Shown here piece by piece: positions 1 to 45,918 of a DNA stretch of 45,918 nucleotides. The notes under the pieces are model-generated. The model worked only from the letters and a program-made list of their open reading frames with translations, had not been told where the DNA came from and did not search any database. The stretch comes from Pseudomonadota bacterium (GTDB taxonomy: Bacteria; Pseudomonadota; Gammaproteobacteria; Burkholderiales; Chitinibacteraceae): positions 1-45,918 of the forward strand of contig JAPLQI010000065.1 in assembly GCA_026399755.1 (NCBI GenBank). Direction: 5' to 3'. The position numbers and the translations under genes are program-made. Position 1 is the stretch's first letter, and each line of letters starts with the position of its first letter.

Positions 1-125
1 CCCTTGGTATTGGCAAGCTTCCCCTGTAAACCCTCGACCGAGCGCTGGGTTTTATGGATCGCAGAACCAAAGGTCGATGAGACAGCGCCGCCAATCACAA
101 TGCCGATGGCCAGATCTCTAGACAT
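1..125 (-). CDS. T: Tail tape measure protein, N-terminal part (runs off window)
   Basis: Only the first 41 codons are in the window. The protein begins MSRDLAIGIVIGGAVSSTFG, which resembles the start of P2 gpT-like tape measure proteins and the start of the second tape measure in this window (MADLLVGIRIGAALTGSFRA). A strong GGAGG ribosome binding site lies 7 bases before the ATG. It follows the sheath, tube and E/E' chaperone genes, exactly where a P2-type phage places T. It should set tail length and be packed inside the tube. The remainder lies left of position 1. Confidence 0.85.
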   Translation of the reverse strand, partial: MSRDLAIGIVIGGAVSSTFGSAIHKTQRSVEGLQGKLANTK

Positions 126-137
126 CACAGCCTCCTA

Positions 138-166
138 TAAAAAACAGCGGGCCTCAGCAGCCCGCT
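138..166 (-). terminator. Terminator-like hairpin between E' and tape measure
   Basis: Arms AGCGGGC and GCCCGCT (7 bp) with a 7-base loop are followed on the minus strand by about six U residues. It faces late transcription and overlaps the stop codon of the E'-like ORF. It is one of several such hairpins in this late operon. Confidence 0.6.
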
Positions 167-288
167 TCATCACGACTCAACCAATGCCCGATCTCGCTGA
201 CCGGCACACTGCGTACCGTCTCACGCGACCAGCCCAACTCACGCGTCAGCCGTCTAGCCAACGGCCACCACTCATGGCTCCCTATCAT
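154..288 (-). CDS. GpE-like tail protein (E' equivalent), 44 aa
   Basis: This short ORF overlaps the end of the upstream chaperone gene in another frame. Starting at the ATG at 288 it reads MIGSHEWWPLARRLTRELGW and ends SRDEAGC. The WWPL start and the basic, tryptophan-rich composition recall GpE-family proteins. Those are made in P2-like phages by frameshifting at the end of the chaperone gene. The frame is +1 (equivalently -2) relative to the chaperone, and it stays open upstream of the ATG to at least position 330, so a fused E-E' product is possible. I see no clear ribosome binding site for independent translation. The function, assembly of the tail around the tape measure, is inferred from position. 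Confidence 0.55.
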   Translation of the reverse strand: MIGSHEWWPLARRLTRELGWSRETVRSVPVSEIGHWLSRDEAGC

Positions 289-529
289 CGCTAAGTAAAC
301 GAAAATAAGCGTCCTGCAGCTTTTTGTAATCGCGCAAAGTCAGCTGCCGCAGATCATTGGGCGCACAATCACATAGCCGTGCAAACATCAGTTGTTCTCG
401 CTCGGCATCGCTTTTGCCCAACACCTGCACATCGAGTTGATCACCCACCGTCGGCTCGCGTAGCTGCAGCTGATTCACCAGCACATCGTTTAATTTAATG
501 GCGGTGCTTAACTTAATCATTTCTTGCAT
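272..529 (-). CDS. E: Phage tail assembly chaperone (gp41/E-like)
   Basis: An 85-residue acidic protein starting MQEMIKLSTAIKLNDVLVNQ. The pattern of an N-terminal beta segment, a VNQLQLREPTVGD stretch and a helical C-terminus matches the family of Mu gp41-like tail assembly proteins. It sits between the tube gene FII and the tape measure T, the usual place for the tail assembly chaperone. An AGGAAAA ribosome binding site precedes the ATG. The C-terminal codons overlap the E'-like ORF, so ribosomal frameshifting to a longer product is plausible, as in P2 and Mu. Assignment rests on position and sequence pattern. Confidence 0.8.
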   Translation of the reverse strand: MQEMIKLSTAIKLNDVLVNQLQLREPTVGDQLDVQVLGKSDAEREQLMFARLCDCAPNDLRQLTLRDYKKLQDAYFRLLSDDREP

Positions 530-545
530 GAGGGTTTTCCTGATC

Positions 546-564
546 GGCCCGCCGTGCGCGGGCC
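546..564 (-). other. GC-rich hairpin between tube and chaperone genes
   Basis: GGCCCGC and GCGGGCC form a 7-bp stem with a 5-base loop in the short gap between FII and the chaperone. No U tract follows, so it is not a classical terminator. It could stabilise mRNA ends or mark an RNA-processing point. Confidence 0.4.
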
Positions 565-571
565 TCTGTGA

Positions 572-1075
572 TTAAAGGCCGATTGCGGCGCGCTCTGCGG
601 CCAGCTCATCATTGCCATTGATAATGCGGATTGCGTTCACTGGGTCAATTTCAAAGATCACCCGGTTATCCACTTCCAGCTTGTAATAGCTCAGGCTGGC
701 GCTGTACTTAGTTTCGCTTTTGTCCCCCGGCTTCCAGCTACCGGAATCCACTTCGGTCAGCAGGCCTCGCCAGGTCACGATCACCGCAATCACCGCGCCT
801 TTCTGATCCGTGAATGCCCCACGAAAATTGCCAGCAAACAAGGTGCTGTCGGCAATCCCGAAGAAAGCCAGCGCTTCCGGGCTAACCCCTGCCAGCGTAA
901 AACCGCACTCCAGTTTTTCCAGCCCCATGGGCATGTCGACTTCGGCATCCATACCGCCGGCCCGATAGGCATCGGTTTTGCGCTTTAACTTGGGCAGCGT
1001 AATTTCCATCACTCTGGCGGCAAAGCCACGGCCATCGAGAAACATATTTAAATTAGTTAGAACTTGAGGAATCAT
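572..1075 (-). CDS. FII: Major tail tube protein (P2 FII-like)
   Basis: This 167-residue protein begins MIPQVLTNLNMFLDGRGFAA, the typical start of P2 FII-family contractile tail tube proteins, and is close to the family's usual length of about 170. Features include KLKRKTDAYRAGGMDAEVDM near residue 30 and a C-terminal beta-rich segment ending AINGNDEL-like. It lies just downstream of the sheath gene with a short gap, as in P2. The protein should polymerise into the inner tube through which DNA passes. The start is supported by a GGAG-like site before the ATG. Confidence 0.93.
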   Translation of the reverse strand: MIPQVLTNLNMFLDGRGFAARVMEITLPKLKRKTDAYRAGGMDAEVDMPMGLEKLECGFTLAGVSPEALAFFGIADSTLFAGNFRGAFTDQKGAVIAVIVTWRGLLTEVDSGSWKPGDKSETKYSASLSYYKLEVDNRVIFEIDPVNAIRIINGNDELAAERAAIGL

Positions 1076-1087
1076 CGTGTGCGCTCC

Positions 1088-2263
1088 TTAGCGGCCGAAG
1101 TCGAGGACTTCGGTGATCCATTGATTGGTCACTTCCACTTGGAAGACAGGGTTTTCAGCGGGCGGTACATCGGTAAAACGGATGGTCCAATAAATACGCC
1201 CCTGCTCGATTGCGCTGGCGGTGTTTTTATCCGGGTCCGGAAACACTTCAAAATTAATCACCGCCCCCAGCGCTTTAAGGTCGCGCATAAAAGCATCCAA
1301 ACCGTCAGTCACATCTTTGACATAGGTTTTGGTAATCCCTCGATCCACCGCCCATTGGTGGCCTTTGAGAATCGCATCCATCACCATATCCACGGTGCGC
1401 ACCCGGGTGACAAAGCTCCACTTTGGATCAGCCGACAAGGTACGGTTACCCCAGAGGCGAAAGCCGCCTTCGCGGATAATGGTGGTGATATGCGCTTCAT
1501 TCAGCAGATTGGCTCGGCATGTGGCATCGCCATAGAGATATTCAATCGGGCGCTTGGTCCCCAGCACTTCGCTGAATTCGGTATTAGACGGGCTGGCCCA
1601 GAAACCGACACGGGCATCCTGACGGGCAAACAAACCCGCGGTGGCTGCCGATGCGGGTGCATCGGCTTCGGCGCTCAGTTTGCTATCCCAAACCCGTAAG
1701 CCCGGATCCACCACATAGGCACGCTTACTGCCCAGATTTTTAACAAACGCCAGCGCGGCTTCATCGTCGGTATTGGGGCCGTCAATGATGGCGATTGCCC
1801 GAAGCTTATCGGCCAGTGACACCATGGCAGAAGCCACTGCCGCACTGCTGCTGTGGCCCGGCGCAACAATCAGTCGCGGGGATTGATTGGTTTTAGATTT
1901 TGCATCCAGCAACGCCTGTAAACCGGTGCGCTTACCCTTGGCATCAACGCCACCAATGATGGCACTGGTCAGCTGTGCGGGCGTTTCAGCGGTTTGGCTG
2001 ACGCCAACCGCTACCACTACGGCAGCAGCTTGGGCGTAGATTTCTTTGAGGCGCTTGGCCATCGCGCTCTCTTCGCCAAACTGCGCTACGCCTTCCCGTA
2101 AATTGGTAATCAAAATGGGGGTATCTGCCGCAGCCAAGCCCACACCCGGTGTAAATGTATCGACAATGCCAATAATCGATGAAGACGGCAGCGCAATCAC
2201 ACGCGGGCCTGTATCCACCAGCGTAACCGTCACGCCATGGAAAAAACTACCTTTTCCGGCCAT
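1088..2263 (-). CDS. FI: Tail sheath protein (P2 FI-like)
   Basis: A 391-residue protein of the contractile sheath family, starting MAGKGSFFHGVTVTLVDTGP. Length and the early segment about escaping stress and time-varying names (GIVDTFTPG around residue 35) match P2 FI. The C-terminal third contains the conserved NRTLSADPKWSFVTRVRTVD region seen in sheath proteins, where the fold is best conserved. It is followed by FII within 12 bases. It forms the outer sheath that contracts during injection. An AGGAGG site lies 6 bases upstream of the ATG. Confidence 0.95.
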   Translation of the reverse strand: MAGKGSFFHGVTVTLVDTGPRVIALPSSSIIGIVDTFTPGVGLAAADTPILITNLREGVAQFGEESAMAKRLKEIYAQAAAVVVAVGVSQTAETPAQLTSAIIGGVDAKGKRTGLQALLDAKSKTNQSPRLIVAPGHSSSAAVASAMVSLADKLRAIAIIDGPNTDDEAALAFVKNLGSKRAYVVDPGLRVWDSKLSAEADAPASAATAGLFARQDARVGFWASPSNTEFSEVLGTKRPIEYLYGDATCRANLLNEAHITTIIREGGFRLWGNRTLSADPKWSFVTRVRTVDMVMDAILKGHQWAVDRGITKTYVKDVTDGLDAFMRDLKALGAVINFEVFPDPDKNTASAIEQGRIYWTIRFTDVPPAENPVFQVEVTNQWITEVLDFGR

Positions 2264-2284
2264 AGGGCCTCCTGAAAATAGACG

Positions 2285-2306
2285 AAAAAAAACCGCCTGA
2301 GGGCGG
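2285..2306 (-). terminator. Strong intrinsic terminator upstream of sheath gene
   Basis: CCGCC and GGCGG form a stem with a TGAG loop, followed on the minus strand by eight consecutive U residues. It lies between the fibre-assembly gene and the sheath gene, and faces late transcription. Confidence 0.75.
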
Positions 2307-2345
2307 ATATGCTTTAAACCAATGATTTCTTACGCAGAAGCGGAT

Positions 2346-2807
2346 TTAGCTGATTTCTACACCTTCCACACTTTTTTGAATGATGTCGATCGCCGCATCG
2401 GCAGCCAGCAGTACGGCATAGTGATCAAGCAATTTTTTAACTGTTTCCTTCCCTTTTAGCCGGGCATCACGAATGGCATACAGTGCCGCATCCCAAGCAT
2501 CGGCCTTGAGGATAATACTTTCAGCCGCCGCCTGAGGGGTGATGCCGCAGGCATCGGCCCAGCTCTGTACGGTGGGCGGGACTTCGCCTTGAAAGGCAAG
2601 AACCGCAAACGCTTTTGCCTCACGAGCTGTGCTTTCATACTCCATTGCACGTAATGGATCGACCATAATAGAAAGACGTGCGGCATCCGCTGATTCATCA
2701 ATTTGCTCGCATGCGGCCACAATAGCGGCATGTAAAGGGAGCTGATCAAACTCAAAACCAGCAAACTGTTGACCCGCAGAAATAATACTAAGGCTTGTTG
2801 TTTTCAT
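2346..2807 (-). CDS. Putative tail fibre assembly / phage tail protein
   Basis: A 153-residue protein directly downstream of the fibre gene. The central stretch DPLRAMEYESTAREAKAFAV followed by VPPTVQSWADACG and an ALYAIRDARLKGK motif is a pattern I associate with small phage proteins encoded after tail fibres and thought to aid fibre folding. There are no signal peptide or membrane segments. An AAGGGAATT ribosome binding site precedes the ATG. The role as a fibre chaperone is inferred from the gene order fibre-assembly-sheath, as P2 has H, G, then FI. It is not a clear relative of P2 gpG by sequence. Confidence 0.6.
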   Translation of the reverse strand: MKTTSLSIISAGQQFAGFEFDQLPLHAAIVAACEQIDESADAARLSIMVDPLRAMEYESTAREAKAFAVLAFQGEVPPTVQSWADACGITPQAAAESIILKADAWDAALYAIRDARLKGKETVKKLLDHYAVLLAADAAIDIIQKSVEGVEIS

Positions 2808-2818
2808 AACGAATTCCC

Positions 2819-3553
2819 TTATAGCTTCTTAAGATTAGTCAGTACGTTCGAGAGGTTAACGGGCAAGGTCCCCGCAGCAACCCCAAAAATGTATTTCCCA
2901 CCGAAATCATCAGGAAACACAGTGGTATCACACATAAGCGTAAATGCACCGACATAGGCAGATAACAGCGCGCCACCAAACGTGCTTGGCGCAATAATTG
3001 AGCTATTTCTAATTCGCACCGAAATGCCCAGATAGTTCCAGCCAGAAGCACGCACGAAACCCAGCAAGCCCGCGGCCACAGTTAAAGGCGGACTAAGTAG
3101 ATTGGACTCAGGAAAAGACAGCTCTAAGGTGTCAAATGAAAGCATATTGATGCTCGTAACATAAAAGCCATACATCGATGACTCTGTCTCACCCCACTTA
3201 AAAAAACTGGTCGACAATTTACGACTAGCATCTTGACCTAAAATATATAAATCCCCGCCCAGCGTTACATTTTCACGCATCTCGTAATCCGAGAGCAGCC
3301 GCACCTCGCAACGGCCACATTTAGGCGTGCTATCAATGCACTTTCTGATACTGGAAAATGGCTCGGCACGGGTTCCTTTGCCCGCTTTATCATCACCAAT
3401 AATTTGATCCACATACCAAATACGGCTTAATTCAGGGGTAGCGGCAATCGCCCTTGCCACTGCTTGATCAATTTCTGTTTTCTTGCCACTAAATGTAGCG
3501 GTTAACTTGTTTGCTGCAGAGACAAGGTCTGCAATTTGTGACTCTAAACTCAT
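2819..3553 (-). CDS. Putative tail fibre / receptor-binding protein
   Basis: This 244-residue protein starts MSLESQIADLVSAANKLTAT, a short helical N-terminus seen in phage fibre tips. After about residue 45 it becomes beta-rich (WYVDQIIGDDKAGKGTRAEP, then segments rich in alternating hydrophobic residues). The DGNGTRAxPF-like opening recalls right-handed beta-helix adhesins and spikes. It lies between gpH and the fibre-assembly gene. I infer that it carries host-binding specificity. The catalytic residues of a depolymerase cannot be identified by eye. Confidence 0.65.
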   Translation of the reverse strand: MSLESQIADLVSAANKLTATFSGKKTEIDQAVARAIAATPELSRIWYVDQIIGDDKAGKGTRAEPFSSIRKCIDSTPKCGRCEVRLLSDYEMRENVTLGGDLYILGQDASRKLSTSFFKWGETESSMYGFYVTSINMLSFDTLELSFPESNLLSPPLTVAAGLLGFVRASGWNYLGISVRIRNSSIIAPSTFGGALLSAYVGAFTLMCDTTVFPDDFGGKYIFGVAAGTLPVNLSNVLTNLKKL

Positions 3554-3564
3554 GATTGTTTTTC

Positions 3565-4320
3565 CTAAATGTTGGAGGGCAAAAGATATTTAAGTTGCCG
3601 ATCGGTAATGACTTGTCGTTGCTGCAGAGTAATAAGCAAATCATCCCGATCAACACCACATAACGCCGCTGTGATGGCGGCAGTTGCATTGCTCGCAACC
3701 GCAATTAATAAGCCAAGATGATCAAGCTGATTTTGTTGATCTATTTCCGTAACCTTCTTAGTAAGATAAGTAAGCGTTCGGTCTATCTTGACTTGCTCTT
3801 GTTGCTGAGTGGCCAGTTGATCATCTCGTTCTACGCCCCGCAGCTGCTCGCTGATCTGCCCTGCCGCCAATGCCGCCAGCGGTCCGGCTAGGGTCAGATT
3901 CAAGCCTGCGCCGCTGGATTCCACGGTGACGCTGTTTGCGGGCAGGGCTTCTAAGAGCAGATCGTAAGCCAGCAACAGATCCACCCCCGCCGACTTGTAC
4001 GCCAGCGGTGATTTGGGGTCTGACCAGACCGCGAGTAATACACCGCTGTCTAAATAAAAGCCCACTTCACGCACCCAAAACTCGGTTTTTCCATCGGCAA
4101 TCGCGGTTAAGTGCAGATGATTAGTGCCTAGCTTTTCGCCGTCGCTGATGGCGTGGCGGGCTTTTTCGGTGCGTAGCTTGGTTTGGGTTTGCGCTGGGCT
4201 GTAGCCACTGTCGCCCAGTGCGATATGGGTGATTTTTCCTTGAAAACCATCCTGAGTTGCATTAAAAATCGCCGCCAAACCGGCTTCAGTAATAACTGGT
4301 TGTAAAAGTGCGGTCGTCAT
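3565..4320 (-). CDS. H: Tail fibre / collar protein (P2 H-like N-terminus)
   Basis: I place the start at the ATG at 4320 (MTTALLQPVITEAGLAAIFN), which overlaps the gpI stop in ATGA. The open frame extends further upstream to 4428 but only within gpI. Residues 1-150 match the baseplate-proximal domain of P2 H-like fibres: the TEAGLAAI opening, the ITHIALGDSGY motif, then WVREVGFYLDSGVLLAV. The last 90 residues contain two related segments (GVERDDQLATQQQEQVKIDR and GVDRDDLLITLQQRQVITDR), probably a coiled stalk. It is short for a P2 H protein, so the tip may be supplied by the next gene. Confidence 0.85.
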   Translation of the reverse strand: MTTALLQPVITEAGLAAIFNATQDGFQGKITHIALGDSGYSPAQTQTKLRTEKARHAISDGEKLGTNHLHLTAIADGKTEFWVREVGFYLDSGVLLAVWSDPKSPLAYKSAGVDLLLAYDLLLEALPANSVTVESSGAGLNLTLAGPLAALAAGQISEQLRGVERDDQLATQQQEQVKIDRTLTYLTKKVTEIDQQNQLDHLGLLIAVASNATAAITAALCGVDRDDLLITLQQRQVITDRQLKYLLPSNI

Positions 4321-5039
4321 CGGGCCTCCATAGTGACGTGAAGTACCGCTCGGGCACGGCTGGCGCTGGCTAGGGCCAAGCCACTTTGCGTCGATAGCGT
4401 CATCGACACCGTCGCGGCGTGATGGCAAACCGCACGCAATTGCGCACCGGATGCCAGCGCCACAGGTTGCCTGAGCGTTTTGGGTTGTACGGCCAGCGCC
4501 GTCGCCGTACCACGGGCTACAGCGCGGATTTGATGGGCATTGGCCAGTAAAAATGGCGACTGATCAAAACGAGCGCCGACTTTAAAACGGTAATGGCTGC
4601 GCTCATTTTTAACCGCATCGACCATGCGTTTCAGTCGCTCGTAAAGCACTGGGGTCAGCAGTGCGCCGTCATGGCCATCGTGGTTTTCATTCACCCACGC
4701 CGTCAGGCCAAAGGTAAATGGCGCTGCGCCTGGCATGTCCTGCCATTCTTTAAATTCAACCGATACCCCCAGCGCCCCCAAGGCCCGGCGCACGGCTCCC
4801 GCTGTGCCTTTGTGTTTATGGATCTCAATTGAACGGCTAATGAGCGTGCGGCGCGGGCCTTCGGTAAGGGCTTCATCCCAGCCATCCACCGAACGCTCCC
4901 AAGCTAGCCAGGGAAGAAAGGGAACTGGGCAACGACGGGCATCAGCCAGCCAACTCAGTGAGGTCGGATTAACATCCGGCTCGCTGGCTTTGACCAGCGC
5001 ACGCTCCAGCGGCGTGGCATTCGGTGGCAATAAGCTCAT
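4317..5039 (-). CDS. I: Baseplate protein I (P2 gpI-like)
   Basis: The likely start is the ATG at 5039 (MSLLPPNATPLERALVKASE), overlapping the gpJ stop in ATGA; the longer frame to 5066 lies inside J. The PPNATPLERAL start, the PTSLSWLADARRCPVPFLPW block and the IEIHKHKGTAGAVRRALGALG motif are hallmarks of P2 gpI tail proteins. The C-terminal 70 residues are alanine-rich and less conserved. It forms part of the baseplate wedge together with W and J and anchors the fibre encoded next. Confidence 0.92.
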   Translation of the reverse strand: MSLLPPNATPLERALVKASEPDVNPTSLSWLADARRCPVPFLPWLAWERSVDGWDEALTEGPRRTLISRSIEIHKHKGTAGAVRRALGALGVSVEFKEWQDMPGAAPFTFGLTAWVNENHDGHDGALLTPVLYERLKRMVDAVKNERSHYRFKVGARFDQSPFLLANAHQIRAVARGTATALAVQPKTLRQPVALASGAQLRAVCHHAATVSMTLSTQSGLALASASRARAVLHVTMEAR

Positions 5040-6001
5040 GCCGCCACCAAACTGATCGCATCGCATTGCGGAAAATGCCGCACATCGCAGCGGATATCCT
5101 CAGCCGGCTCAGTCAAAACCACCCGACTGACCCCAGCCACATGCAGCGCAGCAAAAATAGCCGAACGAGACAAAGTACGGCCCAGCTTGCGCGTACTGGC
5201 AAGTGTGCTATTCAGCCCCGCCCGCGCCTCTGCCATCACGGTTTGCAAATCCGGACCGTTTTCAATTTCAATCACGGCTTGCACTCGAAATCCCGTAGCT
5301 TGGCCTGCGCTGACCCGCGGCCGGTCGGTCAGTGGCCGCACATCATCGGCAGACAAAGCCACTTGTACGGCAGCCGCCAGCTCATCGCCATGGATACTCG
5401 AATCCATCGGCAGCACCGCAATCGACACATCGCCCGGCAAAGGGGCAATCAGGCCAGCAGCATCGCTACACACTAAAACCAGCGCCCCTGCTGGCAGCTG
5501 ACTGCGTAGCGCATCACTGATCGGCACCGCTGCAAATGTCGGTGAATCCACCGAGGCATCCGTCACCCAAGCCGACGCGCTCAAACTATGAAATAAATAG
5601 GCCCCGCGTGAACCCGCCACCGATAAGCCTTCCAGCGCCATCTGGCAGCGATATCGCAGACGCTCATCTTCTTCATAAACCGCCTCAATAGGCGGCTCTG
5701 CATCTGGGTTAGCAGGCGTCATCAACAGCCGGCTAACGCCATAATCGGCGGCCTTATTATCCAAATCGCTGCCCCGCGCATAGGCCAGCATGGTGGACAC
5801 GGCCGCATCATTCACCCAAGCCCGCAGCATCAGCTCCTGATAGGCCGATAACTCCAGCAGTTTTACTACTGGGTCGCTTTCCAGCACTGCACTCCAATCA
5901 GGGTAAATCGCCTTAAACTGTTCAAGCTTACGGGCGTAGATCACCTCAAAATCCAGCGTTTCCAGCAACTGTGGCGGCGGGAGTTGGCTTAAATCGATCA
6001 T
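5036..6001 (-). CDS. J: Baseplate assembly protein J (P2 gpJ-like)
   Basis: A 321-residue baseplate J protein. It starts MIDLSQLPPPQLLETLDFEV, then LELSAYQELMLRAWVNDAAV and GSDLDNKAADYGVSRL, the characteristic N-terminal region of P2 J and T4 gp6-like proteins. The middle has YRCQMALEGLSVAGSRGAYL, the conserved GSR.AY site of the family. The ATG overlaps the W stop and the stop overlaps the start of I, indicating translational coupling. It should form the baseplate wedge that links tail tube, sheath and fibres. Confidence 0.94.
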   Translation of the reverse strand: MIDLSQLPPPQLLETLDFEVIYARKLEQFKAIYPDWSAVLESDPVVKLLELSAYQELMLRAWVNDAAVSTMLAYARGSDLDNKAADYGVSRLLMTPANPDAEPPIEAVYEEDERLRYRCQMALEGLSVAGSRGAYLFHSLSASAWVTDASVDSPTFAAVPISDALRSQLPAGALVLVCSDAAGLIAPLPGDVSIAVLPMDSSIHGDELAAAVQVALSADDVRPLTDRPRVSAGQATGFRVQAVIEIENGPDLQTVMAEARAGLNSTLASTRKLGRTLSRSAIFAALHVAGVSRVVLTEPAEDIRCDVRHFPQCDAISLVAA

Positions 6002-6324
6002 GCCGTCACCTCCAGCAGCATGCTGTCGCCCAGATAGATCCCTGAAACTTTCATATTCACCCTGCCATCGATCACAGAAATAATCGTGACCTTGCTGACT
6101 TTAATCCGCGGCTCCCAGCGCACCAGATTGCGGGCAATCTCCGCTTGCGCTGCAGCAATCCAGCCCGCATTCACCGGCAAATCCACCATGCGTGGTAAAT
6201 GGCTGCCATATTCTGGCCGCTCCCGACGGCTACCCAAGGGGGTGGTCAAAATATCGGCAATGGATTGAGCCAGATGAGCGGAGCCAGTCATAGGCAGACC
6301 TGTAGTGCGATCCATGCCCATCAT
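5998..6324 (-). CDS. W: Baseplate assembly protein W (gp25-like)
   Basis: A 108-residue protein of the P2 W / T4 gp25 family. The diagnostic stretch ILTTPLGSRRERPEYGSHLP lies at about residues 25-45, followed by ARNLVRWEPRIKVSKVTI, the usual C-terminal half. It overlaps J by four bases and starts four bases after the small upstream gene, so it belongs to the tightly coupled W-J-I-H group. It initiates sheath polymerisation on the baseplate. Confidence 0.94.
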   Translation of the reverse strand: MMGMDRTTGLPMTGSAHLAQSIADILTTPLGSRRERPEYGSHLPRMVDLPVNAGWIAAAQAEIARNLVRWEPRIKVSKVTIISVIDGRVNMKVSGIYLGDSMLLEVTA

Positions 6325-6328
6325 CGGA

Positions 6329-6532
6329 TTAAGCCTCGCTAGCAGGCGGCAGAATCAAACGCTCAAAGTCCGGGCGCTGATCCAGATGAGCCATCAGCGC
6401 TTCATCATCGCTACTGATGGCACGATTGATCACCGCAAACGAGCGGCCATCATCAAGAATGATCATGCGGGATCGAAAAGCCTTATCCGTAAAAGAAACG
6501 GGCTGAATCGGTGTGTTATTGGGCTTAGCCAT
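6329..6532 (-). CDS. Small hypothetical phage protein
   Basis: The start is set at the ATG at 6532 (MAKPNNTPIQPVSFTDKAFR) because GGAGG lies 6 bases upstream; the open frame extends further only across a terminator hairpin. The 67-residue product is soluble and has no recognised domain. Genes of this size are common between V and W in P2-like tail clusters. Spacing of four bases to W suggests co-translation. Function unknown. Confidence 0.75.
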   Translation of the reverse strand: MAKPNNTPIQPVSFTDKAFRSRMIILDDGRSFAVINRAISSDDEALMAHLDQRPDFERLILPPASEA

Positions 6533-6551
6533 ATTGGCCTCCTGCAGATGT

Positions 6552-6584
6552 AAAAACGCCCCGGAGCAATAAAGCGCCGGGGCG
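6552..6584 (-). terminator. Terminator-like hairpin upstream of the W group
   Basis: CGCCCCGG (6557-6564) and CCGGGGCG (6577-6584) form a stem followed on the minus strand by five U residues. It lies between the antisense insert gene and the W group, facing late transcription. Confidence 0.65.
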
Positions 6585-6657
6585 TAAGAAAAAACATACA
6601 TAGTTGTTAGCTAGAGCTATTTGCATTTGAACCGTAAACTGCGGCATTAACTAGAAA

Positions 6658-7356
6658 ATGTGCTCCGGATTCACCTCTATGGAACTTCAATTCAGCATCA
6701 ACTCCACACATTCCGTTGCCAAACACATAGAGCTACTGAACAGTGAAATGCAAAAACACGATCTGATGATCGCCCAAAGAAGAAACAAGCTGCTCGGCGG
6801 ACCAAGCCGTTTTGCAAAAGCACTGCTGTTCTTTAGCCCAGCAACCAGCTTTTTGGCGTTAATCTATTTTTCAATACTCAAGCTAAACGCTGAAAGCATC
6901 ATCGCTTTTATCATTGTCAGCGTTATTTTTTATCTGCTTTGGCATCGTTACTCCAACTCATTCTTAAATCGCAGCCCTAAAGCAAGCCTTTTCATTTTTG
7001 ACCAGTTTAGTAAAGCCTTACGAGCTGGGTATAAGCCACTTCTCTCCTCTATTCTGCGTACGAAACTAAAAGTAGCAGAAGGCTCATACCGCTTACTCAT
7101 CGAAGATCAGCGATTCACGCTCATAAGCCATAAGGGAACCAGAGCACAGCTTGCTTGGAGCCAAATTGTCTACCTGAAAGAAACGCCTGACGCCTATAAA
7201 GTAGCTTGTGCCAAGTTACTTAAGAAAGGGCTGGCCTATCAAATACCAAAACATAGTGACATCATGGACGCCGAGCAATACAAAGAAGGCTTACAACTAT
7301 TCCTGCATAAATGCCCAATAGCACCCGAGCAAAACCCAGCCAATTTGGCACTCTGA
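6658..7356 (+). CDS. YcxB-like membrane protein, antisense insert (moron) in tail operon
   Basis: This is the only plus-strand gene inside the late operon. Two hydrophobic segments (about residues 53-75 and 82-97: ALLFFSPATSFLALIYFSIL and SIIAFIIVSVIFYLLW) predict a helical hairpin in the membrane. The C-terminal domain reads like YcxB-family proteins: LLIEDQRFTLIS, then AQLAWSQIVYLKETPDAYKV, then AYQIPKHSDI. The family usually starts near MELQFSI, so the ATG at 6679 is a good alternative start. It is more AT-rich than its neighbours and lies between V and the W group, as expected of a moron expressed from the lysogen. Function unknown. Confidence 0.7.
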   Translation: MCSGFTSMELQFSINSTHSVAKHIELLNSEMQKHDLMIAQRRNKLLGGPSRFAKALLFFSPATSFLALIYFSILKLNAESIIAFIIVSVIFYLLWHRYSNSFLNRSPKASLFIFDQFSKALRAGYKPLLSSILRTKLKVAEGSYRLLIEDQRFTLISHKGTRAQLAWSQIVYLKETPDAYKVACAKLLKKGLAYQIPKHSDIMDAEQYKEGLQLFLHKCPIAPEQNPANLAL

Positions 7357-7359
7357 GTA

Positions 7360-7977
7360 TCAAGCCGCCTCACTCGTCATCTGCCCATCTCCCTGCTCCC
7401 TGTGAGCGTGTTTCATCAGGCTAATATCTCCCGCGCTCACATCGCCTTTGGCTTCAATTGCACCACCAAAGCTGGCTTTCGCACCACCATTGGCTAAGTG
7501 ATTAATAGCAGCGCCTACAGTCAGATTCTTAGTCACGATGACATCATCGGCATCAAGGGTAATGGTGGTGGCTTTAACCGTGACGCTTTCTGCAGCATTC
7601 ACGGTCACGGTTTTACAACTATCAATCAGCGCTGCACCAGCAGTAAAGTCATACTCTATTTTGCAACCATCGGGCATCTGCCACGCCACCACATTGGCTC
7701 GCCCGTCATGGCCCAGCGCATCGGTGTAAAAACCCACCAGCACAAAACCATTGTCTGGCTCGCCGGACGGATTCAGCATTAATGCTTGCTCACCTACCGA
7801 AGGCAGGCGCCAGTGCCGTGCGGTTCCTGCGGCTAAACCTAGCCAAGGGACCCAACTTGATACCCAACCATCAGAGGCGATTCTCACTCTGGCCTTGCCC
7901 GCATCCACAGCAGACACCACACCGGGAATCAGCAAGCCAGACAACATGCGGTCTAATTCTGATAATTCGTAGCGCAT
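7360..7977 (-). CDS. V: Baseplate spike protein V (P2 gpV-like)
   Basis: A 205-residue protein with the P2 V layout. An N-terminal OB-like domain (LSGLLIPGVVSAVDAGKARV, then WVPWLGLAAGTARHWRLPSV and GEQALMLNPSGEPDNGFVLV) is followed by a beta-helical part with repeating valine-rich strands (TVTVNAAESVTVKATTITLD). It ends SLMKHAHREQGDG; the HAH near the C-terminus matches the metal-binding HxH at the tip of P2-type spikes. It should form the membrane-piercing needle under the baseplate. Confidence 0.93.
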   Translation of the reverse strand: MRYELSELDRMLSGLLIPGVVSAVDAGKARVRIASDGWVSSWVPWLGLAAGTARHWRLPSVGEQALMLNPSGEPDNGFVLVGFYTDALGHDGRANVVAWQMPDGCKIEYDFTAGAALIDSCKTVTVNAAESVTVKATTITLDADDVIVTKNLTVGAAINHLANGGAKASFGGAIEAKGDVSAGDISLMKHAHREQGDGQMTSEAA

Positions 7978-7988
7978 CGTGCCTTAGC

Positions 7989-8489
7989 CTATAAATCTTC
8001 CGGTTTAAAATACGCATCTGCAGGGCCACTGCCTGTTGTGATGCCCAGCAGTAACTCGCCCAACTCAGGAATCGGCCACTCCTCCACGTCCCCCACATGC
8101 AGCTCGTGCTCAAAGGTCACGCACCAGACCAGATACCCTTCCAGCTCGCCTTTAAATCCATCAGGGGCAACGCTTTGAATCCGTGCCAAACCCACTGGCT
8201 GACCCCAGGTTTTAAAATGAATGGCGGCGGCCAGGCGGCAAACTAACTGCCGGATATGTAACTCGGCATCAGCACGGGTTGGATCCATCACCAGCCGCGC
8301 TTCAAAGCGGGCAATTAAAGACAGCTCGCCATTCCCTGGCTGCGTACCATCGCTAAATTCAGCCAGCTCGATCAGCAGTAAAGGTAAGCTGACCCGCCCT
8401 TCTAAATCGGGATAGGTCAGCACTTCCATCTTCGGAAAAACACCCTGTAGCTGCTGCTCGATGGCCTTGTGCAAATCAGCAATATCCAT
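7989..8489 (-). CDS. Hypothetical phage structural protein (possible tail terminator)
   Basis: A 166-residue protein starting MDIADLHKAIEQQLQGVFPK. Proteins of this size that open with a short helix followed by FP.x.V and beta strands (LLLIELAEFSDG, ARFEARLVMDPTRADAELHI) act as tail terminators or completion proteins in many phages. It lies immediately after the gpZ-like gene, sharing the overlap at 8489, and before the baseplate spike V, so a neck or tail terminator role is a reasonable inference. No definite family can be named. Confidence 0.6.
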   Translation of the reverse strand: MDIADLHKAIEQQLQGVFPKMEVLTYPDLEGRVSLPLLLIELAEFSDGTQPGNGELSLIARFEARLVMDPTRADAELHIRQLVCRLAAAIHFKTWGQPVGLARIQSVAPDGFKGELEGYLVWCVTFEHELHVGDVEEWPIPELGELLLGITTGSGPADAYFKPEDL

Positions 8490-9040
8490 CAGCGCGCCCT
8501 CCCGGCCAGCTTATGCAGCTCATAATTTAATTCCTGCTGCATCAAGGTCTGCAGCCGGCCAGGTATCAAACCCGTGATTCTGGAAAAAGCTGTATTGGCC
8601 ATCAGATCCACCTCTACCTTGGCCCGCTTGATCGGCAGGCGGGCTTTTGAGGTGCGCTGATAAAGCTTGCCGTTATAACGTGAGTTTTTAGAAGGCATAA
8701 ACGCAGCTTCAAAATGCCATGACTTCACTCGATAGCCTCTGGCGGTTTTGATGGGTTTACCCAGCTCATCCGCATTCAGGGCCGAAATACCAAACCAGAT
8801 TTTGACGGCTGGCCCGCCATCGCTGCCTTCTCGCCATTGTTTGTCGTAGATTCGGACGCGATGCACAATCATCTTGCGGCGGATACCGCCATCTTTCAGC
8901 TCACGCAGCAAATGCGTGCGCGTCCACAAGGCGGTTTTTCGGACCGCCCGTTTTGTCGCACGCTCCAGCGCATGAAGACTCAGCCCAGAGGCCAAGGCTT
9001 TGATCGATGCATCATCAAAGTCGATCTTGATATCAATCAT
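8489..9040 (-). CDS. Z: Minor tail protein Z-like (neck/tail connector)
   Basis: The 183-residue product contains LERATKRAVRKTALWTRTHL near residue 25, a basic helix typical of the lambda gpZ family of minor tail proteins, followed by RVRIYDKQWREG and YNGKLYQRTSKARLPI. Lambda gpZ joins the head-tail interface. It overlaps the upstream joining-protein gene by 8 bases and touches the next gene, so all three are probably co-translated. The match is by pattern. Confidence 0.7.
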   Translation of the reverse strand: MIDIKIDFDDASIKALASGLSLHALERATKRAVRKTALWTRTHLLRELKDGGIRRKMIVHRVRIYDKQWREGSDGGPAVKIWFGISALNADELGKPIKTARGYRVKSWHFEAAFMPSKNSRYNGKLYQRTSKARLPIKRAKVEVDLMANTAFSRITGLIPGRLQTLMQQELNYELHKLAGRAR

Positions 9041-9332
9041 AAATCCCCCTTAGCACCAGTACCGTCAGCCCACTGCCATCGGGCTCCAGATTCACGACGC
9101 TGTATTCCCCCTGACCAAACACACTGACACGGCTATTTTTAATCACGCCGCGGGCTCGCTCGTCTCGCACCACAAAATGCGGCTCACGCAAGCCGGTATT
9201 TAATTTGCCGATCATGGGCTGCAGCCAAGGTGCAGCAAACATGCCTTGTGCCGGCAGCCCGTCAATCAGCGCCTGATCTCCCAGCGAATCAAAAACAGCC
9301 GTATCCATTTCTGCAATCAGATCGCGAAACAT
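9033..9332 (-). CDS. Head-tail joining protein (lambda FII-like)
   Basis: This 99-residue protein starts MFRDLIAEMDTAVFDSLGDQ and ends in a beta-rich half (VFGQGEYSVVNLEPDGSGLT, VLVLRGIYD). Size, position right after the major capsid gene and before a gpZ-like gene match the lambda-like FII head-tail attachment proteins. It lies 4 bases after the capsid stop. It probably caps the connector so that a tail can dock. Confidence 0.7.
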   Translation of the reverse strand: MFRDLIAEMDTAVFDSLGDQALIDGLPAQGMFAAPWLQPMIGKLNTGLREPHFVVRDERARGVIKNSRVSVFGQGEYSVVNLEPDGSGLTVLVLRGIYD

Positions 9333-9335
9333 GGC

Positions 9336-10331
9336 TTACACCTTGAGTTTGATCACCGCACCCGGCCGAGTGCAGAGATTGAGTGGATTAGATTGTGATT
9401 CCATATCAATGCCCCTGCCATGCTGCATGATTTCTTGCGAGGTGTAATACGGCAGGCCATTGGTATTCACGGTTTCGATATGATCAGCCGGCGCAAAGCT
9501 CGTCACAAATAGATCAGGCACGCCTTCCGGCACGGCATAGGCCTCATCATCACCAACAAAAGCAACACCACCCACTTTGCCGCGATAACGCTCAAAGATG
9601 CAGCCGCCAAATTCAATCACTTCCCGTGGCTCATTGCGTAATGCAGCGGCCAGCTCACTATTAAGATAAGTAGCTTCAAAGGAGTCATTGGAGAGCAAGG
9701 CTGACCAAAAATTCTTACCGCAAAATACCCGCACGCCAGAATGCGTGAGCGCGCCAAGCGCATCTTCAATGGCCTCATGAATCTGTAAGCATTTACTACG
9801 CAGATGGGTATCTGGCTTAGCCAGCTCCATCGCAATCTCGACCTGCTTGATCCCAAATTGTTGATATAAATTGAGCAGCGGTGTTTGGCCATCTGCATCC
9901 AGAATCACGCCCTTGATAGCACCGATGCGGTGGTACTCAATCGTGGCATCTAGCTGGCGGCGATGTTTTGCCAAGCGTTTAAAAACAAGAGTTTGAACGG
10001 ACTCCATTTCGGTCTCACTGCCAAACGCGCGCAAGCCTTGCACTTCATCTGCGCGAATACTGGAGCGCTGTGGCAGGTGAATGGTATTAAATGGAATCAT
10101 CTGACGCTTGGTTCCAGCAACCGCCTGCCCGGGTGCACCTCGCTCACCGGCTGACACCAGCGCCAGCGTATCGCCGTCTTTTTCAATCTGCACCGTGATG
10201 GTGGTGATGCCTTCTTCTTGAAACAGACCCAGCTTCCCGATGCGCCCGGGCACATGCGGCATGCTATTAATCGCCGCGGTCAGTGAGGACATAGAGAATG
10301 CGCCGTCGTTAAAAATATCGATGCTAGCCAT
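9336..10331 (-). CDS. E: Major capsid protein (lambda E-like)
   Basis: A 331-residue protein of the lambda gpE family. It shows FSMSSLTAAINSMPHVPGRI, then an E-loop region with GERGAPGQAVAGTKRQMIPF and the QRSSIRADEVQGLRAFGSE block, all typical. The C-terminal domain has PEGVPDLFVTSFAPADHIET and the PYYTSQEIMQHGRGIDMESQ segment that ends many family members. It follows the decoration protein D as in lambda. It builds the icosahedral shell. Confidence 0.95.
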   Translation of the reverse strand: MASIDIFNDGAFSMSSLTAAINSMPHVPGRIGKLGLFQEEGITTITVQIEKDGDTLALVSAGERGAPGQAVAGTKRQMIPFNTIHLPQRSSIRADEVQGLRAFGSETEMESVQTLVFKRLAKHRRQLDATIEYHRIGAIKGVILDADGQTPLLNLYQQFGIKQVEIAMELAKPDTHLRSKCLQIHEAIEDALGALTHSGVRVFCGKNFWSALLSNDSFEATYLNSELAAALRNEPREVIEFGGCIFERYRGKVGGVAFVGDDEAYAVPEGVPDLFVTSFAPADHIETVNTNGLPYYTSQEIMQHGRGIDMESQSNPLNLCTRPGAVIKLKV

Positions 10332-10350
10332 ATAGCGGCTTCCTTAAATG

Positions 10351-10373
10351 AAAAAACCCAGCAGCGCTGGGTT
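10351..10373 (-). terminator. Terminator-like hairpin between D and E
   Basis: AACCCAGC and GCTGGGTT form an 8-bp stem with a 3-base loop, followed on the minus strand by a run of U residues. It sits between the decoration gene and the major capsid gene, facing late transcription. Confidence 0.7.
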
Positions 10374-10397
10374 ATGGGTAGAGGGGAAAGATCAGCC

Positions 10398-10745
10398 TTA
10401 GCGGACGATAATGTGCAGTTCAGCCAGTTGCGCCGTGACCAGCGCATCTAAGCCGGTCAATTCGGCCGCACTGACCTCGGCCAGCCGGGACGTAATCGTC
10501 ACTTGCAAGGGCGCTTCGCGCTCTCCTGCTGGCGCATACAAGATGGCGGCGGCTTTAACCACCGTCTTACTGCCTTCAACCGGTGCGGCATAGGCCGAAT
10601 AGAGCTGAGTTTTGTCATCAAAAGAGAGAATCTGCCCAGAAGGCAAAGCAGGCCCAGCGGCCAGTTGCGCCAGATCAGCGCTCAGCGTGCCCACGGTCGA
10701 TAACAGATACTGACCAGCGCGGGCCTTTTGAGTAATGATATTCAT
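10398..10745 (-). CDS. D: Head decoration protein D (lambda D-like)
   Basis: A 115-residue protein between the protease-scaffold gene and the capsid gene, the position of lambda D. It contains LPSGQILSFDDKTQLYSAYA and KTVVKAAAILYAPAGEREAP, matching the beta-tulip core of the HDPD family. Its ATG overlaps the protease stop. It binds trimer axes on the expanded head and stabilises the packaged genome. Confidence 0.9.
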   Translation of the reverse strand: MNIITQKARAGQYLLSTVGTLSADLAQLAAGPALPSGQILSFDDKTQLYSAYAAPVEGSKTVVKAAAILYAPAGEREAPLQVTITSRLAEVSAAELTGLDALVTAQLAELHIIVR

Positions 10746-11890
10746 GATAAACCTCGAATCGTGATGGGATTAGCCGCCGTAGTGCGGCGCTGTGCATAAA
10801 TACTGTGGGCATTCGGGCCACTGTTGACCGGTTTAGCCGGCGTTTCATCGGGTGGCGTCGCATCCAGCTCCTCCCCCGCCGCCGTCACCAATTTGTTAAA
10901 TAAGCGCTCCCGCGCCGCATCGATGCTGATCCCTGCAGCAATCAGACTGGCCGCCATTTCTGGCAGCTTGGCCGTCAGCGTCATATCGCGAATGGCGATC
11001 GCTTCATTCACGCTGTTCCGCACCGCCTGCTCGCTGGCCAGCGCCGAAACGGCCACCACCCGCATCACGGCGACACTGGGCAATTGAGCGCTATTACATA
11101 ATTCAGCCGCCAGCGCAGCCATGGCCACGGTATCTACCGGTTGAATCACCGGCACGGGCTCAGGGGGTAAATCAGGCGGTACGATCTCTGCCGAATTCTT
11201 TAGCGCAGCCATCAATGCCGCAGGCGCATTACCGATCCGGCCTACCGCTGCGGTCATTGCCGCACTGGCCTGCATCTTAACGGTGGGTAAAATCTCATCG
11301 GCAAAGCCCAGCGCAAGCGCCTCCTGTGCGGTCAGCCATGTAGTTTCATCCATCATTTTGGACAACGTTTCTACATCGACGCCGCTGGCTTTTACGCGGT
11401 AACACGCAATCAGGCAATGCTTGGCTTTATCCATAAAGTCCGCCACATCACGCAAATCACCCGACTCCCCCACTGCCACCGTGGCTGGGTTATGAATCAT
11501 CAGCATGGCGTTATCCGGCATCACCACTTTATGAGCGCCCATCGCAATCACACTGGCGATACTGGCGGCAAGGCCATCAATACGAGCTGTAACGCGTTCA
11601 CCCATGCGGCACAACACGTTATTGATAGCGATTCCATCCCAGACATCGCCACCGATGCTGTTAATGGCCACCACCACCGGCCGCTTGCCATCATCCACCG
11701 CATTCAGGTCCCGAATAAAATCAGCGGCGCGAATCCCCCAGTCACCGATCTGATCGTATAAAAACACTTCGATCGGTGCATCGGGCTTGCCTTCCGCCGC
11801 ATTGCGAATGCTGTACCAGCTGCTGCCGCTGCCATCACCCGCAGATGCGGCACTATTCATCAGCCGCGGATTGTTATTTTTCATCTTCAT
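10742..11890 (-). CDS. C: Head maturation protease (ClpP-type, S14) with scaffold tail
   Basis: The N-terminal 210 residues have the ClpP fold. INSIGGDVWDGIAINNVL supplies the oxyanion strand, DGLAASIASVIAMGAHKV carries the catalytic serine in AASIAS, and AMLMIHNP has the catalytic histidine. The C-terminal half is alanine- and acid-rich (about residues 230-380) and fits a fused scaffold. In lambda this role belongs to gpC/Nu3; in many other phages a ClpP-type enzyme replaces it. It overlaps the portal gene and gene D. Confidence 0.93.
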   Translation of the reverse strand: MKMKNNNPRLMNSAASAGDGSGSSWYSIRNAAEGKPDAPIEVFLYDQIGDWGIRAADFIRDLNAVDDGKRPVVVAINSIGGDVWDGIAINNVLCRMGERVTARIDGLAASIASVIAMGAHKVVMPDNAMLMIHNPATVAVGESGDLRDVADFMDKAKHCLIACYRVKASGVDVETLSKMMDETTWLTAQEALALGFADEILPTVKMQASAAMTAAVGRIGNAPAALMAALKNSAEIVPPDLPPEPVPVIQPVDTVAMAALAAELCNSAQLPSVAVMRVVAVSALASEQAVRNSVNEAIAIRDMTLTAKLPEMAASLIAAGISIDAARERLFNKLVTAAGEELDATPPDETPAKPVNSGPNAHSIYAQRRTTAANPITIRGLS

Positions 11891-13343
11891 CGTTTTCCTT
11901 TAGAGATCCATCCGGCGCTTCAACAAGGCGGGCATCAGAATCAAAATGCAGATTCATCCGGTCTGCCCGGGCGTTGTCTTCTTCGATCTCACGATCGATC
12001 GTTTCAGGGTCTTCACCGCGTTTAAGAATGACGGCAGAGCGGCTGGTAAACCCAGCCCGCACCAACTTTTGATCGGCTTGCACGTCTTGTACCGGGTGCA
12101 AATACGGCCAGCCTTGCGGCGTCCAACGAGTGCGGCGATAAACGCGTGGATTATTGGCATAGCCCGGCAATACAATCGCCCCCGACAGCACTGCCAAATC
12201 CATCCAGGCCTTGCGAATAGGCCGACAAAGCTGGTGTACAAAAATACCGTGCTGCCGTTGCTCCACACTACGGCGAAATTCATTCAAAATAACGCGCATC
12301 ACTCGGTCATTAATATTGCGCAAGTCGCCTGTAAGTAGCTCATAAGGTAATTTAGACCCAACGGCAATCGCAGCCAGTTGCTGGCGCATAAATTCGTCAT
12401 AGTTATTACCAGCATCCGGCGGTTTAGAAAACGCCACCTCTTCACCCGGCTCCAACTCCTGCATCGTGCCGGGTTCTAAACCCACCATCGAAAAGCCCTG
12501 TGTTTCAGTGGTCTGCATCCCGGGGAACATTGCGCCTTCCGGACTGGGCTTGCTGATAAAACCAGCAAACAGATTGGCCACCTCTTGCCGGAACAACACC
12601 GCATCATCGAATTCATCCAGCGTTTTCATGCGCAGGAGAACGGGAGCCAGAAGAGGTACACCCCGCAGCTGCCCCGGTCGAGTAGGTTCGCAAATATGCA
12701 AAATCTGGCTGGCATCGATGCGGACTAGGTCGTTATAAGCGCACTGACCCCGCTCGCCTGGATGGTTGCGATACATCCAATAGGCAACGCGCTTGCCGGT
12801 TTGATTAAATTCAATCCCCTGCCGAATATTGTTGCCATTGGGCGCCTTGCCATTTTTGTCATGCGGGACAAACTCCGGCTCGAGGATTTGAATCTGCAAC
12901 GGCACGGCCAAGTCTTCCTTTAAGCTACGCGGCCGCAGACGTATAAAGCACTCGCCGGACTCAAACATCGAACGAGCCGCCAGCAGCTGCTGACCATAAA
13001 AATCCAGCTGGCCGTCAGCATCCGACTCCTCGCACCAATCGCTCCATAAATCCTGTAATTCACGGCGAATATGCGGGTCTGAATGCATGGGCTTCGGCAC
13101 AATGCCGGTGCCGATATGATTACTGCCCAGCTTATCCAGTGCCGTGGCGGCATAAGGATCATTACGAACCGCCGCCCTGCTGCGATTACGCAGCGTTTGT
13201 AAGCCTGCACTGCCGGTGCTGACCGGCCCGTTGCCGCCGGGTTGCCAGTTGGCCGCTCGGCGCCCTTGCCCTGCGCCGTCATAACTATTTTTTAAGCGCG
13301 CAGGCAGGATAAAACCTTTAGAAGCCAGTGCCGAATAAGCCAT
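11874..13343 (-). CDS. B: Portal protein (lambda B-like)
   Basis: A 489-residue portal of the lambda family. It has TLRNRSRAAVRNDPYAATAL near residue 50, a segment LDEFDDAVLFRQEVANLFAG with the stem helices around residue 240, and QLAAIAVGSKLPYELLTGDL with INDRVMRVILNEFRR near 330-350, all characteristic. The last 30 residues are strongly acidic (PDGSLKENDEDEK). It overlaps the protease gene by 17 bases. It forms the dodecameric ring at the packaging vertex. Confidence 0.95.
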   Translation of the reverse strand: MAYSALASKGFILPARLKNSYDGAGQGRRAANWQPGGNGPVSTGSAGLQTLRNRSRAAVRNDPYAATALDKLGSNHIGTGIVPKPMHSDPHIRRELQDLWSDWCEESDADGQLDFYGQQLLAARSMFESGECFIRLRPRSLKEDLAVPLQIQILEPEFVPHDKNGKAPNGNNIRQGIEFNQTGKRVAYWMYRNHPGERGQCAYNDLVRIDASQILHICEPTRPGQLRGVPLLAPVLLRMKTLDEFDDAVLFRQEVANLFAGFISKPSPEGAMFPGMQTTETQGFSMVGLEPGTMQELEPGEEVAFSKPPDAGNNYDEFMRQQLAAIAVGSKLPYELLTGDLRNINDRVMRVILNEFRRSVEQRQHGIFVHQLCRPIRKAWMDLAVLSGAIVLPGYANNPRVYRRTRWTPQGWPYLHPVQDVQADQKLVRAGFTSRSAVILKRGEDPETIDREIEEDNARADRMNLHFDSDARLVEAPDGSLKENDEDEK

Positions 13344-13552
13344 CAGATCCCCTTTCCGGCGTGAAACATCCGGTGCTGACGCGTTTTAGCATGGCCCGCT
13401 TGTACCGACAGATCACTGATCGCAAGATTTCTGGCCGCAATCAGCTCAGAAATATTGCGGTATTCAACTCGGCGGTCTGCGTACTGAATCACCCGCTCGC
13501 CTCGAGCGATGGCTTTATTGATTGCGTCCAGATCTTGCTGAGTAAATGCCAT
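13343..13552 (-). CDS. W: Head-tail joining protein gpW-like
   Basis: A 69-residue protein starting MAFTQQDLDAINKAIARGER, with VIQYADRRVEYRNISELIAA. This is the classic gpW pattern: a helix, a short beta hairpin, a second helix. It lies between the large terminase and portal genes exactly as in lambda. The stop overlaps the portal start. It extends the connector after packaging. Confidence 0.93.
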   Translation of the reverse strand: MAFTQQDLDAINKAIARGERVIQYADRRVEYRNISELIAARNLAISDLSVQAGHAKTRQHRMFHAGKGI

Positions 13553-13553
13553 A

Positions 13554-15467
13554 TTAACGTCGCTTCAAATAGCCAGAGCGCGCCACTCGGCGAGCTGCAA
13601 TGGGAGGGTCAGAAACAAAAGACCCCGCAGTTGCGGGGTCTCGTCGGGGTGATGCGTGGGCTTGCGCCGGTTTGGGCTCATCAAATAAGCCGGTTTGCGC
13701 ATAGCGCATCTTCAGCGCGTTCCAATCGGCCTGCTGAAAACGGTGCAAGCCCATGTAATGCGCCATCGCTAAGCTGTATACGGTTAAATCCAGTACCTCA
13801 TTACGGTCTGATTTGGCCTTGGTCCAGTCGGTGATTTCACGGCCTTTAATAAAGCGCCGAATCTTGCGCTCTACCGTCAGCTGATCGTAGTACTCGCTGG
13901 GCAGATCTTTACTAAAGTGCTGAGCACCCGGCCCGTCGAGCAGCTTAAAGCGGTTATAAAGCCAGTCTTTAGCGGTATCGGTCCCGATCATCCACAGCTC
14001 ACAGCCGCCTTTATCGGTAGTTCCGCGCCAAGTGACATCCACTTTACTGGCCCGCGCCGCCAGAATCGGCCGGCCCCGTTTACTCTCGCCCTTAATCGCC
14101 AGCACATGCCGATAACGGCGCAGCCGACAGAACTGATACACCTCCTGCGTGTGATGGCCACCGGTATCGATGGCCGTCGCAGAAATCCCCATGCCTTCAT
14201 CCAGCATTTCCCATGAGCGCTCTTCGGCCGGATCACACATCATCACCCGATGATCGATGGTCCAGCTTTCCAGCCCTTCGCCCCAGCCTTTAATCAGCAG
14301 CTCCAAGCGGTTGGCCTGCACGTCCACGGAGGCCGTCAGAATCAACACACCCAGCGGAAGACTGCGTAAGGCATAGTCCTCGGCCCGCGCCATCAGCTCG
14401 CTGCCTCGGGTACGCTCTTGCGCGTTATCCCAGACCTTAGCCAGCCGTGTATTGTAAAAAACCTGCATTGGCTCTGGGTCTCCCCGCTGCAAGGCAATGG
14501 CGGCTTTTTCATATTGCTTGAGTAATGAGCCCCAAGACACCCAACCGAGCGGCATATTTAAAGCATTAATCTGGAAGGATTCGGTTTCCCCGTCCCCCAC
14601 CGCACCGGCCCGCCACTCACCAGCGGGCAGCATTGCTGTTTTATGGTGTTCATCAATCAAACAACCGCTGGCAGTACATACATAGTGGGCCTCGCTGTGC
14701 TCGCTATTCCAGCGCAGCTGCTCAAACACCAGCGTCTGAAACTCGCCACAATGCGGGCAGCCTACAAAAAACCGCTGCTGCGTGCCTTCCAAATACAGAT
14801 CATTAATTCGGCTAGAGCCTTCAAGCGTGGGCGAGCTGGAGTAATAAATTTTGGCGTTACGGCCAAAGGTACTGGTGCGCGCCTCGGCCAGATCAACTGG
14901 GTCGCCTTCTTCGTTAACATTGCGCTCCCAGCGATCAATCTCATCGCCGTATAAATATCGCGCACTGACTTCGGCCAGATTGGCCGCCGAGCCTGCGGTG
15001 GTAATCATCAAAGTGCCACCGGAAAATTCTTTGGTATCGATGGTATTGCGGCTGTCGCGGCTACGTGGGGAGGCGACTTTTTCGCGCAGCACGGGAATAG
15101 CATCGATGTTTTTACCAATGCGGCCAGACAAACGCTTTGCCAGGTTTAAGGACGGCTCCAGCGCCAGAATATTGCTGGGCGCCATATGGATTACTGCGCA
15201 CATCCAGTTTAAAAACACCTGCGTCTTCAGCATCTGCGAAGCCCCCATCACCACCACTCGGCGGCAAGGATGCGTCGGAGATAACACCCGCATCACCTGC
15301 TGCGCATACGGCGTGCGACGGGTTAAATACTTGCCTGGCTCAGCGGCGCCCGAATCGGTGGGGATCCGCTGATACTGGTCGGCCCATTCATCAATCCATA
15401 AGGCCGGATCGGGCATCAGGCCAGCAGCAAAGCCCTCCAGATAAGTGGCAAATCCGTCTGCATACAT
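13554..15467 (-). CDS. A: Terminase large subunit (GpA family)
   Basis: A 637-residue terminase of the lambda GpA family. The Walker A-like site GASQMLKT is at about residues 75-82 and the Walker B YLYGDEID at about 171-178. HYVCTASGCLIDEHHKT suggests a zinc-binding element with CPHCG a little earlier. The C-terminal nuclease begins near SVDVQANRLELL and includes ATAIDTGGHHTQ. Length is normal for the family. It translocates DNA and cuts at cos. The C-terminus contains a terminator-like hairpin in its DNA (see separate entry). Confidence 0.95.
   Translation of the reverse strand: MYADGFATYLEGFAAGLMPDPALWIDEWADQYQRIPTDSGAAEPGKYLTRRTPYAQQVMRVLSPTHPCRRVVVMGASQMLKTQVFLNWMCAVIHMAPSNILALEPSLNLAKRLSGRIGKNIDAIPVLREKVASPRSRDSRNTIDTKEFSGGTLMITTAGSAANLAEVSARYLYGDEIDRWERNVNEEGDPVDLAEARTSTFGRNAKIYYSSSPTLEGSSRINDLYLEGTQQRFFVGCPHCGEFQTLVFEQLRWNSEHSEAHYVCTASGCLIDEHHKTAMLPAGEWRAGAVGDGETESFQINALNMPLGWVSWGSLLKQYEKAAIALQRGDPEPMQVFYNTRLAKVWDNAQERTRGSELMARAEDYALRSLPLGVLILTASVDVQANRLELLIKGWGEGLESWTIDHRVMMCDPAEERSWEMLDEGMGISATAIDTGGHHTQEVYQFCRLRRYRHVLAIKGESKRGRPILAARASKVDVTWRGTTDKGGCELWMIGTDTAKDWLYNRFKLLDGPGAQHFSKDLPSEYYDQLTVERKIRRFIKGREITDWTKAKSDRNEVLDLTVYSLAMAHYMGLHRFQQADWNALKMRYAQTGLFDEPKPAQAHASPRRDPATAGSFVSDPPIAARRVARSGYLKRR
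13617..13640 (-). terminator. Terminator-like hairpin embedded in the 3' end of terL
   Basis: GACCCCGCA and TGCGGGGTC form a perfect 9-bp stem with a 2-base loop, followed on the minus strand by UUUUGUUU. It lies inside the large terminase reading frame, about 65 bases before its stop. Confidence 0.6.
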
Positions 15468-15477
15468 CGTGGGGTCC

Positions 15478-16068
15478 TTAGTTCATGGCGCGATCCATAT
15501 CGTCTTTGCCCAGTTTAGAAACGTCTTCCAGCGTTTTACGCAGGCGCTCAGTTAACAGCTGCTCCAGCGCCCACGGATCCGTGATCGCGGCCAGATCAGA
15601 CGAAATTTGTTTGGGTACACCCAGCAAGGTATCGTGCAAAAGACGGCCATAGCGGTGGGCCGCATCGAGCACCGCCTGCCGGTCCACCGTCTGCGCGCAG
15701 ACACGCTCGTATTCCACCTTGGCCAGTTTGGCCAGATAGCCTTCACGGCTGGTACGGGCTTCCTGAAAATCGGTAAACATCAGCTCGCCAGACACAGGCG
15801 CTACAGCAGCTTTAACCGGCAGCACCGGCCTGTCGGCGTGGACTTCGTCATACACATCGCGCTGAATCCGCGCCTGCTCATGCCGTTGCCGCACGCCCTC
15901 TTTTGCGGGGTCGATGGTTTTACCGATCAGCGCCAGGGTAGCGGCGCAATCCACTTTTTTACCATCGGGGGCAAGAACTAAACGGCCTGTTTTTAACAGT
16001 TTGGTCACATAGCTGGGCGACCAGCCTTGCGAATCCGCAAAGGCCTTCTTGCTCAGATATGGGTCCAT
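15478..16068 (-). CDS. Terminase small subunit (Nu1-like)
   Basis: A 196-residue protein. The first 60 residues look like a winged helix (LSKKAFADSQGWSPSYVTKL, then GRLVLAPDGKKVDCAATLAL), as in Nu1-type DNA recognition domains. The rest is helical with an acid-rich C-terminus that would contact the large subunit. It ends 10 bases before terL. It should recognise the packaging site. The upstream leader holds several copies of GGTGAAA, one of which overlaps the probable ribosome binding site, so autoregulation is possible. Confidence 0.88.
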   Translation of the reverse strand: MDPYLSKKAFADSQGWSPSYVTKLLKTGRLVLAPDGKKVDCAATLALIGKTIDPAKEGVRQRHEQARIQRDVYDEVHADRPVLPVKAAVAPVSGELMFTDFQEARTSREGYLAKLAKVEYERVCAQTVDRQAVLDAAHRYGRLLHDTLLGVPKQISSDLAAITDPWALEQLLTERLRKTLEDVSKLGKDDMDRAMN

Positions 16069-16070
16069 GC

Positions 16071-16134
16071 TTTCACCGATTATTTTAGGGTTTCACTCGA
16101 TTTCACCTGAGGTGAAATTTCACTAACTTCACCC
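16071..16134. promoter_or_regulatory. GGTGAAA repeat cluster upstream of terS (candidate cosB / packaging site)
   Basis: TTTCAC(C/T)-type heptamers occur at 16071, 16091, 16101, 16118 and (as cTTCACC) 16128, plus one inverted copy at 16112-16117. The pair at 16100-16118 forms a perfect palindrome of two 9-bp arms around a central G. Most copies are spaced by about 10 or 20 bp. In lambda-type phages the small terminase binds repeated R sites next to its own gene. The cutting site itself cannot be pinpointed; 16135-16287 holds no gene and no other clear motif. Confidence 0.5.
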
Positions 16135-16287
16135 GACAGCCACTAAAAAGAAGCTGCGAGTCCTAGGCCCCGTACTGCCTCGGAAAGTGCTAGGGTCCCC
16201 GGCAAAGAATGAAAGTCAAAATCCATCGGGCTGACGACCAGCACGAAAACGCATTCAAACTGAATGCGGCGGGCACAGGCAGCGCGC

Positions 16288-16509
16288 TCAGCAGGCTTGG
16301 CTGGTACTGTCGTTCCCGTGCGGCGGGAAGGCAGTAGTCACCGTTTCATTGCCCCACCGCAGTGGCATACCTTTTTCAAGTCGCTGAGTTGGAATGTGAT
16401 CGCTTCGAATATCAACAAAACGCTTACTATTAATTAATCTCTCAAGCGCGCGGGAATTTTCCCGCGCCTCATCATCCAGATCAGGATGAGTATTTTTTTG
16501 ATTCAGCAT
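16288..16509 (-). CDS. Small hypothetical protein
   Basis: A 73-residue soluble protein starting MLNQKNTHPDLDDEARENSR. A good ribosome binding site (AAAGGAG, 7 bases from the ATG) supports translation. It is charged and has no known domain. It is the first or second gene of the late transcript, upstream of the packaging region. I do not recognise its function. Confidence 0.6.
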   Translation of the reverse strand: MLNQKNTHPDLDDEARENSRALERLINSKRFVDIRSDHIPTQRLEKGMPLRWGNETVTTAFPPHGNDSTSQAC

Positions 16510-16564
16510 CTCAAACTCCTTTTAGTTCACGGTGTTTCAAACAAACCGCATCTGGATACTAGCA

Positions 16565-16837
16565 TCACATCACCCTCACACAGCTGATCGGCATCACATA
16601 CAACATGGCACGCAGATCATCAGCAATTGCTTGGGCTGTAATATTCAGATCATAAACACCCACTAAGCGGCGAACACAAGCCAGCATCCCCAGATACTCC
16701 TCACCATTTCGCTTAATCGCTACAGCCGAACCATCGCTGATAAACACCGCATACTGATCTGCCCCACGTCCAGTCCGCCGCATCGATCCCAATACTTGAG
16801 CGGCCTGCTCCATGCAATTGAATATCTCTATCGCCAT
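16565..16837 (-). CDS. Small hypothetical protein
   Basis: A 90-residue protein starting MAIEIFNCMEQAAQVLGSMR. The composition is mixed alpha and beta with no membrane segment. Its start codon lies only 16 bases beyond a strong hairpin, and the ribosome binding site (GGGTGGCG) is weak. Because of its position just after the Q-like gene and the tR'-like terminator, it should be among the first late genes. Function unknown. Confidence 0.5.
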   Translation of the reverse strand: MAIEIFNCMEQAAQVLGSMRRTGRGADQYAVFISDGSAVAIKRNGEEYLGMLACVRRLVGVYDLNITAQAIADDLRAMLYVMPISCVRVM

Positions 16838-16852
16838 ACGCCACCCAAAAGA

Positions 16853-16885
16853 AAGCGCCCTGCTGATTTAATCAACAGGGCGCTT
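16853..16885 (-). terminator. Long hairpin before the first late gene
   Basis: AAGCGCCCTG and CAGGGCGCTT pair over 10 bp, and the stem continues inward through TGATT and AATCA with one mismatch. On the minus strand it is followed by TTTCTTTT. It could be a terminator or attenuator in the late leader. Confidence 0.55.
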
Positions 16886-17122
16886 GAACACTACTAGACA
16901 CGAGGAGGCTAAGTGACGCGTTAATCCGCCAGCCAGACAGAAAAGCAACGATGCCAATAGGCCTCTTGTGTGTCGCACTCGCCTCACACCCCTGCCTTTA
17001 ACTTACACGGTAGCAGTCACCGCAACCACACACACAGGGCAGCAAACCAAGCGACTTGGGGAGTCGGAATAGGTGGCACAAGGGCCATGCTTGGCTTGCT
17101 GCTCTGTATATGCGGACAACAA

Positions 17123-17150
17123 AAAAGCCCCTGCTTTCGCAGAGGCTTTT
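17123..17150 (-). terminator. tR'-like terminator downstream of the Q-like gene
   Basis: AAAAGCC...GGCTTTT with a TGC/GCA inner stem and a TTTC loop gives a hairpin flanked by A and T runs on both sides. It lies 57 bases after the Q-like stop and can act in either direction. In lambda a terminator of this kind lies just after the late promoter and is overcome by Q. Confidence 0.65.
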
Positions 17151-17206
17151 AATCTTTCCATTTCTTCTAGGCGTCAGCAACTCTCGGAGGACCGAAAGTT
17201 ACGCAG

Positions 17207-17653
17207 CTAAGAAGCCGGAGGCAGATTGTTGAGCGAAGCGTAACGCAAACTTTTCAACCCTGTCAACTTCTTCTTACCATCAACCCCCGAATATCTTTCA
17301 AGCAGCGTGCTTAAACATTTCAGCGCCTCTTGCATTGTGGCGCGATAAACCTCCTCTCGCACCGCAATAGCCGCCACTCTGCACGCCACCTGCCAACGCT
17401 GTTTATGCACGTAAAAGCTACGAATCAAATCAGAGAACTTACCCGGCAACACCGCAACCGCAGCTTCAACCAACATAATCGACTGCAACTCAGCATCTGG
17501 CATACCAATCTCTACGCCCCGAGGAGAATCCCCCCTGGACCACGCAACAGAATTACTCGATGCGCCGCCAGTTCTAACCCGATAATATTCCGCCCATTGT
17601 TCCAGACGTTGCACCAAAACCACATCAACTTCTAAAGCATCTAATACCAGCAT
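17207..17653 (-). CDS. Q: Late gene antiterminator Q-like
   Basis: A 148-residue protein with the layout of small phage Q-type antiterminators. LVQRLEQWAEYYRVRTGG near residue 13 opens it, a proline and glycine linker follows, then VEAAVAVLPGKFSDLIRSFY and VACRVAAIAVREEVYRATMQ, a helix-turn-helix-like C-terminal domain resembling sigma region 4. It is the last gene of the early operon and lies just before the late genes, the lambda Q position. GGGAGGCT precedes the ATG. The match is by pattern and context. Confidence 0.7.
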   Translation of the reverse strand: MLVLDALEVDVVLVQRLEQWAEYYRVRTGGASSNSVAWSRGDSPRGVEIGMPDAELQSIMLVEAAVAVLPGKFSDLIRSFYVHKQRWQVACRVAAIAVREEVYRATMQEALKCLSTLLERYSGVDGKKKLTGLKSLRYASLNNLPPAS

Positions 17654-17775
17654 TACAGCCTCCCATAATTCCCCAGGGAGCCACCTTCCGTCGTCACTAT
17701 GTGCGCGGCTTTATTTGTGCTGCGATTATAAAACAAACAACATCGCTCGCCCTCAGCGCAACACAACAAAATCAT
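17653..17775 (-). CDS. 40-residue Cys-rich ORF between P-like and Q-like genes
   Basis: This short frame exactly fills the gap between two genes. Its ATG overlaps the P-like stop as ATGA (17772-17775) and its TAA shares a base with the Q-like ATG as TAATG. The product starts MILLCCAEGERCCLFYNRST, with cysteines at 5, 6, 12 and 13, and ends GGSLGNYGRL. Perfect packing on both sides argues for a translated gene rather than chance. The paired CC motifs could bind metal. I do not recognise the family. Confidence 0.6.
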   Translation of the reverse strand: MILLCCAEGERCCLFYNRSTNKAAHIVTTEGGSLGNYGRL

Positions 17776-18518
17776 TCCAAGCCAAGCTTTGCACCCAAGC
17801 CCATCTGCACACCCAAATTTCGTATACCAACCGGCACATCCATTCCCTTATTTCGCAAAGCCCCCACACGCATTTCAATCATGACTGCATTGTCAGCCTG
17901 CCGCACCTCGCTGGCCCACGATGTTGCACAACGGCCAATATTCATTTCTTTCAACAACGCAACTTGCTGAGCCGCCTCTTCCTTACTTAGCGTCATCTTC
18001 TTATGCTCTAGTGAGAACGCAGGATCAAACGAAGGGATTGGCACATCAGCATCAGCCAATGCGGCCTGCCACGCCTCCATCCAACGCCCAGCTAACACCC
18101 GATAACCAAACTCCACCAACTCCCGCCCTAACCTACGGGCAGCATGAAAATGCCGAGGAGATCGCCACGCCTCCGGCGCATGCCGTAAGCGCAGAACATA
18201 TTGAGCTTGAGCATGCCAGAACGCTTGCTCTACAGACTCACCTGCATCCGCCCCCATACACGCAGCCTTAAACTGGTCACAAGATGGCGGGTACGCATAA
18301 CTCGCCGCCAAACCACGAGTAATCGCCACACCATCCAAGCCGGCCAGCTCATCCGCCCATACCAACATAGCTTCAACCACCCCAGCATCTTCATCAAACT
18401 CATTCACAACACCACTTTGAAACTTTTCAACAAAACTACGCCCAAAACGCCCCCTCAGCCGTAAAAACACCCTCTCTACCCAAGCAATCGGCAATGGCTC
18501 AAACACAGCAGGCATCAT
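17772..18518 (-). CDS. P: Replication protein P-like (helicase loader)
   Basis: A 248-residue protein just downstream of the O-like initiator, overlapping it in ATGA. The early part PLPIAWVERVFLRLRGRFGR with W..ELAGLDGVAITRGLA and YPPSCDQFKAAC near residues 50-85 matches the replication protein P family (lambda P and relatives), which load the host DnaB helicase. The last third (KKMTLSKEEAAQQVALLKEM) is helical and less conserved. The assignment rests on these motifs and the O-P order. Confidence 0.75.
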   Translation of the reverse strand: MMPAVFEPLPIAWVERVFLRLRGRFGRSFVEKFQSGVVNEFDEDAGVVEAMLVWADELAGLDGVAITRGLAASYAYPPSCDQFKAACMGADAGESVEQAFWHAQAQYVLRLRHAPEAWRSPRHFHAARRLGRELVEFGYRVLAGRWMEAWQAALADADVPIPSFDPAFSLEHKKMTLSKEEAAQQVALLKEMNIGRCATSWASEVRQADNAVMIEMRVGALRNKGMDVPVGIRNLGVQMGLGAKLGLE

Positions 18519-19540
18519 TGCAACGTCCTCCCAAAAGAATCGCCCTCTTCAAAACCATCAGGGTCAATGCAACGCTCTTGACGAGCCCGCTCCTCTTGAG
18601 CCATACGAGCGGCCAACCCGCCGATTGCCCGATTAGCCGCCTTATAAGACTCCGCCCGAGCGCCTGCTCCTGCTTTTGCAGACCCGTATTTAGCAGCAGC
18701 CAGCGACGCACGCTGCTGTGTAATGATATTGACCAAATAACACGGCGAACTAGGCCGATTACCATCCTCCATAGAATCAATAGCCCATGCCAATGCAGCA
18801 TCAAATTCCGCTTGAGATACCCGATCAGCACACCACTTTACATATTGAGTCTGCGCTTTTGGACTACTAGCCTGCACCGGATCAAACCCAGAACGCAGCA
18901 CTTTCACCTTCCACTGCCACACCTCAACAGGCACCGCAGGTAATACAGATTGGGGGTTGTTTTTTGGCGGCGCTTCACTCTCACTTTTCCTTACCACTGA
19001 AGCTGAAACCCTAGATGAAGATGTTAAGGAAGGGGTTTCGGTGTTACCAGAGAAACCGGTACCGGATGTGTGCCCCAGTTCGGCAAAATCTCCCTGCCCC
19101 ACCTCTTGCCCCACATCACCGGCAAACCCTTGCCCCGCTTGGGTTTGCTCCTGCCCCTGATAGCTCTGCCCTAGTTCGGTCGAAACCTGCCCCACCTCAC
19201 GGGAGCGGAGTTCGGACTTTGTCGCCATTATCAAGAAAAAAATAAGCTGCTTCTGATTAGGGATTGAACGATATTCGATCAATCCCGCTTGAGCCAGCTC
19301 CTGCTCATAGCCTCGCACCTCCTTCTCGGAAGGCGTGCCACTATCACTCGCAGCACGGCCACGCTTAGGCTCAATAAACAATGCCTCGCGCAACGTCCAG
19401 CGGCTAATCATCGGCTTACGCCCCACCTCTCCCGTTGAATAATTCATGCGACCTCGCAGGAAAAAATACAGTGCTTTAGCGCCATAGCGCAAGCCATACA
19501 GCGCATCCATTTCTTGATCATCAATGGCAAAGCGACTCAT
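18515..19540 (-). CDS. O: Replication initiator O-like, with origin repeats in gene
   Basis: I set the start at the ATG at 19540, overlapping the previous stop in ATGA; a GTG at 19546 is the alternative. The N-terminal 110 residues look like a winged-helix domain (DQEMDALYGLRYGAKALYFF, then RKPMISRWTLREALF and EKEVRGYEQELAQAGLIEYR). Residues 117-165 are low-complexity with repeated GQ pairs, encoded by TGCCCC repeats on the plus strand. The C-terminus (QYVKWCADRVSQAEFDAALA) is helical and would contact the P-like loader. In lambda the replication origin lies inside O in the same way. Confidence 0.8.
   Translation of the reverse strand: MSRFAIDDQEMDALYGLRYGAKALYFFLRGRMNYSTGEVGRKPMISRWTLREALFIEPKRGRAASDSGTPSEKEVRGYEQELAQAGLIEYRSIPNQKQLIFFLIMATKSELRSREVGQVSTELGQSYQGQEQTQAGQGFAGDVGQEVGQGDFAELGHTSGTGFSGNTETPSLTSSSRVSASVVRKSESEAPPKNNPQSVLPAVPVEVWQWKVKVLRSGFDPVQASSPKAQTQYVKWCADRVSQAEFDAALAWAIDSMEDGNRPSSPCYLVNIITQQRASLAAAKYGSAKAGAGARAESYKAANRAIGGLAARMAQEERARQERCIDPDGFEEGDSFGRTLQ
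19071..19260. other. Candidate intragenic replication origin (TGCCCC iterons plus AT-rich patch)
   Basis: TGCCC(C/T) repeats start at 19071, 19095, 19107, 19131, 19152, 19167 and 19188, several followed by AC or AG. They encode the GQ pairs of the O-like protein. Next to them, at about 19226-19256, is an A/T-rich stretch including AAGAAAAAAATAAG. Lambda's origin has the same build: iterons within O beside an AT-rich segment. The spacing is in multiples of three, so coding constraint alone could also explain it. Confidence 0.5.
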
Positions 19541-19749
19541 TTCCACGCCCTTGCTTGCTGCGCCCGCTTCACCATCGCCCGCGCCATTAATGACGCTACA
19601 AGCGCATCACCAGCAGCCTTTGCGTCACTCTTGCAACGGAAACCGCTGGCGCTACTCAAGACATAACGCTTAGCAGCCCTACCGGATTCCAAAGAGTATG
19701 ACCAACGCTCACCCCCCTTTATTGCATACGAGCTTGTAACAACCTGCAT
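19537..19749 (-). CDS. Small hypothetical protein upstream of O-like gene
   Basis: I choose the ATG at 19749 (MQVVTSSYAIKGGERWSYSL) because GGAGAGG precedes it by 4-7 bases; the frame is open to 19779. The 70-residue product is basic, with a C-terminal helix rich in alanine and arginine (ALVASLMARAMVKRAQQARA). Its stop overlaps the O-like start. It also overlaps the upstream gene by 41 bases. No family recognised. Confidence 0.65.
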   Translation of the reverse strand: MQVVTSSYAIKGGERWSYSLESGRAAKRYVLSSASGFRCKSDAKAAGDALVASLMARAMVKRAQQARAWK

Positions 19750-19945
19750 TGACCTCTCCTGCATATTTACGACACACATCAGCGGCCTCTTTCGCCGTAC
19801 TCAGCGAAAACGCCAGCCAACCACTTTTTGGATGCCATGCCTGGTAATCAGGCACGCCATCCGAAAAGTGTTTGACGATCCGGCACCCGTCCGCACTTTC
19901 TGCGTAATACTCGGTTATCGGCCTAAAGCTTTGCGCCCCTTCCAT
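19709..19945 (-). CDS. Small hypothetical protein
   Basis: The ATG at 19945 (MEGAQSFRPITEYYAESADG) is preferred because GGAG lies 7 bases upstream and because it overlaps the stop of the preceding 40-codon gene. The 78-residue product has a FSDGVPDYQAWHPKSGWLAF stretch and a C-terminus with two cysteines. It belongs to the early operon between the CII-like and O-like genes. Function unknown. Confidence 0.65.
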   Translation of the reverse strand: MEGAQSFRPITEYYAESADGCRIVKHFSDGVPDYQAWHPKSGWLAFSLSTAKEAADVCRKYAGEVNAGCYKLVCNKGG

Positions 19946-20067
19946 CAGCGCTCCAGTGTTGCCAACAGCGCCCTGCACAAAGCGCGAGCCGCCTCTTTAC
20001 GCTCACGCGGGCGGGTTTTCCTGATCCGATGAGCCTGAATTTTTAACGCCACCATTCTGAAATTCAT
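19945..20067 (-). CDS. 40-residue basic protein
   Basis: This short gene starts at the ATG at 20067, overlapping the CII-like stop in ATGA, and its TGA shares a base with the next ATG. It encodes MNFRMVALKIQAHRIRKTRP and ends ALCRALLATLER. It is strongly basic and probably helical, so nucleic acid binding is possible. The tight coupling at both ends is the main evidence that it is real. Confidence 0.55.
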   Translation of the reverse strand: MNFRMVALKIQAHRIRKTRPRERKEAARALCRALLATLER

Positions 20068-20546
20068 TTCACCACCGCCGCCCTTACAGCCGCTCGAATC
20101 GTGTTTAATGCGGCAATCTCATCATCGATACAGCGCTCAATCGCGTCGGCCTCTACTGAATTGATTTGCAAATCCTCATACGCATCAGCCAACACACCGC
20201 TTGTCGCCGCCGACACGCCCATATAACGGCGCAACACCTGCCGTGCCATCTGCTCCGGCGTGCCAGGCACAAAGCCCTGCACCAACTGCTGAGCAGGCAC
20301 CACCACATGCCCAGTTAAATCAGCGAGCGATTGCAAAAGCTGCGGCGTCTTGGTTTCTGCAAGCATGTGGAACAGCTGCAAAGCGGTGAATTGATAACGT
20401 GGCAAATTAGGATTGGCAGCGTTATGCATCATCGAAAGCGAGCGATCAAACGTCTCACTCGCGCGACGAATCCCAAAATGACTTGCCAGCGACTGCACCG
20501 CCAGCACTTGCGGGCGATAGTTCACGGCCAATAACTCGTAATCCAT
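20064..20546 (-). CDS. CII-like phage regulatory protein
   Basis: A 160-residue protein that begins after a GGAGATG site. VQSLASHFGIRRASETFDRS followed by NPNLPRYQFTALQLFHMLAE and QLLQSLADLTGHVVV fits the family of phage regulatory proteins annotated as CII-like (CP76 type), with an N-terminal helix-turn-helix and an LT-type helix. It is the first gene after the tR1-like terminator in the Cro operon, where lambda has cII. It probably influences the lysis-lysogeny choice. No DNA target is identifiable. Confidence 0.65.
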   Translation of the reverse strand: MDYELLAVNYRPQVLAVQSLASHFGIRRASETFDRSLSMMHNAANPNLPRYQFTALQLFHMLAETKTPQLLQSLADLTGHVVVPAQQLVQGFVPGTPEQMARQVLRRYMGVSAATSGVLADAYEDLQINSVEADAIERCIDDEIAALNTIRAAVRAAVVK

Positions 20547-20675
20547 TTACATCTCCATGTAGATGCGGCCCAAGGCCAATAAAACGCCAAGTCACACGCG
20601 CCAAACTAGACACCGCCGGTCAATCTCTAGTTGCATATTGAAAATAACAACTAAGATCAGCGTCAGTAATGTGTA

Positions 20676-20697
20676 AAAAACCCGCTGGGGAGCGGGA
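20676..20697 (-). terminator. tR1-like terminator between Cro-like and CII-like genes
   Basis: CCCGCT and AGCGGG form a 6-bp stem with a GGGG/CCCC loop, followed on the minus strand by six U residues. It lies 52 bases after the Cro-like stop, so it would end short early transcripts, as tR1 does in lambda. Confidence 0.7.
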
Positions 20698-20748
20698 AAA
20701 CCGGTCTTTCTGGGGAGTCAGATCGGAGTGGAATAGGGGTAAGCCACA

Positions 20749-20973
20749 TCAAGTGGTGGGTTTATCAGTACCGCGCAGGTAGGCCCAATCAACATCAGGG
20801 CGCAAATCCTCGCAGCGGATTTCACCACTGGTAAATTTTTCGACTTGGATGCAGCGATCAGCAGGCCACGGCCTACGGCCAGAAGCCCATTGGTTAACGG
20901 CACCAACGGTCAGATCCATAAAACCAGCCAATTGGCGGCGCAAACTCGGTTCGCTAAGAAGTTTTTCTTTCAT
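20749..20973 (-). CDS. Cro-like repressor (YdaS family)
   Basis: The ATG at 20973 (MKEKLLSEPSLRRQLAGFMD) opens a 74-residue helix-turn-helix protein. RRQLAGFMDLTVGAVNQWAS and GRRPWPADRCIQVEKFTSGE are characteristic of YdaS/Cro proteins. It is divergent from the CI-like gene, across the operator region. It should compete with CI for the palindromic sites and act early in lytic growth. Residues 60-74 (PDVDWAYLRGTDKPTT) form a short tail. Confidence 0.88.
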   Translation of the reverse strand: MKEKLLSEPSLRRQLAGFMDLTVGAVNQWASGRRPWPADRCIQVEKFTSGEIRCEDLRPDVDWAYLRGTDKPTT

Positions 20974-20981
20974 GGGATGGA

Positions 20982-21060
20982 TAATAGCAATGCTATTAAT
21001 ACAAAGCAATAGCAATGTCAGTTGTTTTCATGCAACCAGAGCAAGTAGCATTGCTATTAT
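20982..21060. promoter_or_regulatory. CI/Cro operator region with three palindromic sites
   Basis: A 17-bp palindrome, TAATAGCAATGCTATTA, lies at 20982-20998. A half-conserved copy, AATAGCAATGTCA, is at 21008-21020 and a third, AGTAGCATTGCTATTAT, at 21045-21060. The last one runs into the CI start codon. A possible -35 TTGTTT (21022) and -10 TAGCAT (21046) with an 18-bp spacer would start CI mRNA at its ATG. The same motif recurs at 25,444-25,484. Confidence 0.75.
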
Positions 21061-21607
21061 GGAAAAACCAGCACGAAGAACACTCTCTGACGAAGAGCTC
21101 GCAGCTGCAGCGCGGCTTAGCGACCTATACGAATCAGCAAAACATGCAAGCGGCCTATCGCAAATGGCCCTAGCACTGGCTTGTGGTTGGTCGTCACAAG
21201 GCACGGTGCATCAATACATCAAAGGGAAAATCCCTCTCAATGCCGATGCAATCAACCGATTTGCTGCCTTTTTCTCTGTAAAACCCGCCGAAATCTACCC
21301 CGAGCTAGCCGAAAAACTAGGCATGGAAACAAAGCCACACGCAGTCACAATAGAAAAAGGAATTAGCTATCCCTCAGAAATAGAAAAAATTCTGAACGCA
21401 CTTGTACGCGCCCACGCATGCGGCGTAATCACTCCAGAGTTTGCTGACGCACAAGCAAGAATGTTTCAAGCACTGGCCAACATGGGAACTACCACTCAGC
21501 GCGGCCCACAGCTCGACGCAGATGGAAAAGTCATCATGGGCAATGAGCTCGGCGTAGAAGAAGCGATCTTCAGCCGTAACGAGCAGCCCCAAAAAAAGGT
21601 AGGATAA
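21059..21607 (+). CDS. cI: CI-like repressor (XRE family)
   Basis: The start is the ATG at 21059 (MEKPARRTLSDEELAAAARL); the frame is open far upstream but through the Cro-like gene and operators. The helix-turn-helix is LSQMALALACGWSSQGTVHQ then YIKGKIPLNADAINRFAAFF and VKPAEIYPEL, at about residues 32-85. The C-terminal half is short and lacks a recognisable LexA/S24 protease, so induction by RecA cleavage is not obvious. No ribosome binding site is visible. It probably maintains lysogeny. Confidence 0.88.
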   Translation: MEKPARRTLSDEELAAAARLSDLYESAKHASGLSQMALALACGWSSQGTVHQYIKGKIPLNADAINRFAAFFSVKPAEIYPELAEKLGMETKPHAVTIEKGISYPSEIEKILNALVRAHACGVITPEFADAQARMFQALANMGTTTQRGPQLDADGKVIMGNELGVEEAIFSRNEQPQKKVG

Positions 21608-21669
21608 GCGGATTTTTACGCCCGTTTTGGGCGTTTACAATCCCTGCCATACGCTGAAAAATCAGCATC

Positions 21670-22017
21670 ATGGATATCCCTTCAATCCGCCGGGCCAATT
21701 TAACCCTCCTTGCCCAGCCCTATGCCAGCCGCAACGCCTTCTGCGAAGCGGCACAACTACGCCCCGACCAACTTAACCACTTGCTTGCGGGCAGCAAAAA
21801 CATTGGCAATCGGCTTGCTACCCGCATCGAAAACCAACTAAACCTGACAAGTGGTAGTTTGTCACATCCCACAAATGCCCAATTTGGGCAATCTTTATTG
21901 GATAATGACCCACGCCGAGAGCTGCTGCGTGCGCTATCCAGCGCCACGCTTACGCATGAGGATGCCTTGGCCCTGTTGCATATAGTGAAAATAATCAGTG
22001 ATTCCCGCCTTACGTAG
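21670..22017 (+). CDS. Small helix-turn-helix protein
   Basis: A 115-residue protein 62 bases after the CI-like gene. RNAFCEAAQLRPDQLNHLLA then GSKNIGNRLATRIENQLNLT reads as a lambda-repressor-like helix-turn-helix at about residues 21-60, similar to CI-type DNA-binding domains. The rest (DPRRELLRALSSATLTHEDA) is a helical hairpin. A short hairpin GCTGA/TCAGC lies just before the ATG in place of a clear ribosome binding site. A second regulator of the lysogenic operon is likely. Confidence 0.6.
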   Translation: MDIPSIRRANLTLLAQPYASRNAFCEAAQLRPDQLNHLLAGSKNIGNRLATRIENQLNLTSGSLSHPTNAQFGQSLLDNDPRRELLRALSSATLTHEDALALLHIVKIISDSRLT

Positions 22018-22147
22018 CAATAATTTTAGATTCCCCATTCGCCCTCTTCATACTTTTACCTGTCGCGTTTTTTTATCCCACATCCGCGACGAAAACAAAA
22101 TCCCTCGCACTGTTTACACCTACGCTTTTCCTCGCGGCAGTCGTGGC

Positions 22148-22792
22148 ATGGCCAATAACGTGATTTACTGGATGACCAATCTCTACTGCAATAACATCTC
22201 CTCCAGCGGCGCATGGTTTATTGAAGTCGAACAAAAGCACTTGCTTGCCATGTACCCAGATGACAATTGGCCAGAGAACGGCATGGTTTGCTTTTGCGCC
22301 GAACAAATTCCCAGTGACCATTGCTCTGCAGTCACGATGCAAGGCAGCCCAAGCCTTATGGCCAGCCTGAATCGATGGGACAAACTTGCCCCCACAATTG
22401 GTATTAATGAAATATTGGCTTTAAACCACCCTGTGCCTATCATGCGCATTGGCATAGATAAATACGCCGCCATCGATGGCAGTCAAATTTTAGGCGGCGA
22501 GCATTGGCAAATTAGCGATCTTTTGACGCTACAGAGCAGCCAAAACCACTTAGCCAGATTAGCAGGATGGATCAACGCCCGAGGCACACCCAAGCCAGGC
22601 ACCCATGCCGCTGTAAAATACGCATGCAAACCGCTGATGAACCCATTAATGCATCCATTTATTGAGCTAGAAAGAATCCTACTCAAACTACTACCCAGCG
22701 CCGACGTAAGCGCCGTGATCGCTATTATCAAGGATCGCGTCACACTGGAGAAAACAAGATGGCACTCCGTCACGATGCTGACGCCCGCCTGA
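22148..22792 (+). CDS. Hypothetical protein of the lysogenic operon
   Basis: The frame is open from 21998 but that codon is a GTG without a ribosome binding site. I prefer the ATG at 22148 (MANNVIYWMTNLYCNNISSS). The 214-residue product has no membrane segment. It contains ENGMVCFCAEQIPSDHCSAV and a helical C-terminus (PLMHPFIELERILLKLLPSA). It overlaps the next gene by 34 bases, so both are probably made together. I do not recognise the family. Confidence 0.55.
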   Translation: MANNVIYWMTNLYCNNISSSGAWFIEVEQKHLLAMYPDDNWPENGMVCFCAEQIPSDHCSAVTMQGSPSLMASLNRWDKLAPTIGINEILALNHPVPIMRIGIDKYAAIDGSQILGGEHWQISDLLTLQSSQNHLARLAGWINARGTPKPGTHAAVKYACKPLMNPLMHPFIELERILLKLLPSADVSAVIAIIKDRVTLEKTRWHSVTMLTPA

Positions 22793-23472
22793 TGGCGTCT
22801 GTTGACCCAAAAAGCATCATGCCATTTGGCATTACCGGCCAATACTGGGTCGTTGGCTGGCACGCTGCAAACAGCAGCAAAAACATCGGCGTGATTGTAG
22901 AAGCCACCGAGCCCAGCAACGATATTGACTGGGAAATACCCCCTCCTGCCGTGGCCGAGCACATTCAAGCCGAATGCACCCAACAGCTAGCGGAGCTAGA
23001 GCAAGCACTCAAGTCAGGAAAAATAAGCAGCCCCTACCCCGAAAGCTTGACGCTAAGAGGCCCAATCCCGTTCGGCAACTTTGGCAACATGGCCGAAGCA
23101 ATTAGCGAGCTGTTTAGTGTTTTTGTAGACCCTATCCACACCGCAGCCCCCGCTATCTCGCCCATTTTGGCTGAAGTGGCTAATCGCCTTCACCGCAACA
23201 TCACCCTACTCACCACTACCCACGCGTTTCAGCTAGCAAGAATCGACGGCTCAGGGCTAGTAGCCACACTACACAACCCGCTCCCTAGCAGCACACAGGC
23301 AATGATACTAGCGCTGGCGACGCATCAAAAACAAGGCGAAAGGATGTCTGCACTGATCACAGACAATGACGCGGAAAAACTGACTACCGAGCTAATGACA
23401 CGATTAAAAGAATCTGGCATCAATCCTATTATCACCACCAGCGTAAATACGGCAGCGGGGCAGCTAATTTAG
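22759..23472 (+). CDS. Hypothetical protein of the lysogenic operon
   Basis: A 237-residue protein with a clear GGAGA ribosome binding site before its ATG (MALRHDADARLMASVDPKSI). The first 60 residues contain aromatic-rich PFGITGQYWVVGWHAANSSK. A helical stretch follows (AECTQQLAELEQALKSGKIS), and the end is threonine-rich. No domain is evident. It ends just before a strong bidirectional terminator. Position downstream of CI suggests expression in the lysogen, perhaps as cargo affecting the host or other phages. Confidence 0.6.
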   Translation: MALRHDADARLMASVDPKSIMPFGITGQYWVVGWHAANSSKNIGVIVEATEPSNDIDWEIPPPAVAEHIQAECTQQLAELEQALKSGKISSPYPESLTLRGPIPFGNFGNMAEAISELFSVFVDPIHTAAPAISPILAEVANRLHRNITLLTTTHAFQLARIDGSGLVATLHNPLPSSTQAMILALATHQKQGERMSALITDNDAEKLTTELMTRLKESGINPIITTSVNTAAGQLI

Positions 23473-23477
23473 CGAAC

Positions 23478-23511
23478 AAAAAAAGCCAGCTGATTTAGCT
23501 GGCTTTTTTTT
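23478..23511. terminator. Bidirectional terminator between convergent operons
   Basis: AAAAAGCCAGCT and AGCTGGCTTTTT form a 12-bp stem with a 5-base loop, with A and T runs on either side. It separates the lysogenic operon (plus) from the toxin-antitoxin operon (minus). Confidence 0.85.
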
Positions 23512-23519
23512 GGCACTCC

Positions 23520-23966
23520 TTACTTAGTATTTGAAGCGGTGCGCATTTCCATTTGTCGCTCAAGCAACTCATCCACACTATCGTGACTAGCCTGCCACGG
23601 CCCATTAAGCACCAAGACCTCTGAGCAGGTAGATTGTAAATGGCCTCGCATATCACGCTGCAGAGCCTGCAATTTAACTTGCTCTTCCAAGATGGCAATT
23701 TGCTTCTCCCAAGCATCAATCTGCAAACCCCCATATTCAGAACGCAAGTGGGCAATCGGCAAAGTCACACAGACCTGCTTAGATAAGGGCGGAGCAAAAT
23801 CAAAGACTGCACCAATGACAACATGAGGCACCGCGTTTAAGCACAAAGGGTAAACGGCAGCGTGAACCTGTGGGGGTATCGGAGGAAGAAGAGCAGCCAT
23901 TCTAAGCAACTCAGGAAGGGGATTAAATACTCGCCCCATTTCTTCGGCAAAACGTTGCTTATCCAT
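23520..23966 (-). CDS. Hypothetical third gene of the ParDE-like operon
   Basis: A 148-residue protein starting MDKQRFAEEMGRVFNPLPEL. Its start overlaps the toxin stop by 8 bases, so it is translationally coupled. A helical region (DAWEKQIAILEEQVKLQALQ) suggests a coiled coil at about residues 84-105. It has no recognised domain. A third gene in a toxin-antitoxin operon can be a regulator, chaperone or cargo; the sequence does not decide. Confidence 0.6.
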   Translation of the reverse strand: MDKQRFAEEMGRVFNPLPELLRMAALLPPIPPQVHAAVYPLCLNAVPHVVIGAVFDFAPPLSKQVCVTLPIAHLRSEYGGLQIDAWEKQIAILEEQVKLQALQRDMRGHLQSTCSEVLVLNGPWQASHDSVDELLERQMEMRTASNTK

Positions 23967-24258
23967 TTTTTACTTCTTTGCTGTGCGCCACCCTCAATAT
24001 ATACAACGCCCCAGCATGAGCGCTCACATACCTGTAGTGAATGACATAGGCAGCAGCCCCAAACGGTACGACCAAGCGATGCAAACCCACGACACTTTCG
24101 ACCGGCTTCCCCATGTGGGGGTGATCGGCCAAACGACGAAACGCCTCTGCAAGCGTCTTACCTACTCGCCCCGCTGCTTGGGGATTTTTTGCCTTAACAA
24201 ACTCACGAAGCCTAAGTAAATCCGCACCCGCGTTTTCTGTAACCATCACACGCGGCAT
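23959..24258 (-). CDS. parE: RelE/ParE family toxin
   Basis: A 99-residue protein of the ParE type. VTENAGADLLRLREFVKAKN then RVGKTLAEAFRRLADHPHMG and the VVPFGAAAYVIHYRYVSAHA core match the family, including the typical RL.DHP.MG and Y.I.YRY strands. It starts inside the antitoxin gene (13-base overlap). Such toxins act on DNA gyrase or mRNA; which one applies cannot be told here. It may stabilise the prophage. Confidence 0.88.
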   Translation of the reverse strand: MPRVMVTENAGADLLRLREFVKAKNPQAAGRVGKTLAEAFRRLADHPHMGKPVESVVGLHRLVVPFGAAAYVIHYRYVSAHAGALYILRVAHSKEVKNG

Positions 24259-24530
24259 TGCGGGGCCTCCTGTTCGCCATCCGTTCCCCAGCTATCCAGC
24301 CAAGCCGCAACCTCTTCACCGACCATATGCAAGCCGCTTGCCTCATACTGTTGCCACGAGGCAAGCGCTTCTTGTATTTCTTTTTGCTCTGCCTCGCACC
24401 GCTCTACATATTGAGTCAAAGCATCCCGCACAACAAACGCCAGCTTACGGTTCTGTTGTTCGGCGACGGCTTCCGCCCGAGCCCTTACGCTTGGTTCAAT
24501 CCTCAGATTGATACTTGCAGCCCTATGCAT
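24246..24530 (-). CDS. parD: ParD/RHH-type antitoxin
   Basis: A 94-residue protein with a ribbon-helix-helix start: SINLRIEPSVRARAEAVAEQ and QNRKLAFVVRDALTQYVERC. The C-terminal 40 residues (QEALASWQQYEASGLHMVGE and EEVAAWLDSWGTDGE) would wrap the toxin. It precedes the toxin gene, the normal antitoxin-first order. AGGAGGTGA lies just upstream of the ATG. The palindrome at 24545-24559 is the probable site for self-repression. Confidence 0.87.
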   Translation of the reverse strand: MHRAASINLRIEPSVRARAEAVAEQQNRKLAFVVRDALTQYVERCEAEQKEIQEALASWQQYEASGLHMVGEEVAAWLDSWGTDGEQEAPQCRV

Positions 24531-24544
24531 AGCTCACCTCCTGT

Positions 24545-24559
24545 TTGCATGTATTGCAA
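24545..24559. promoter_or_regulatory. Candidate ParD operator
   Basis: TTGCA and TGCAA form an inverted repeat with a 5-base spacer, 14-28 bases before the antitoxin start. Ribbon-helix-helix antitoxins commonly bind such sites to repress their own operon. Confidence 0.4.
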
Positions 24560-24728
24560 TGTACCACATCCAGCAACCTTAAAGACCTAGGAACTGCTAT
24601 GTGGCACCACCCACAAGGCGTTCTTTACGCTACCCATCCACAAATACAACGCCTACCTAACGGTTCTCTTTTGTCTCTATATCAAGTAAATTTCTTAGCA
24701 CTTACTCCAATCACACATAGAGCAGAAA

Positions 24729-25361
24729 ATGAGCACCACACCCACTACGGTTATACAAAAATCACTTGATCATCTAAACACCAAAAAAGCCACAGAACAC
24801 TTGCTTGGTATTTGCCACGGGCTAACGTCTGATCAACATCTGAATGATCAAGAAATCCATTTTCTTAGCACATGGATTAAACAAAATCCCGCAGCCTGCA
24901 CTGCATGGCCAGGGACAACGATTGCACGCCGTGTGCATGAAATTTTAGCCGACGGCATTATCACGGAAGAAGAACGTGCGTCACTGCTCGTCACACTCAC
25001 CCAGATCTGCAGCAGCGATTTTGAAAACACTGGCGATACACAGGCCACGCTCAATATTCCATTTGACGACGACCCGCATATTATTTTCCCCGAGCGGGCA
25101 TTTTGCTTCACCGGCGTTTTTTACTTTGGCACACGGGCCAATTGCGAAAGAGCAACAGAAAAGCACCGCGCCATGACTAAAAGCAATGTCAGCCAAAGCA
25201 TCGACTATCTTGTTATTGGTAGCCAGATCAATCCAGACTGGGCCCATACCAGCTTTGGCCGAAAAATAGAATCCGCCATCAGCTACATTGAAAAAGGCCA
25301 CGGCATCGCGATTATCAGCGAGCAGCAATGGACCGAAGCACTTAGCCATCTCAATAAGTAG
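24729..25361 (+). CDS. BRCT-domain protein
   Basis: A 210-residue protein with two parts. Residues 15-100 form helices with LLGICHGLTSDQHLNDQEIH and EILADGIITEEERASLLVTL, resembling a TerB-like or EF-hand-like helical module. Residues 120-208 are a BRCT domain: RAFCFTGVFYFGTRANCERA, then VSQSIDYLVIGSQINPDWAH, then GIAIISEQQWTEAL. BRCT domains read damaged or processed DNA and phosphoproteins; bacterial ones are mostly in DNA ligase. The gene stands alone with its own terminator. Its role in the phage is unknown. Confidence 0.8.
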   Translation: MSTTPTTVIQKSLDHLNTKKATEHLLGICHGLTSDQHLNDQEIHFLSTWIKQNPAACTAWPGTTIARRVHEILADGIITEEERASLLVTLTQICSSDFENTGDTQATLNIPFDDDPHIIFPERAFCFTGVFYFGTRANCERATEKHRAMTKSNVSQSIDYLVIGSQINPDWAHTSFGRKIESAISYIEKGHGIAIISEQQWTEALSHLNK

Positions 25362-25377
25362 CCGAATAAGCCCCACC

Positions 25378-25403
25378 CAAACCGCCCTCGAGGCGGTTTT
25401 TTT
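25378..25403 (+). terminator. Terminator after BRCT gene
   Basis: AAACCGCC and GGCGGTTT form an 8-bp stem with a CTCGA loop, followed by seven T residues. It isolates the BRCT gene from the operon at 25.5 kb. Confidence 0.85.
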
Positions 25404-25443
25404 ACGTCCTCAAAATCTTCACTCCAAAAATTTCACAACAAAA

Positions 25444-25484
25444 TAATAGCATTGCTATTTACTTAAAAGAGCATTGCTATTATA
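25444..25484 (+). promoter_or_regulatory. Second cluster of CI-type operators, upstream of the 25.5-27.4 kb operon
   Basis: TAATAGCATTGCTATTT (25444-25460) has a perfect AATAGCA-T-TGCTATT core, and GAGCATTGCTATTATA (25469-25484) is a second copy. Both match the sites at 20982-21060. The second copy contains a possible -10 TATTAT at 25478-25483. Binding by the CI-like repressor would silence the operon starting at 25525. Confidence 0.75.
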
Positions 25485-25524
25485 TTGACGTCATCGCACC
25501 ACAACACCCACAGAGAAACTAACG

Positions 25525-25749
25525 ATGAAAGTTCTAAACGCCACCCTGACTTACGACCGCAACGGCATGCCGCTTGCGCAAATTGAGTCGGCGCTTGGCA
25601 ACGGCATGGAGTGCAACGCCGCCGGTTTACGCGAGCTGGCCAATGCGATTAACGCCATCGCCACTCTCGCCGACGCCATGCCTCAGCCTAAGCAGCGCAA
25701 AGACACACTAAAAAACCACGCCGAGCTGGTTTGGCACCCATTCGCGTAA
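25525..25749 (+). CDS. Small hypothetical protein, first gene of CI-controlled operon
   Basis: A 74-residue protein starting MKVLNATLTYDRNGMPLAQI, with LRELANAINAIATLADAMPQ as an amphipathic helix in the middle. It begins about 40 bases after the second operator. A GAGAAACTAACG leader gives a weak ribosome binding site. Function unknown; the place is that of an early lytic gene. Confidence 0.65.
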   Translation: MKVLNATLTYDRNGMPLAQIESALGNGMECNAAGLRELANAINAIATLADAMPQPKQRKDTLKNHAELVWHPFA

Positions 25750-25776
25750 GCAACCCGATACACCCAAGGAAAAATC

Positions 25777-26064
25777 ATGTTTATAGGCACACCCGAAACC
25801 AACACCCTTTCCCAAGCCGTTGTTCACGGCCTTGGCTGGCAAGGTATTCACTGCACAGATGCAAAGGGCAAACCAGCCCGCTTCGCCATCCTTGACGAGA
25901 GCGGCAACATTCTTGAAGAAGGCGCGGATCTAGCCCGCGAAGTGTGCGCCGTGGCGATTACGGCTTATCGGAATTTTCAAATAGGCAACGGGCATTTAAA
26001 GATCCACACCAGCCCAACCGGCATTCAAACCATCGAAGCAAACAACAGGCGCAAATCAGCATGA
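25777..26064 (+). CDS. Small hypothetical protein
   Basis: A 95-residue protein starting MFIGTPETNTLSQAVVHGLG after an AAGGAAAA ribosome binding site. The middle reads KPARFAILDESGNILEEGAD, a short beta hairpin, followed by LAREVCAVAITAYRNFQIGN. Its stop overlaps the start of the next gene in ATGA. No domain identified. Confidence 0.65.
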   Translation: MFIGTPETNTLSQAVVHGLGWQGIHCTDAKGKPARFAILDESGNILEEGADLAREVCAVAITAYRNFQIGNGHLKIHTSPTGIQTIEANNRRKSA

Positions 26065-26237
26065 GGAAGTGGCGGATTCGGTACTTTTTGCCCAGCGAGC
26101 AGCCCAAGCACATGGCCACGCTATTTATTAACGCGGCCACGCCAGCCAAAGCATTAGAAGACGGCAACGAGGAATTGAAACGGCTCTATCAGCTCAACCC
26201 CGCCGCGCTGGCGGCAACGATAGAGCCGCAGAACTAA
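26061..26237 (+). CDS. 58-residue hypothetical protein
   Basis: The start is the ATG at 26061 overlapping the previous stop. The product begins MRKWRIRYFLPSEQPKHMAT and contains TPAKALEDGNEELKRLYQLN. It is small and basic at the N-terminus. Coupling to the previous gene supports translation. It is followed by the iteron array. Function unknown. Confidence 0.6.
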   Translation: MRKWRIRYFLPSEQPKHMATLFINAATPAKALEDGNEELKRLYQLNPAALAATIEPQN

Positions 26238-26294
26238 ACCCCTGCGTACAACCCGTTGCCCACAGCGGCTTGTGCGAAGTGATTTAGAAGAAAA

Positions 26295-26376
26295 CTAAAC
26301 ATTTTCTAAACATTTTCTAAACAAAATCTAAACACTTTTCAAAGCTTCTAAACACTTTCTAAACAGAATCTAAACA
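26295..26376. repeat. Array of 11-bp-phased CTAAACA repeats (candidate centromere-like site)
   Basis: CTAAACA occurs at 26295, 26306, 26317, 26328, 26348, 26359 and 26370. The first four and last three are each exactly 11 bp apart, with a 20-bp gap between the two groups. Linkers are A/T-rich. The array ends one base before the start codon of the StbA-like gene. Plasmid partition or stabilisation proteins such as R388 StbA bind direct repeats with this period in front of their own operon. Confidence 0.75.
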
Positions 26377-26377
26377 A

Positions 26378-26722
26378 ATGGCCGACTTGCTTGAGGAATT
26401 AGCGAAAGGTAAACCACAGAGCAAAGCGGCCAGATTACGCGCAGCGCTGCCCGATATCGATGCGGCATTAGCCGATGGATATAGCCACAAAGAAATACTG
26501 GCCATCCTCAATCAAAGCGGCCTCGACCTCAGCTTTGAGGTTTACCAAACTACACTTTTCAGAATCAGGAAACCACAGAAAAAGGAAAAACCCCGTGACC
26601 CAGCGACACCAACCCCCGCCAAAGAAACACCGGCAGCAGCAACACCAGCAGCAACAAACCCCACAAATGGCAAAAAGTCATTTGTTTACGACAAAACACC
26701 ACCAATCAACATTTGGGAATAA
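26378..26722 (+). CDS. StbA/TraK-like DNA-binding protein
   Basis: A 114-residue protein. Residues 14-66 (SKAARLRAALPDIDAALADG, then GYSHKEILAILNQSGLDLSF and YQTTLFRIRK) form a helical DNA-binding domain that resembles small plasmid proteins such as R388 StbA or RP4 TraK, encoded before a TraL-like ATPase. Residues 70-100 are rich in proline, threonine and alanine, a flexible linker or low-complexity tail. It starts right after the iteron array and has no ribosome binding site. It probably binds the array and regulates itself. The family match is by pattern and gene order. Confidence 0.65.
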   Translation: MADLLEELAKGKPQSKAARLRAALPDIDAALADGYSHKEILAILNQSGLDLSFEVYQTTLFRIRKPQKKEKPRDPATPTPAKETPAAATPAATNPTNGKKSFVYDKTPPINIWE

Positions 26723-26726
26723 AGCA

Positions 26727-27449
26727 ATGAATCAGATCTATCACTTTATTTTGCAGGGCAAAGGCGGCGTAGGCAAAACGCTAACATCCACATTCATCGC
26801 TCAATTTGAGCGAACAAAAACGGCCAATGTATTCTGCGCAGACACCGACCCGGTAAACGATTCATTCAGCCGCTATAAAGCGTTGAATGTGCAAAGCATT
26901 AATATATTGAATCAAAATAACGAAATAGACTCTCGAGCATTTGATTCATTATTTGAGCAGCTACTTGAACACGACGGCCCAGCCGTTATTGATAACGGCG
27001 CGTCAACGTTTATTCCCTTATCCGCCTATCTTGTTGATAACGGCATTATCGAAATGCTGCAGGAAGCAGGAAAGACAGTTTATATCCATACAATCTTGAC
27101 TGGCGGTCAGGCAATGGATGACACCGTAAATGGATTCTTTTCAATAATTAAAAACCACAATGTAAATATTGTGGTTTGGCAAAATGAATTCTTTGGCGAA
27201 GTCATTAAAAACGGCAAGCGATTTACTGATTTAAAAATATACACAGACAATAAAGAGCGCATTCAAGGAATTATCACCATCCCGCAACGCAATGCAGCGA
27301 CTTATGGTAAAGACCTTGAATTAATGACCAGCAATGCGCTGACATTCGATGAAGTAGCCATATCAGATCTATTCACCGCCATCCCGCGCAATCGCATCAA
27401 AACCATCCGCAACGATATCTTTCAGCAGCTAGAAGCCGCCGGCCTGTAA
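26727..27449 (+). CDS. StbB/TraL-like P-loop ATPase (ParA superfamily)
   Basis: The start is the ATG at 26727, five bases after the previous stop; the longer open frame overlaps the previous gene. The 240-residue protein begins MNQIYHFILQGKGGVGKTLT, a deviant Walker A of the ParA type, followed by CADTDPVNDSFSRYKALNVQ and DGPAVIDNGASTFIPLSAYL, which match plasmid TraL/StbB proteins closely in style. FTDLKIYTDNKERIQGIITI and LTFDEVAISDLFTAIPRNRI are also typical. These ATPases act in plasmid positioning or transfer. Confidence 0.85.
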   Translation: MNQIYHFILQGKGGVGKTLTSTFIAQFERTKTANVFCADTDPVNDSFSRYKALNVQSINILNQNNEIDSRAFDSLFEQLLEHDGPAVIDNGASTFIPLSAYLVDNGIIEMLQEAGKTVYIHTILTGGQAMDDTVNGFFSIIKNHNVNIVVWQNEFFGEVIKNGKRFTDLKIYTDNKERIQGIITIPQRNAATYGKDLELMTSNALTFDEVAISDLFTAIPRNRIKTIRNDIFQQLEAAGL

Positions 27450-27497
27450 CCCACACGGCCATGCACGCGCATGGCCACTCCCCGCATCGAGGACACC

Positions 27498-27515
27498 ATG
27501 AATACAGAAAGCATC
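27498..27515 (+). pseudogene. Start of a gene truncated at the IS200/IS605 insertion
   Basis: GAGGACACC followed by ATGAATACAGAAAGCATC is a good ribosome binding site and start 48 bases after the StbB-like stop, but the frame runs straight into the IS end. In R388 a third gene stbC follows stbB. The rest could have been lost by the IS insertion, or cut off at the phage attachment site. Joining across the IS gives only a very short frame. Confidence 0.35.
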
Positions 27516-27700
27516 TTGACATCCTCCCCTACCTCTCGTTAGCGCTTCGCGCATAACTCGCCAGACAAGCTGGAAAGGAAGGGGATTCCTACTGCGGTGA
27601 CTTAAAATCTAAACCACTCACTTCGGTAGGTTCTTGCTTCACCGCATAGCCTTACTGCGCTACGCTCCACAAACTAACAAGCGTTGTCCACGCTCTAAAA
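27516..27700 (-). ncRNA. Probable omega RNA (TnpB guide RNA), extent approximate
   Basis: TnpB proteins use an RNA made from the 3' end of tnpB and the adjacent element end. Here that is the minus-strand segment down to 27516, which folds into the GGAATCCCC...GGGG hairpin region. The guide would be the flanking sequence past the end, starting GATGCTTTCTG. Boundaries are inferred, not seen. Confidence 0.4.
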
Positions 27701-28811
27701 CATTGATCGCGCCGACTAGATCGGCGTTATTTTCGTAGCCACATTCGACGCACTCGAACTTGGCTTGCGTCTTGCGATTATCGCCGGATATATGGCCACA
27801 CGCCGGACACGTTCGGCTGGTGTTGTGCGGCGGAACCGCGATGAGATGTCCGCCTTTCCACCCCAGTTTGTAGTCCAGTTGGCGGCGAAATTCACCCCAA
27901 CCCTGATCGAGAATGGCCCGATTCAGGCCGGACTTCTGCCGTACTTTCTTGCCGTGCGTTTCGGCGTTGCCCTTGCTGGACTTGGACATATTCCGTACCT
28001 GCAAATCTTCGATACATACAATCGCGTGGTTTTGGCTGATCGCTGTTGAAGCTTTGTGCAGATAGTCCTTGCGGGCATTGCCGATGTCGATGTGAACTTG
28101 GGTGACTTTGGCTTTCGCTTTTTTCCAATTGGCGCTGAACTTTACTTTCTTTGCCATGCGGCGCTGGTATTTAGCCAGTCGTTGCTGGTGTTTTTTGAAG
28201 CTGCTCAGCGGGTCGAGGTGGCTACCGTCGCTTAGCGTAACGAAACGGGCAATGCCCATATCCAAACCCACAATGCCGCCGGTTGGCTGAATCGCTTCCA
28301 CTTCACGCCGTGTTTGAATCGACACAAACCACTTGCCACCGGACTGGCTGATCGTCACATTCCGTAGTTCGCCCAGCGCATCGCGGGAATGGCGATAACG
28401 CAACCAGCCCAGCTTAGGCAAGAAGATGCGGCCATTGGCCTGATCGAGTTTGATTTGCTTCGGGTCGGGGTAGCGGAAACTGTCGCCCATTCCTTTCTTC
28501 TTAAAACGTGGGAAATCCGCCCGTTTTTCGAAGAAGTTTTTGTAAGCCCGCTCCAAGTCCTTGAACGTTTGCTGTAACGGATGGACTGGTGAATCTTTGA
28601 GCCACGGCGTTTCTGATCCATTGCGCCAAGCTGTTAATTGCTTAGCCATTGCCACGTAGCCAATAAACTTGTTACCGGCTTCATGATTCTTTTGTTGGAC
28701 ATCCAGCGCCTTGTTATAAGCGAACCGACACGACCCAGCGAAGCGACGCATTTTTAGTGCTTGCTCACCATTGGGCTGTAGTTCGTATTTGAAGGCTTGA
28801 AGACGTTCCAT
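27660..28811 (-). CDS. tnpB: RNA-guided endonuclease TnpB
   Basis: The start is the ATG at 28811 (MERLQAFKYELQPNGEQALK); a GTG lies three codons upstream. The 383-residue protein seems intact. N-terminal helices with RRFAGSCRFAYNKALDVQQK are typical. The RuvC nuclease residues are D in GGIVGLDMGIARF, E in AIVCIEDLQVRNM, and D in ENNADLVGAINVL. A zinc ribbon CPACGH and CVECGY lies between the last two. TnpB cuts DNA next to the target pentamer and favours retention of the element. Confidence 0.95.
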   Translation of the reverse strand: MERLQAFKYELQPNGEQALKMRRFAGSCRFAYNKALDVQQKNHEAGNKFIGYVAMAKQLTAWRNGSETPWLKDSPVHPLQQTFKDLERAYKNFFEKRADFPRFKKKGMGDSFRYPDPKQIKLDQANGRIFLPKLGWLRYRHSRDALGELRNVTISQSGGKWFVSIQTRREVEAIQPTGGIVGLDMGIARFVTLSDGSHLDPLSSFKKHQQRLAKYQRRMAKKVKFSANWKKAKAKVTQVHIDIGNARKDYLHKASTAISQNHAIVCIEDLQVRNMSKSSKGNAETHGKKVRQKSGLNRAILDQGWGEFRRQLDYKLGWKGGHLIAVPPHNTSRTCPACGHISGDNRKTQAKFECVECGYENNADLVGAINVLERGQRLLVCGA

Positions 28812-28834
28812 AACAGCCACTATACTCTTGGTCT

Positions 28835-29251
28835 ATGACAACCGACAACGACATTCGCCATGGTAGACACTGTGTTTTTATGATGCACGTTCATTTGGTC
28901 TTTGTGACCAAGTATCGACGTAATGTGTTCACCAAAGAAATACTAGACGACTTACGCCCCATCTTTACGGGTGTATGCACTGACTTTGAGGCTGAATTGG
29001 TAGAATTTGATGGGGAGGACGATCATGTCCACCTACTAGTGAACTATCCCCCTAAAGTGGCCGTTTCTAATTTGGTAAACAGCTTAAAAGGGGTTTCAAG
29101 CCGAATGATTCGCAAGAAAAACTATCCGAGTATTAAGCAAAAACTGTGGGGCGGGGCACTCTGGACGCCTAGCTATTTTGCGGGGAGTTGTGGTGGCGCG
29201 CCGATTGAGGTGATTCGGCAATACATAGAGCAACAACAAACCCCGCATTAA
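28835..29251 (+). CDS. tnpA: Transposase TnpA (HUH, Y1)
   Basis: A 138-residue Y1 transposase. CVFMMHVHLVFVTKYRRNVF opens the core, DGEDDHVHLLVNYPP holds the HUH metal-binding pair, and EVIRQYIEQQ supplies the catalytic tyrosine. WTPSYFAGSCGGAPIE is also conserved. The protein looks complete, so the element may be mobile. It is divergent from tnpB with 23 bases between the start codons. Confidence 0.95.
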   Translation: MTTDNDIRHGRHCVFMMHVHLVFVTKYRRNVFTKEILDDLRPIFTGVCTDFEAELVEFDGEDDHVHLLVNYPPKVAVSNLVNSLKGVSSRMIRKKNYPSIKQKLWGGALWTPSYFAGSCGGAPIEVIRQYIEQQQTPH

Positions 29252-29260
29252 AGTCAAAAC

Positions 29261-29279
29261 CGGACGGCTGCGCCGTCCG
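29261..29279. repeat. Perfect hairpin in the tnpA-side end of the IS
   Basis: CGGACGGC and GCCGTCCG form an 8-bp stem with a TGC loop directly after the tnpA stop. It is part of the subterminal structure that TnpA recognises as single-stranded DNA, or a terminator for tnpA. Confidence 0.6.
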
Positions 29280-29336
29280 CGCTATCCTTCCCCAACCTAA
29301 AGGACGGGGTTTGCCGCGCACTGGATCAAATAAAAG

Positions 29337-30926
29337 CTACCCCGCCAGCGTTTCCCCGCGCTGCCACGCCCCAGTGCGGCGATTTACCCGAATATATCGC
29401 CGTACTCCACCCCGCGTAATCAGCAGCAAATCCATCCAAGTGTTTTTAGGGTCTGGCTGCAATCCCAAGCGGAATATTTGAATTTGTGAAAAGGTATCCG
29501 CCACCAGCTTACGCGCCTTAATACGAATATCAGCATCCAGACCCAGCACACCTTCGCGCAGGCCCGACCACTGGTCCGCCATTTCTGGCGATTGCACCTG
29601 CGATATCGCTACCAGCTCGCGCTCAGCAGCAACAGCTTCCGCCCTGTGGCTGTCCAGCACCGCTTCCAGCTCCCGTGCCTTACGCAAAAACGCCAGCGGC
29701 ACTGCACCATCATCCGCAGCGAGCGCATCAGTTACCCGCTGCAGCTGCTGCTCAACTTCCACAATTTTTTGCCTAAGCCCACTCAAATTGGCCCGCACCC
29801 GCACATCTGCACCGACACCCGACAACAGATCCGCCAGATTAAACTGATCACCGCAGTAATCCAGCAGCGCCTTTTCTATCGCTGCAGTCGAAAGAGACCC
29901 ACCCACCGGGCACTGATTCACAGAGCACTTATTAACACATAGCAAACGCCGCTCCTGGTACCGCTTGCCACATGCCCGCGCAAAACTAGAAATAGCACTT
30001 CCACAGTAGCCACAGGTAGCAATGCGCAACCCTGTAATAATTGATGGATTAGTACCTTTGCCTATACGCCGCCCGCGCTCTGAACGCAGCCGCTGCAATT
30101 CAGCAAATTCATCAGACGAAATGAGCGCAGGATAATACCCCTCCATCCTAAACGACTCACCACCGACTTCGATCGTATGCACACCCGCCAGCGCTTCAGA
30201 CTTCACCATACGATTAACGAGCAGGGCGCTCGCTAACCCGCCTGTCAGCGACCAATTACGCTCTTGCAGCATCCGAGCAATTATCATACCGCCATACCCC
30301 GCACGGTATTGATCGAGTACGAAATGCACCATTTCAACCCGCTCAGGGATCAACTCCCAGCGATTATCAACATAGCACAGCCACACTGGATCTTTACCAG
30401 CACGAATCCGCCTCTTAGACTCACCAGACTGAAAGCGTAAGCACTGCTGCTTAATTGCCGCGACCACCCGCTTGCTTTTACTTTCTGACTCTTCATTAGC
30501 CCGAATCATTACCATTAGCGCATAAAGTAAATCCATCGGATTTTCGCGCAACGTCTCCTGGCTATACTCTCGGCCATCTGCGACCGTCACAACCCGCACA
30601 CCGGCGCTAATGATGGATGCAAATTGCGCCTGAGCCTGAATCGCCTGCTCACGGCTCAGACGATCCAACTGCTCGACAATCAACACAGAGCCAGGTGCAA
30701 TTAATCCGGCTTCAATCGCTCGTAAGAAAGCACCAAGCGCGCCCGTTTTAACGTGAGCCCCGTGAAAAGCGCTTAGCCCTTCATCGCGCAAACTCAGCGA
30801 CTCATCAAGCGCCAGCCCGCGCTCAGCGGCCCACGCCGCAGCATAAGCTTTTTGACGTGCAGCAGATGTACCAGCAGCTTGTTTAGGGGAAGAAAAACGG
30901 AGGTAAGAATAGACTTTGACTGCCAT
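29337..30926 (-). CDS. int: Large serine recombinase (prophage integrase)
   Basis: A 529-residue large serine recombinase. KVYSYLRFSSPKQAAGTSAA places the catalytic serine at about residue 12; VEQLDRLSREQAIQ follows. The recombinase domain holds VDNRWELIPERVEMVHFVLD and YRAGYGGMIIARMLQERNWS. A zinc domain has CGYCGSAISSF and then LLCVNKCSVNQCPVG. A coiled coil (LRQKIVEVEQQLQRVTDALA) lies near residue 380, as usual. It is the last gene of prophage 1, next to the attachment site. Confidence 0.95.
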   Translation of the reverse strand: MAVKVYSYLRFSSPKQAAGTSAARQKAYAAAWAAERGLALDESLSLRDEGLSAFHGAHVKTGALGAFLRAIEAGLIAPGSVLIVEQLDRLSREQAIQAQAQFASIISAGVRVVTVADGREYSQETLRENPMDLLYALMVMIRANEESESKSKRVVAAIKQQCLRFQSGESKRRIRAGKDPVWLCYVDNRWELIPERVEMVHFVLDQYRAGYGGMIIARMLQERNWSLTGGLASALLVNRMVKSEALAGVHTIEVGGESFRMEGYYPALISSDEFAELQRLRSERGRRIGKGTNPSIITGLRIATCGYCGSAISSFARACGKRYQERRLLCVNKCSVNQCPVGGSLSTAAIEKALLDYCGDQFNLADLLSGVGADVRVRANLSGLRQKIVEVEQQLQRVTDALAADDGAVPLAFLRKARELEAVLDSHRAEAVAAERELVAISQVQSPEMADQWSGLREGVLGLDADIRIKARKLVADTFSQIQIFRLGLQPDPKNTWMDLLLITRGGVRRYIRVNRRTGAWQRGETLAG

Positions 30927-30985
30927 AGCGGCTATGTTTTCGAGTTAGCGAGGCCGCATCATATCCCAAATACAGATTGCGTATC
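30927..30985. other. Probable prophage attachment junction
   Basis: The serine recombinase start (30926) and the point where the ClpP-like frame loses similarity to its family (after about LSVLKDT, near 30970-30985) are about 50 bases apart, so one attachment site must lie here. Without the other end of the prophage the core cannot be defined. Confidence 0.6.
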
Positions 30986-31297
30986 TTTTAGCACAGAGAG
31001 GAATATGTGCGCTCCTGCGCTGGCCACCCAGCCGCTACCTATCATATTCACTGGCGCACGAATAAATTTGATGATGTCGTGTATCACATCGCCCGATTCC
31101 ACATGGCCACCGGGGGATGAGATCAGCACATTGATCGGCTTGGCCGATTCGGTCGCCAAAGCAATCAAGCGCCGTGCTGTATCTTTGGCCAGCACATCAT
31201 TGATAGGGCCAATAATAAAAACAAAACGGGATTCAAACGATTTTTCTTCCAGAAAGGCATCTTGCGAGCCCCCTGCTACCGCCGCTTCTTCAGCCAT
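30959..31297 (-). pseudogene. clpP: ClpP-like protease gene, truncated by prophage integration
   Basis: The first 100 residues are a normal ClpP-family start: SRFVFIIGPINDVLAKDTAR, then INVLISSPGGHVESGDVIHD, and GSGWVASAGAHIF with the catalytic serine in VASAG. ClpP proteins are about 200 residues, and the part with the catalytic histidine and aspartate is missing. The frame ends DTQSVFGI at phage DNA. The 3' half should be at the other end of the prophage, left of this window. An inactive product is expected unless it folds as a regulator. Confidence 0.85.
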
Positions 31298-31661
31298 CTT
31301 ATGCCCCTAGGTGGTTAAACTTACAAACATCAACAGCGATCATAATGGAATTTAATGATATTTACTGTTCTATTCCAACCCTAACCTAACAATATATAAA
31401 TCTTCGGCCTAACTTAATATACTTACAAAGCCTGCGGCAGGGCTAGCCAGCCAATAGATCGGCCTGTATTTGCTTCCATTTATCTTGCTATAAATCTATG
31501 ATTAATTTAATCTCAGGCTGACTTTTTTTGACAGAATTTTTGTCCTTCCGCCTACCCGTTTTATCCTCTCTAAATTGACGAGTGATCAACATAAGCGCGG
31601 ATTAAACTTTGAACTACCATGATAGGCTCAGAATTAAATGAGCATATAAAGGACGATTAAA
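31298..31661. other. Host intergenic region
   Basis: This 364-base A/T-rich gap separates the divergent clpP-like and yiaA-like genes. It must hold both promoters. TTGACA-like boxes occur near 31529 and 31576 but neither has a good -10 at the correct distance. No RNA gene is evident. Confidence 0.4.
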
Positions 31662-32105
31662 TTGAAAATAAAACACAGCGGCCCATCTGGTGCCTTTATC
31701 GGCGCATCTTGGCTTGCCCTTTTTATTGGAACACTGACTTATTCAATCGGCCTTTGGAATGCCACCATGGCGCTCAATGAAAAAGGCTATTACTTCACTT
31801 TGCTGCTATACGGTTTGTTTGCCGCTATTTCATTGCAAAAATCCGTGCGCGATCGATTAGAAGATATTCCTGTCACGGGGCTTTATTTTGGCCTTTGCTG
31901 GGTTTCAATTGGTGCGGCGCTCTTGCTGCTTGCGGCAGGCTTGTGGAATGCCACTTTAACATCCAGCGAAAAAGGCTTTTACGCCATGTCGTATTTGCTC
32001 AGCCTATTTGCCGCTGTTGCTGTACAAAAAAATGTACGTGACTTGGCCCTATTAAAACCTGAATTCACAGAGCCAGAGCAAAGCGATTTAAACGCTTTCA
32101 AATAA
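31662..32105 (+). CDS. YiaA/YiaB-family inner membrane protein
   Basis: A 147-residue protein made of two related halves, each with two membrane helices: SWLALFIGTLTYSIGLWNAT then YYFTLLLYGLFAAISLQKSV, and CWVSIGAALLLLAAGLWNAT then FYAMSYLLSLFAAVAVQKNV. The repeated GLWNAT..L..KG(Y/F)Y pattern identifies the YiaAB domain. The start is a TTG with AAGGA about 9 bases upstream. Function of the family is unknown. It is a host gene. Confidence 0.88.
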   Translation: MKIKHSGPSGAFIGASWLALFIGTLTYSIGLWNATMALNEKGYYFTLLLYGLFAAISLQKSVRDRLEDIPVTGLYFGLCWVSIGAALLLLAAGLWNATLTSSEKGFYAMSYLLSLFAAVAVQKNVRDLALLKPEFTEPEQSDLNAFK

Positions 32106-32112
32106 GTAGCGC

Positions 32113-32146
32113 GGCTTCATTGCGTACTTTGCTCCGCGATGAAGCC
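32113..32146 (+). terminator. Hairpin after the yiaA-like gene
   Basis: GGCTTCATTGCG and CGCGATGAAGCC pair with one mismatch and a 10-base loop, 8 bases after the stop. There is no T run, so it may be a weak terminator or an mRNA end stabiliser. Confidence 0.45.
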
Positions 32147-32239
32147 TACTAACCGCACTAGATGTCCACACTTGACCCTGAACAATACGCCAAGCGCTAG
32201 CAGGCCTATGCTGTCCTTACCTACGTAAGGATAAAAATA

Positions 32240-33391
32240 ATGAGTTTTAAACCACTTCAGATTGCAGGGCGCAGCCTCTTACCTATCGTGCAAGGCGGCA
32301 TGGGCGTGGGCATTTCAGCGCATAAACTCGCCGGAGCCGTTGCTAAAGAAAATGCCCTTGGCACTATTGCTAGTGTGGATTTACGCCAACACCATCCCGA
32401 TTTACTCGCTGCGACGCATCGCTGCCTTGACGCAGATCTGATCGACAAAACCAATTTAACCGCCCTAGATAGGGAAATTCGCGCCGCTAAAGAGATTGCC
32501 AATGGCTGCGGCATGATTGCTGTCAATGTAATGAAAGCCGTGCGAGATCATGTCGCCTTGGTAAAGCAAGCTTGCGAAAGCGGCGCAGACGCCATCGTGA
32601 TGGGTGCGGGCCTGCCGATTGATTTGCCTGAAATGACAAGCGAGCACCCCAAAGTAGCACTTATCCCGATTTTGTCTGATGCGCGTGGTGTAGCGATTAT
32701 TTTAAAGAAATGGCTAAAAAAAGGCCGCCGTGCAGATGCCATTGTGATCGAGCATCCCGGCCATGCAGGTGGCCACTTGGGCGCGGCGCGCATCAGCGAT
32801 ATACACGATGCACGTTTCGATTTTGCTAAAGTACTCGCCGATTGCCACGCCCTATTTGCTGAACTGGGCTTAGGCCGTGACGCACCTAAGCTGATCGTCG
32901 CTGGCGGCATAGATAGCCATGAAAAAGTCAGTCGCTGGCTTAGCAACGGGGCCGATGCAGTGCAACTCGGCACTGCCTTTGCCGTCTGCGAAGAAGGCGA
33001 TGCGCATATTAACTTCAAACAAACCTTAATCAACGCCAAAGCCAGCGATCTGGCCGAGTTTGTTAGCGTAGCCGGCCTACCCGCCCGCGCCGTTGCCACA
33101 CCTTGGCTGAAGCAATACTTACGCCGCGAAAGTCATTTGCAAGCGCTCGCCAAGGCCGACCCACGCCGTTGCACCCAGCGCATGGATTGCCTAAGCCACT
33201 GCGGCCTGAGGGATGGTTTAAGCAAAGTTGGCCAATTTTGCATCGATCTCAAATTGGCCTCCGCCATGCACGGCGAAGTCGATAAAGGCTTGTTTTTCAG
33301 AGGTAATGGCTCTCTCCCATTTGGCGACGCCATCCGCCCTGTGCGTGAGCTGATTGATTATTTAATGAATGGCAGAATGGAGGCGGCGTAA
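32240..33391 (+). CDS. Nitronate monooxygenase-family flavoprotein
   Basis: A 383-residue FMN-dependent TIM-barrel enzyme. LPIVQGGMGVGISAHKLAGA opens the barrel, CGMIAVNVMKAVRDH and GADAIVMGAGLPIDLPEMTS follow, VIEHPGHAGGHLGAA has the conserved histidine and glycines, and VAGGIDSHEKVSRWLSNGAD with AVQLGTAF binds the FMN phosphate. The C-terminal 90 residues have four cysteines (RRCTQRMDCLSHCG, then FCIDL), perhaps a metal site. It oxidises nitronates or a related substrate. A TAAGGA ribosome binding site precedes the ATG. Confidence 0.9.
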   Translation: MSFKPLQIAGRSLLPIVQGGMGVGISAHKLAGAVAKENALGTIASVDLRQHHPDLLAATHRCLDADLIDKTNLTALDREIRAAKEIANGCGMIAVNVMKAVRDHVALVKQACESGADAIVMGAGLPIDLPEMTSEHPKVALIPILSDARGVAIILKKWLKKGRRADAIVIEHPGHAGGHLGAARISDIHDARFDFAKVLADCHALFAELGLGRDAPKLIVAGGIDSHEKVSRWLSNGADAVQLGTAFAVCEEGDAHINFKQTLINAKASDLAEFVSVAGLPARAVATPWLKQYLRRESHLQALAKADPRRCTQRMDCLSHCGLRDGLSKVGQFCIDLKLASAMHGEVDKGLFFRGNGSLPFGDAIRPVRELIDYLMNGRMEAA

Positions 33392-33421
33392 GACTCTGCG
33401 GGCAAAATCCAAATCTTGAAC

Positions 33422-33456
33422 CACAGAGGGCACCGAGAACACGGAGTTACACGGAG
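33422..33456. repeat. Short tandem CAC-N-GAG repeat
   Basis: CACAGAG, CACCGAG, CACGGAG and CACGGAG start at 33422, 33431, 33440 and 33450, a 9-10 base period. Similar ACCACAGAG-type intergenic repeats occur in many bacterial genomes. It lies between the last host gene and prophage 2. The rest of 33392-33649 shows nothing definite. Confidence 0.5.
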
Positions 33457-33649
33457 AAAAACAAAGCTTGAATTAAGTTGTTTTGCAGGTTTTGAGTGTT
33501 TGTAATGCCCAGCAATAAGGATTTATATCGTGGCTAGTTGCACGGGGCTTAAATTTCCTGAAGCGCGGCGCGAAAAATGGGGCTTGTTGTGCGCGATAAA
33601 TGGCTTGGCTGCATTTTCCATCATTTGAAAAAGAATTTCATGTTTATCA

Positions 33650-33675
33650 GCAAAGGGGCCAAATGGCCCCTTTGC
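33650..33675. terminator. Strong hairpin at the end of prophage 2
   Basis: GCAAAGGGGCC and GGCCCCTTTGC form a perfect 11-bp stem with an AAAT loop just after the methyltransferase stop. It would end the tail/methyltransferase transcript and marks the boundary region of prophage 2. Confidence 0.75.
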
Positions 33676-33684
33676 TTTTGGGGC

Positions 33685-34461
33685 TTAGAAGTTGCGGATG
33701 ATCAGCTCGCCTGATTTATCGTTGCTTCTGCCTTTGCCGCCGACCGTGTAGTTAATCTCTACCCGCTCTATTGTCAGCCCATCAAATACCTCGCGCATCT
33801 CTGGGATGTCGTTGACGGAGATGATCATGTGGCCAGTGATCGACTTTGCCAGCTCGGCCATGCGCTGGTACTCATGAAGGCCAAACTCTACGCCATAGCC
33901 TGCGGTGCCCCAATACGGTGGGTCACAATAGAATAGCGTGTGTTCTCGGTCGTACTTCTTAATGCATGCGGCCCAGTCTAGGTTCTCTATATAAGTACGG
34001 CTCAAGCGTAAATGAGCCGCTGATAGATCTTCCTCAAGCCTGAGCAAATTCAGCCTTGGCGGCGTCGTGGTGGCGGTACCGAAAGTCTGGCCGTCCACCT
34101 TGCCGCCGAAGGCCATCTTTTGCAGGTAAAAGAAACGCGCAGCCCGCTGGATATCGGTCAGCGTTTCTTCGGGAGTGATCTGTAGCCATTTAAAGATCTG
34201 CCTTGAAGTCAGCGCCCACTTAAACTGGCGGACGAACTCCTCAAGGTGGTGGCGGACGATTCTGTATAAATTAACCAACTCTCCGTTCACATCATTAATC
34301 ACTTCAACTTTTACGGGGGCTTTCAAAAAATACAGCGCCGCAGCGCCGCAAAATGGCTCTACATAGCATGAATGCTCAGGAAACAGCGGCAGGATAGATT
34401 TGGCTAATCTGCGCTTTCCACCCATCCACGGAATAATTGGTGTTGAATTGATTTGTATCAT
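33685..34461 (-). CDS. dam: DNA adenine methyltransferase (D12 class, Dam-like)
   Basis: The start is the ATG at 34461 (MIQINSTPIIPWMGGKRRLA), following AGAGG; a TTG lies six codons upstream. The 258-residue protein has the SAM-binding WMGGKRRLAK, the EPFCGAAALYF motif, and the catalytic DPPYWGT near residue 186. LQKMAFGGKVDGQTFG is the typical target-recognition region. It methylates adenine, perhaps at GATC-like sites, to protect phage DNA or affect regulation. It is the last gene of the prophage 2 operon. Confidence 0.93.
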   Translation of the reverse strand: MIQINSTPIIPWMGGKRRLAKSILPLFPEHSCYVEPFCGAAALYFLKAPVKVEVINDVNGELVNLYRIVRHHLEEFVRQFKWALTSRQIFKWLQITPEETLTDIQRAARFFYLQKMAFGGKVDGQTFGTATTTPPRLNLLRLEEDLSAAHLRLSRTYIENLDWAACIKKYDREHTLFYCDPPYWGTAGYGVEFGLHEYQRMAELAKSITGHMIISVNDIPEMREVFDGLTIERVEINYTVGGKGRSNDKSGELIIRNF

Positions 34462-34503
34462 TCTGCAAGCCTCTTTCAATACATGAAAAAACCCTTTAGG
34501 CTT

Positions 34504-34598
34504 GCCTTTCCGTAGCTACGGTTAGGCAGTCTTTGGGGTGACTTGCAGGCGTGTTCTGCGGGTCAGCTGGCCAGTCGGGTGCTCCAACACCCGGCTGG
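34504..34598. other. Two compact hairpins between fibre-related gene and dam
   Basis: The first (34504-34527) pairs GCCT-TT-CCGTAG with CTACGG-TT-AGGC with almost no loop. The second (34571-34598) pairs CCAG-t-CGGGTG with CACCCG-g-CTGG around a 6-base loop. Neither has a U run. They lie in the 151-base gap before dam and may set mRNA ends or be part of a small RNA. Confidence 0.45.
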
Positions 34599-34612
34599 TC
34601 GCTGTCTTCAAA

Positions 34613-35026
34613 CTACTGAACTACGCCCGTTAATATTTGCTGCAGGCGTGTGGCAGTGATCAAGCCTTTCTCTTCCAGATAAGCCAGCGCATAGCGTGTT
34701 GATTGCAGGCTCAGATCTATATGCGTAATGCGCGGGTCTTCAACGATGCTCATAAAGTCTTCAACCATTGGATCAGTAGCTCTCAGCTGCTTGATCGCCA
34801 CGCGCTCGTTGGGATGAAACAGCAGCTTGAACTCAATCGGCGACAGGGTGAGTGCGGCAATGGGCGGTGGTAGCGGCGGATGAAACGCGCTGCCATCATA
34901 GAGATCCCCCAGCTTTACCTTGCTGTCGTCGGCCAGCGCGACTGTGCATTCCAAGCCCGCCATTTCCTCGTCGGGAGTCTCTGCGATATGGTCAACACGC
35001 CCAGCTCGAATGTATGCGTGATTCAT
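34613..35026 (-). CDS. Phage tail-associated hypothetical protein
   Basis: I set the start at the ATG at 35026 (MNHAYIRAGRVDHIAETPDE) with AAGGGG upstream. The 137-residue product has LTLSPIEFKLLFHPNERVAI then ATDPMVEDFMSIVEDPRITH and STRYALAYLEEKGLITATRL, a pattern I know from small proteins following tail fibres in P2- and Mu-like phages. It may assist the fibre. No enzyme motif is seen. Confidence 0.65.
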   Translation of the reverse strand: MNHAYIRAGRVDHIAETPDEEMAGLECTVALADDSKVKLGDLYDGSAFHPPLPPPIAALTLSPIEFKLLFHPNERVAIKQLRATDPMVEDFMSIVEDPRITHIDLSLQSTRYALAYLEEKGLITATRLQQILTGVVQ

Positions 35027-35036
35027 TGCCAGCCCC

Positions 35037-36812
35037 TTATGCAAATTCAAAACTGATATAACCGCGAGACGGTTCAAACGCCAAAGACGCAGCGCTGCTT
35101 AAATTGGAATTGCTGATGGCTAAACCGCTGGAGAAGGCCAACACTTCGCCGGGTGTCACGCTGATTTTGTGGCGGATCACTCCCTCGCCACCGCCTGCGC
35201 CCATTGAAGCGACCGTACTGTTTGCTCCGCCCGCTCCCGGCCCCACAGGTTTAGTTGCGGCAGCACTGGTAGCCAATAGGAAGTTGGTCGGCGGAGCAAA
35301 AAGCGATGCGCCGCCTTGGCTGGTGTTAGCGCGGCCCGCACCGCCCGAAACTTTTAAGCCATATGTGGCCACTGTTCCCAATTGCGGTAAAGCAGGCGGT
35401 CTCGCTTCTACACCAGAAGCAGTGCCCGTTTGCACCCCATTTGAGCCGTAGGAATCAATTCCCGGCTGCGAGATGGAAGACCCACCAATGCCGTTGGATA
35501 AACCGCCCGCCAGCATTAATTGCTCGGAGTCATCAGCCACACGAGTGACTCGCAAAGCGCCGCCGTCGTTACTGGTTGATAAGCTTAAAGCTGATCCTGC
35601 AACAGGTTCTGAGGACACATAGCCTGATGACGTGCTTATAAAAAATAAACCGCATGGGGTATCCGCAAGAAGATTGGCGGCGGGCATGTTCGGGTTGGTA
35701 TTTGCCACCCAAGTACTGCCGTTGGCACTCGTATAAATTACGATATTTGAGGCCCCAGCACACGCCACCCATTTTGAAGACTTTGTGCAATACACCACCT
35801 TGGCAGGGTTAGTCCATGTCAAACCAGTTTGCGCACCATTGACCCATGTAATCCCGTCTGTGCTTTGCGACGATACGCCTGCCCCCACACAGACAAAGCG
35901 CCCGCCTGCGAACTTAATCCCATGGATGCTGGTGATATTGCTAGTGCGAGCGGTCCATGGCCCTGCCAGTGTTGTGGCCGTATACAGACTGCCATCAGAG
36001 CAAGCGTAAACATAAAGCCCTGCACCAAATGCGATACCTGCCGGTGTTTTATTATTTACTGCATCGACTACTGAAACAGGCCAGTTGTTTGGATTATTTG
36101 CCCCTGCTTTTTCTTTGTAATAAAGGCAGGTCTTATTCGTGCCACCCGTTGCGGACAAGATAAAAAACTCATTCACATAGTCCATCTGAGTCAGGGTCGT
36201 TGACGCAGAATAAGAAACTAAACCTTCATAGAGTGATACGCCTGTCCAGACACCAACAGAGTTAGCAGTAGCTACACCGTTAGTAATGTATGCAGCGCGA
36301 ACATTCATTATCGGATCGTCAATCGACGCCGGCGCGACAGCCAAGGAGCGCTGACCGTTTTTTATATACGTGTAGCTAAGCCAATTATTTCCAAAGTCAA
36401 TACTAAGTTGCATTGAAATGGTGCCACCGCTCAAAATAAAACCGTTATCGAGCACAGCAAGCTGTTGGCCACCTGCATTGTTTTGTATGGGGGGACCACC
36501 GGGACCAAGGAGGGGCACTTGTTTACGTCCTACTGGGTCGTACAAAACAGCGCTGCTGTTCCCTGTATCGACGCCATTACTGACGATGATGTTGCCAGAC
36601 GCTGAGCTGGCCAATAGTACGGGGTTGAGCATATTCGCCCCCGCCATCGTCACCGCCCGTCCTCCCGCAGCCACTCCCGTAATAAAACAAGCCGCTGCCC
36701 CCGGTGGAACGGTCACCGAGCCGACAGGAAATTTAGGGGTGTAGCGGTCAAGCAAGCCCGTGCTGGATGCTGCAGCGCCACTGCTGGCAGGGGTTGTTAA
36801 GATGCGAGCCAT
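35037..36812 (-). CDS. Large tail fibre / receptor-binding protein
   Basis: A 591-residue protein. Residues 150-410 contain repeated aromatic beta segments of the type found in beta-propellers (VWTGVSLYEG, PWTARTSNITS, STDGITWVNGA, TSANGSTWVANTNP). The C-terminal third is glycine- and serine-rich (VSGGAGRANTSQGG, then GPGAGGANSTVASMGAGGGE), like glycine-rich adhesin tips of some phages. There is no signal peptide. It lies in the fibre position after H and the small structural protein, so host recognition is the likely job. Confidence 0.7.
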   Translation of the reverse strand: MARILTTPASSGAAASSTGLLDRYTPKFPVGSVTVPPGAAACFITGVAAGGRAVTMAGANMLNPVLLASSASGNIIVSNGVDTGNSSAVLYDPVGRKQVPLLGPGGPPIQNNAGGQQLAVLDNGFILSGGTISMQLSIDFGNNWLSYTYIKNGQRSLAVAPASIDDPIMNVRAAYITNGVATANSVGVWTGVSLYEGLVSYSASTTLTQMDYVNEFFILSATGGTNKTCLYYKEKAGANNPNNWPVSVVDAVNNKTPAGIAFGAGLYVYACSDGSLYTATTLAGPWTARTSNITSIHGIKFAGGRFVCVGAGVSSQSTDGITWVNGAQTGLTWTNPAKVVYCTKSSKWVACAGASNIVIYTSANGSTWVANTNPNMPAANLLADTPCGLFFISTSSGYVSSEPVAGSALSLSTSNDGGALRVTRVADDSEQLMLAGGLSNGIGGSSISQPGIDSYGSNGVQTGTASGVEARPPALPQLGTVATYGLKVSGGAGRANTSQGGASLFAPPTNFLLATSAAATKPVGPGAGGANSTVASMGAGGGEGVIRHKISVTPGEVLAFSSGLAISNSNLSSAASLAFEPSRGYISFEFA

Positions 36813-37129
36813 TATGCAGCCTCCTCAAAGCCACTCACGCGGGCCACCGCGCCAGTGTTATTACTAAATAAAATCACCCGTTCCCCTGTACTCAGTGGCT
36901 CGCCGGTGAGCTTGTACAGCTGGGCAGGCTTGAGCGTGATATCAGCCTCAATCCGGTCCGCGTCAGAGGGGGCGGCATTCATGCCGATATAAACCCTAAT
37001 CAGCACATCCACGCTGCCGTAATTAGCCACATTGATATTCACCGTGCGGATCTTCCCCGCCGGAACTGCGCCGGTATCGGTGGCGCTATTGGCGGTAAGC
37101 AGGCCCGCCCAAAATTTACCTGATGCCAT
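36812..37129 (-). CDS. Small tail structural protein
   Basis: A 105-residue beta-rich protein starting MASGKFWAGLLTANSATDTG. RTVNINVANYGSVDVLIRVY and PAQLYKLTGEPLSTGERVIL suggest a small immunoglobulin-like or jelly-roll domain. It overlaps the large fibre gene by one base. Its place between H and the fibre implies an adaptor or decoration in the fibre. No close family named. Confidence 0.6.
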   Translation of the reverse strand: MASGKFWAGLLTANSATDTGAVPAGKIRTVNINVANYGSVDVLIRVYIGMNAAPSDADRIEADITLKPAQLYKLTGEPLSTGERVILFSNNTGAVARVSGFEEAA

Positions 37130-37137
37130 ATAACCTC

Positions 37138-37710
37138 CTAAAAACTAGCAAAAAAGTGACGCCGGGCACGGCCAAGCAAAGTGTCTAAATCTGCTGTTTT
37201 GACATACTCAGGATGGGCCGCTGGGTCTGCCTCATGATTGGCAACGGCATTCACAATGGATTGATTGGTCGCCACGGCCACTGATGGATCAACCGTCAGC
37301 TGCACCACCGAGGCATTGCCCACCTGCAGAATCATGCGCACCACCATATCGCGGGCGCTGCCCTCGGCCAGCACGGGCTTATAGGTATCGGGGAAATTAC
37401 CGAAGGCCAGCAACTTGCCGCCTTGCCCTCCAATCAGACCGATTTCCCGTACTGTCCAACCGCCCACCGCACTCAAGACCACGGCTTCAATCACCAACCA
37501 GTTCGGGTTATTGACATCAGTGGTCACGCTGGAAATCGGTACCCGATGCACCTCATGCGTCAGCGCCGTGGCGGATTCCGCTGGCGTGACTGCCGCACCA
37601 TTCCCATCGCCCAAAGCAATATGGGTAAAGCTCACATTGCTGCCGCCCGCCTGAGCATTGATAAATTCAGCGGCCCCGATATTAGTTAGCAGCGTATAAA
37701 AAGTGCTCAT
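37138..37710 (-). CDS. H: Tail fibre protein (P2 H-like N-terminal domain)
   Basis: A 190-residue protein with the same domain as the prophage 1 H protein: FYTLLTNIGAAEFINAQAGG, then VSFTHIALGDGNGAAVTPAE, and VIEAVVLSAVGGWTVREIGL. The later stretch AVANHEADPAAHPEYV is a common repeat in fibre shafts. It is short, ending RRHFFASF, so it is probably a connector with the tip provided by the next genes. The start overlaps the gpI stop. Confidence 0.88.
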   Translation of the reverse strand: MSTFYTLLTNIGAAEFINAQAGGSNVSFTHIALGDGNGAAVTPAESATALTHEVHRVPISSVTTDVNNPNWLVIEAVVLSAVGGWTVREIGLIGGQGGKLLAFGNFPDTYKPVLAEGSARDMVVRMILQVGNASVVQLTVDPSVAVATNQSIVNAVANHEADPAAHPEYVKTADLDTLLGRARRHFFASF

Positions 37711-38342
37711 GATGGCCTCGGGTAAATAGTGATGGTGCCCCAGTCATGCTGGCGAATCCCCGCCATGCGAGCTGCAGGGGAGGATGTAATCAAGCTGGTT
37801 TGATAGGGTTGGATCGAAATCGTATCGCCGCCAAAGGTCACCGCTGCAGTTTGCATCGCGTTCTGCGTGCCCAGTGAAACGACCAAACGCCGCAAATGGC
37901 TGCGAGCGGGCTTATAGGTATCAATCAGCGCCGTCATTTGTGGATAGATTTCTGCGGTCACCGGGCGAGTCGTTACGGTGATATCGATATCAAACTCGGC
38001 CCAATGCGCCCCAGCTGGGCGCTCGATCAGGGTGAGCTGCTCCAATCCTAGATTGCTGAGTGCCTGTTTTACCGCCCACGGCGTGCCCTTATAGCGATGC
38101 AGCTCAATCGCCGATTTGATTAACTCACGGCGCGACTCATCGTTAGTCGCTGCAGCCCAGCCGTGATGGCCCATGACGTGGAATTGGTCCGCCAAAAACG
38201 GCAGCACCGAAGGCTCGGCCAGATCGACCAAATTCACCAAAACACGCGATACATCAAGGCCGCTTAAACGCTCAGAGAGCTGGGCCAGTGGGCCAAAGCG
38301 CGAATCGATAGCCAATACGGGTGGCGTAGCATTAGCCATCAT
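37707..38342 (-). CDS. I: Baseplate protein I (P2 gpI-like)
   Basis: A 211-residue protein. LNLVDLAEPSVLPFLADQFH-like and RRELIKSAIELHRYKGTPWA followed by VKQALSNLGL carry the gpI signature of helix, KGTP.AV.QAL. Overlap with J is 11 bases. It is shorter than the prophage 1 homologue and differs in sequence, so the two tails are separate lineages. Confidence 0.9.
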   Translation of the reverse strand: MMANATPPVLAIDSRFGPLAQLSERLSGLDVSRVLVNLVDLAEPSVLPFLADQFHVMGHHGWAAATNDESRRELIKSAIELHRYKGTPWAVKQALSNLGLEQLTLIERPAGAHWAEFDIDITVTTRPVTAEIYPQMTALIDTYKPARSHLRRLVVSLGTQNAMQTAAVTFGGDTISIQPYQTSLITSSPAARMAGIRQHDWGTITIYPRPS

Positions 38343-39435
38343 TCACCCCCGCCAGCTGGATGCTGATGCTGGTGCAATGTGCCCACTCAGCGTCCCCCAC
38401 AGATAACAGCGCCACCGGCGCAAGCAAGGTCACCTGATACACACCGGGCACAGAGAGAATGCTCACTAATTGGGTCGGCACAATGTCTCGCCCTAAGGCC
38501 GCCGACTGCGTGGCCACAAATAGTGCCGCTTGCTTTTGCGCCGCAGCCAAGGTGGCCGCAGCATCGGCACTACTATATAAAGTCAGCTGGGCAGATAGGG
38601 TATAAGCACGCTCCACCGGTGAAAGCGCTTGCACCGAGTCCGACATTGGCCGCACCTTCTCATGCGAGCATTTTTCGGCCACGGTGGTCAAAATAGCAGG
38701 GGTTGGCAGACCGGATTTAAGCAGCGGGTAGAGCCGGATTTCGCCAGGTGCAGACGAAATCACCGCCACTTCGATAATGTCCTGATGTGCCCGCATCGCA
38801 TGCTGGCGATAAGCTAAGCGACTGCCTGCCACGCTAAACACCTCCGGAGCCAGCTTGATGCTCTCACGCAAGCGATCATCGCTCTCGACCTCGGCCCCGC
38901 CTGAGGTAACGGCTAAATTGGCCACGCTGCTGACCTCTACGCCGATCGCATCCAGCAGAACATTCACCTGACCCGCCACATAGCCATTGCCTGCTGTGCC
39001 TAATTCCACAGCCACAACGGCCAGATCCGCAAACGTACTGGCCAGCGGCAGCATGACTTCGCTTAGCGAATAAAACTGCAGCCCTGCAGCGGTTTGCACC
39101 CTTCTTCCCGCTGGAATAAGCAGTACTGCCGCCAAGGGGGCAACGAAAGTCAGGCGCACAATGGCCTGCGCGGGCTGAGCAGGTAAGCGATTTACCCCCA
39201 CCAACTCGCCCAAATAATCCAGCATCGGGCCACGGGCAAACGCTACTAGGTTTTGCCGGGCCGCATCATTGATCGCACTGCGTAACAAGGTTTCACGATA
39301 TGCAATCAAATCAATAAACAGCCGCTCCACTTGCGCGGGATATAGCGTTTTGCCGGTCATGGCTTCATAAGCCGTAATCAGCTCGGCGGTGATGGCTTGG
39401 CTATCATCGTCGATGACTTTGGGTAAGGTCGTCAT
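38332..39435 (-). CDS. J: Baseplate assembly protein J (P2 gpJ / Mu gp47-like)
   Basis: A 367-residue baseplate J protein. MTGKTLYPAQVERLFIDLIA, then AYRETLLRSAINDAARQNLV and GPMLDYLGELVGVNRLPAQP are conserved. Later EVESDDRLRESIKLAPEVFS and SVAGSRLAYRQHAMRAHQDI give the GSR.AY site. It overlaps both neighbours. It forms the baseplate wedge. Confidence 0.93.
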   Translation of the reverse strand: MTTLPKVIDDDSQAITAELITAYEAMTGKTLYPAQVERLFIDLIAYRETLLRSAINDAARQNLVAFARGPMLDYLGELVGVNRLPAQPAQAIVRLTFVAPLAAVLLIPAGRRVQTAAGLQFYSLSEVMLPLASTFADLAVVAVELGTAGNGYVAGQVNVLLDAIGVEVSSVANLAVTSGGAEVESDDRLRESIKLAPEVFSVAGSRLAYRQHAMRAHQDIIEVAVISSAPGEIRLYPLLKSGLPTPAILTTVAEKCSHEKVRPMSDSVQALSPVERAYTLSAQLTLYSSADAAATLAAAQKQAALFVATQSAALGRDIVPTQLVSILSVPGVYQVTLLAPVALLSVGDAEWAHCTSISIQLAGVNDG

Positions 39436-39788
39436 AGCGATACCGCCGTTTGATCCGTAAAGCCATCGGGCAAACGCCAGAACACTTTGACCAAGGCTTG
39501 CCCCGGCTCGCCTAATTCAAACGACACCCGCTCAACGGTGACACGAGGCTCCCAGCGGGCGATCGCTTCCACGCTTTCACGCACCACATGTGGGCGGGCG
39601 CGATGAATCGGGTAATCGATATAGTCATGGAGTTTGCTGCCGAACTCTGGCCGCAACGGGTCTGCCCCCTGCGGGGTACGCAAGATAATGGCGATGGCCT
39701 GATGGATATCGTCGATATTTTCGACAATGCCATCACCGCCTAAAGCGGTTTGCCAATGCAGGGAAGAGATGTCTTTAAGCTGAGTCAT
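39432..39788 (-). CDS. W: Baseplate assembly protein W (gp25-like)
   Basis: A 118-residue gp25-like protein: SLHWQTALGGDGIVENIDDI, then IILRTPQGADPLRPEFGSKL and HDYIDYPI, then EAIARWEPRVTVERVSF. Its ATG forms the end of a perfect inverted repeat (39786-39808), and no ordinary ribosome binding site is visible. It overlaps J by four bases. Confidence 0.93.
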   Translation of the reverse strand: MTQLKDISSLHWQTALGGDGIVENIDDIHQAIAIILRTPQGADPLRPEFGSKLHDYIDYPIHRARPHVVRESVEAIARWEPRVTVERVSFELGEPGQALVKVFWRLPDGFTDQTAVSL

Positions 39789-39808
39789 AGCGCCATGATG
39801 GCGCTATG
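39786..39808. repeat. Perfect inverted repeat over the W start codon
   Basis: CATAGCGCC and GGCGCTATG form a 9-bp stem with a 5-base loop. The last three bases on the minus strand are the W start codon. This could sequester initiation or be a protein-binding site. Confidence 0.55.
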
Positions 39809-39856
39809 TTTTGAGGAGGGATATTAAAGCGGTTTAAGACTCGTATGCTAGTAAAC

Positions 39857-39873
39857 GGCGGGTTTCACCCGCC
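39857..39873 (-). other. Hairpin immediately after gene V
   Basis: GGCGGG and CCCGCC form a 6-bp stem with a 5-base loop directly after the V stop codon. It is followed on the minus strand by GTTTAC, too weak for a sure terminator. Confidence 0.45.
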
Positions 39874-40500
39874 CTAAGCCAGCGCGGTGCTAGTGCTTGG
39901 TCCGTCGTGCTCTGTATGGTGATGGCCTTTCACCTTCACGCCATCCACGTCTACATCGCCACCCGTAACACGAACATCACCGGCAAGAGTGGCACCCGTG
40001 CCGCCTGATCCAGCCATGCCGCCTTGATAAGTCAGCAAGCCTTTCACCAGTAAATTGCCGGTGCATTCAGCCTCTGGCGAGTCGATGGTCACTTTGCTGG
40101 TCGCTTTTAATACGATGGTCGTGCTGGCCTCAACGATGACTTTAGATACGCCGGTAATACTGAGCGTATGCGTGGCGCGGTCGTATTCCAGCATGGCCCC
40201 GTCTTTAAACTTGATGCCAAATTTATTCGGGTCGGTAATGGGGGGCGTATCTAGATCTGAAAAGATCGCCCCAAGAATCACGCCATCTTCGCCTTGGGCA
40301 TCCAGCAGCAGCGCCACATGCTCGCCCTCGTCGTAAGTCCAGTAGCACTGATCATCTTGGGTTTTGGGGTAGGCGATCGGCAGCCACATGGTTTGCATAT
40401 TGTCCGTATCCGGCAAGCTAATCCGCGCAAAACCGGGCTTGCTGGTAATCACGATGCCAAATTTCAGCGTGACGCCACTTTCTGCAAAGGTCTCATCCAT
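39874..40500 (-). CDS. V: Baseplate spike protein V (P2 gpV-like)
   Basis: A 208-residue spike. The OB-like N-terminal part has KFGIVITSKPGFARISLPDT, then MQTMWLPIAYPKTQDDQCYW and DEGEHVALLLDAQGEDGVIL. A beta-helical part follows (KVIVEASTTIVLKATSKVTI). It ends VKGHHHTEHDG, with a histidine-rich tip that probably holds metal. It overlaps gene D by eight bases. Confidence 0.93.
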   Translation of the reverse strand: MDETFAESGVTLKFGIVITSKPGFARISLPDTDNMQTMWLPIAYPKTQDDQCYWTYDEGEHVALLLDAQGEDGVILGAIFSDLDTPPITDPNKFGIKFKDGAMLEYDRATHTLSITGVSKVIVEASTTIVLKATSKVTIDSPEAECTGNLLVKGLLTYQGGMAGSGGTGATLAGDVRVTGGDVDVDGVKVKGHHHTEHDGPSTSTALA

Positions 40501-41557
40501 GTTTTTTGGCCTTTTTAGAGCTAAGAGGAGCCGAGCGCTTAAGCTCTAAATCGGCGGTATAACCTGCGCTGCGGCTTATGCTGTGAGTAGCCCGATTAAT
40601 CAAGTAAATGCCAGATAATTGACCAAACCCACTTAGCTCAATATTTACCCCTGCCAGTAAAGCAGGGTCGCCCTCCAGACTAATCTCAGCGCTGGTTCGG
40701 TCTAGTAGCCGTCGCTCCATTTCAGCATTTGCCTGTGCTTGTGCAGATGCGGCGGTGGGGGCGCGGCGGTTTATCTTTACCGTATCAGCGCTGGATTTTT
40801 CCCCTGAGGCGCTTGCCCCTGAAACCGTGGTCTCGCTATGTTTAACGCCAGCAGTGACCAAGGATTTGGTTTTAGTATTGTGGTGTTTTACTTCAACACG
40901 AGCAGGTACATCGGTCACTTTATCTCTAAACTGCCAGCCTGCTAAATCATTGGGGGTGTAGCTGCGAATGGACGCTTGTGAGTGCAAAGCACTCGTTTTC
41001 CAGAACACCAAGCGCGTATTATTTTCTGTCACCTTAAAGGTGTAGCCATACCGGCCTGCTAGGCGATGTAAAAAAGCTAAATCGCTCTCGTGATATTGCG
41101 AGACATGATCAATCGGGATCGCATCAATCTTCCCCACCAGCGTCATTTTATGCAGCTTGGCGATGCGCTGAGCGATGTCGGCCAGCGTGGTGTCTTCGTA
41201 GCCTTTTCCTTTTCGGGTGCGAACTGCTTTTTGCACCCCGGCCGCCAGTGCTCTGATTAGCACCACCGATGGTGGCCCACTTAGCTCTAATTCATCGATA
41301 TCAAATTGGCCAGCAGAAGCTAAGGGCTGATGTTGATAGCCAAACTTAAACGCTAACGCTGCCCCCTTTTCTGGGTACCACGCGCCCAGCCAACGCCCAT
41401 CTGAATCTTCCAGTTCAATATCAAGGCTATCTGATTCGCCGCTTAAATGATCGGTATAAGTCACTGATCTCACGTAAGGGGTGATGTCCTGAGAAATAGC
41501 TCGGCCGTTATAACTCAGCTCAAACACGGGGGCGCGTACAGTATTTAGCGCTTCCAC
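40493..41557 (-). CDS. D: Baseplate hub / late control protein D (P2 gpD-like)
   Basis: A 354-residue gpD-family protein (the equivalent of T4 gp27). RAPVFELSYNGRAISQDITP and VRSVTYTDHLSGESDSLDIE start it, then RWLGAWYPEKGAALAFKFGY. HVSQYHESDLAFLHRLAGRY and GYTFKVTENNTRLVFWKTSA are strongly conserved. The C-terminus is basic (KRSAPLSSKKAKKHG). It forms the hub between tube and spike. Confidence 0.93.
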   Translation of the reverse strand: MEALNTVRAPVFELSYNGRAISQDITPYVRSVTYTDHLSGESDSLDIELEDSDGRWLGAWYPEKGAALAFKFGYQHQPLASAGQFDIDELELSGPPSVVLIRALAAGVQKAVRTRKGKGYEDTTLADIAQRIAKLHKMTLVGKIDAIPIDHVSQYHESDLAFLHRLAGRYGYTFKVTENNTRLVFWKTSALHSQASIRSYTPNDLAGWQFRDKVTDVPARVEVKHHNTKTKSLVTAGVKHSETTVSGASASGEKSSADTVKINRRAPTAASAQAQANAEMERRLLDRTSAEISLEGDPALLAGVNIELSGFGQLSGIYLINRATHSISRSAGYTADLELKRSAPLSSKKAKKHG

Positions 41558-41751
41558 GGCGGCAGCTCCTCTGTGCTTACTTCTTCCTCAACAATGGGGA
41601 CAATGACGGTTTGCCCGCTGCTGAGCACTTCGCCAATCGCAATATGCGGGTTGGCATCAATCAGTAGAGGGATACGCGATACATTGCGATAATAGCGCCA
41701 CGCTAGCAAATCCCAGCGATCGCCAGCGGTGGTGATGTGGGTCAGATTCAT
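41545..41751 (-). CDS. X: Tail protein X (LysM-like)
   Basis: A 68-residue protein: ITTAGDRWDLLAWRYYRNVS, then IPLLIDANPHIAIGEVLSSG and QTVIVPIVEEE. This is the P2 X / LysM pattern (GDRWD..A.R.Y...) of baseplate hub-associated proteins. It overlaps U by 4 bases and D by 13 bases. Confidence 0.92.
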   Translation of the reverse strand: MNLTHITTAGDRWDLLAWRYYRNVSRIPLLIDANPHIAIGEVLSSGQTVIVPIVEEEVSTEELPPWKR

Positions 41752-42650
41752 CCGCCTACCCGCCGTGTGACTGCCGCCGCCGTCATTCGAGCCAATGGCA
41801 GGCTTGCACCCCGAATCTCACTATCCACCCGCTGAATTGTGCCGTTTGCCGAGGTTAAAACAGAGAGCAAATTACCTGCATTGGCACTGGCCATATTTTG
41901 CGTAAGGCTGCTGATCTCCCCGCGCATCCGTGCAACCCGTTGCACGGTTTGTGCCGCATCGGTCGCCACGCTGGCGATATTCTTGAGCGCACCCATTTGT
42001 TCAACGGCAGCCCCTAGCCCCGGCAAGGTATTACCAACGACAGCACCCACTCCAGGAAGACGTGCCAACGCAGTAAGTGGGTCGGTGCTTGCCAGTTGTT
42101 TAACTGCGGCCACGGCGGAGAGCGCTTTGCTCACCATGCTCAATGCCCCTTTGACTGTGCTCACCGCCTGAGCCAGTGGGCTAATCTTCGGGATGGCTAG
42201 TGCAGGTGCGATCTTGCTTTGTAGCGGCAGTGGGCTGCCTGCACTCACTACCGCCACGGGGCGAGGCGTGGCTGGATCACCCGTGTATTCTCGCAAGGCC
42301 AGCTGGGCCTCCAGCGCAATCATGCTGCCGGATTTATCAGTCTGGCGGCCCGTAGCCGTTGCATCGGTGATCACAAAGCGGCCTTTGTAATCGCCATTGC
42401 CCAGCACAAATGACATCGGCTCATGCGCCGTCACCGCCTTGCGCAAGCGCAGCAGCTCGGCCTCTGGGCTGCAATAGCTGGCATGAAAAACCAGATCAAT
42501 TTTAATCTCGTCCAGCTTGTCACCCACATGCTGCAGACGGGGCTTCCGGCCAATGAGAGCATGCTCGGCATAGTCCGCGCCGTAGCTAAGCTCTAGCCCG
42601 TCAAAGTAGGTAATGAGGTCGAATTCAATGCTACCGAGAATGGCAAACAT
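41748..42650 (-). CDS. U: Tail protein U (P2 gpU-like) with long C-terminal extension
   Basis: The first 140 residues are gpU: MFAILGSIEFDLITYFDGLE, then EHALIGRKPRLQHVGDKLDE and IKIDLVFHASYCSPEAELLR, and YKGRFVITDATATGRQTDKS. Residues 150-300 are an alanine/serine-rich helical extension with VQRVARMRGEISSLTQNMAS. P2 U is about 160 residues, so the extension is unusual but known in other phages. It abuts the tape measure fragment. Confidence 0.88.
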   Translation of the reverse strand: MFAILGSIEFDLITYFDGLELSYGADYAEHALIGRKPRLQHVGDKLDEIKIDLVFHASYCSPEAELLRLRKAVTAHEPMSFVLGNGDYKGRFVITDATATGRQTDKSGSMIALEAQLALREYTGDPATPRPVAVVSAGSPLPLQSKIAPALAIPKISPLAQAVSTVKGALSMVSKALSAVAAVKQLASTDPLTALARLPGVGAVVGNTLPGLGAAVEQMGALKNIASVATDAAQTVQRVARMRGEISSLTQNMASANAGNLLSVLTSANGTIQRVDSEIRGASLPLARMTAAAVTRRVGG

Positions 42651-43036
42651 CAGGCATTCCTCCCATAGCTGCCGCGCTTACTCTCGTAGCGCTTCATCAT
42701 CCTTTCAAACTCAGGGTAAGAGGCTTGCAAAGCCTGATGCACTTGGCCTTGCACCGCAGCAGGGTCGCCACCTTGTACCGTGATTTGTGGGGAGAAATGC
42801 ACCGTCATTCCGCCGGACGAATTTGGCCCTTCATGGCCGGATGCGCGAGGCACCACACTGGCCACACGGTTGGCCACATCCACAAAGGGCGATGCTAACT
42901 CTGGCTTACCCCATGCCGTGGCGCTGGCCTGCGCCATTGCAGCCACTGCACGGGTAGCAAACACGGCTGAGCGGCCTATCCCCAGCGCGGCACCTTGGGC
43001 GATATTGTCGCCAAAGCCTAAGAAAACCCGTGATGG
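42650..43036 (-). pseudogene. T: Tape measure C-terminal fragment (frameshifted)
   Basis: From about 43036 the -strand frame reads SRVFLGFGDNIAQGAALGIG then SAVFATRAVAAMAQASATAW, the standard tape measure ending LGI.SPSRVF...GDN...G...GI. The other frame stops at 43018. The C-terminal part ends PEFERMMKRYESKRGSYGRN. An independent start at 42964 (MFATRAVAAMAQ) exists but has no good ribosome binding site, so this is probably the displaced end of the tape measure. Confidence 0.75.
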
Positions 43037-45204
43037 GGATTAATGCCCAAGGTGCTGGCAAACCAGCCTTTAATATTTTGACCGAACTGGGTAATGGTGT
43101 GCTCGGCAGCACTCAGTTTGGATTTAATGCCATTCACTAAACCATCAACAATATCGCCGCCAAATTTATAAAACTGTGTCGGGAGGCTCAACAGCCCTTT
43201 AATTATTCCGCCCAATGCGATGCCAACCATCTGCCCCATGTTCTGAGCTTTTCCACCCACATCATTTATCGGCTTAATTAAATTTTTGAACCATGTATAG
43301 GCAGTGCGTGCGCCGACCATGATGGCGTTGAAAATAGGCTTGGCGACGATACCTATCATTCGAATGGCCACCCCCACACCGGGGATGATCATGACGAGCT
43401 GCCAAATTGATTTTGCAAATGACACCGCGCCCTGAATGAGGGCTTTGATGGCAGGGCCAGCCACGCTAGACAAGCCTTGCCACAGGCCAATAAAGAAGCC
43501 CTTAATCGGTTGCCAATATTTATAAATCAGCAAGCCAACAACTGAAAGCGCCAGCCCAATGGGGGATAAGCGCAGCAACATCATCCCCACTCGTGCTAGC
43601 CACGGCAGTGCCAATTGAAATCCAACACGTAATGCATTGCCGATACCTGCCAGCCTGCTAATCAACGGCGAGAAATAACCGGATTGCCACAGTGCCACGA
43701 GCTGGGTCCACTTTGCGGTGATGGTGTTGAAAATAGTTTGCAGTGCATTGAATTGCGACATCACCACATTCACGGCATAACGAACGCCGAAACTGATGAC
43801 TTTTAACCCTGCCAAAGCCGCCACAGTGCCAACAATCGCATGAGTAACAGCAGGGTGCGCACGCGTCCAATCTGCCATTTTGCTCACCATTGAGCCGATG
43901 CCACCCATGATTTGATTAATCGTCGGCAAGAGAATGGTACCCAAATTAACAGTCAGCTCAGAGAGGCGGTTTTGGAACATCAGCCATTGAGCCGAGGTTG
44001 TATCCTTGCGGGCATTCATCTCCTTTTGCATTGAGCCTTGCGCTTTCGGGCTATTCGCCAGTTGCCGCTGTTTCGCCAGCTCGGCAGGGTTATCAACCAG
44101 CTTAGAAAAAGTATCAAAGTGCTCTTTACCTACCAGATCAACCATGATGCCCACCCGCTTATCTTTGGGGAGCGCCGCAATAGCATCGGAGACTTTGATT
44201 AAGGTTGCGATCGCATCGGTTTGCATGCCTTTTTGTAGGTTAACAGGCACCAGCCCAAGATCCTTTACCGCCTCCCTAAAGCCCTTAGTACCGCTTGCGG
44301 CGGCTGCAAACGTGCCAATAATGGCATTCACGGCAGTTGATGCCGTTTCTTGTGTTTCCCCTAGGGTTAAGAAGGTACTACCCAGCGCTGCAGCCTCTTT
44401 GGCTGACATTTTTACCATCGCAATCACACCCGCAGTGCGCTGCATAAAGCCAATCAAATCACCGCCCTTGGTGATGGTGTTGTCATCTAAATAATTAATC
44501 GTATCGGCCAGCGTGCCAATTGCGGGGATGGGGATTTTATACAGCGTAGCAATCTTGCCCATACTCTCTGCAATTTGCTCGGTTGGTATCTCGAAAGCGC
44601 TGGCCATCATGGCCGTTTGCTCAGCAAAGATCAGCAGGTTTTCTTTACCCTGCACCCCCATGCGAGCGCCGCCCTCTACCAGCTTGGCCAGTTCATTGGT
44701 CACTAAGGGCACTCTGCGGCCCATCGCCTGAATCGCATGGCCCATTTCAAAATACAGTGGGGTCAGCTTGCCCGCATCATCGCGGGCACCTTGCACTTGC
44801 TTCGCCACACCCAGCATGGCGTCTTCAAATGCGATGGCTTGTACGATGGGTAAAGCCACCGCACCGCCCACGGCCAAGGCCTCCATCGCCTCACCATTTA
44901 GCTCAGACCTAGCGGCGCTTAGTACCGCCCCCTGTTCTAAACTGGTCGAAAGTTTTTCTTGCTTGATTCGTAGTTGTTCTAGCGTTCGCCCCAGCCGCTC
45001 ATATTGGCGACGCAGGGCATCCACATTACGAGCTGGGTGAGTTGCGGCACGAGCCATTGCATCACCAAGCCGGGCATGCCGAGTACGCACTTGATCAACT
45101 GTTTGCCCCAGTTGGTCAAGCGTGCCCCGCGCACCAGCAAATGCCGCCCGAAATGACCCAGTCAGCGCGGCTCCAATCCTAATCCCAACGAGTAAATCAG
45201 CCAT
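43018..45204 (-). CDS. T: Tail tape measure protein, N-terminal 728 residues (frameshifted)
   Basis: MADLLVGIRIGAALTGSFRA begins it, followed by coiled coil (ALRRQYERLGRTLEQLRIKQ). Residues 120-330 contain the TP901-type conserved core (FEDAMLGVAKQVQGARDDAG, MMASAFEIPTEQIAESMGKI, LGSTFLTLGETQETASTAVN). Hydrophobic stretches lie at about 440-470 and 540-570. It ends LGINPHHGFS at 43018, in place of the expected LGI.SPSRVF. A one-base loss in the GGGG (plus strand) at 43035-43038 would explain this. Confidence 0.88.
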   Translation of the reverse strand: MADLLVGIRIGAALTGSFRAAFAGARGTLDQLGQTVDQVRTRHARLGDAMARAATHPARNVDALRRQYERLGRTLEQLRIKQEKLSTSLEQGAVLSAARSELNGEAMEALAVGGAVALPIVQAIAFEDAMLGVAKQVQGARDDAGKLTPLYFEMGHAIQAMGRRVPLVTNELAKLVEGGARMGVQGKENLLIFAEQTAMMASAFEIPTEQIAESMGKIATLYKIPIPAIGTLADTINYLDDNTITKGGDLIGFMQRTAGVIAMVKMSAKEAAALGSTFLTLGETQETASTAVNAIIGTFAAAASGTKGFREAVKDLGLVPVNLQKGMQTDAIATLIKVSDAIAALPKDKRVGIMVDLVGKEHFDTFSKLVDNPAELAKQRQLANSPKAQGSMQKEMNARKDTTSAQWLMFQNRLSELTVNLGTILLPTINQIMGGIGSMVSKMADWTRAHPAVTHAIVGTVAALAGLKVISFGVRYAVNVVMSQFNALQTIFNTITAKWTQLVALWQSGYFSPLISRLAGIGNALRVGFQLALPWLARVGMMLLRLSPIGLALSVVGLLIYKYWQPIKGFFIGLWQGLSSVAGPAIKALIQGAVSFAKSIWQLVMIIPGVGVAIRMIGIVAKPIFNAIMVGARTAYTWFKNLIKPINDVGGKAQNMGQMVGIALGGIIKGLLSLPTQFYKFGGDIVDGLVNGIKSKLSAAEHTITQFGQNIKGWFASTLGINPHHGFS

Positions 45205-45218
45205 GCTGACGCCCTTAT

Positions 45219-45428
45219 TTAGCTTTGACTGCGGCGCTTTATTTCACGCTCGGCAGCCTCTACCCAGAAAAAATAATCATCCATTTCTAGGCCATCAATT
45301 TCAGAGGGCTGTAGCCGCAGCACCAACAGCAGGATCTCGTCCAGCGGCTTGAGTGATTGCTCCGCCACTAGCCATGGCCTGAAAGGCATCGGAGAGCGCC
45401 TTATTGTCTGCCACATCCAATTGATCAA
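45219..45428 (-). CDS. GpE-like tail protein (E' equivalent)
   Basis: A 69-codon frame overlapping the chaperone end. The C-terminal DGLEMDDYFFWVEAAEREIK is typical of GpE-type proteins (...DELL.W...A......). The true start is uncertain, since much of its N-terminus lies within the chaperone in another frame (+1 or -2), and a fusion by frameshifting is possible. It ends 15 bases before the tape measure start. Confidence 0.6.
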   Translation of the reverse strand: MINWMWQTIRRSPMPFRPWLVAEQSLKPLDEILLLVLRLQPSEIDGLEMDDYFFWVEAAEREIKRRSQS

Positions 45429-45603
45429 GGTCTTCCACCACCAGCCCGGTTAAGCGGCAAAACAAAAAGTCCTCTTGATCAATCGCGTCATCGCTAAATT
45501 TTTGCGCTGCTTTCAAATCGCTACGCTTAGGCCGTGGCAATTCCAGCGACTCAATGCGAACGCCAGCAGCAGTGGTGAATGGGAACTTCAGCAGGATTTT
45601 CAT
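45301..45603 (-). CDS. E: Phage tail assembly chaperone (E-like)
   Basis: I choose the ATG at 45603 (MKILLKFPFTTAAGVRIESL) because AAAGGGC precedes it; the frame is open to 45654. DAIDQEDFLFCRLTGLVVED and LDQLDVADNKALSDAFQAMA match the Mu gp41-like chaperones. It is 100 residues long. It should keep the tape measure soluble before tail assembly. Confidence 0.83.
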   Translation of the reverse strand: MKILLKFPFTTAAGVRIESLELPRPKRSDLKAAQKFSDDAIDQEDFLFCRLTGLVVEDLDQLDVADNKALSDAFQAMASGGAITQAAGRDPAVGAAATAL

Positions 45604-45853
45604 GGGATGCCCTTTGTGTGAGTGAATTAGCCGGAGTAGTGGCGTAACAAACACAAAGGATTTTGCGCGAGGCGGGAGCGGGAGTCAGTTAATGAGGTTT
45701 AGAAAAAGCCCATCGAGTTGACTCTCTTGTAAGGGATAAGCAAAGCCTAGTGTAATGGGCTATTACTTATAAGCATCGTAAGGGCTCAGCCGTACCACAG
45801 CAATTTCTTAACTAACTCTGGCATGCTGCGCTTTTTATCTCTGGAGCGGCAGC

Positions 45854-45918
45854 ATGGGCGTTCGTCAATGGGATCTGAGCTTGAAAGCGGTACACATTTG
45901 GCGAGCCAGCGGCTTGAC
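45854..45918 (+). CDS. Partial gene at right edge, unknown
   Basis: A GGAGCGGCAGC ribosome binding site precedes an ATG at 45854 with an open frame to the window end (MGVRQWDLSLKAVHIWRASG). Its direction is opposite to the tail operon and no FII or sheath gene is present where expected. It could be another insertion or a moron. The preceding 250 bases (45604-45853) hold no gene that I can support. Confidence 0.35.
   Translation, partial: MGVRQWDLSLKAVHIWRASGL

Follow-up and report, generated by a model that had tools for sequence, protein, structure and literature searches.

A StbAB-like gene pair behind an 11-bp-phased box array in an Iodobacter prophage, and its relatives in other phage contigs

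Background

In the available portions of the reports on plasmid R388, StbA is described as a transcriptional repressor that also reduces transfer (PMC3098194, PMC3937220) and that represses its own promoter 50-fold (PMC3937220). StbA is needed for plasmid stability, and StbB is needed for conjugation and not for stability. The repeats of R388 are 9 bp long and spaced by 2 bp, that is, they have an 11-bp period. The effect of StbA on transfer works through these repeats in cis, and the authors propose that repeat-bound StbA may serve to pair the plasmid's copies with the chromosome of the host; according to the same part of that report, StbA has no homology to ParB proteins (all PMC3098194). 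In the Corynebacterium prophage CGP3, as far as the available text of the reports goes, the protein AlpA binds repeats 5' of alpAC, and efficient replication of the phage depends on both AlpA and AlpC (PMC4446434, PMC5539076).

Here we analyse a gene pair of the StbAB kind that lies in a prophage. By "the window" we mean the whole stretch of DNA under analysis, which is one complete contig (G000:C135) of 45,918 bases from a 4.9-Mb genome that we label G000. The host genus is Iodobacter, and the comparison set for the genus comprises nine genomes, among them G000, G001 and G005.

Results

The original prediction placed the gene pair in a phage integrated in the chromosome, and the content of the window bears this out. 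The structural region lies to the left of the cassette and includes the large subunit of the terminase (13554..15467, minus strand; phrog_15, E=5.5e-214); a contractile tail sheath is encoded at 1088..2263 (minus strand; phrog_23, E=2.6e-106). There follow a CII-like activator (20064..20546, minus strand), recognised through its G005 homolog as phrog_101, and a CI-like repressor (20849..21607, plus strand; HTH_3 and HTH_31), the G005 homolog of which matches phage repressor PHROGs. On the far side of the cassette we find a large serine integrase (29337..30926, minus strand; Resolvase and Recombinase domains; phrog_95, E=8e-61), and next to it the N-terminal half of a clpP-like host gene (30959..31297, minus strand; named by eye), which is cut at the integration site. 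This gene is interrupted after about 102 residues, and its C-terminal half was found on contig C16 of G000; in the other eight Iodobacter genomes the clpP-like frames have 195-211 aa, one of them with an inner TAA. With structural genes, repressor, integrase and split host gene all present, the element is an integrated tailed phage. The left contig end falls within the phage, the far end of which is known solely as the clpP-like half on C16.

Directly 5' of the cassette lie four genes of the same orientation (24729..26237, plus strand: 24729-25361, 25525-25749, 25777-26064 and 26061-26237), the first of which encodes a BRCT-like protein (phrog_3989 at 1.7e-64). The cassette lies past the repressor region and before the integrase and runs in the same direction as its neighbours, which fits early expression.

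Several further elements were seen in and around the prophage. The BRCT-like protein has a weak PADLOC match (PDC-S48, E=0.0016), and within the early region a candidate pair of a RelE/ParE-type toxin and its antitoxin was recognised by eye from the translation (23959-24530, opposite strand). Between stbB and the integrase, an insertion of the IS200/IS605 type (27498-29251) has landed in the start of an open reading frame right after stbB. It consists of TnpB (27660..28820, minus strand) and an IS200-type TnpA (28835..29251, plus strand), both named by eye from open reading frame and translation. About 2.4 kb past the split clpP-like gene there is a second set of tail genes (33685-45654), which by eye looks P2-like and like another prophage. 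Beside the C-terminal clpP-like half (L084:7199-12543, G000:C16) there are phospholipase-D-like and VgrG-like genes, again by eye, which are perhaps cargo from the far end of the phage. Neither a match to an Rfam family nor a tRNA was found within the window.

The box array had been described as seven CTAAACA repeats in phase at 11 bp, four and then three, ending one base before a small gene, and each of these details proved exact. The four boxes of the first group, which are putative StbA sites, occupy 26295..26334 (plus strand; starts 26295, 26306, 26317 and 26328), and the three of the second group occupy 26348..26376 (plus strand; starts 26348, 26359 and 26370). The spacing is exactly 11 bp inside each group, and 20 bp separate the groups. 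The last box ends at 26376, one base from the ATG of stbA at 26378. The array is above chance expectation in shuffled sequences. CTAAACA occurs 11 times in the window; shuffled versions contain 4.47 on average, and 11 was reached in none of 100. Over the 140 bp that lead up to the ATG, five links join identical 7-mers at a distance of 11 bp, a number that none of 5000 dinucleotide shuffles attained. Across the 4.9-Mb genome the pattern CTAAACAN4CTAAACA has five matches, all within the array, and the reversed-pattern control has none.

Immediately 5' of the boxes there is an imperfect inverted repeat (CCCTGCGTACA...TGTGCGAAG, 26238..26284). A hairpin-like element within it, CTTCGCACA-N-TGTACGCAG (26242-26279), is present in eight copies in four of the nine Iodobacter genomes, the other copies being on G000:C70, G000:C141 (two), G001:C174 (two), G006 and G007. 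The two copies on G000:C141 are about 525 bp apart with apparently one gene between them, and the element is possibly an intergenic signal of phages.

The gene that follows the boxes (stbA/traK-like; 26378..26722, plus strand) encodes a protein of 114 aa with a predicted helical DNA-binding domain at about residues 12-66 and a tail that ends in W-E. It had been proposed as a small StbA-like DNA-binding protein, and the solved domain of R388 StbA (PDB 7PC1) is indeed matched by the single sequence with E=1.1e-6. Profiles gave 4.1e-9 with the three Iodobacter sequences and E=6.5e-17 with 14 homologs. The NCBIfam equivalog StbA_2 gives the protein 20.1 of 100 bits, which is below the cut-off, as is its score for DUF5338; at E<=0.01, StbA_2 matches eight of the 14 aligned small proteins, the one from the window included. 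No PHROGs family was found for it. The AF2 model has a pLDDT of 86-91 at residues 21-60 and a mean of 70, with a poorly predicted tail, and Foldseek, queried with this weak model, returned no hit at E<=0.001, nor was 7PC1 retrieved. From the sequence comparisons, we firmly assign the small protein to the StbA family.

The second gene (stbB/traL-like; 26727..27449, plus strand) begins four bases past the stop of stbA and encodes a 240-aa ATPase of the ParA/SIMIBI type with the motifs GKGGVGKT, DTDPVN and VIDNGA. A program-made open reading frame, 26475-27449, starts too early and was replaced by 26727-27449; with this start, both genes of the pair look genuine. The predicted kinship with StbB/TraL-type P-loop ATPases is confirmed by a match to the TraL family NF010461 over residues 6-238 (264 bits, E=8.2e-79; the NCBIfam cut-off of 360 is not reached). 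The AF2 model (pLDDT 95) retrieves SegA (2e-6), ParF (2e-5) and MinD (4e-5) with Foldseek. StbB is a full-length TraL relative by sequence and has a predicted ATPase fold of the SegA/ParF/MinD type. Among the PHROGs it has weak ParA-like matches only. In the plasmid collection 1247 records match, all with less than 60% identity (44-51% among the 30 matches listed). K12, G13, G14, G16, K17, D39, D41, N44 and D89 are invariant across 30 aligned StbB sequences.

No third gene of the stbC/traM kind was recognised after stbB, where the IS200/IS605-type insertion cuts off an open reading frame that starts at 27498; in G005 the genes downstream of stbB were assessed for stbC by eye only. Searching the window with 22 markers of plasmid transfer and replication (E<=1e-3) gave no match, while the positive controls gave 19 and 7 rows, and the same 22 markers had no match in the stretches fetched from G005 and G001. 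Neither a relaxase nor MobC nor T4SS genes, which mark the conjugative cassette proper, adjoin the pair in the window. Since adjoining transfer genes were searched for and not found, we file the two proteins in their own families and the cassette as a variant.

The stbAB pair is present in three of the nine Iodobacter genomes, namely G000 (the window), G005 and G001. Identity to the proteins of the window is 62-65% in G005 and 51-62% in G001, and dN/dS (NG86) is 0.09-0.22 in four of six pairs, those with unsaturated dS. In G005 the cassette lies in a 4.4-Mb contig between 16-bp repeats at 2995701 and 3037790, with a dusA-like gene (by eye) and a tyrosine integrase as neighbours; terminase, tape-measure and repressor genes accompany it. 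The G001 copy is found at the edge of a set of head and tail genes that looks P2-like (by eye, from the families); an att repeat around it was searched for and not found, so that its position inside a prophage is only probable. The array of G005 has seven exact boxes in an unbroken 11-bp row and that of G001 has five exact boxes and, by reading, two degenerate ones, and the 4-bp spacers between the boxes differ among the three cassettes. Across the nine genomes CTAAACAN4CTAAACA has 14 matches, all in these three cassettes, and the control has none. A genome-wide search for the PF03432 relaxase found none in G000 or G001 and one in G005, on a different contig. Just past the end of the G005 prophage (G005:C1:3038086-3039102) there are frames that by eye resemble pieces of a second integrase, which suggest an earlier integration at the same site.

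Narrow queries (single proteins and the first alignment) gave no confirmed relative in virus contigs. They suggested a module restricted to Iodobacter, an idea that was dropped once broader alignments were used. An alignment of 30 rows gave 19 IMG/VR contigs, and a phage-weighted alignment gave 25, which contain all 19. The box pattern itself was found in seven virus contigs, none with a convincing match to StbA or StbB (best E 0.28, using both proteins joined as one query). In all of the 19 contigs a small gene lies directly 5' of stbB; in L133 and L135 this gene is of a distant Desulfovibrio type.

In a quick tree of 54 StbB rows there is a phage-rich branch of 23 rows (SH-aLRT 91, no bootstrap), made up of 15 IMG/VR contigs, the three Iodobacter copies, two plasmid rows and three loci from chromosomes (T4SS genes lie near one of these). 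Five contigs outside the tree (L126, L128, L129, L137 and L152) have a StbB that is 95-100% identical to rows in it, which brings the branch to 20 of the 25 IMG/VR contigs; the other five (L130, L133, L135, L162 and L166) lie outside the branch. L135 and L133 were not counted as phage-borne because the former adjoins a TrbB gene and the latter groups with Desulfovibrio loci. The three Iodobacter StbBs form one clade in a tree of 42 rows (97/91), and in the 54-row tree they are unresolved from an Undibacterium plasmid. The row G056b, which contained stops and had a very long branch, was present in the first tree and was omitted from the second. Separately, two tandem StbA-like genes precede stbB in L130 (1710-2313), a virus contig of 10 kb from a metagenome, which the tree groups with plasmids of the Comamonas type.

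Phage genes are present in the records of several of these contigs. Terminase phrog_15 was found in three of the 19 records (L131, L132 and L135) and weak matches to phrog_2 in six (L124, L125, L126, L128, L129 and L138), and tape measure, sheath, tail fibre, head or portal proteins are present in L121, L123, L127, L134, L137 and L139. Two proteins of L136 were scanned and neither matched a named structural family; the scan of L122 was limited to two terminase searches, and L149, L151, L152 and L164 lie outside the structural-gene survey. All four of the contigs whose cassette neighbours were examined (L122, L125, L132 and L136) encode integrases there. Homologs of the early genes of the window (18515, 20849, 21670, 21998, 24729 and 25777) are present in 12 of the 19 loci; homologs of 24729 in L136 and L138 and of 25777 in L128 and L129 are close to the cassette. 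When the phage proteins of the window were used as markers, none of 42 loci matched, and since even L027 (G001:C70), which lies beside phage genes, was missed, this marker set is insensitive. Among the matches listed for 122 larger proteins from ten loci without transfer markers, there were a few integrase and tail-fibre PHROGs and one head protease. Neither protein matched any of 50,697 deposited phage records, also when further TraL-type queries were included. Taken together, the recurrence of phage-borne StbAB suggests that temperate phages use the cassette on their own free DNA.

We then quantified the periodicity in the 120 bp before stbA, using periods from 7 to 18 and 400 shuffles, with the stretch 600-720 bp upstream as a control. 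Only rows with a plausible small upstream gene entered the StbA alignment and the period tests, and 22 of the 23 loci of the phage branch were tested, L129 being omitted as its upstream stretch is the same as that of L128. A best period of 11 was obtained for 21 of the 22 phage-branch loci, 3 of 10 plasmids and 3 of 20 other loci; in 20, 2 and 1 of them, respectively, no more than 4 of the 400 shuffles attain the period-11 value. In the control stretch the best period is 11 in 4 of 22, 1 of 10 and 0 of 19, and the shuffle test is passed by 1 of 22, 0 of 10 and 0 of 19. Since several loci are nearly identical, there are fewer independent cases than these counts. L132 is the sole exception in the phage branch, with no 11-bp signal. 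A stricter count of exact 6-mers at lag 11 is zero for L124, L126 to L129, L132, L133 and L135; the windowed measure finds the period in L124, L126, L127 and L128, and it is absent in L132, L133 and L135. The 11-bp-phased box array is a hallmark of the cassettes of the phage branch.

By reading, the boxes are TTAGCA (L121 and L134), ATGAGCA (L123 and L138), TTTGCA or TCTGCA (L131) and ATAACA (L139), and these boxes, like CTAAACA of Iodobacter, all end in CA. Arrays may lie farther upstream in plasmids, for example with ATAAGCA or ATCAGCA in Comamonas and CACTGCA in Agrobacterium. On the Undibacterium plasmid pUKW01 (L108), an array of TACGACA with a period of 10 bp and not 11 bp was seen before a traK-like gene. 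Three StbBs of the phage branch (L134, L138 and L139) have GKGGC[FL]KS in place of GKGGxGKS as Walker A motif and VIDTGA in place of VIDNGA; this would fit a loss of ATPase activity in these three.

Discussion

We propose, with a probability of roughly 0.6, that the gene pair is an autoregulated StbAB cassette adapted to phages, which would position excised or newly entered phage DNA in analogy to AlpAC of CGP3. StbA would bind all seven boxes, whose helical phasing would place them on the same side of the double helix. As the boxes reach the start of stbA itself, StbA is probably, like its R388 counterpart, the repressor of its own operon. On the boxes it would build a centromere-like nucleoprotein complex, on which StbB, as a ParA-like ATPase, would act. 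An integrase frees the phage from any need of partition for as long as it stays in the chromosome. The likely moment for the complex to matter is therefore that of the free circle, after entry and before integration and again after excision. StbAB would then keep the copies of the phage genome attached to the nucleoid, with a spacing suited to replication, and distribute them among the daughter cells. The cassette is present in phages of different tail types and thus behaves as an exchangeable module. What counts against this proposal is that StbB is retained without conjugation genes, though R388 StbB serves conjugation. Further points against it are the altered Walker A motif of three phage-branch StbBs, the lack of a match among the 50,697 phage records, the NCBIfam scores of both proteins below cut-off, the Foldseek search with the weak StbA model, the plasmid and chromosomal loci inside the phage-rich branch, the absence of an att repeat around the G001 copy and the lack of an 11-bp signal in L132.

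On the other hand, StbA could be an autorepressor of the operon and nothing else, with the pair as cargo that acts off the phage DNA, for example by interfering with the transfer or maintenance of resident plasmids with the same boxes (deletion of stbA raised the transfer of R388 50-fold). The boxes do extend to the start of stbA, R388 StbA both represses transcription and lowers transfer in the available parts of the reports (PMC3098194, PMC3937220), and the cassette is near the integrase, a place at which accessory genes are common in phages. We nevertheless regard the cargo explanation as unlikely: the transfer effect of R388 StbA acts in cis through the repeats, by the accessible part of that work, CTAAACAN4CTAAACA is found nowhere else in the nine Iodobacter genomes searched, PADLOC has no match to StbA or StbB, and seven boxes seem more than simple autorepression would need. 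If the element were instead a phage-plasmid that rarely integrates, StbAB would be a partition system of the usual kind, at work while the element is a plasmid. The StbBs of the Undibacterium and Janthinobacterium plasmids are close to those of phages, and StbA stabilises the plasmid R388 (PMC3098194, available portion). The integrase and the split clpP-like gene argue against such a lifestyle, as do the G005 copy between its repeats in a 4.4-Mb contig and the integrases beside all four IMG/VR cassettes examined for neighbours; TrfA and the RepB-family primase, the two initiator-type proteins searched for, are unmatched in the window. We think it quite improbable.

The original prediction also offered a repurposed mobilisation module, an option that lost ground in this analysis. 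It would mean that a phage captured the oriT-side traKL end of a plasmid, perhaps permitting transfer in trans. The closest named relatives are indeed plasmid traKL genes, in the fetched records mostly near relaxase, MobC or transfer genes, and 28 of 40 relatives from genomes have at least one marker of plasmid transfer or replication in the fetched flank (in one case the primase alone). In contrast, none of the 22 markers matched in the window or in the G005 and G001 stretches, no third stb gene was recognised, and the PF03432 relaxase is absent from G000 and G001 and has its lone G005 copy on another contig. The low dN/dS and the occurrence of the cassette in several phage types also speak against a relic, to which we give very little credence.

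To our knowledge, little is understood of how the free DNA of a temperate phage is positioned and passed on in the interval from its entry to its integration. A compact recurring module of two genes with a readable box array makes the placement of phage DNA directly testable. A natural StbAB without adjoining conjugation genes lends itself to a study of which part StbA plays and which StbB, and the arrays, which vary in sequence between phages at a constant period, are a ready set for the recognition of DNA by StbA. As there is no PHROG for StbA, the PHROG matches of StbB are weak and none of the deposited phage records searched matches, the module may go unnoticed in annotation or be labelled as plasmid DNA.

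Conclusions

The layout proposed at the outset, repeats, small gene and ATPase as in R388, holds in its order, and the repeats of R388 also have an 11-bp period (PMC3098194, available portion). Like stbABC of this IncW plasmid, the cassette has the StbA gene first, the StbB ATPase second and direct repeats of 11-bp period upstream. The two differ in the repeats, which in the accessible description of R388 are two sets of five TTGCATCAT as opposed to the CTAAACA boxes here, and in the motif of StbB, which is SGXXGK[T/S] in R388 and of the KGGXXK[T/S] type in the window. Moreover, stbC and oriT adjoin the pair in R388, whereas in the prophage of the window no stbC and no conjugation markers were recognised. 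The traKL(M) leader operon of RP4/RK2 and other MOBP plasmids shares the gene order traK-traL, and StbB of the window groups with TraL; in RK2, however, the 200 bp that precede traK lack an 11-bp signal, and the operon adjoins traJ and traI. The tails of StbA differ as well, ending in W(E) in the phage branch and in DLI in the plasmids of Comamonas, Xylella and Verminephrobacter, while the Janthinobacterium plasmid has a W end like the phages.

Type I ParABS systems of phage-plasmids share the predicted ParA-like ATPase fold (ParF and SegA in Foldseek), but here the partner is of the StbA type and the element integrates. The original prediction knew of no described phage with this arrangement under CI control. 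A precedent exists in part, as AlpAC of CGP3 is an actin-based analogue (PMC4446434, available portion); for StbAB itself, the matches listed from the open-access literature include no paper on a phage-encoded pair. According to the accessible parts of the reports, AlpAC/alpS also belongs to an integrated prophage of Corynebacterium and has repeats 5' of the operon that are bound by the adaptor, and adaptor and motor are co-transcribed and expressed early after excision (PMC4446434, PMC5539076). Its motor is actin-like, a relative of ParM, whereas that of the window is a ParA/SIMIBI ATPase, and we claim no kinship in sequence. Whether integrating phages of several tail types carry a StbAB lineage of their own, as a ParA-type segregation machine for their free genomes, is a question on which we see even chances. 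The hallmark of such a lineage would be 11-bp-phased boxes that end in CA and abut stbA, and it would be the ParA-type counterpart to the actin-based AlpAC.
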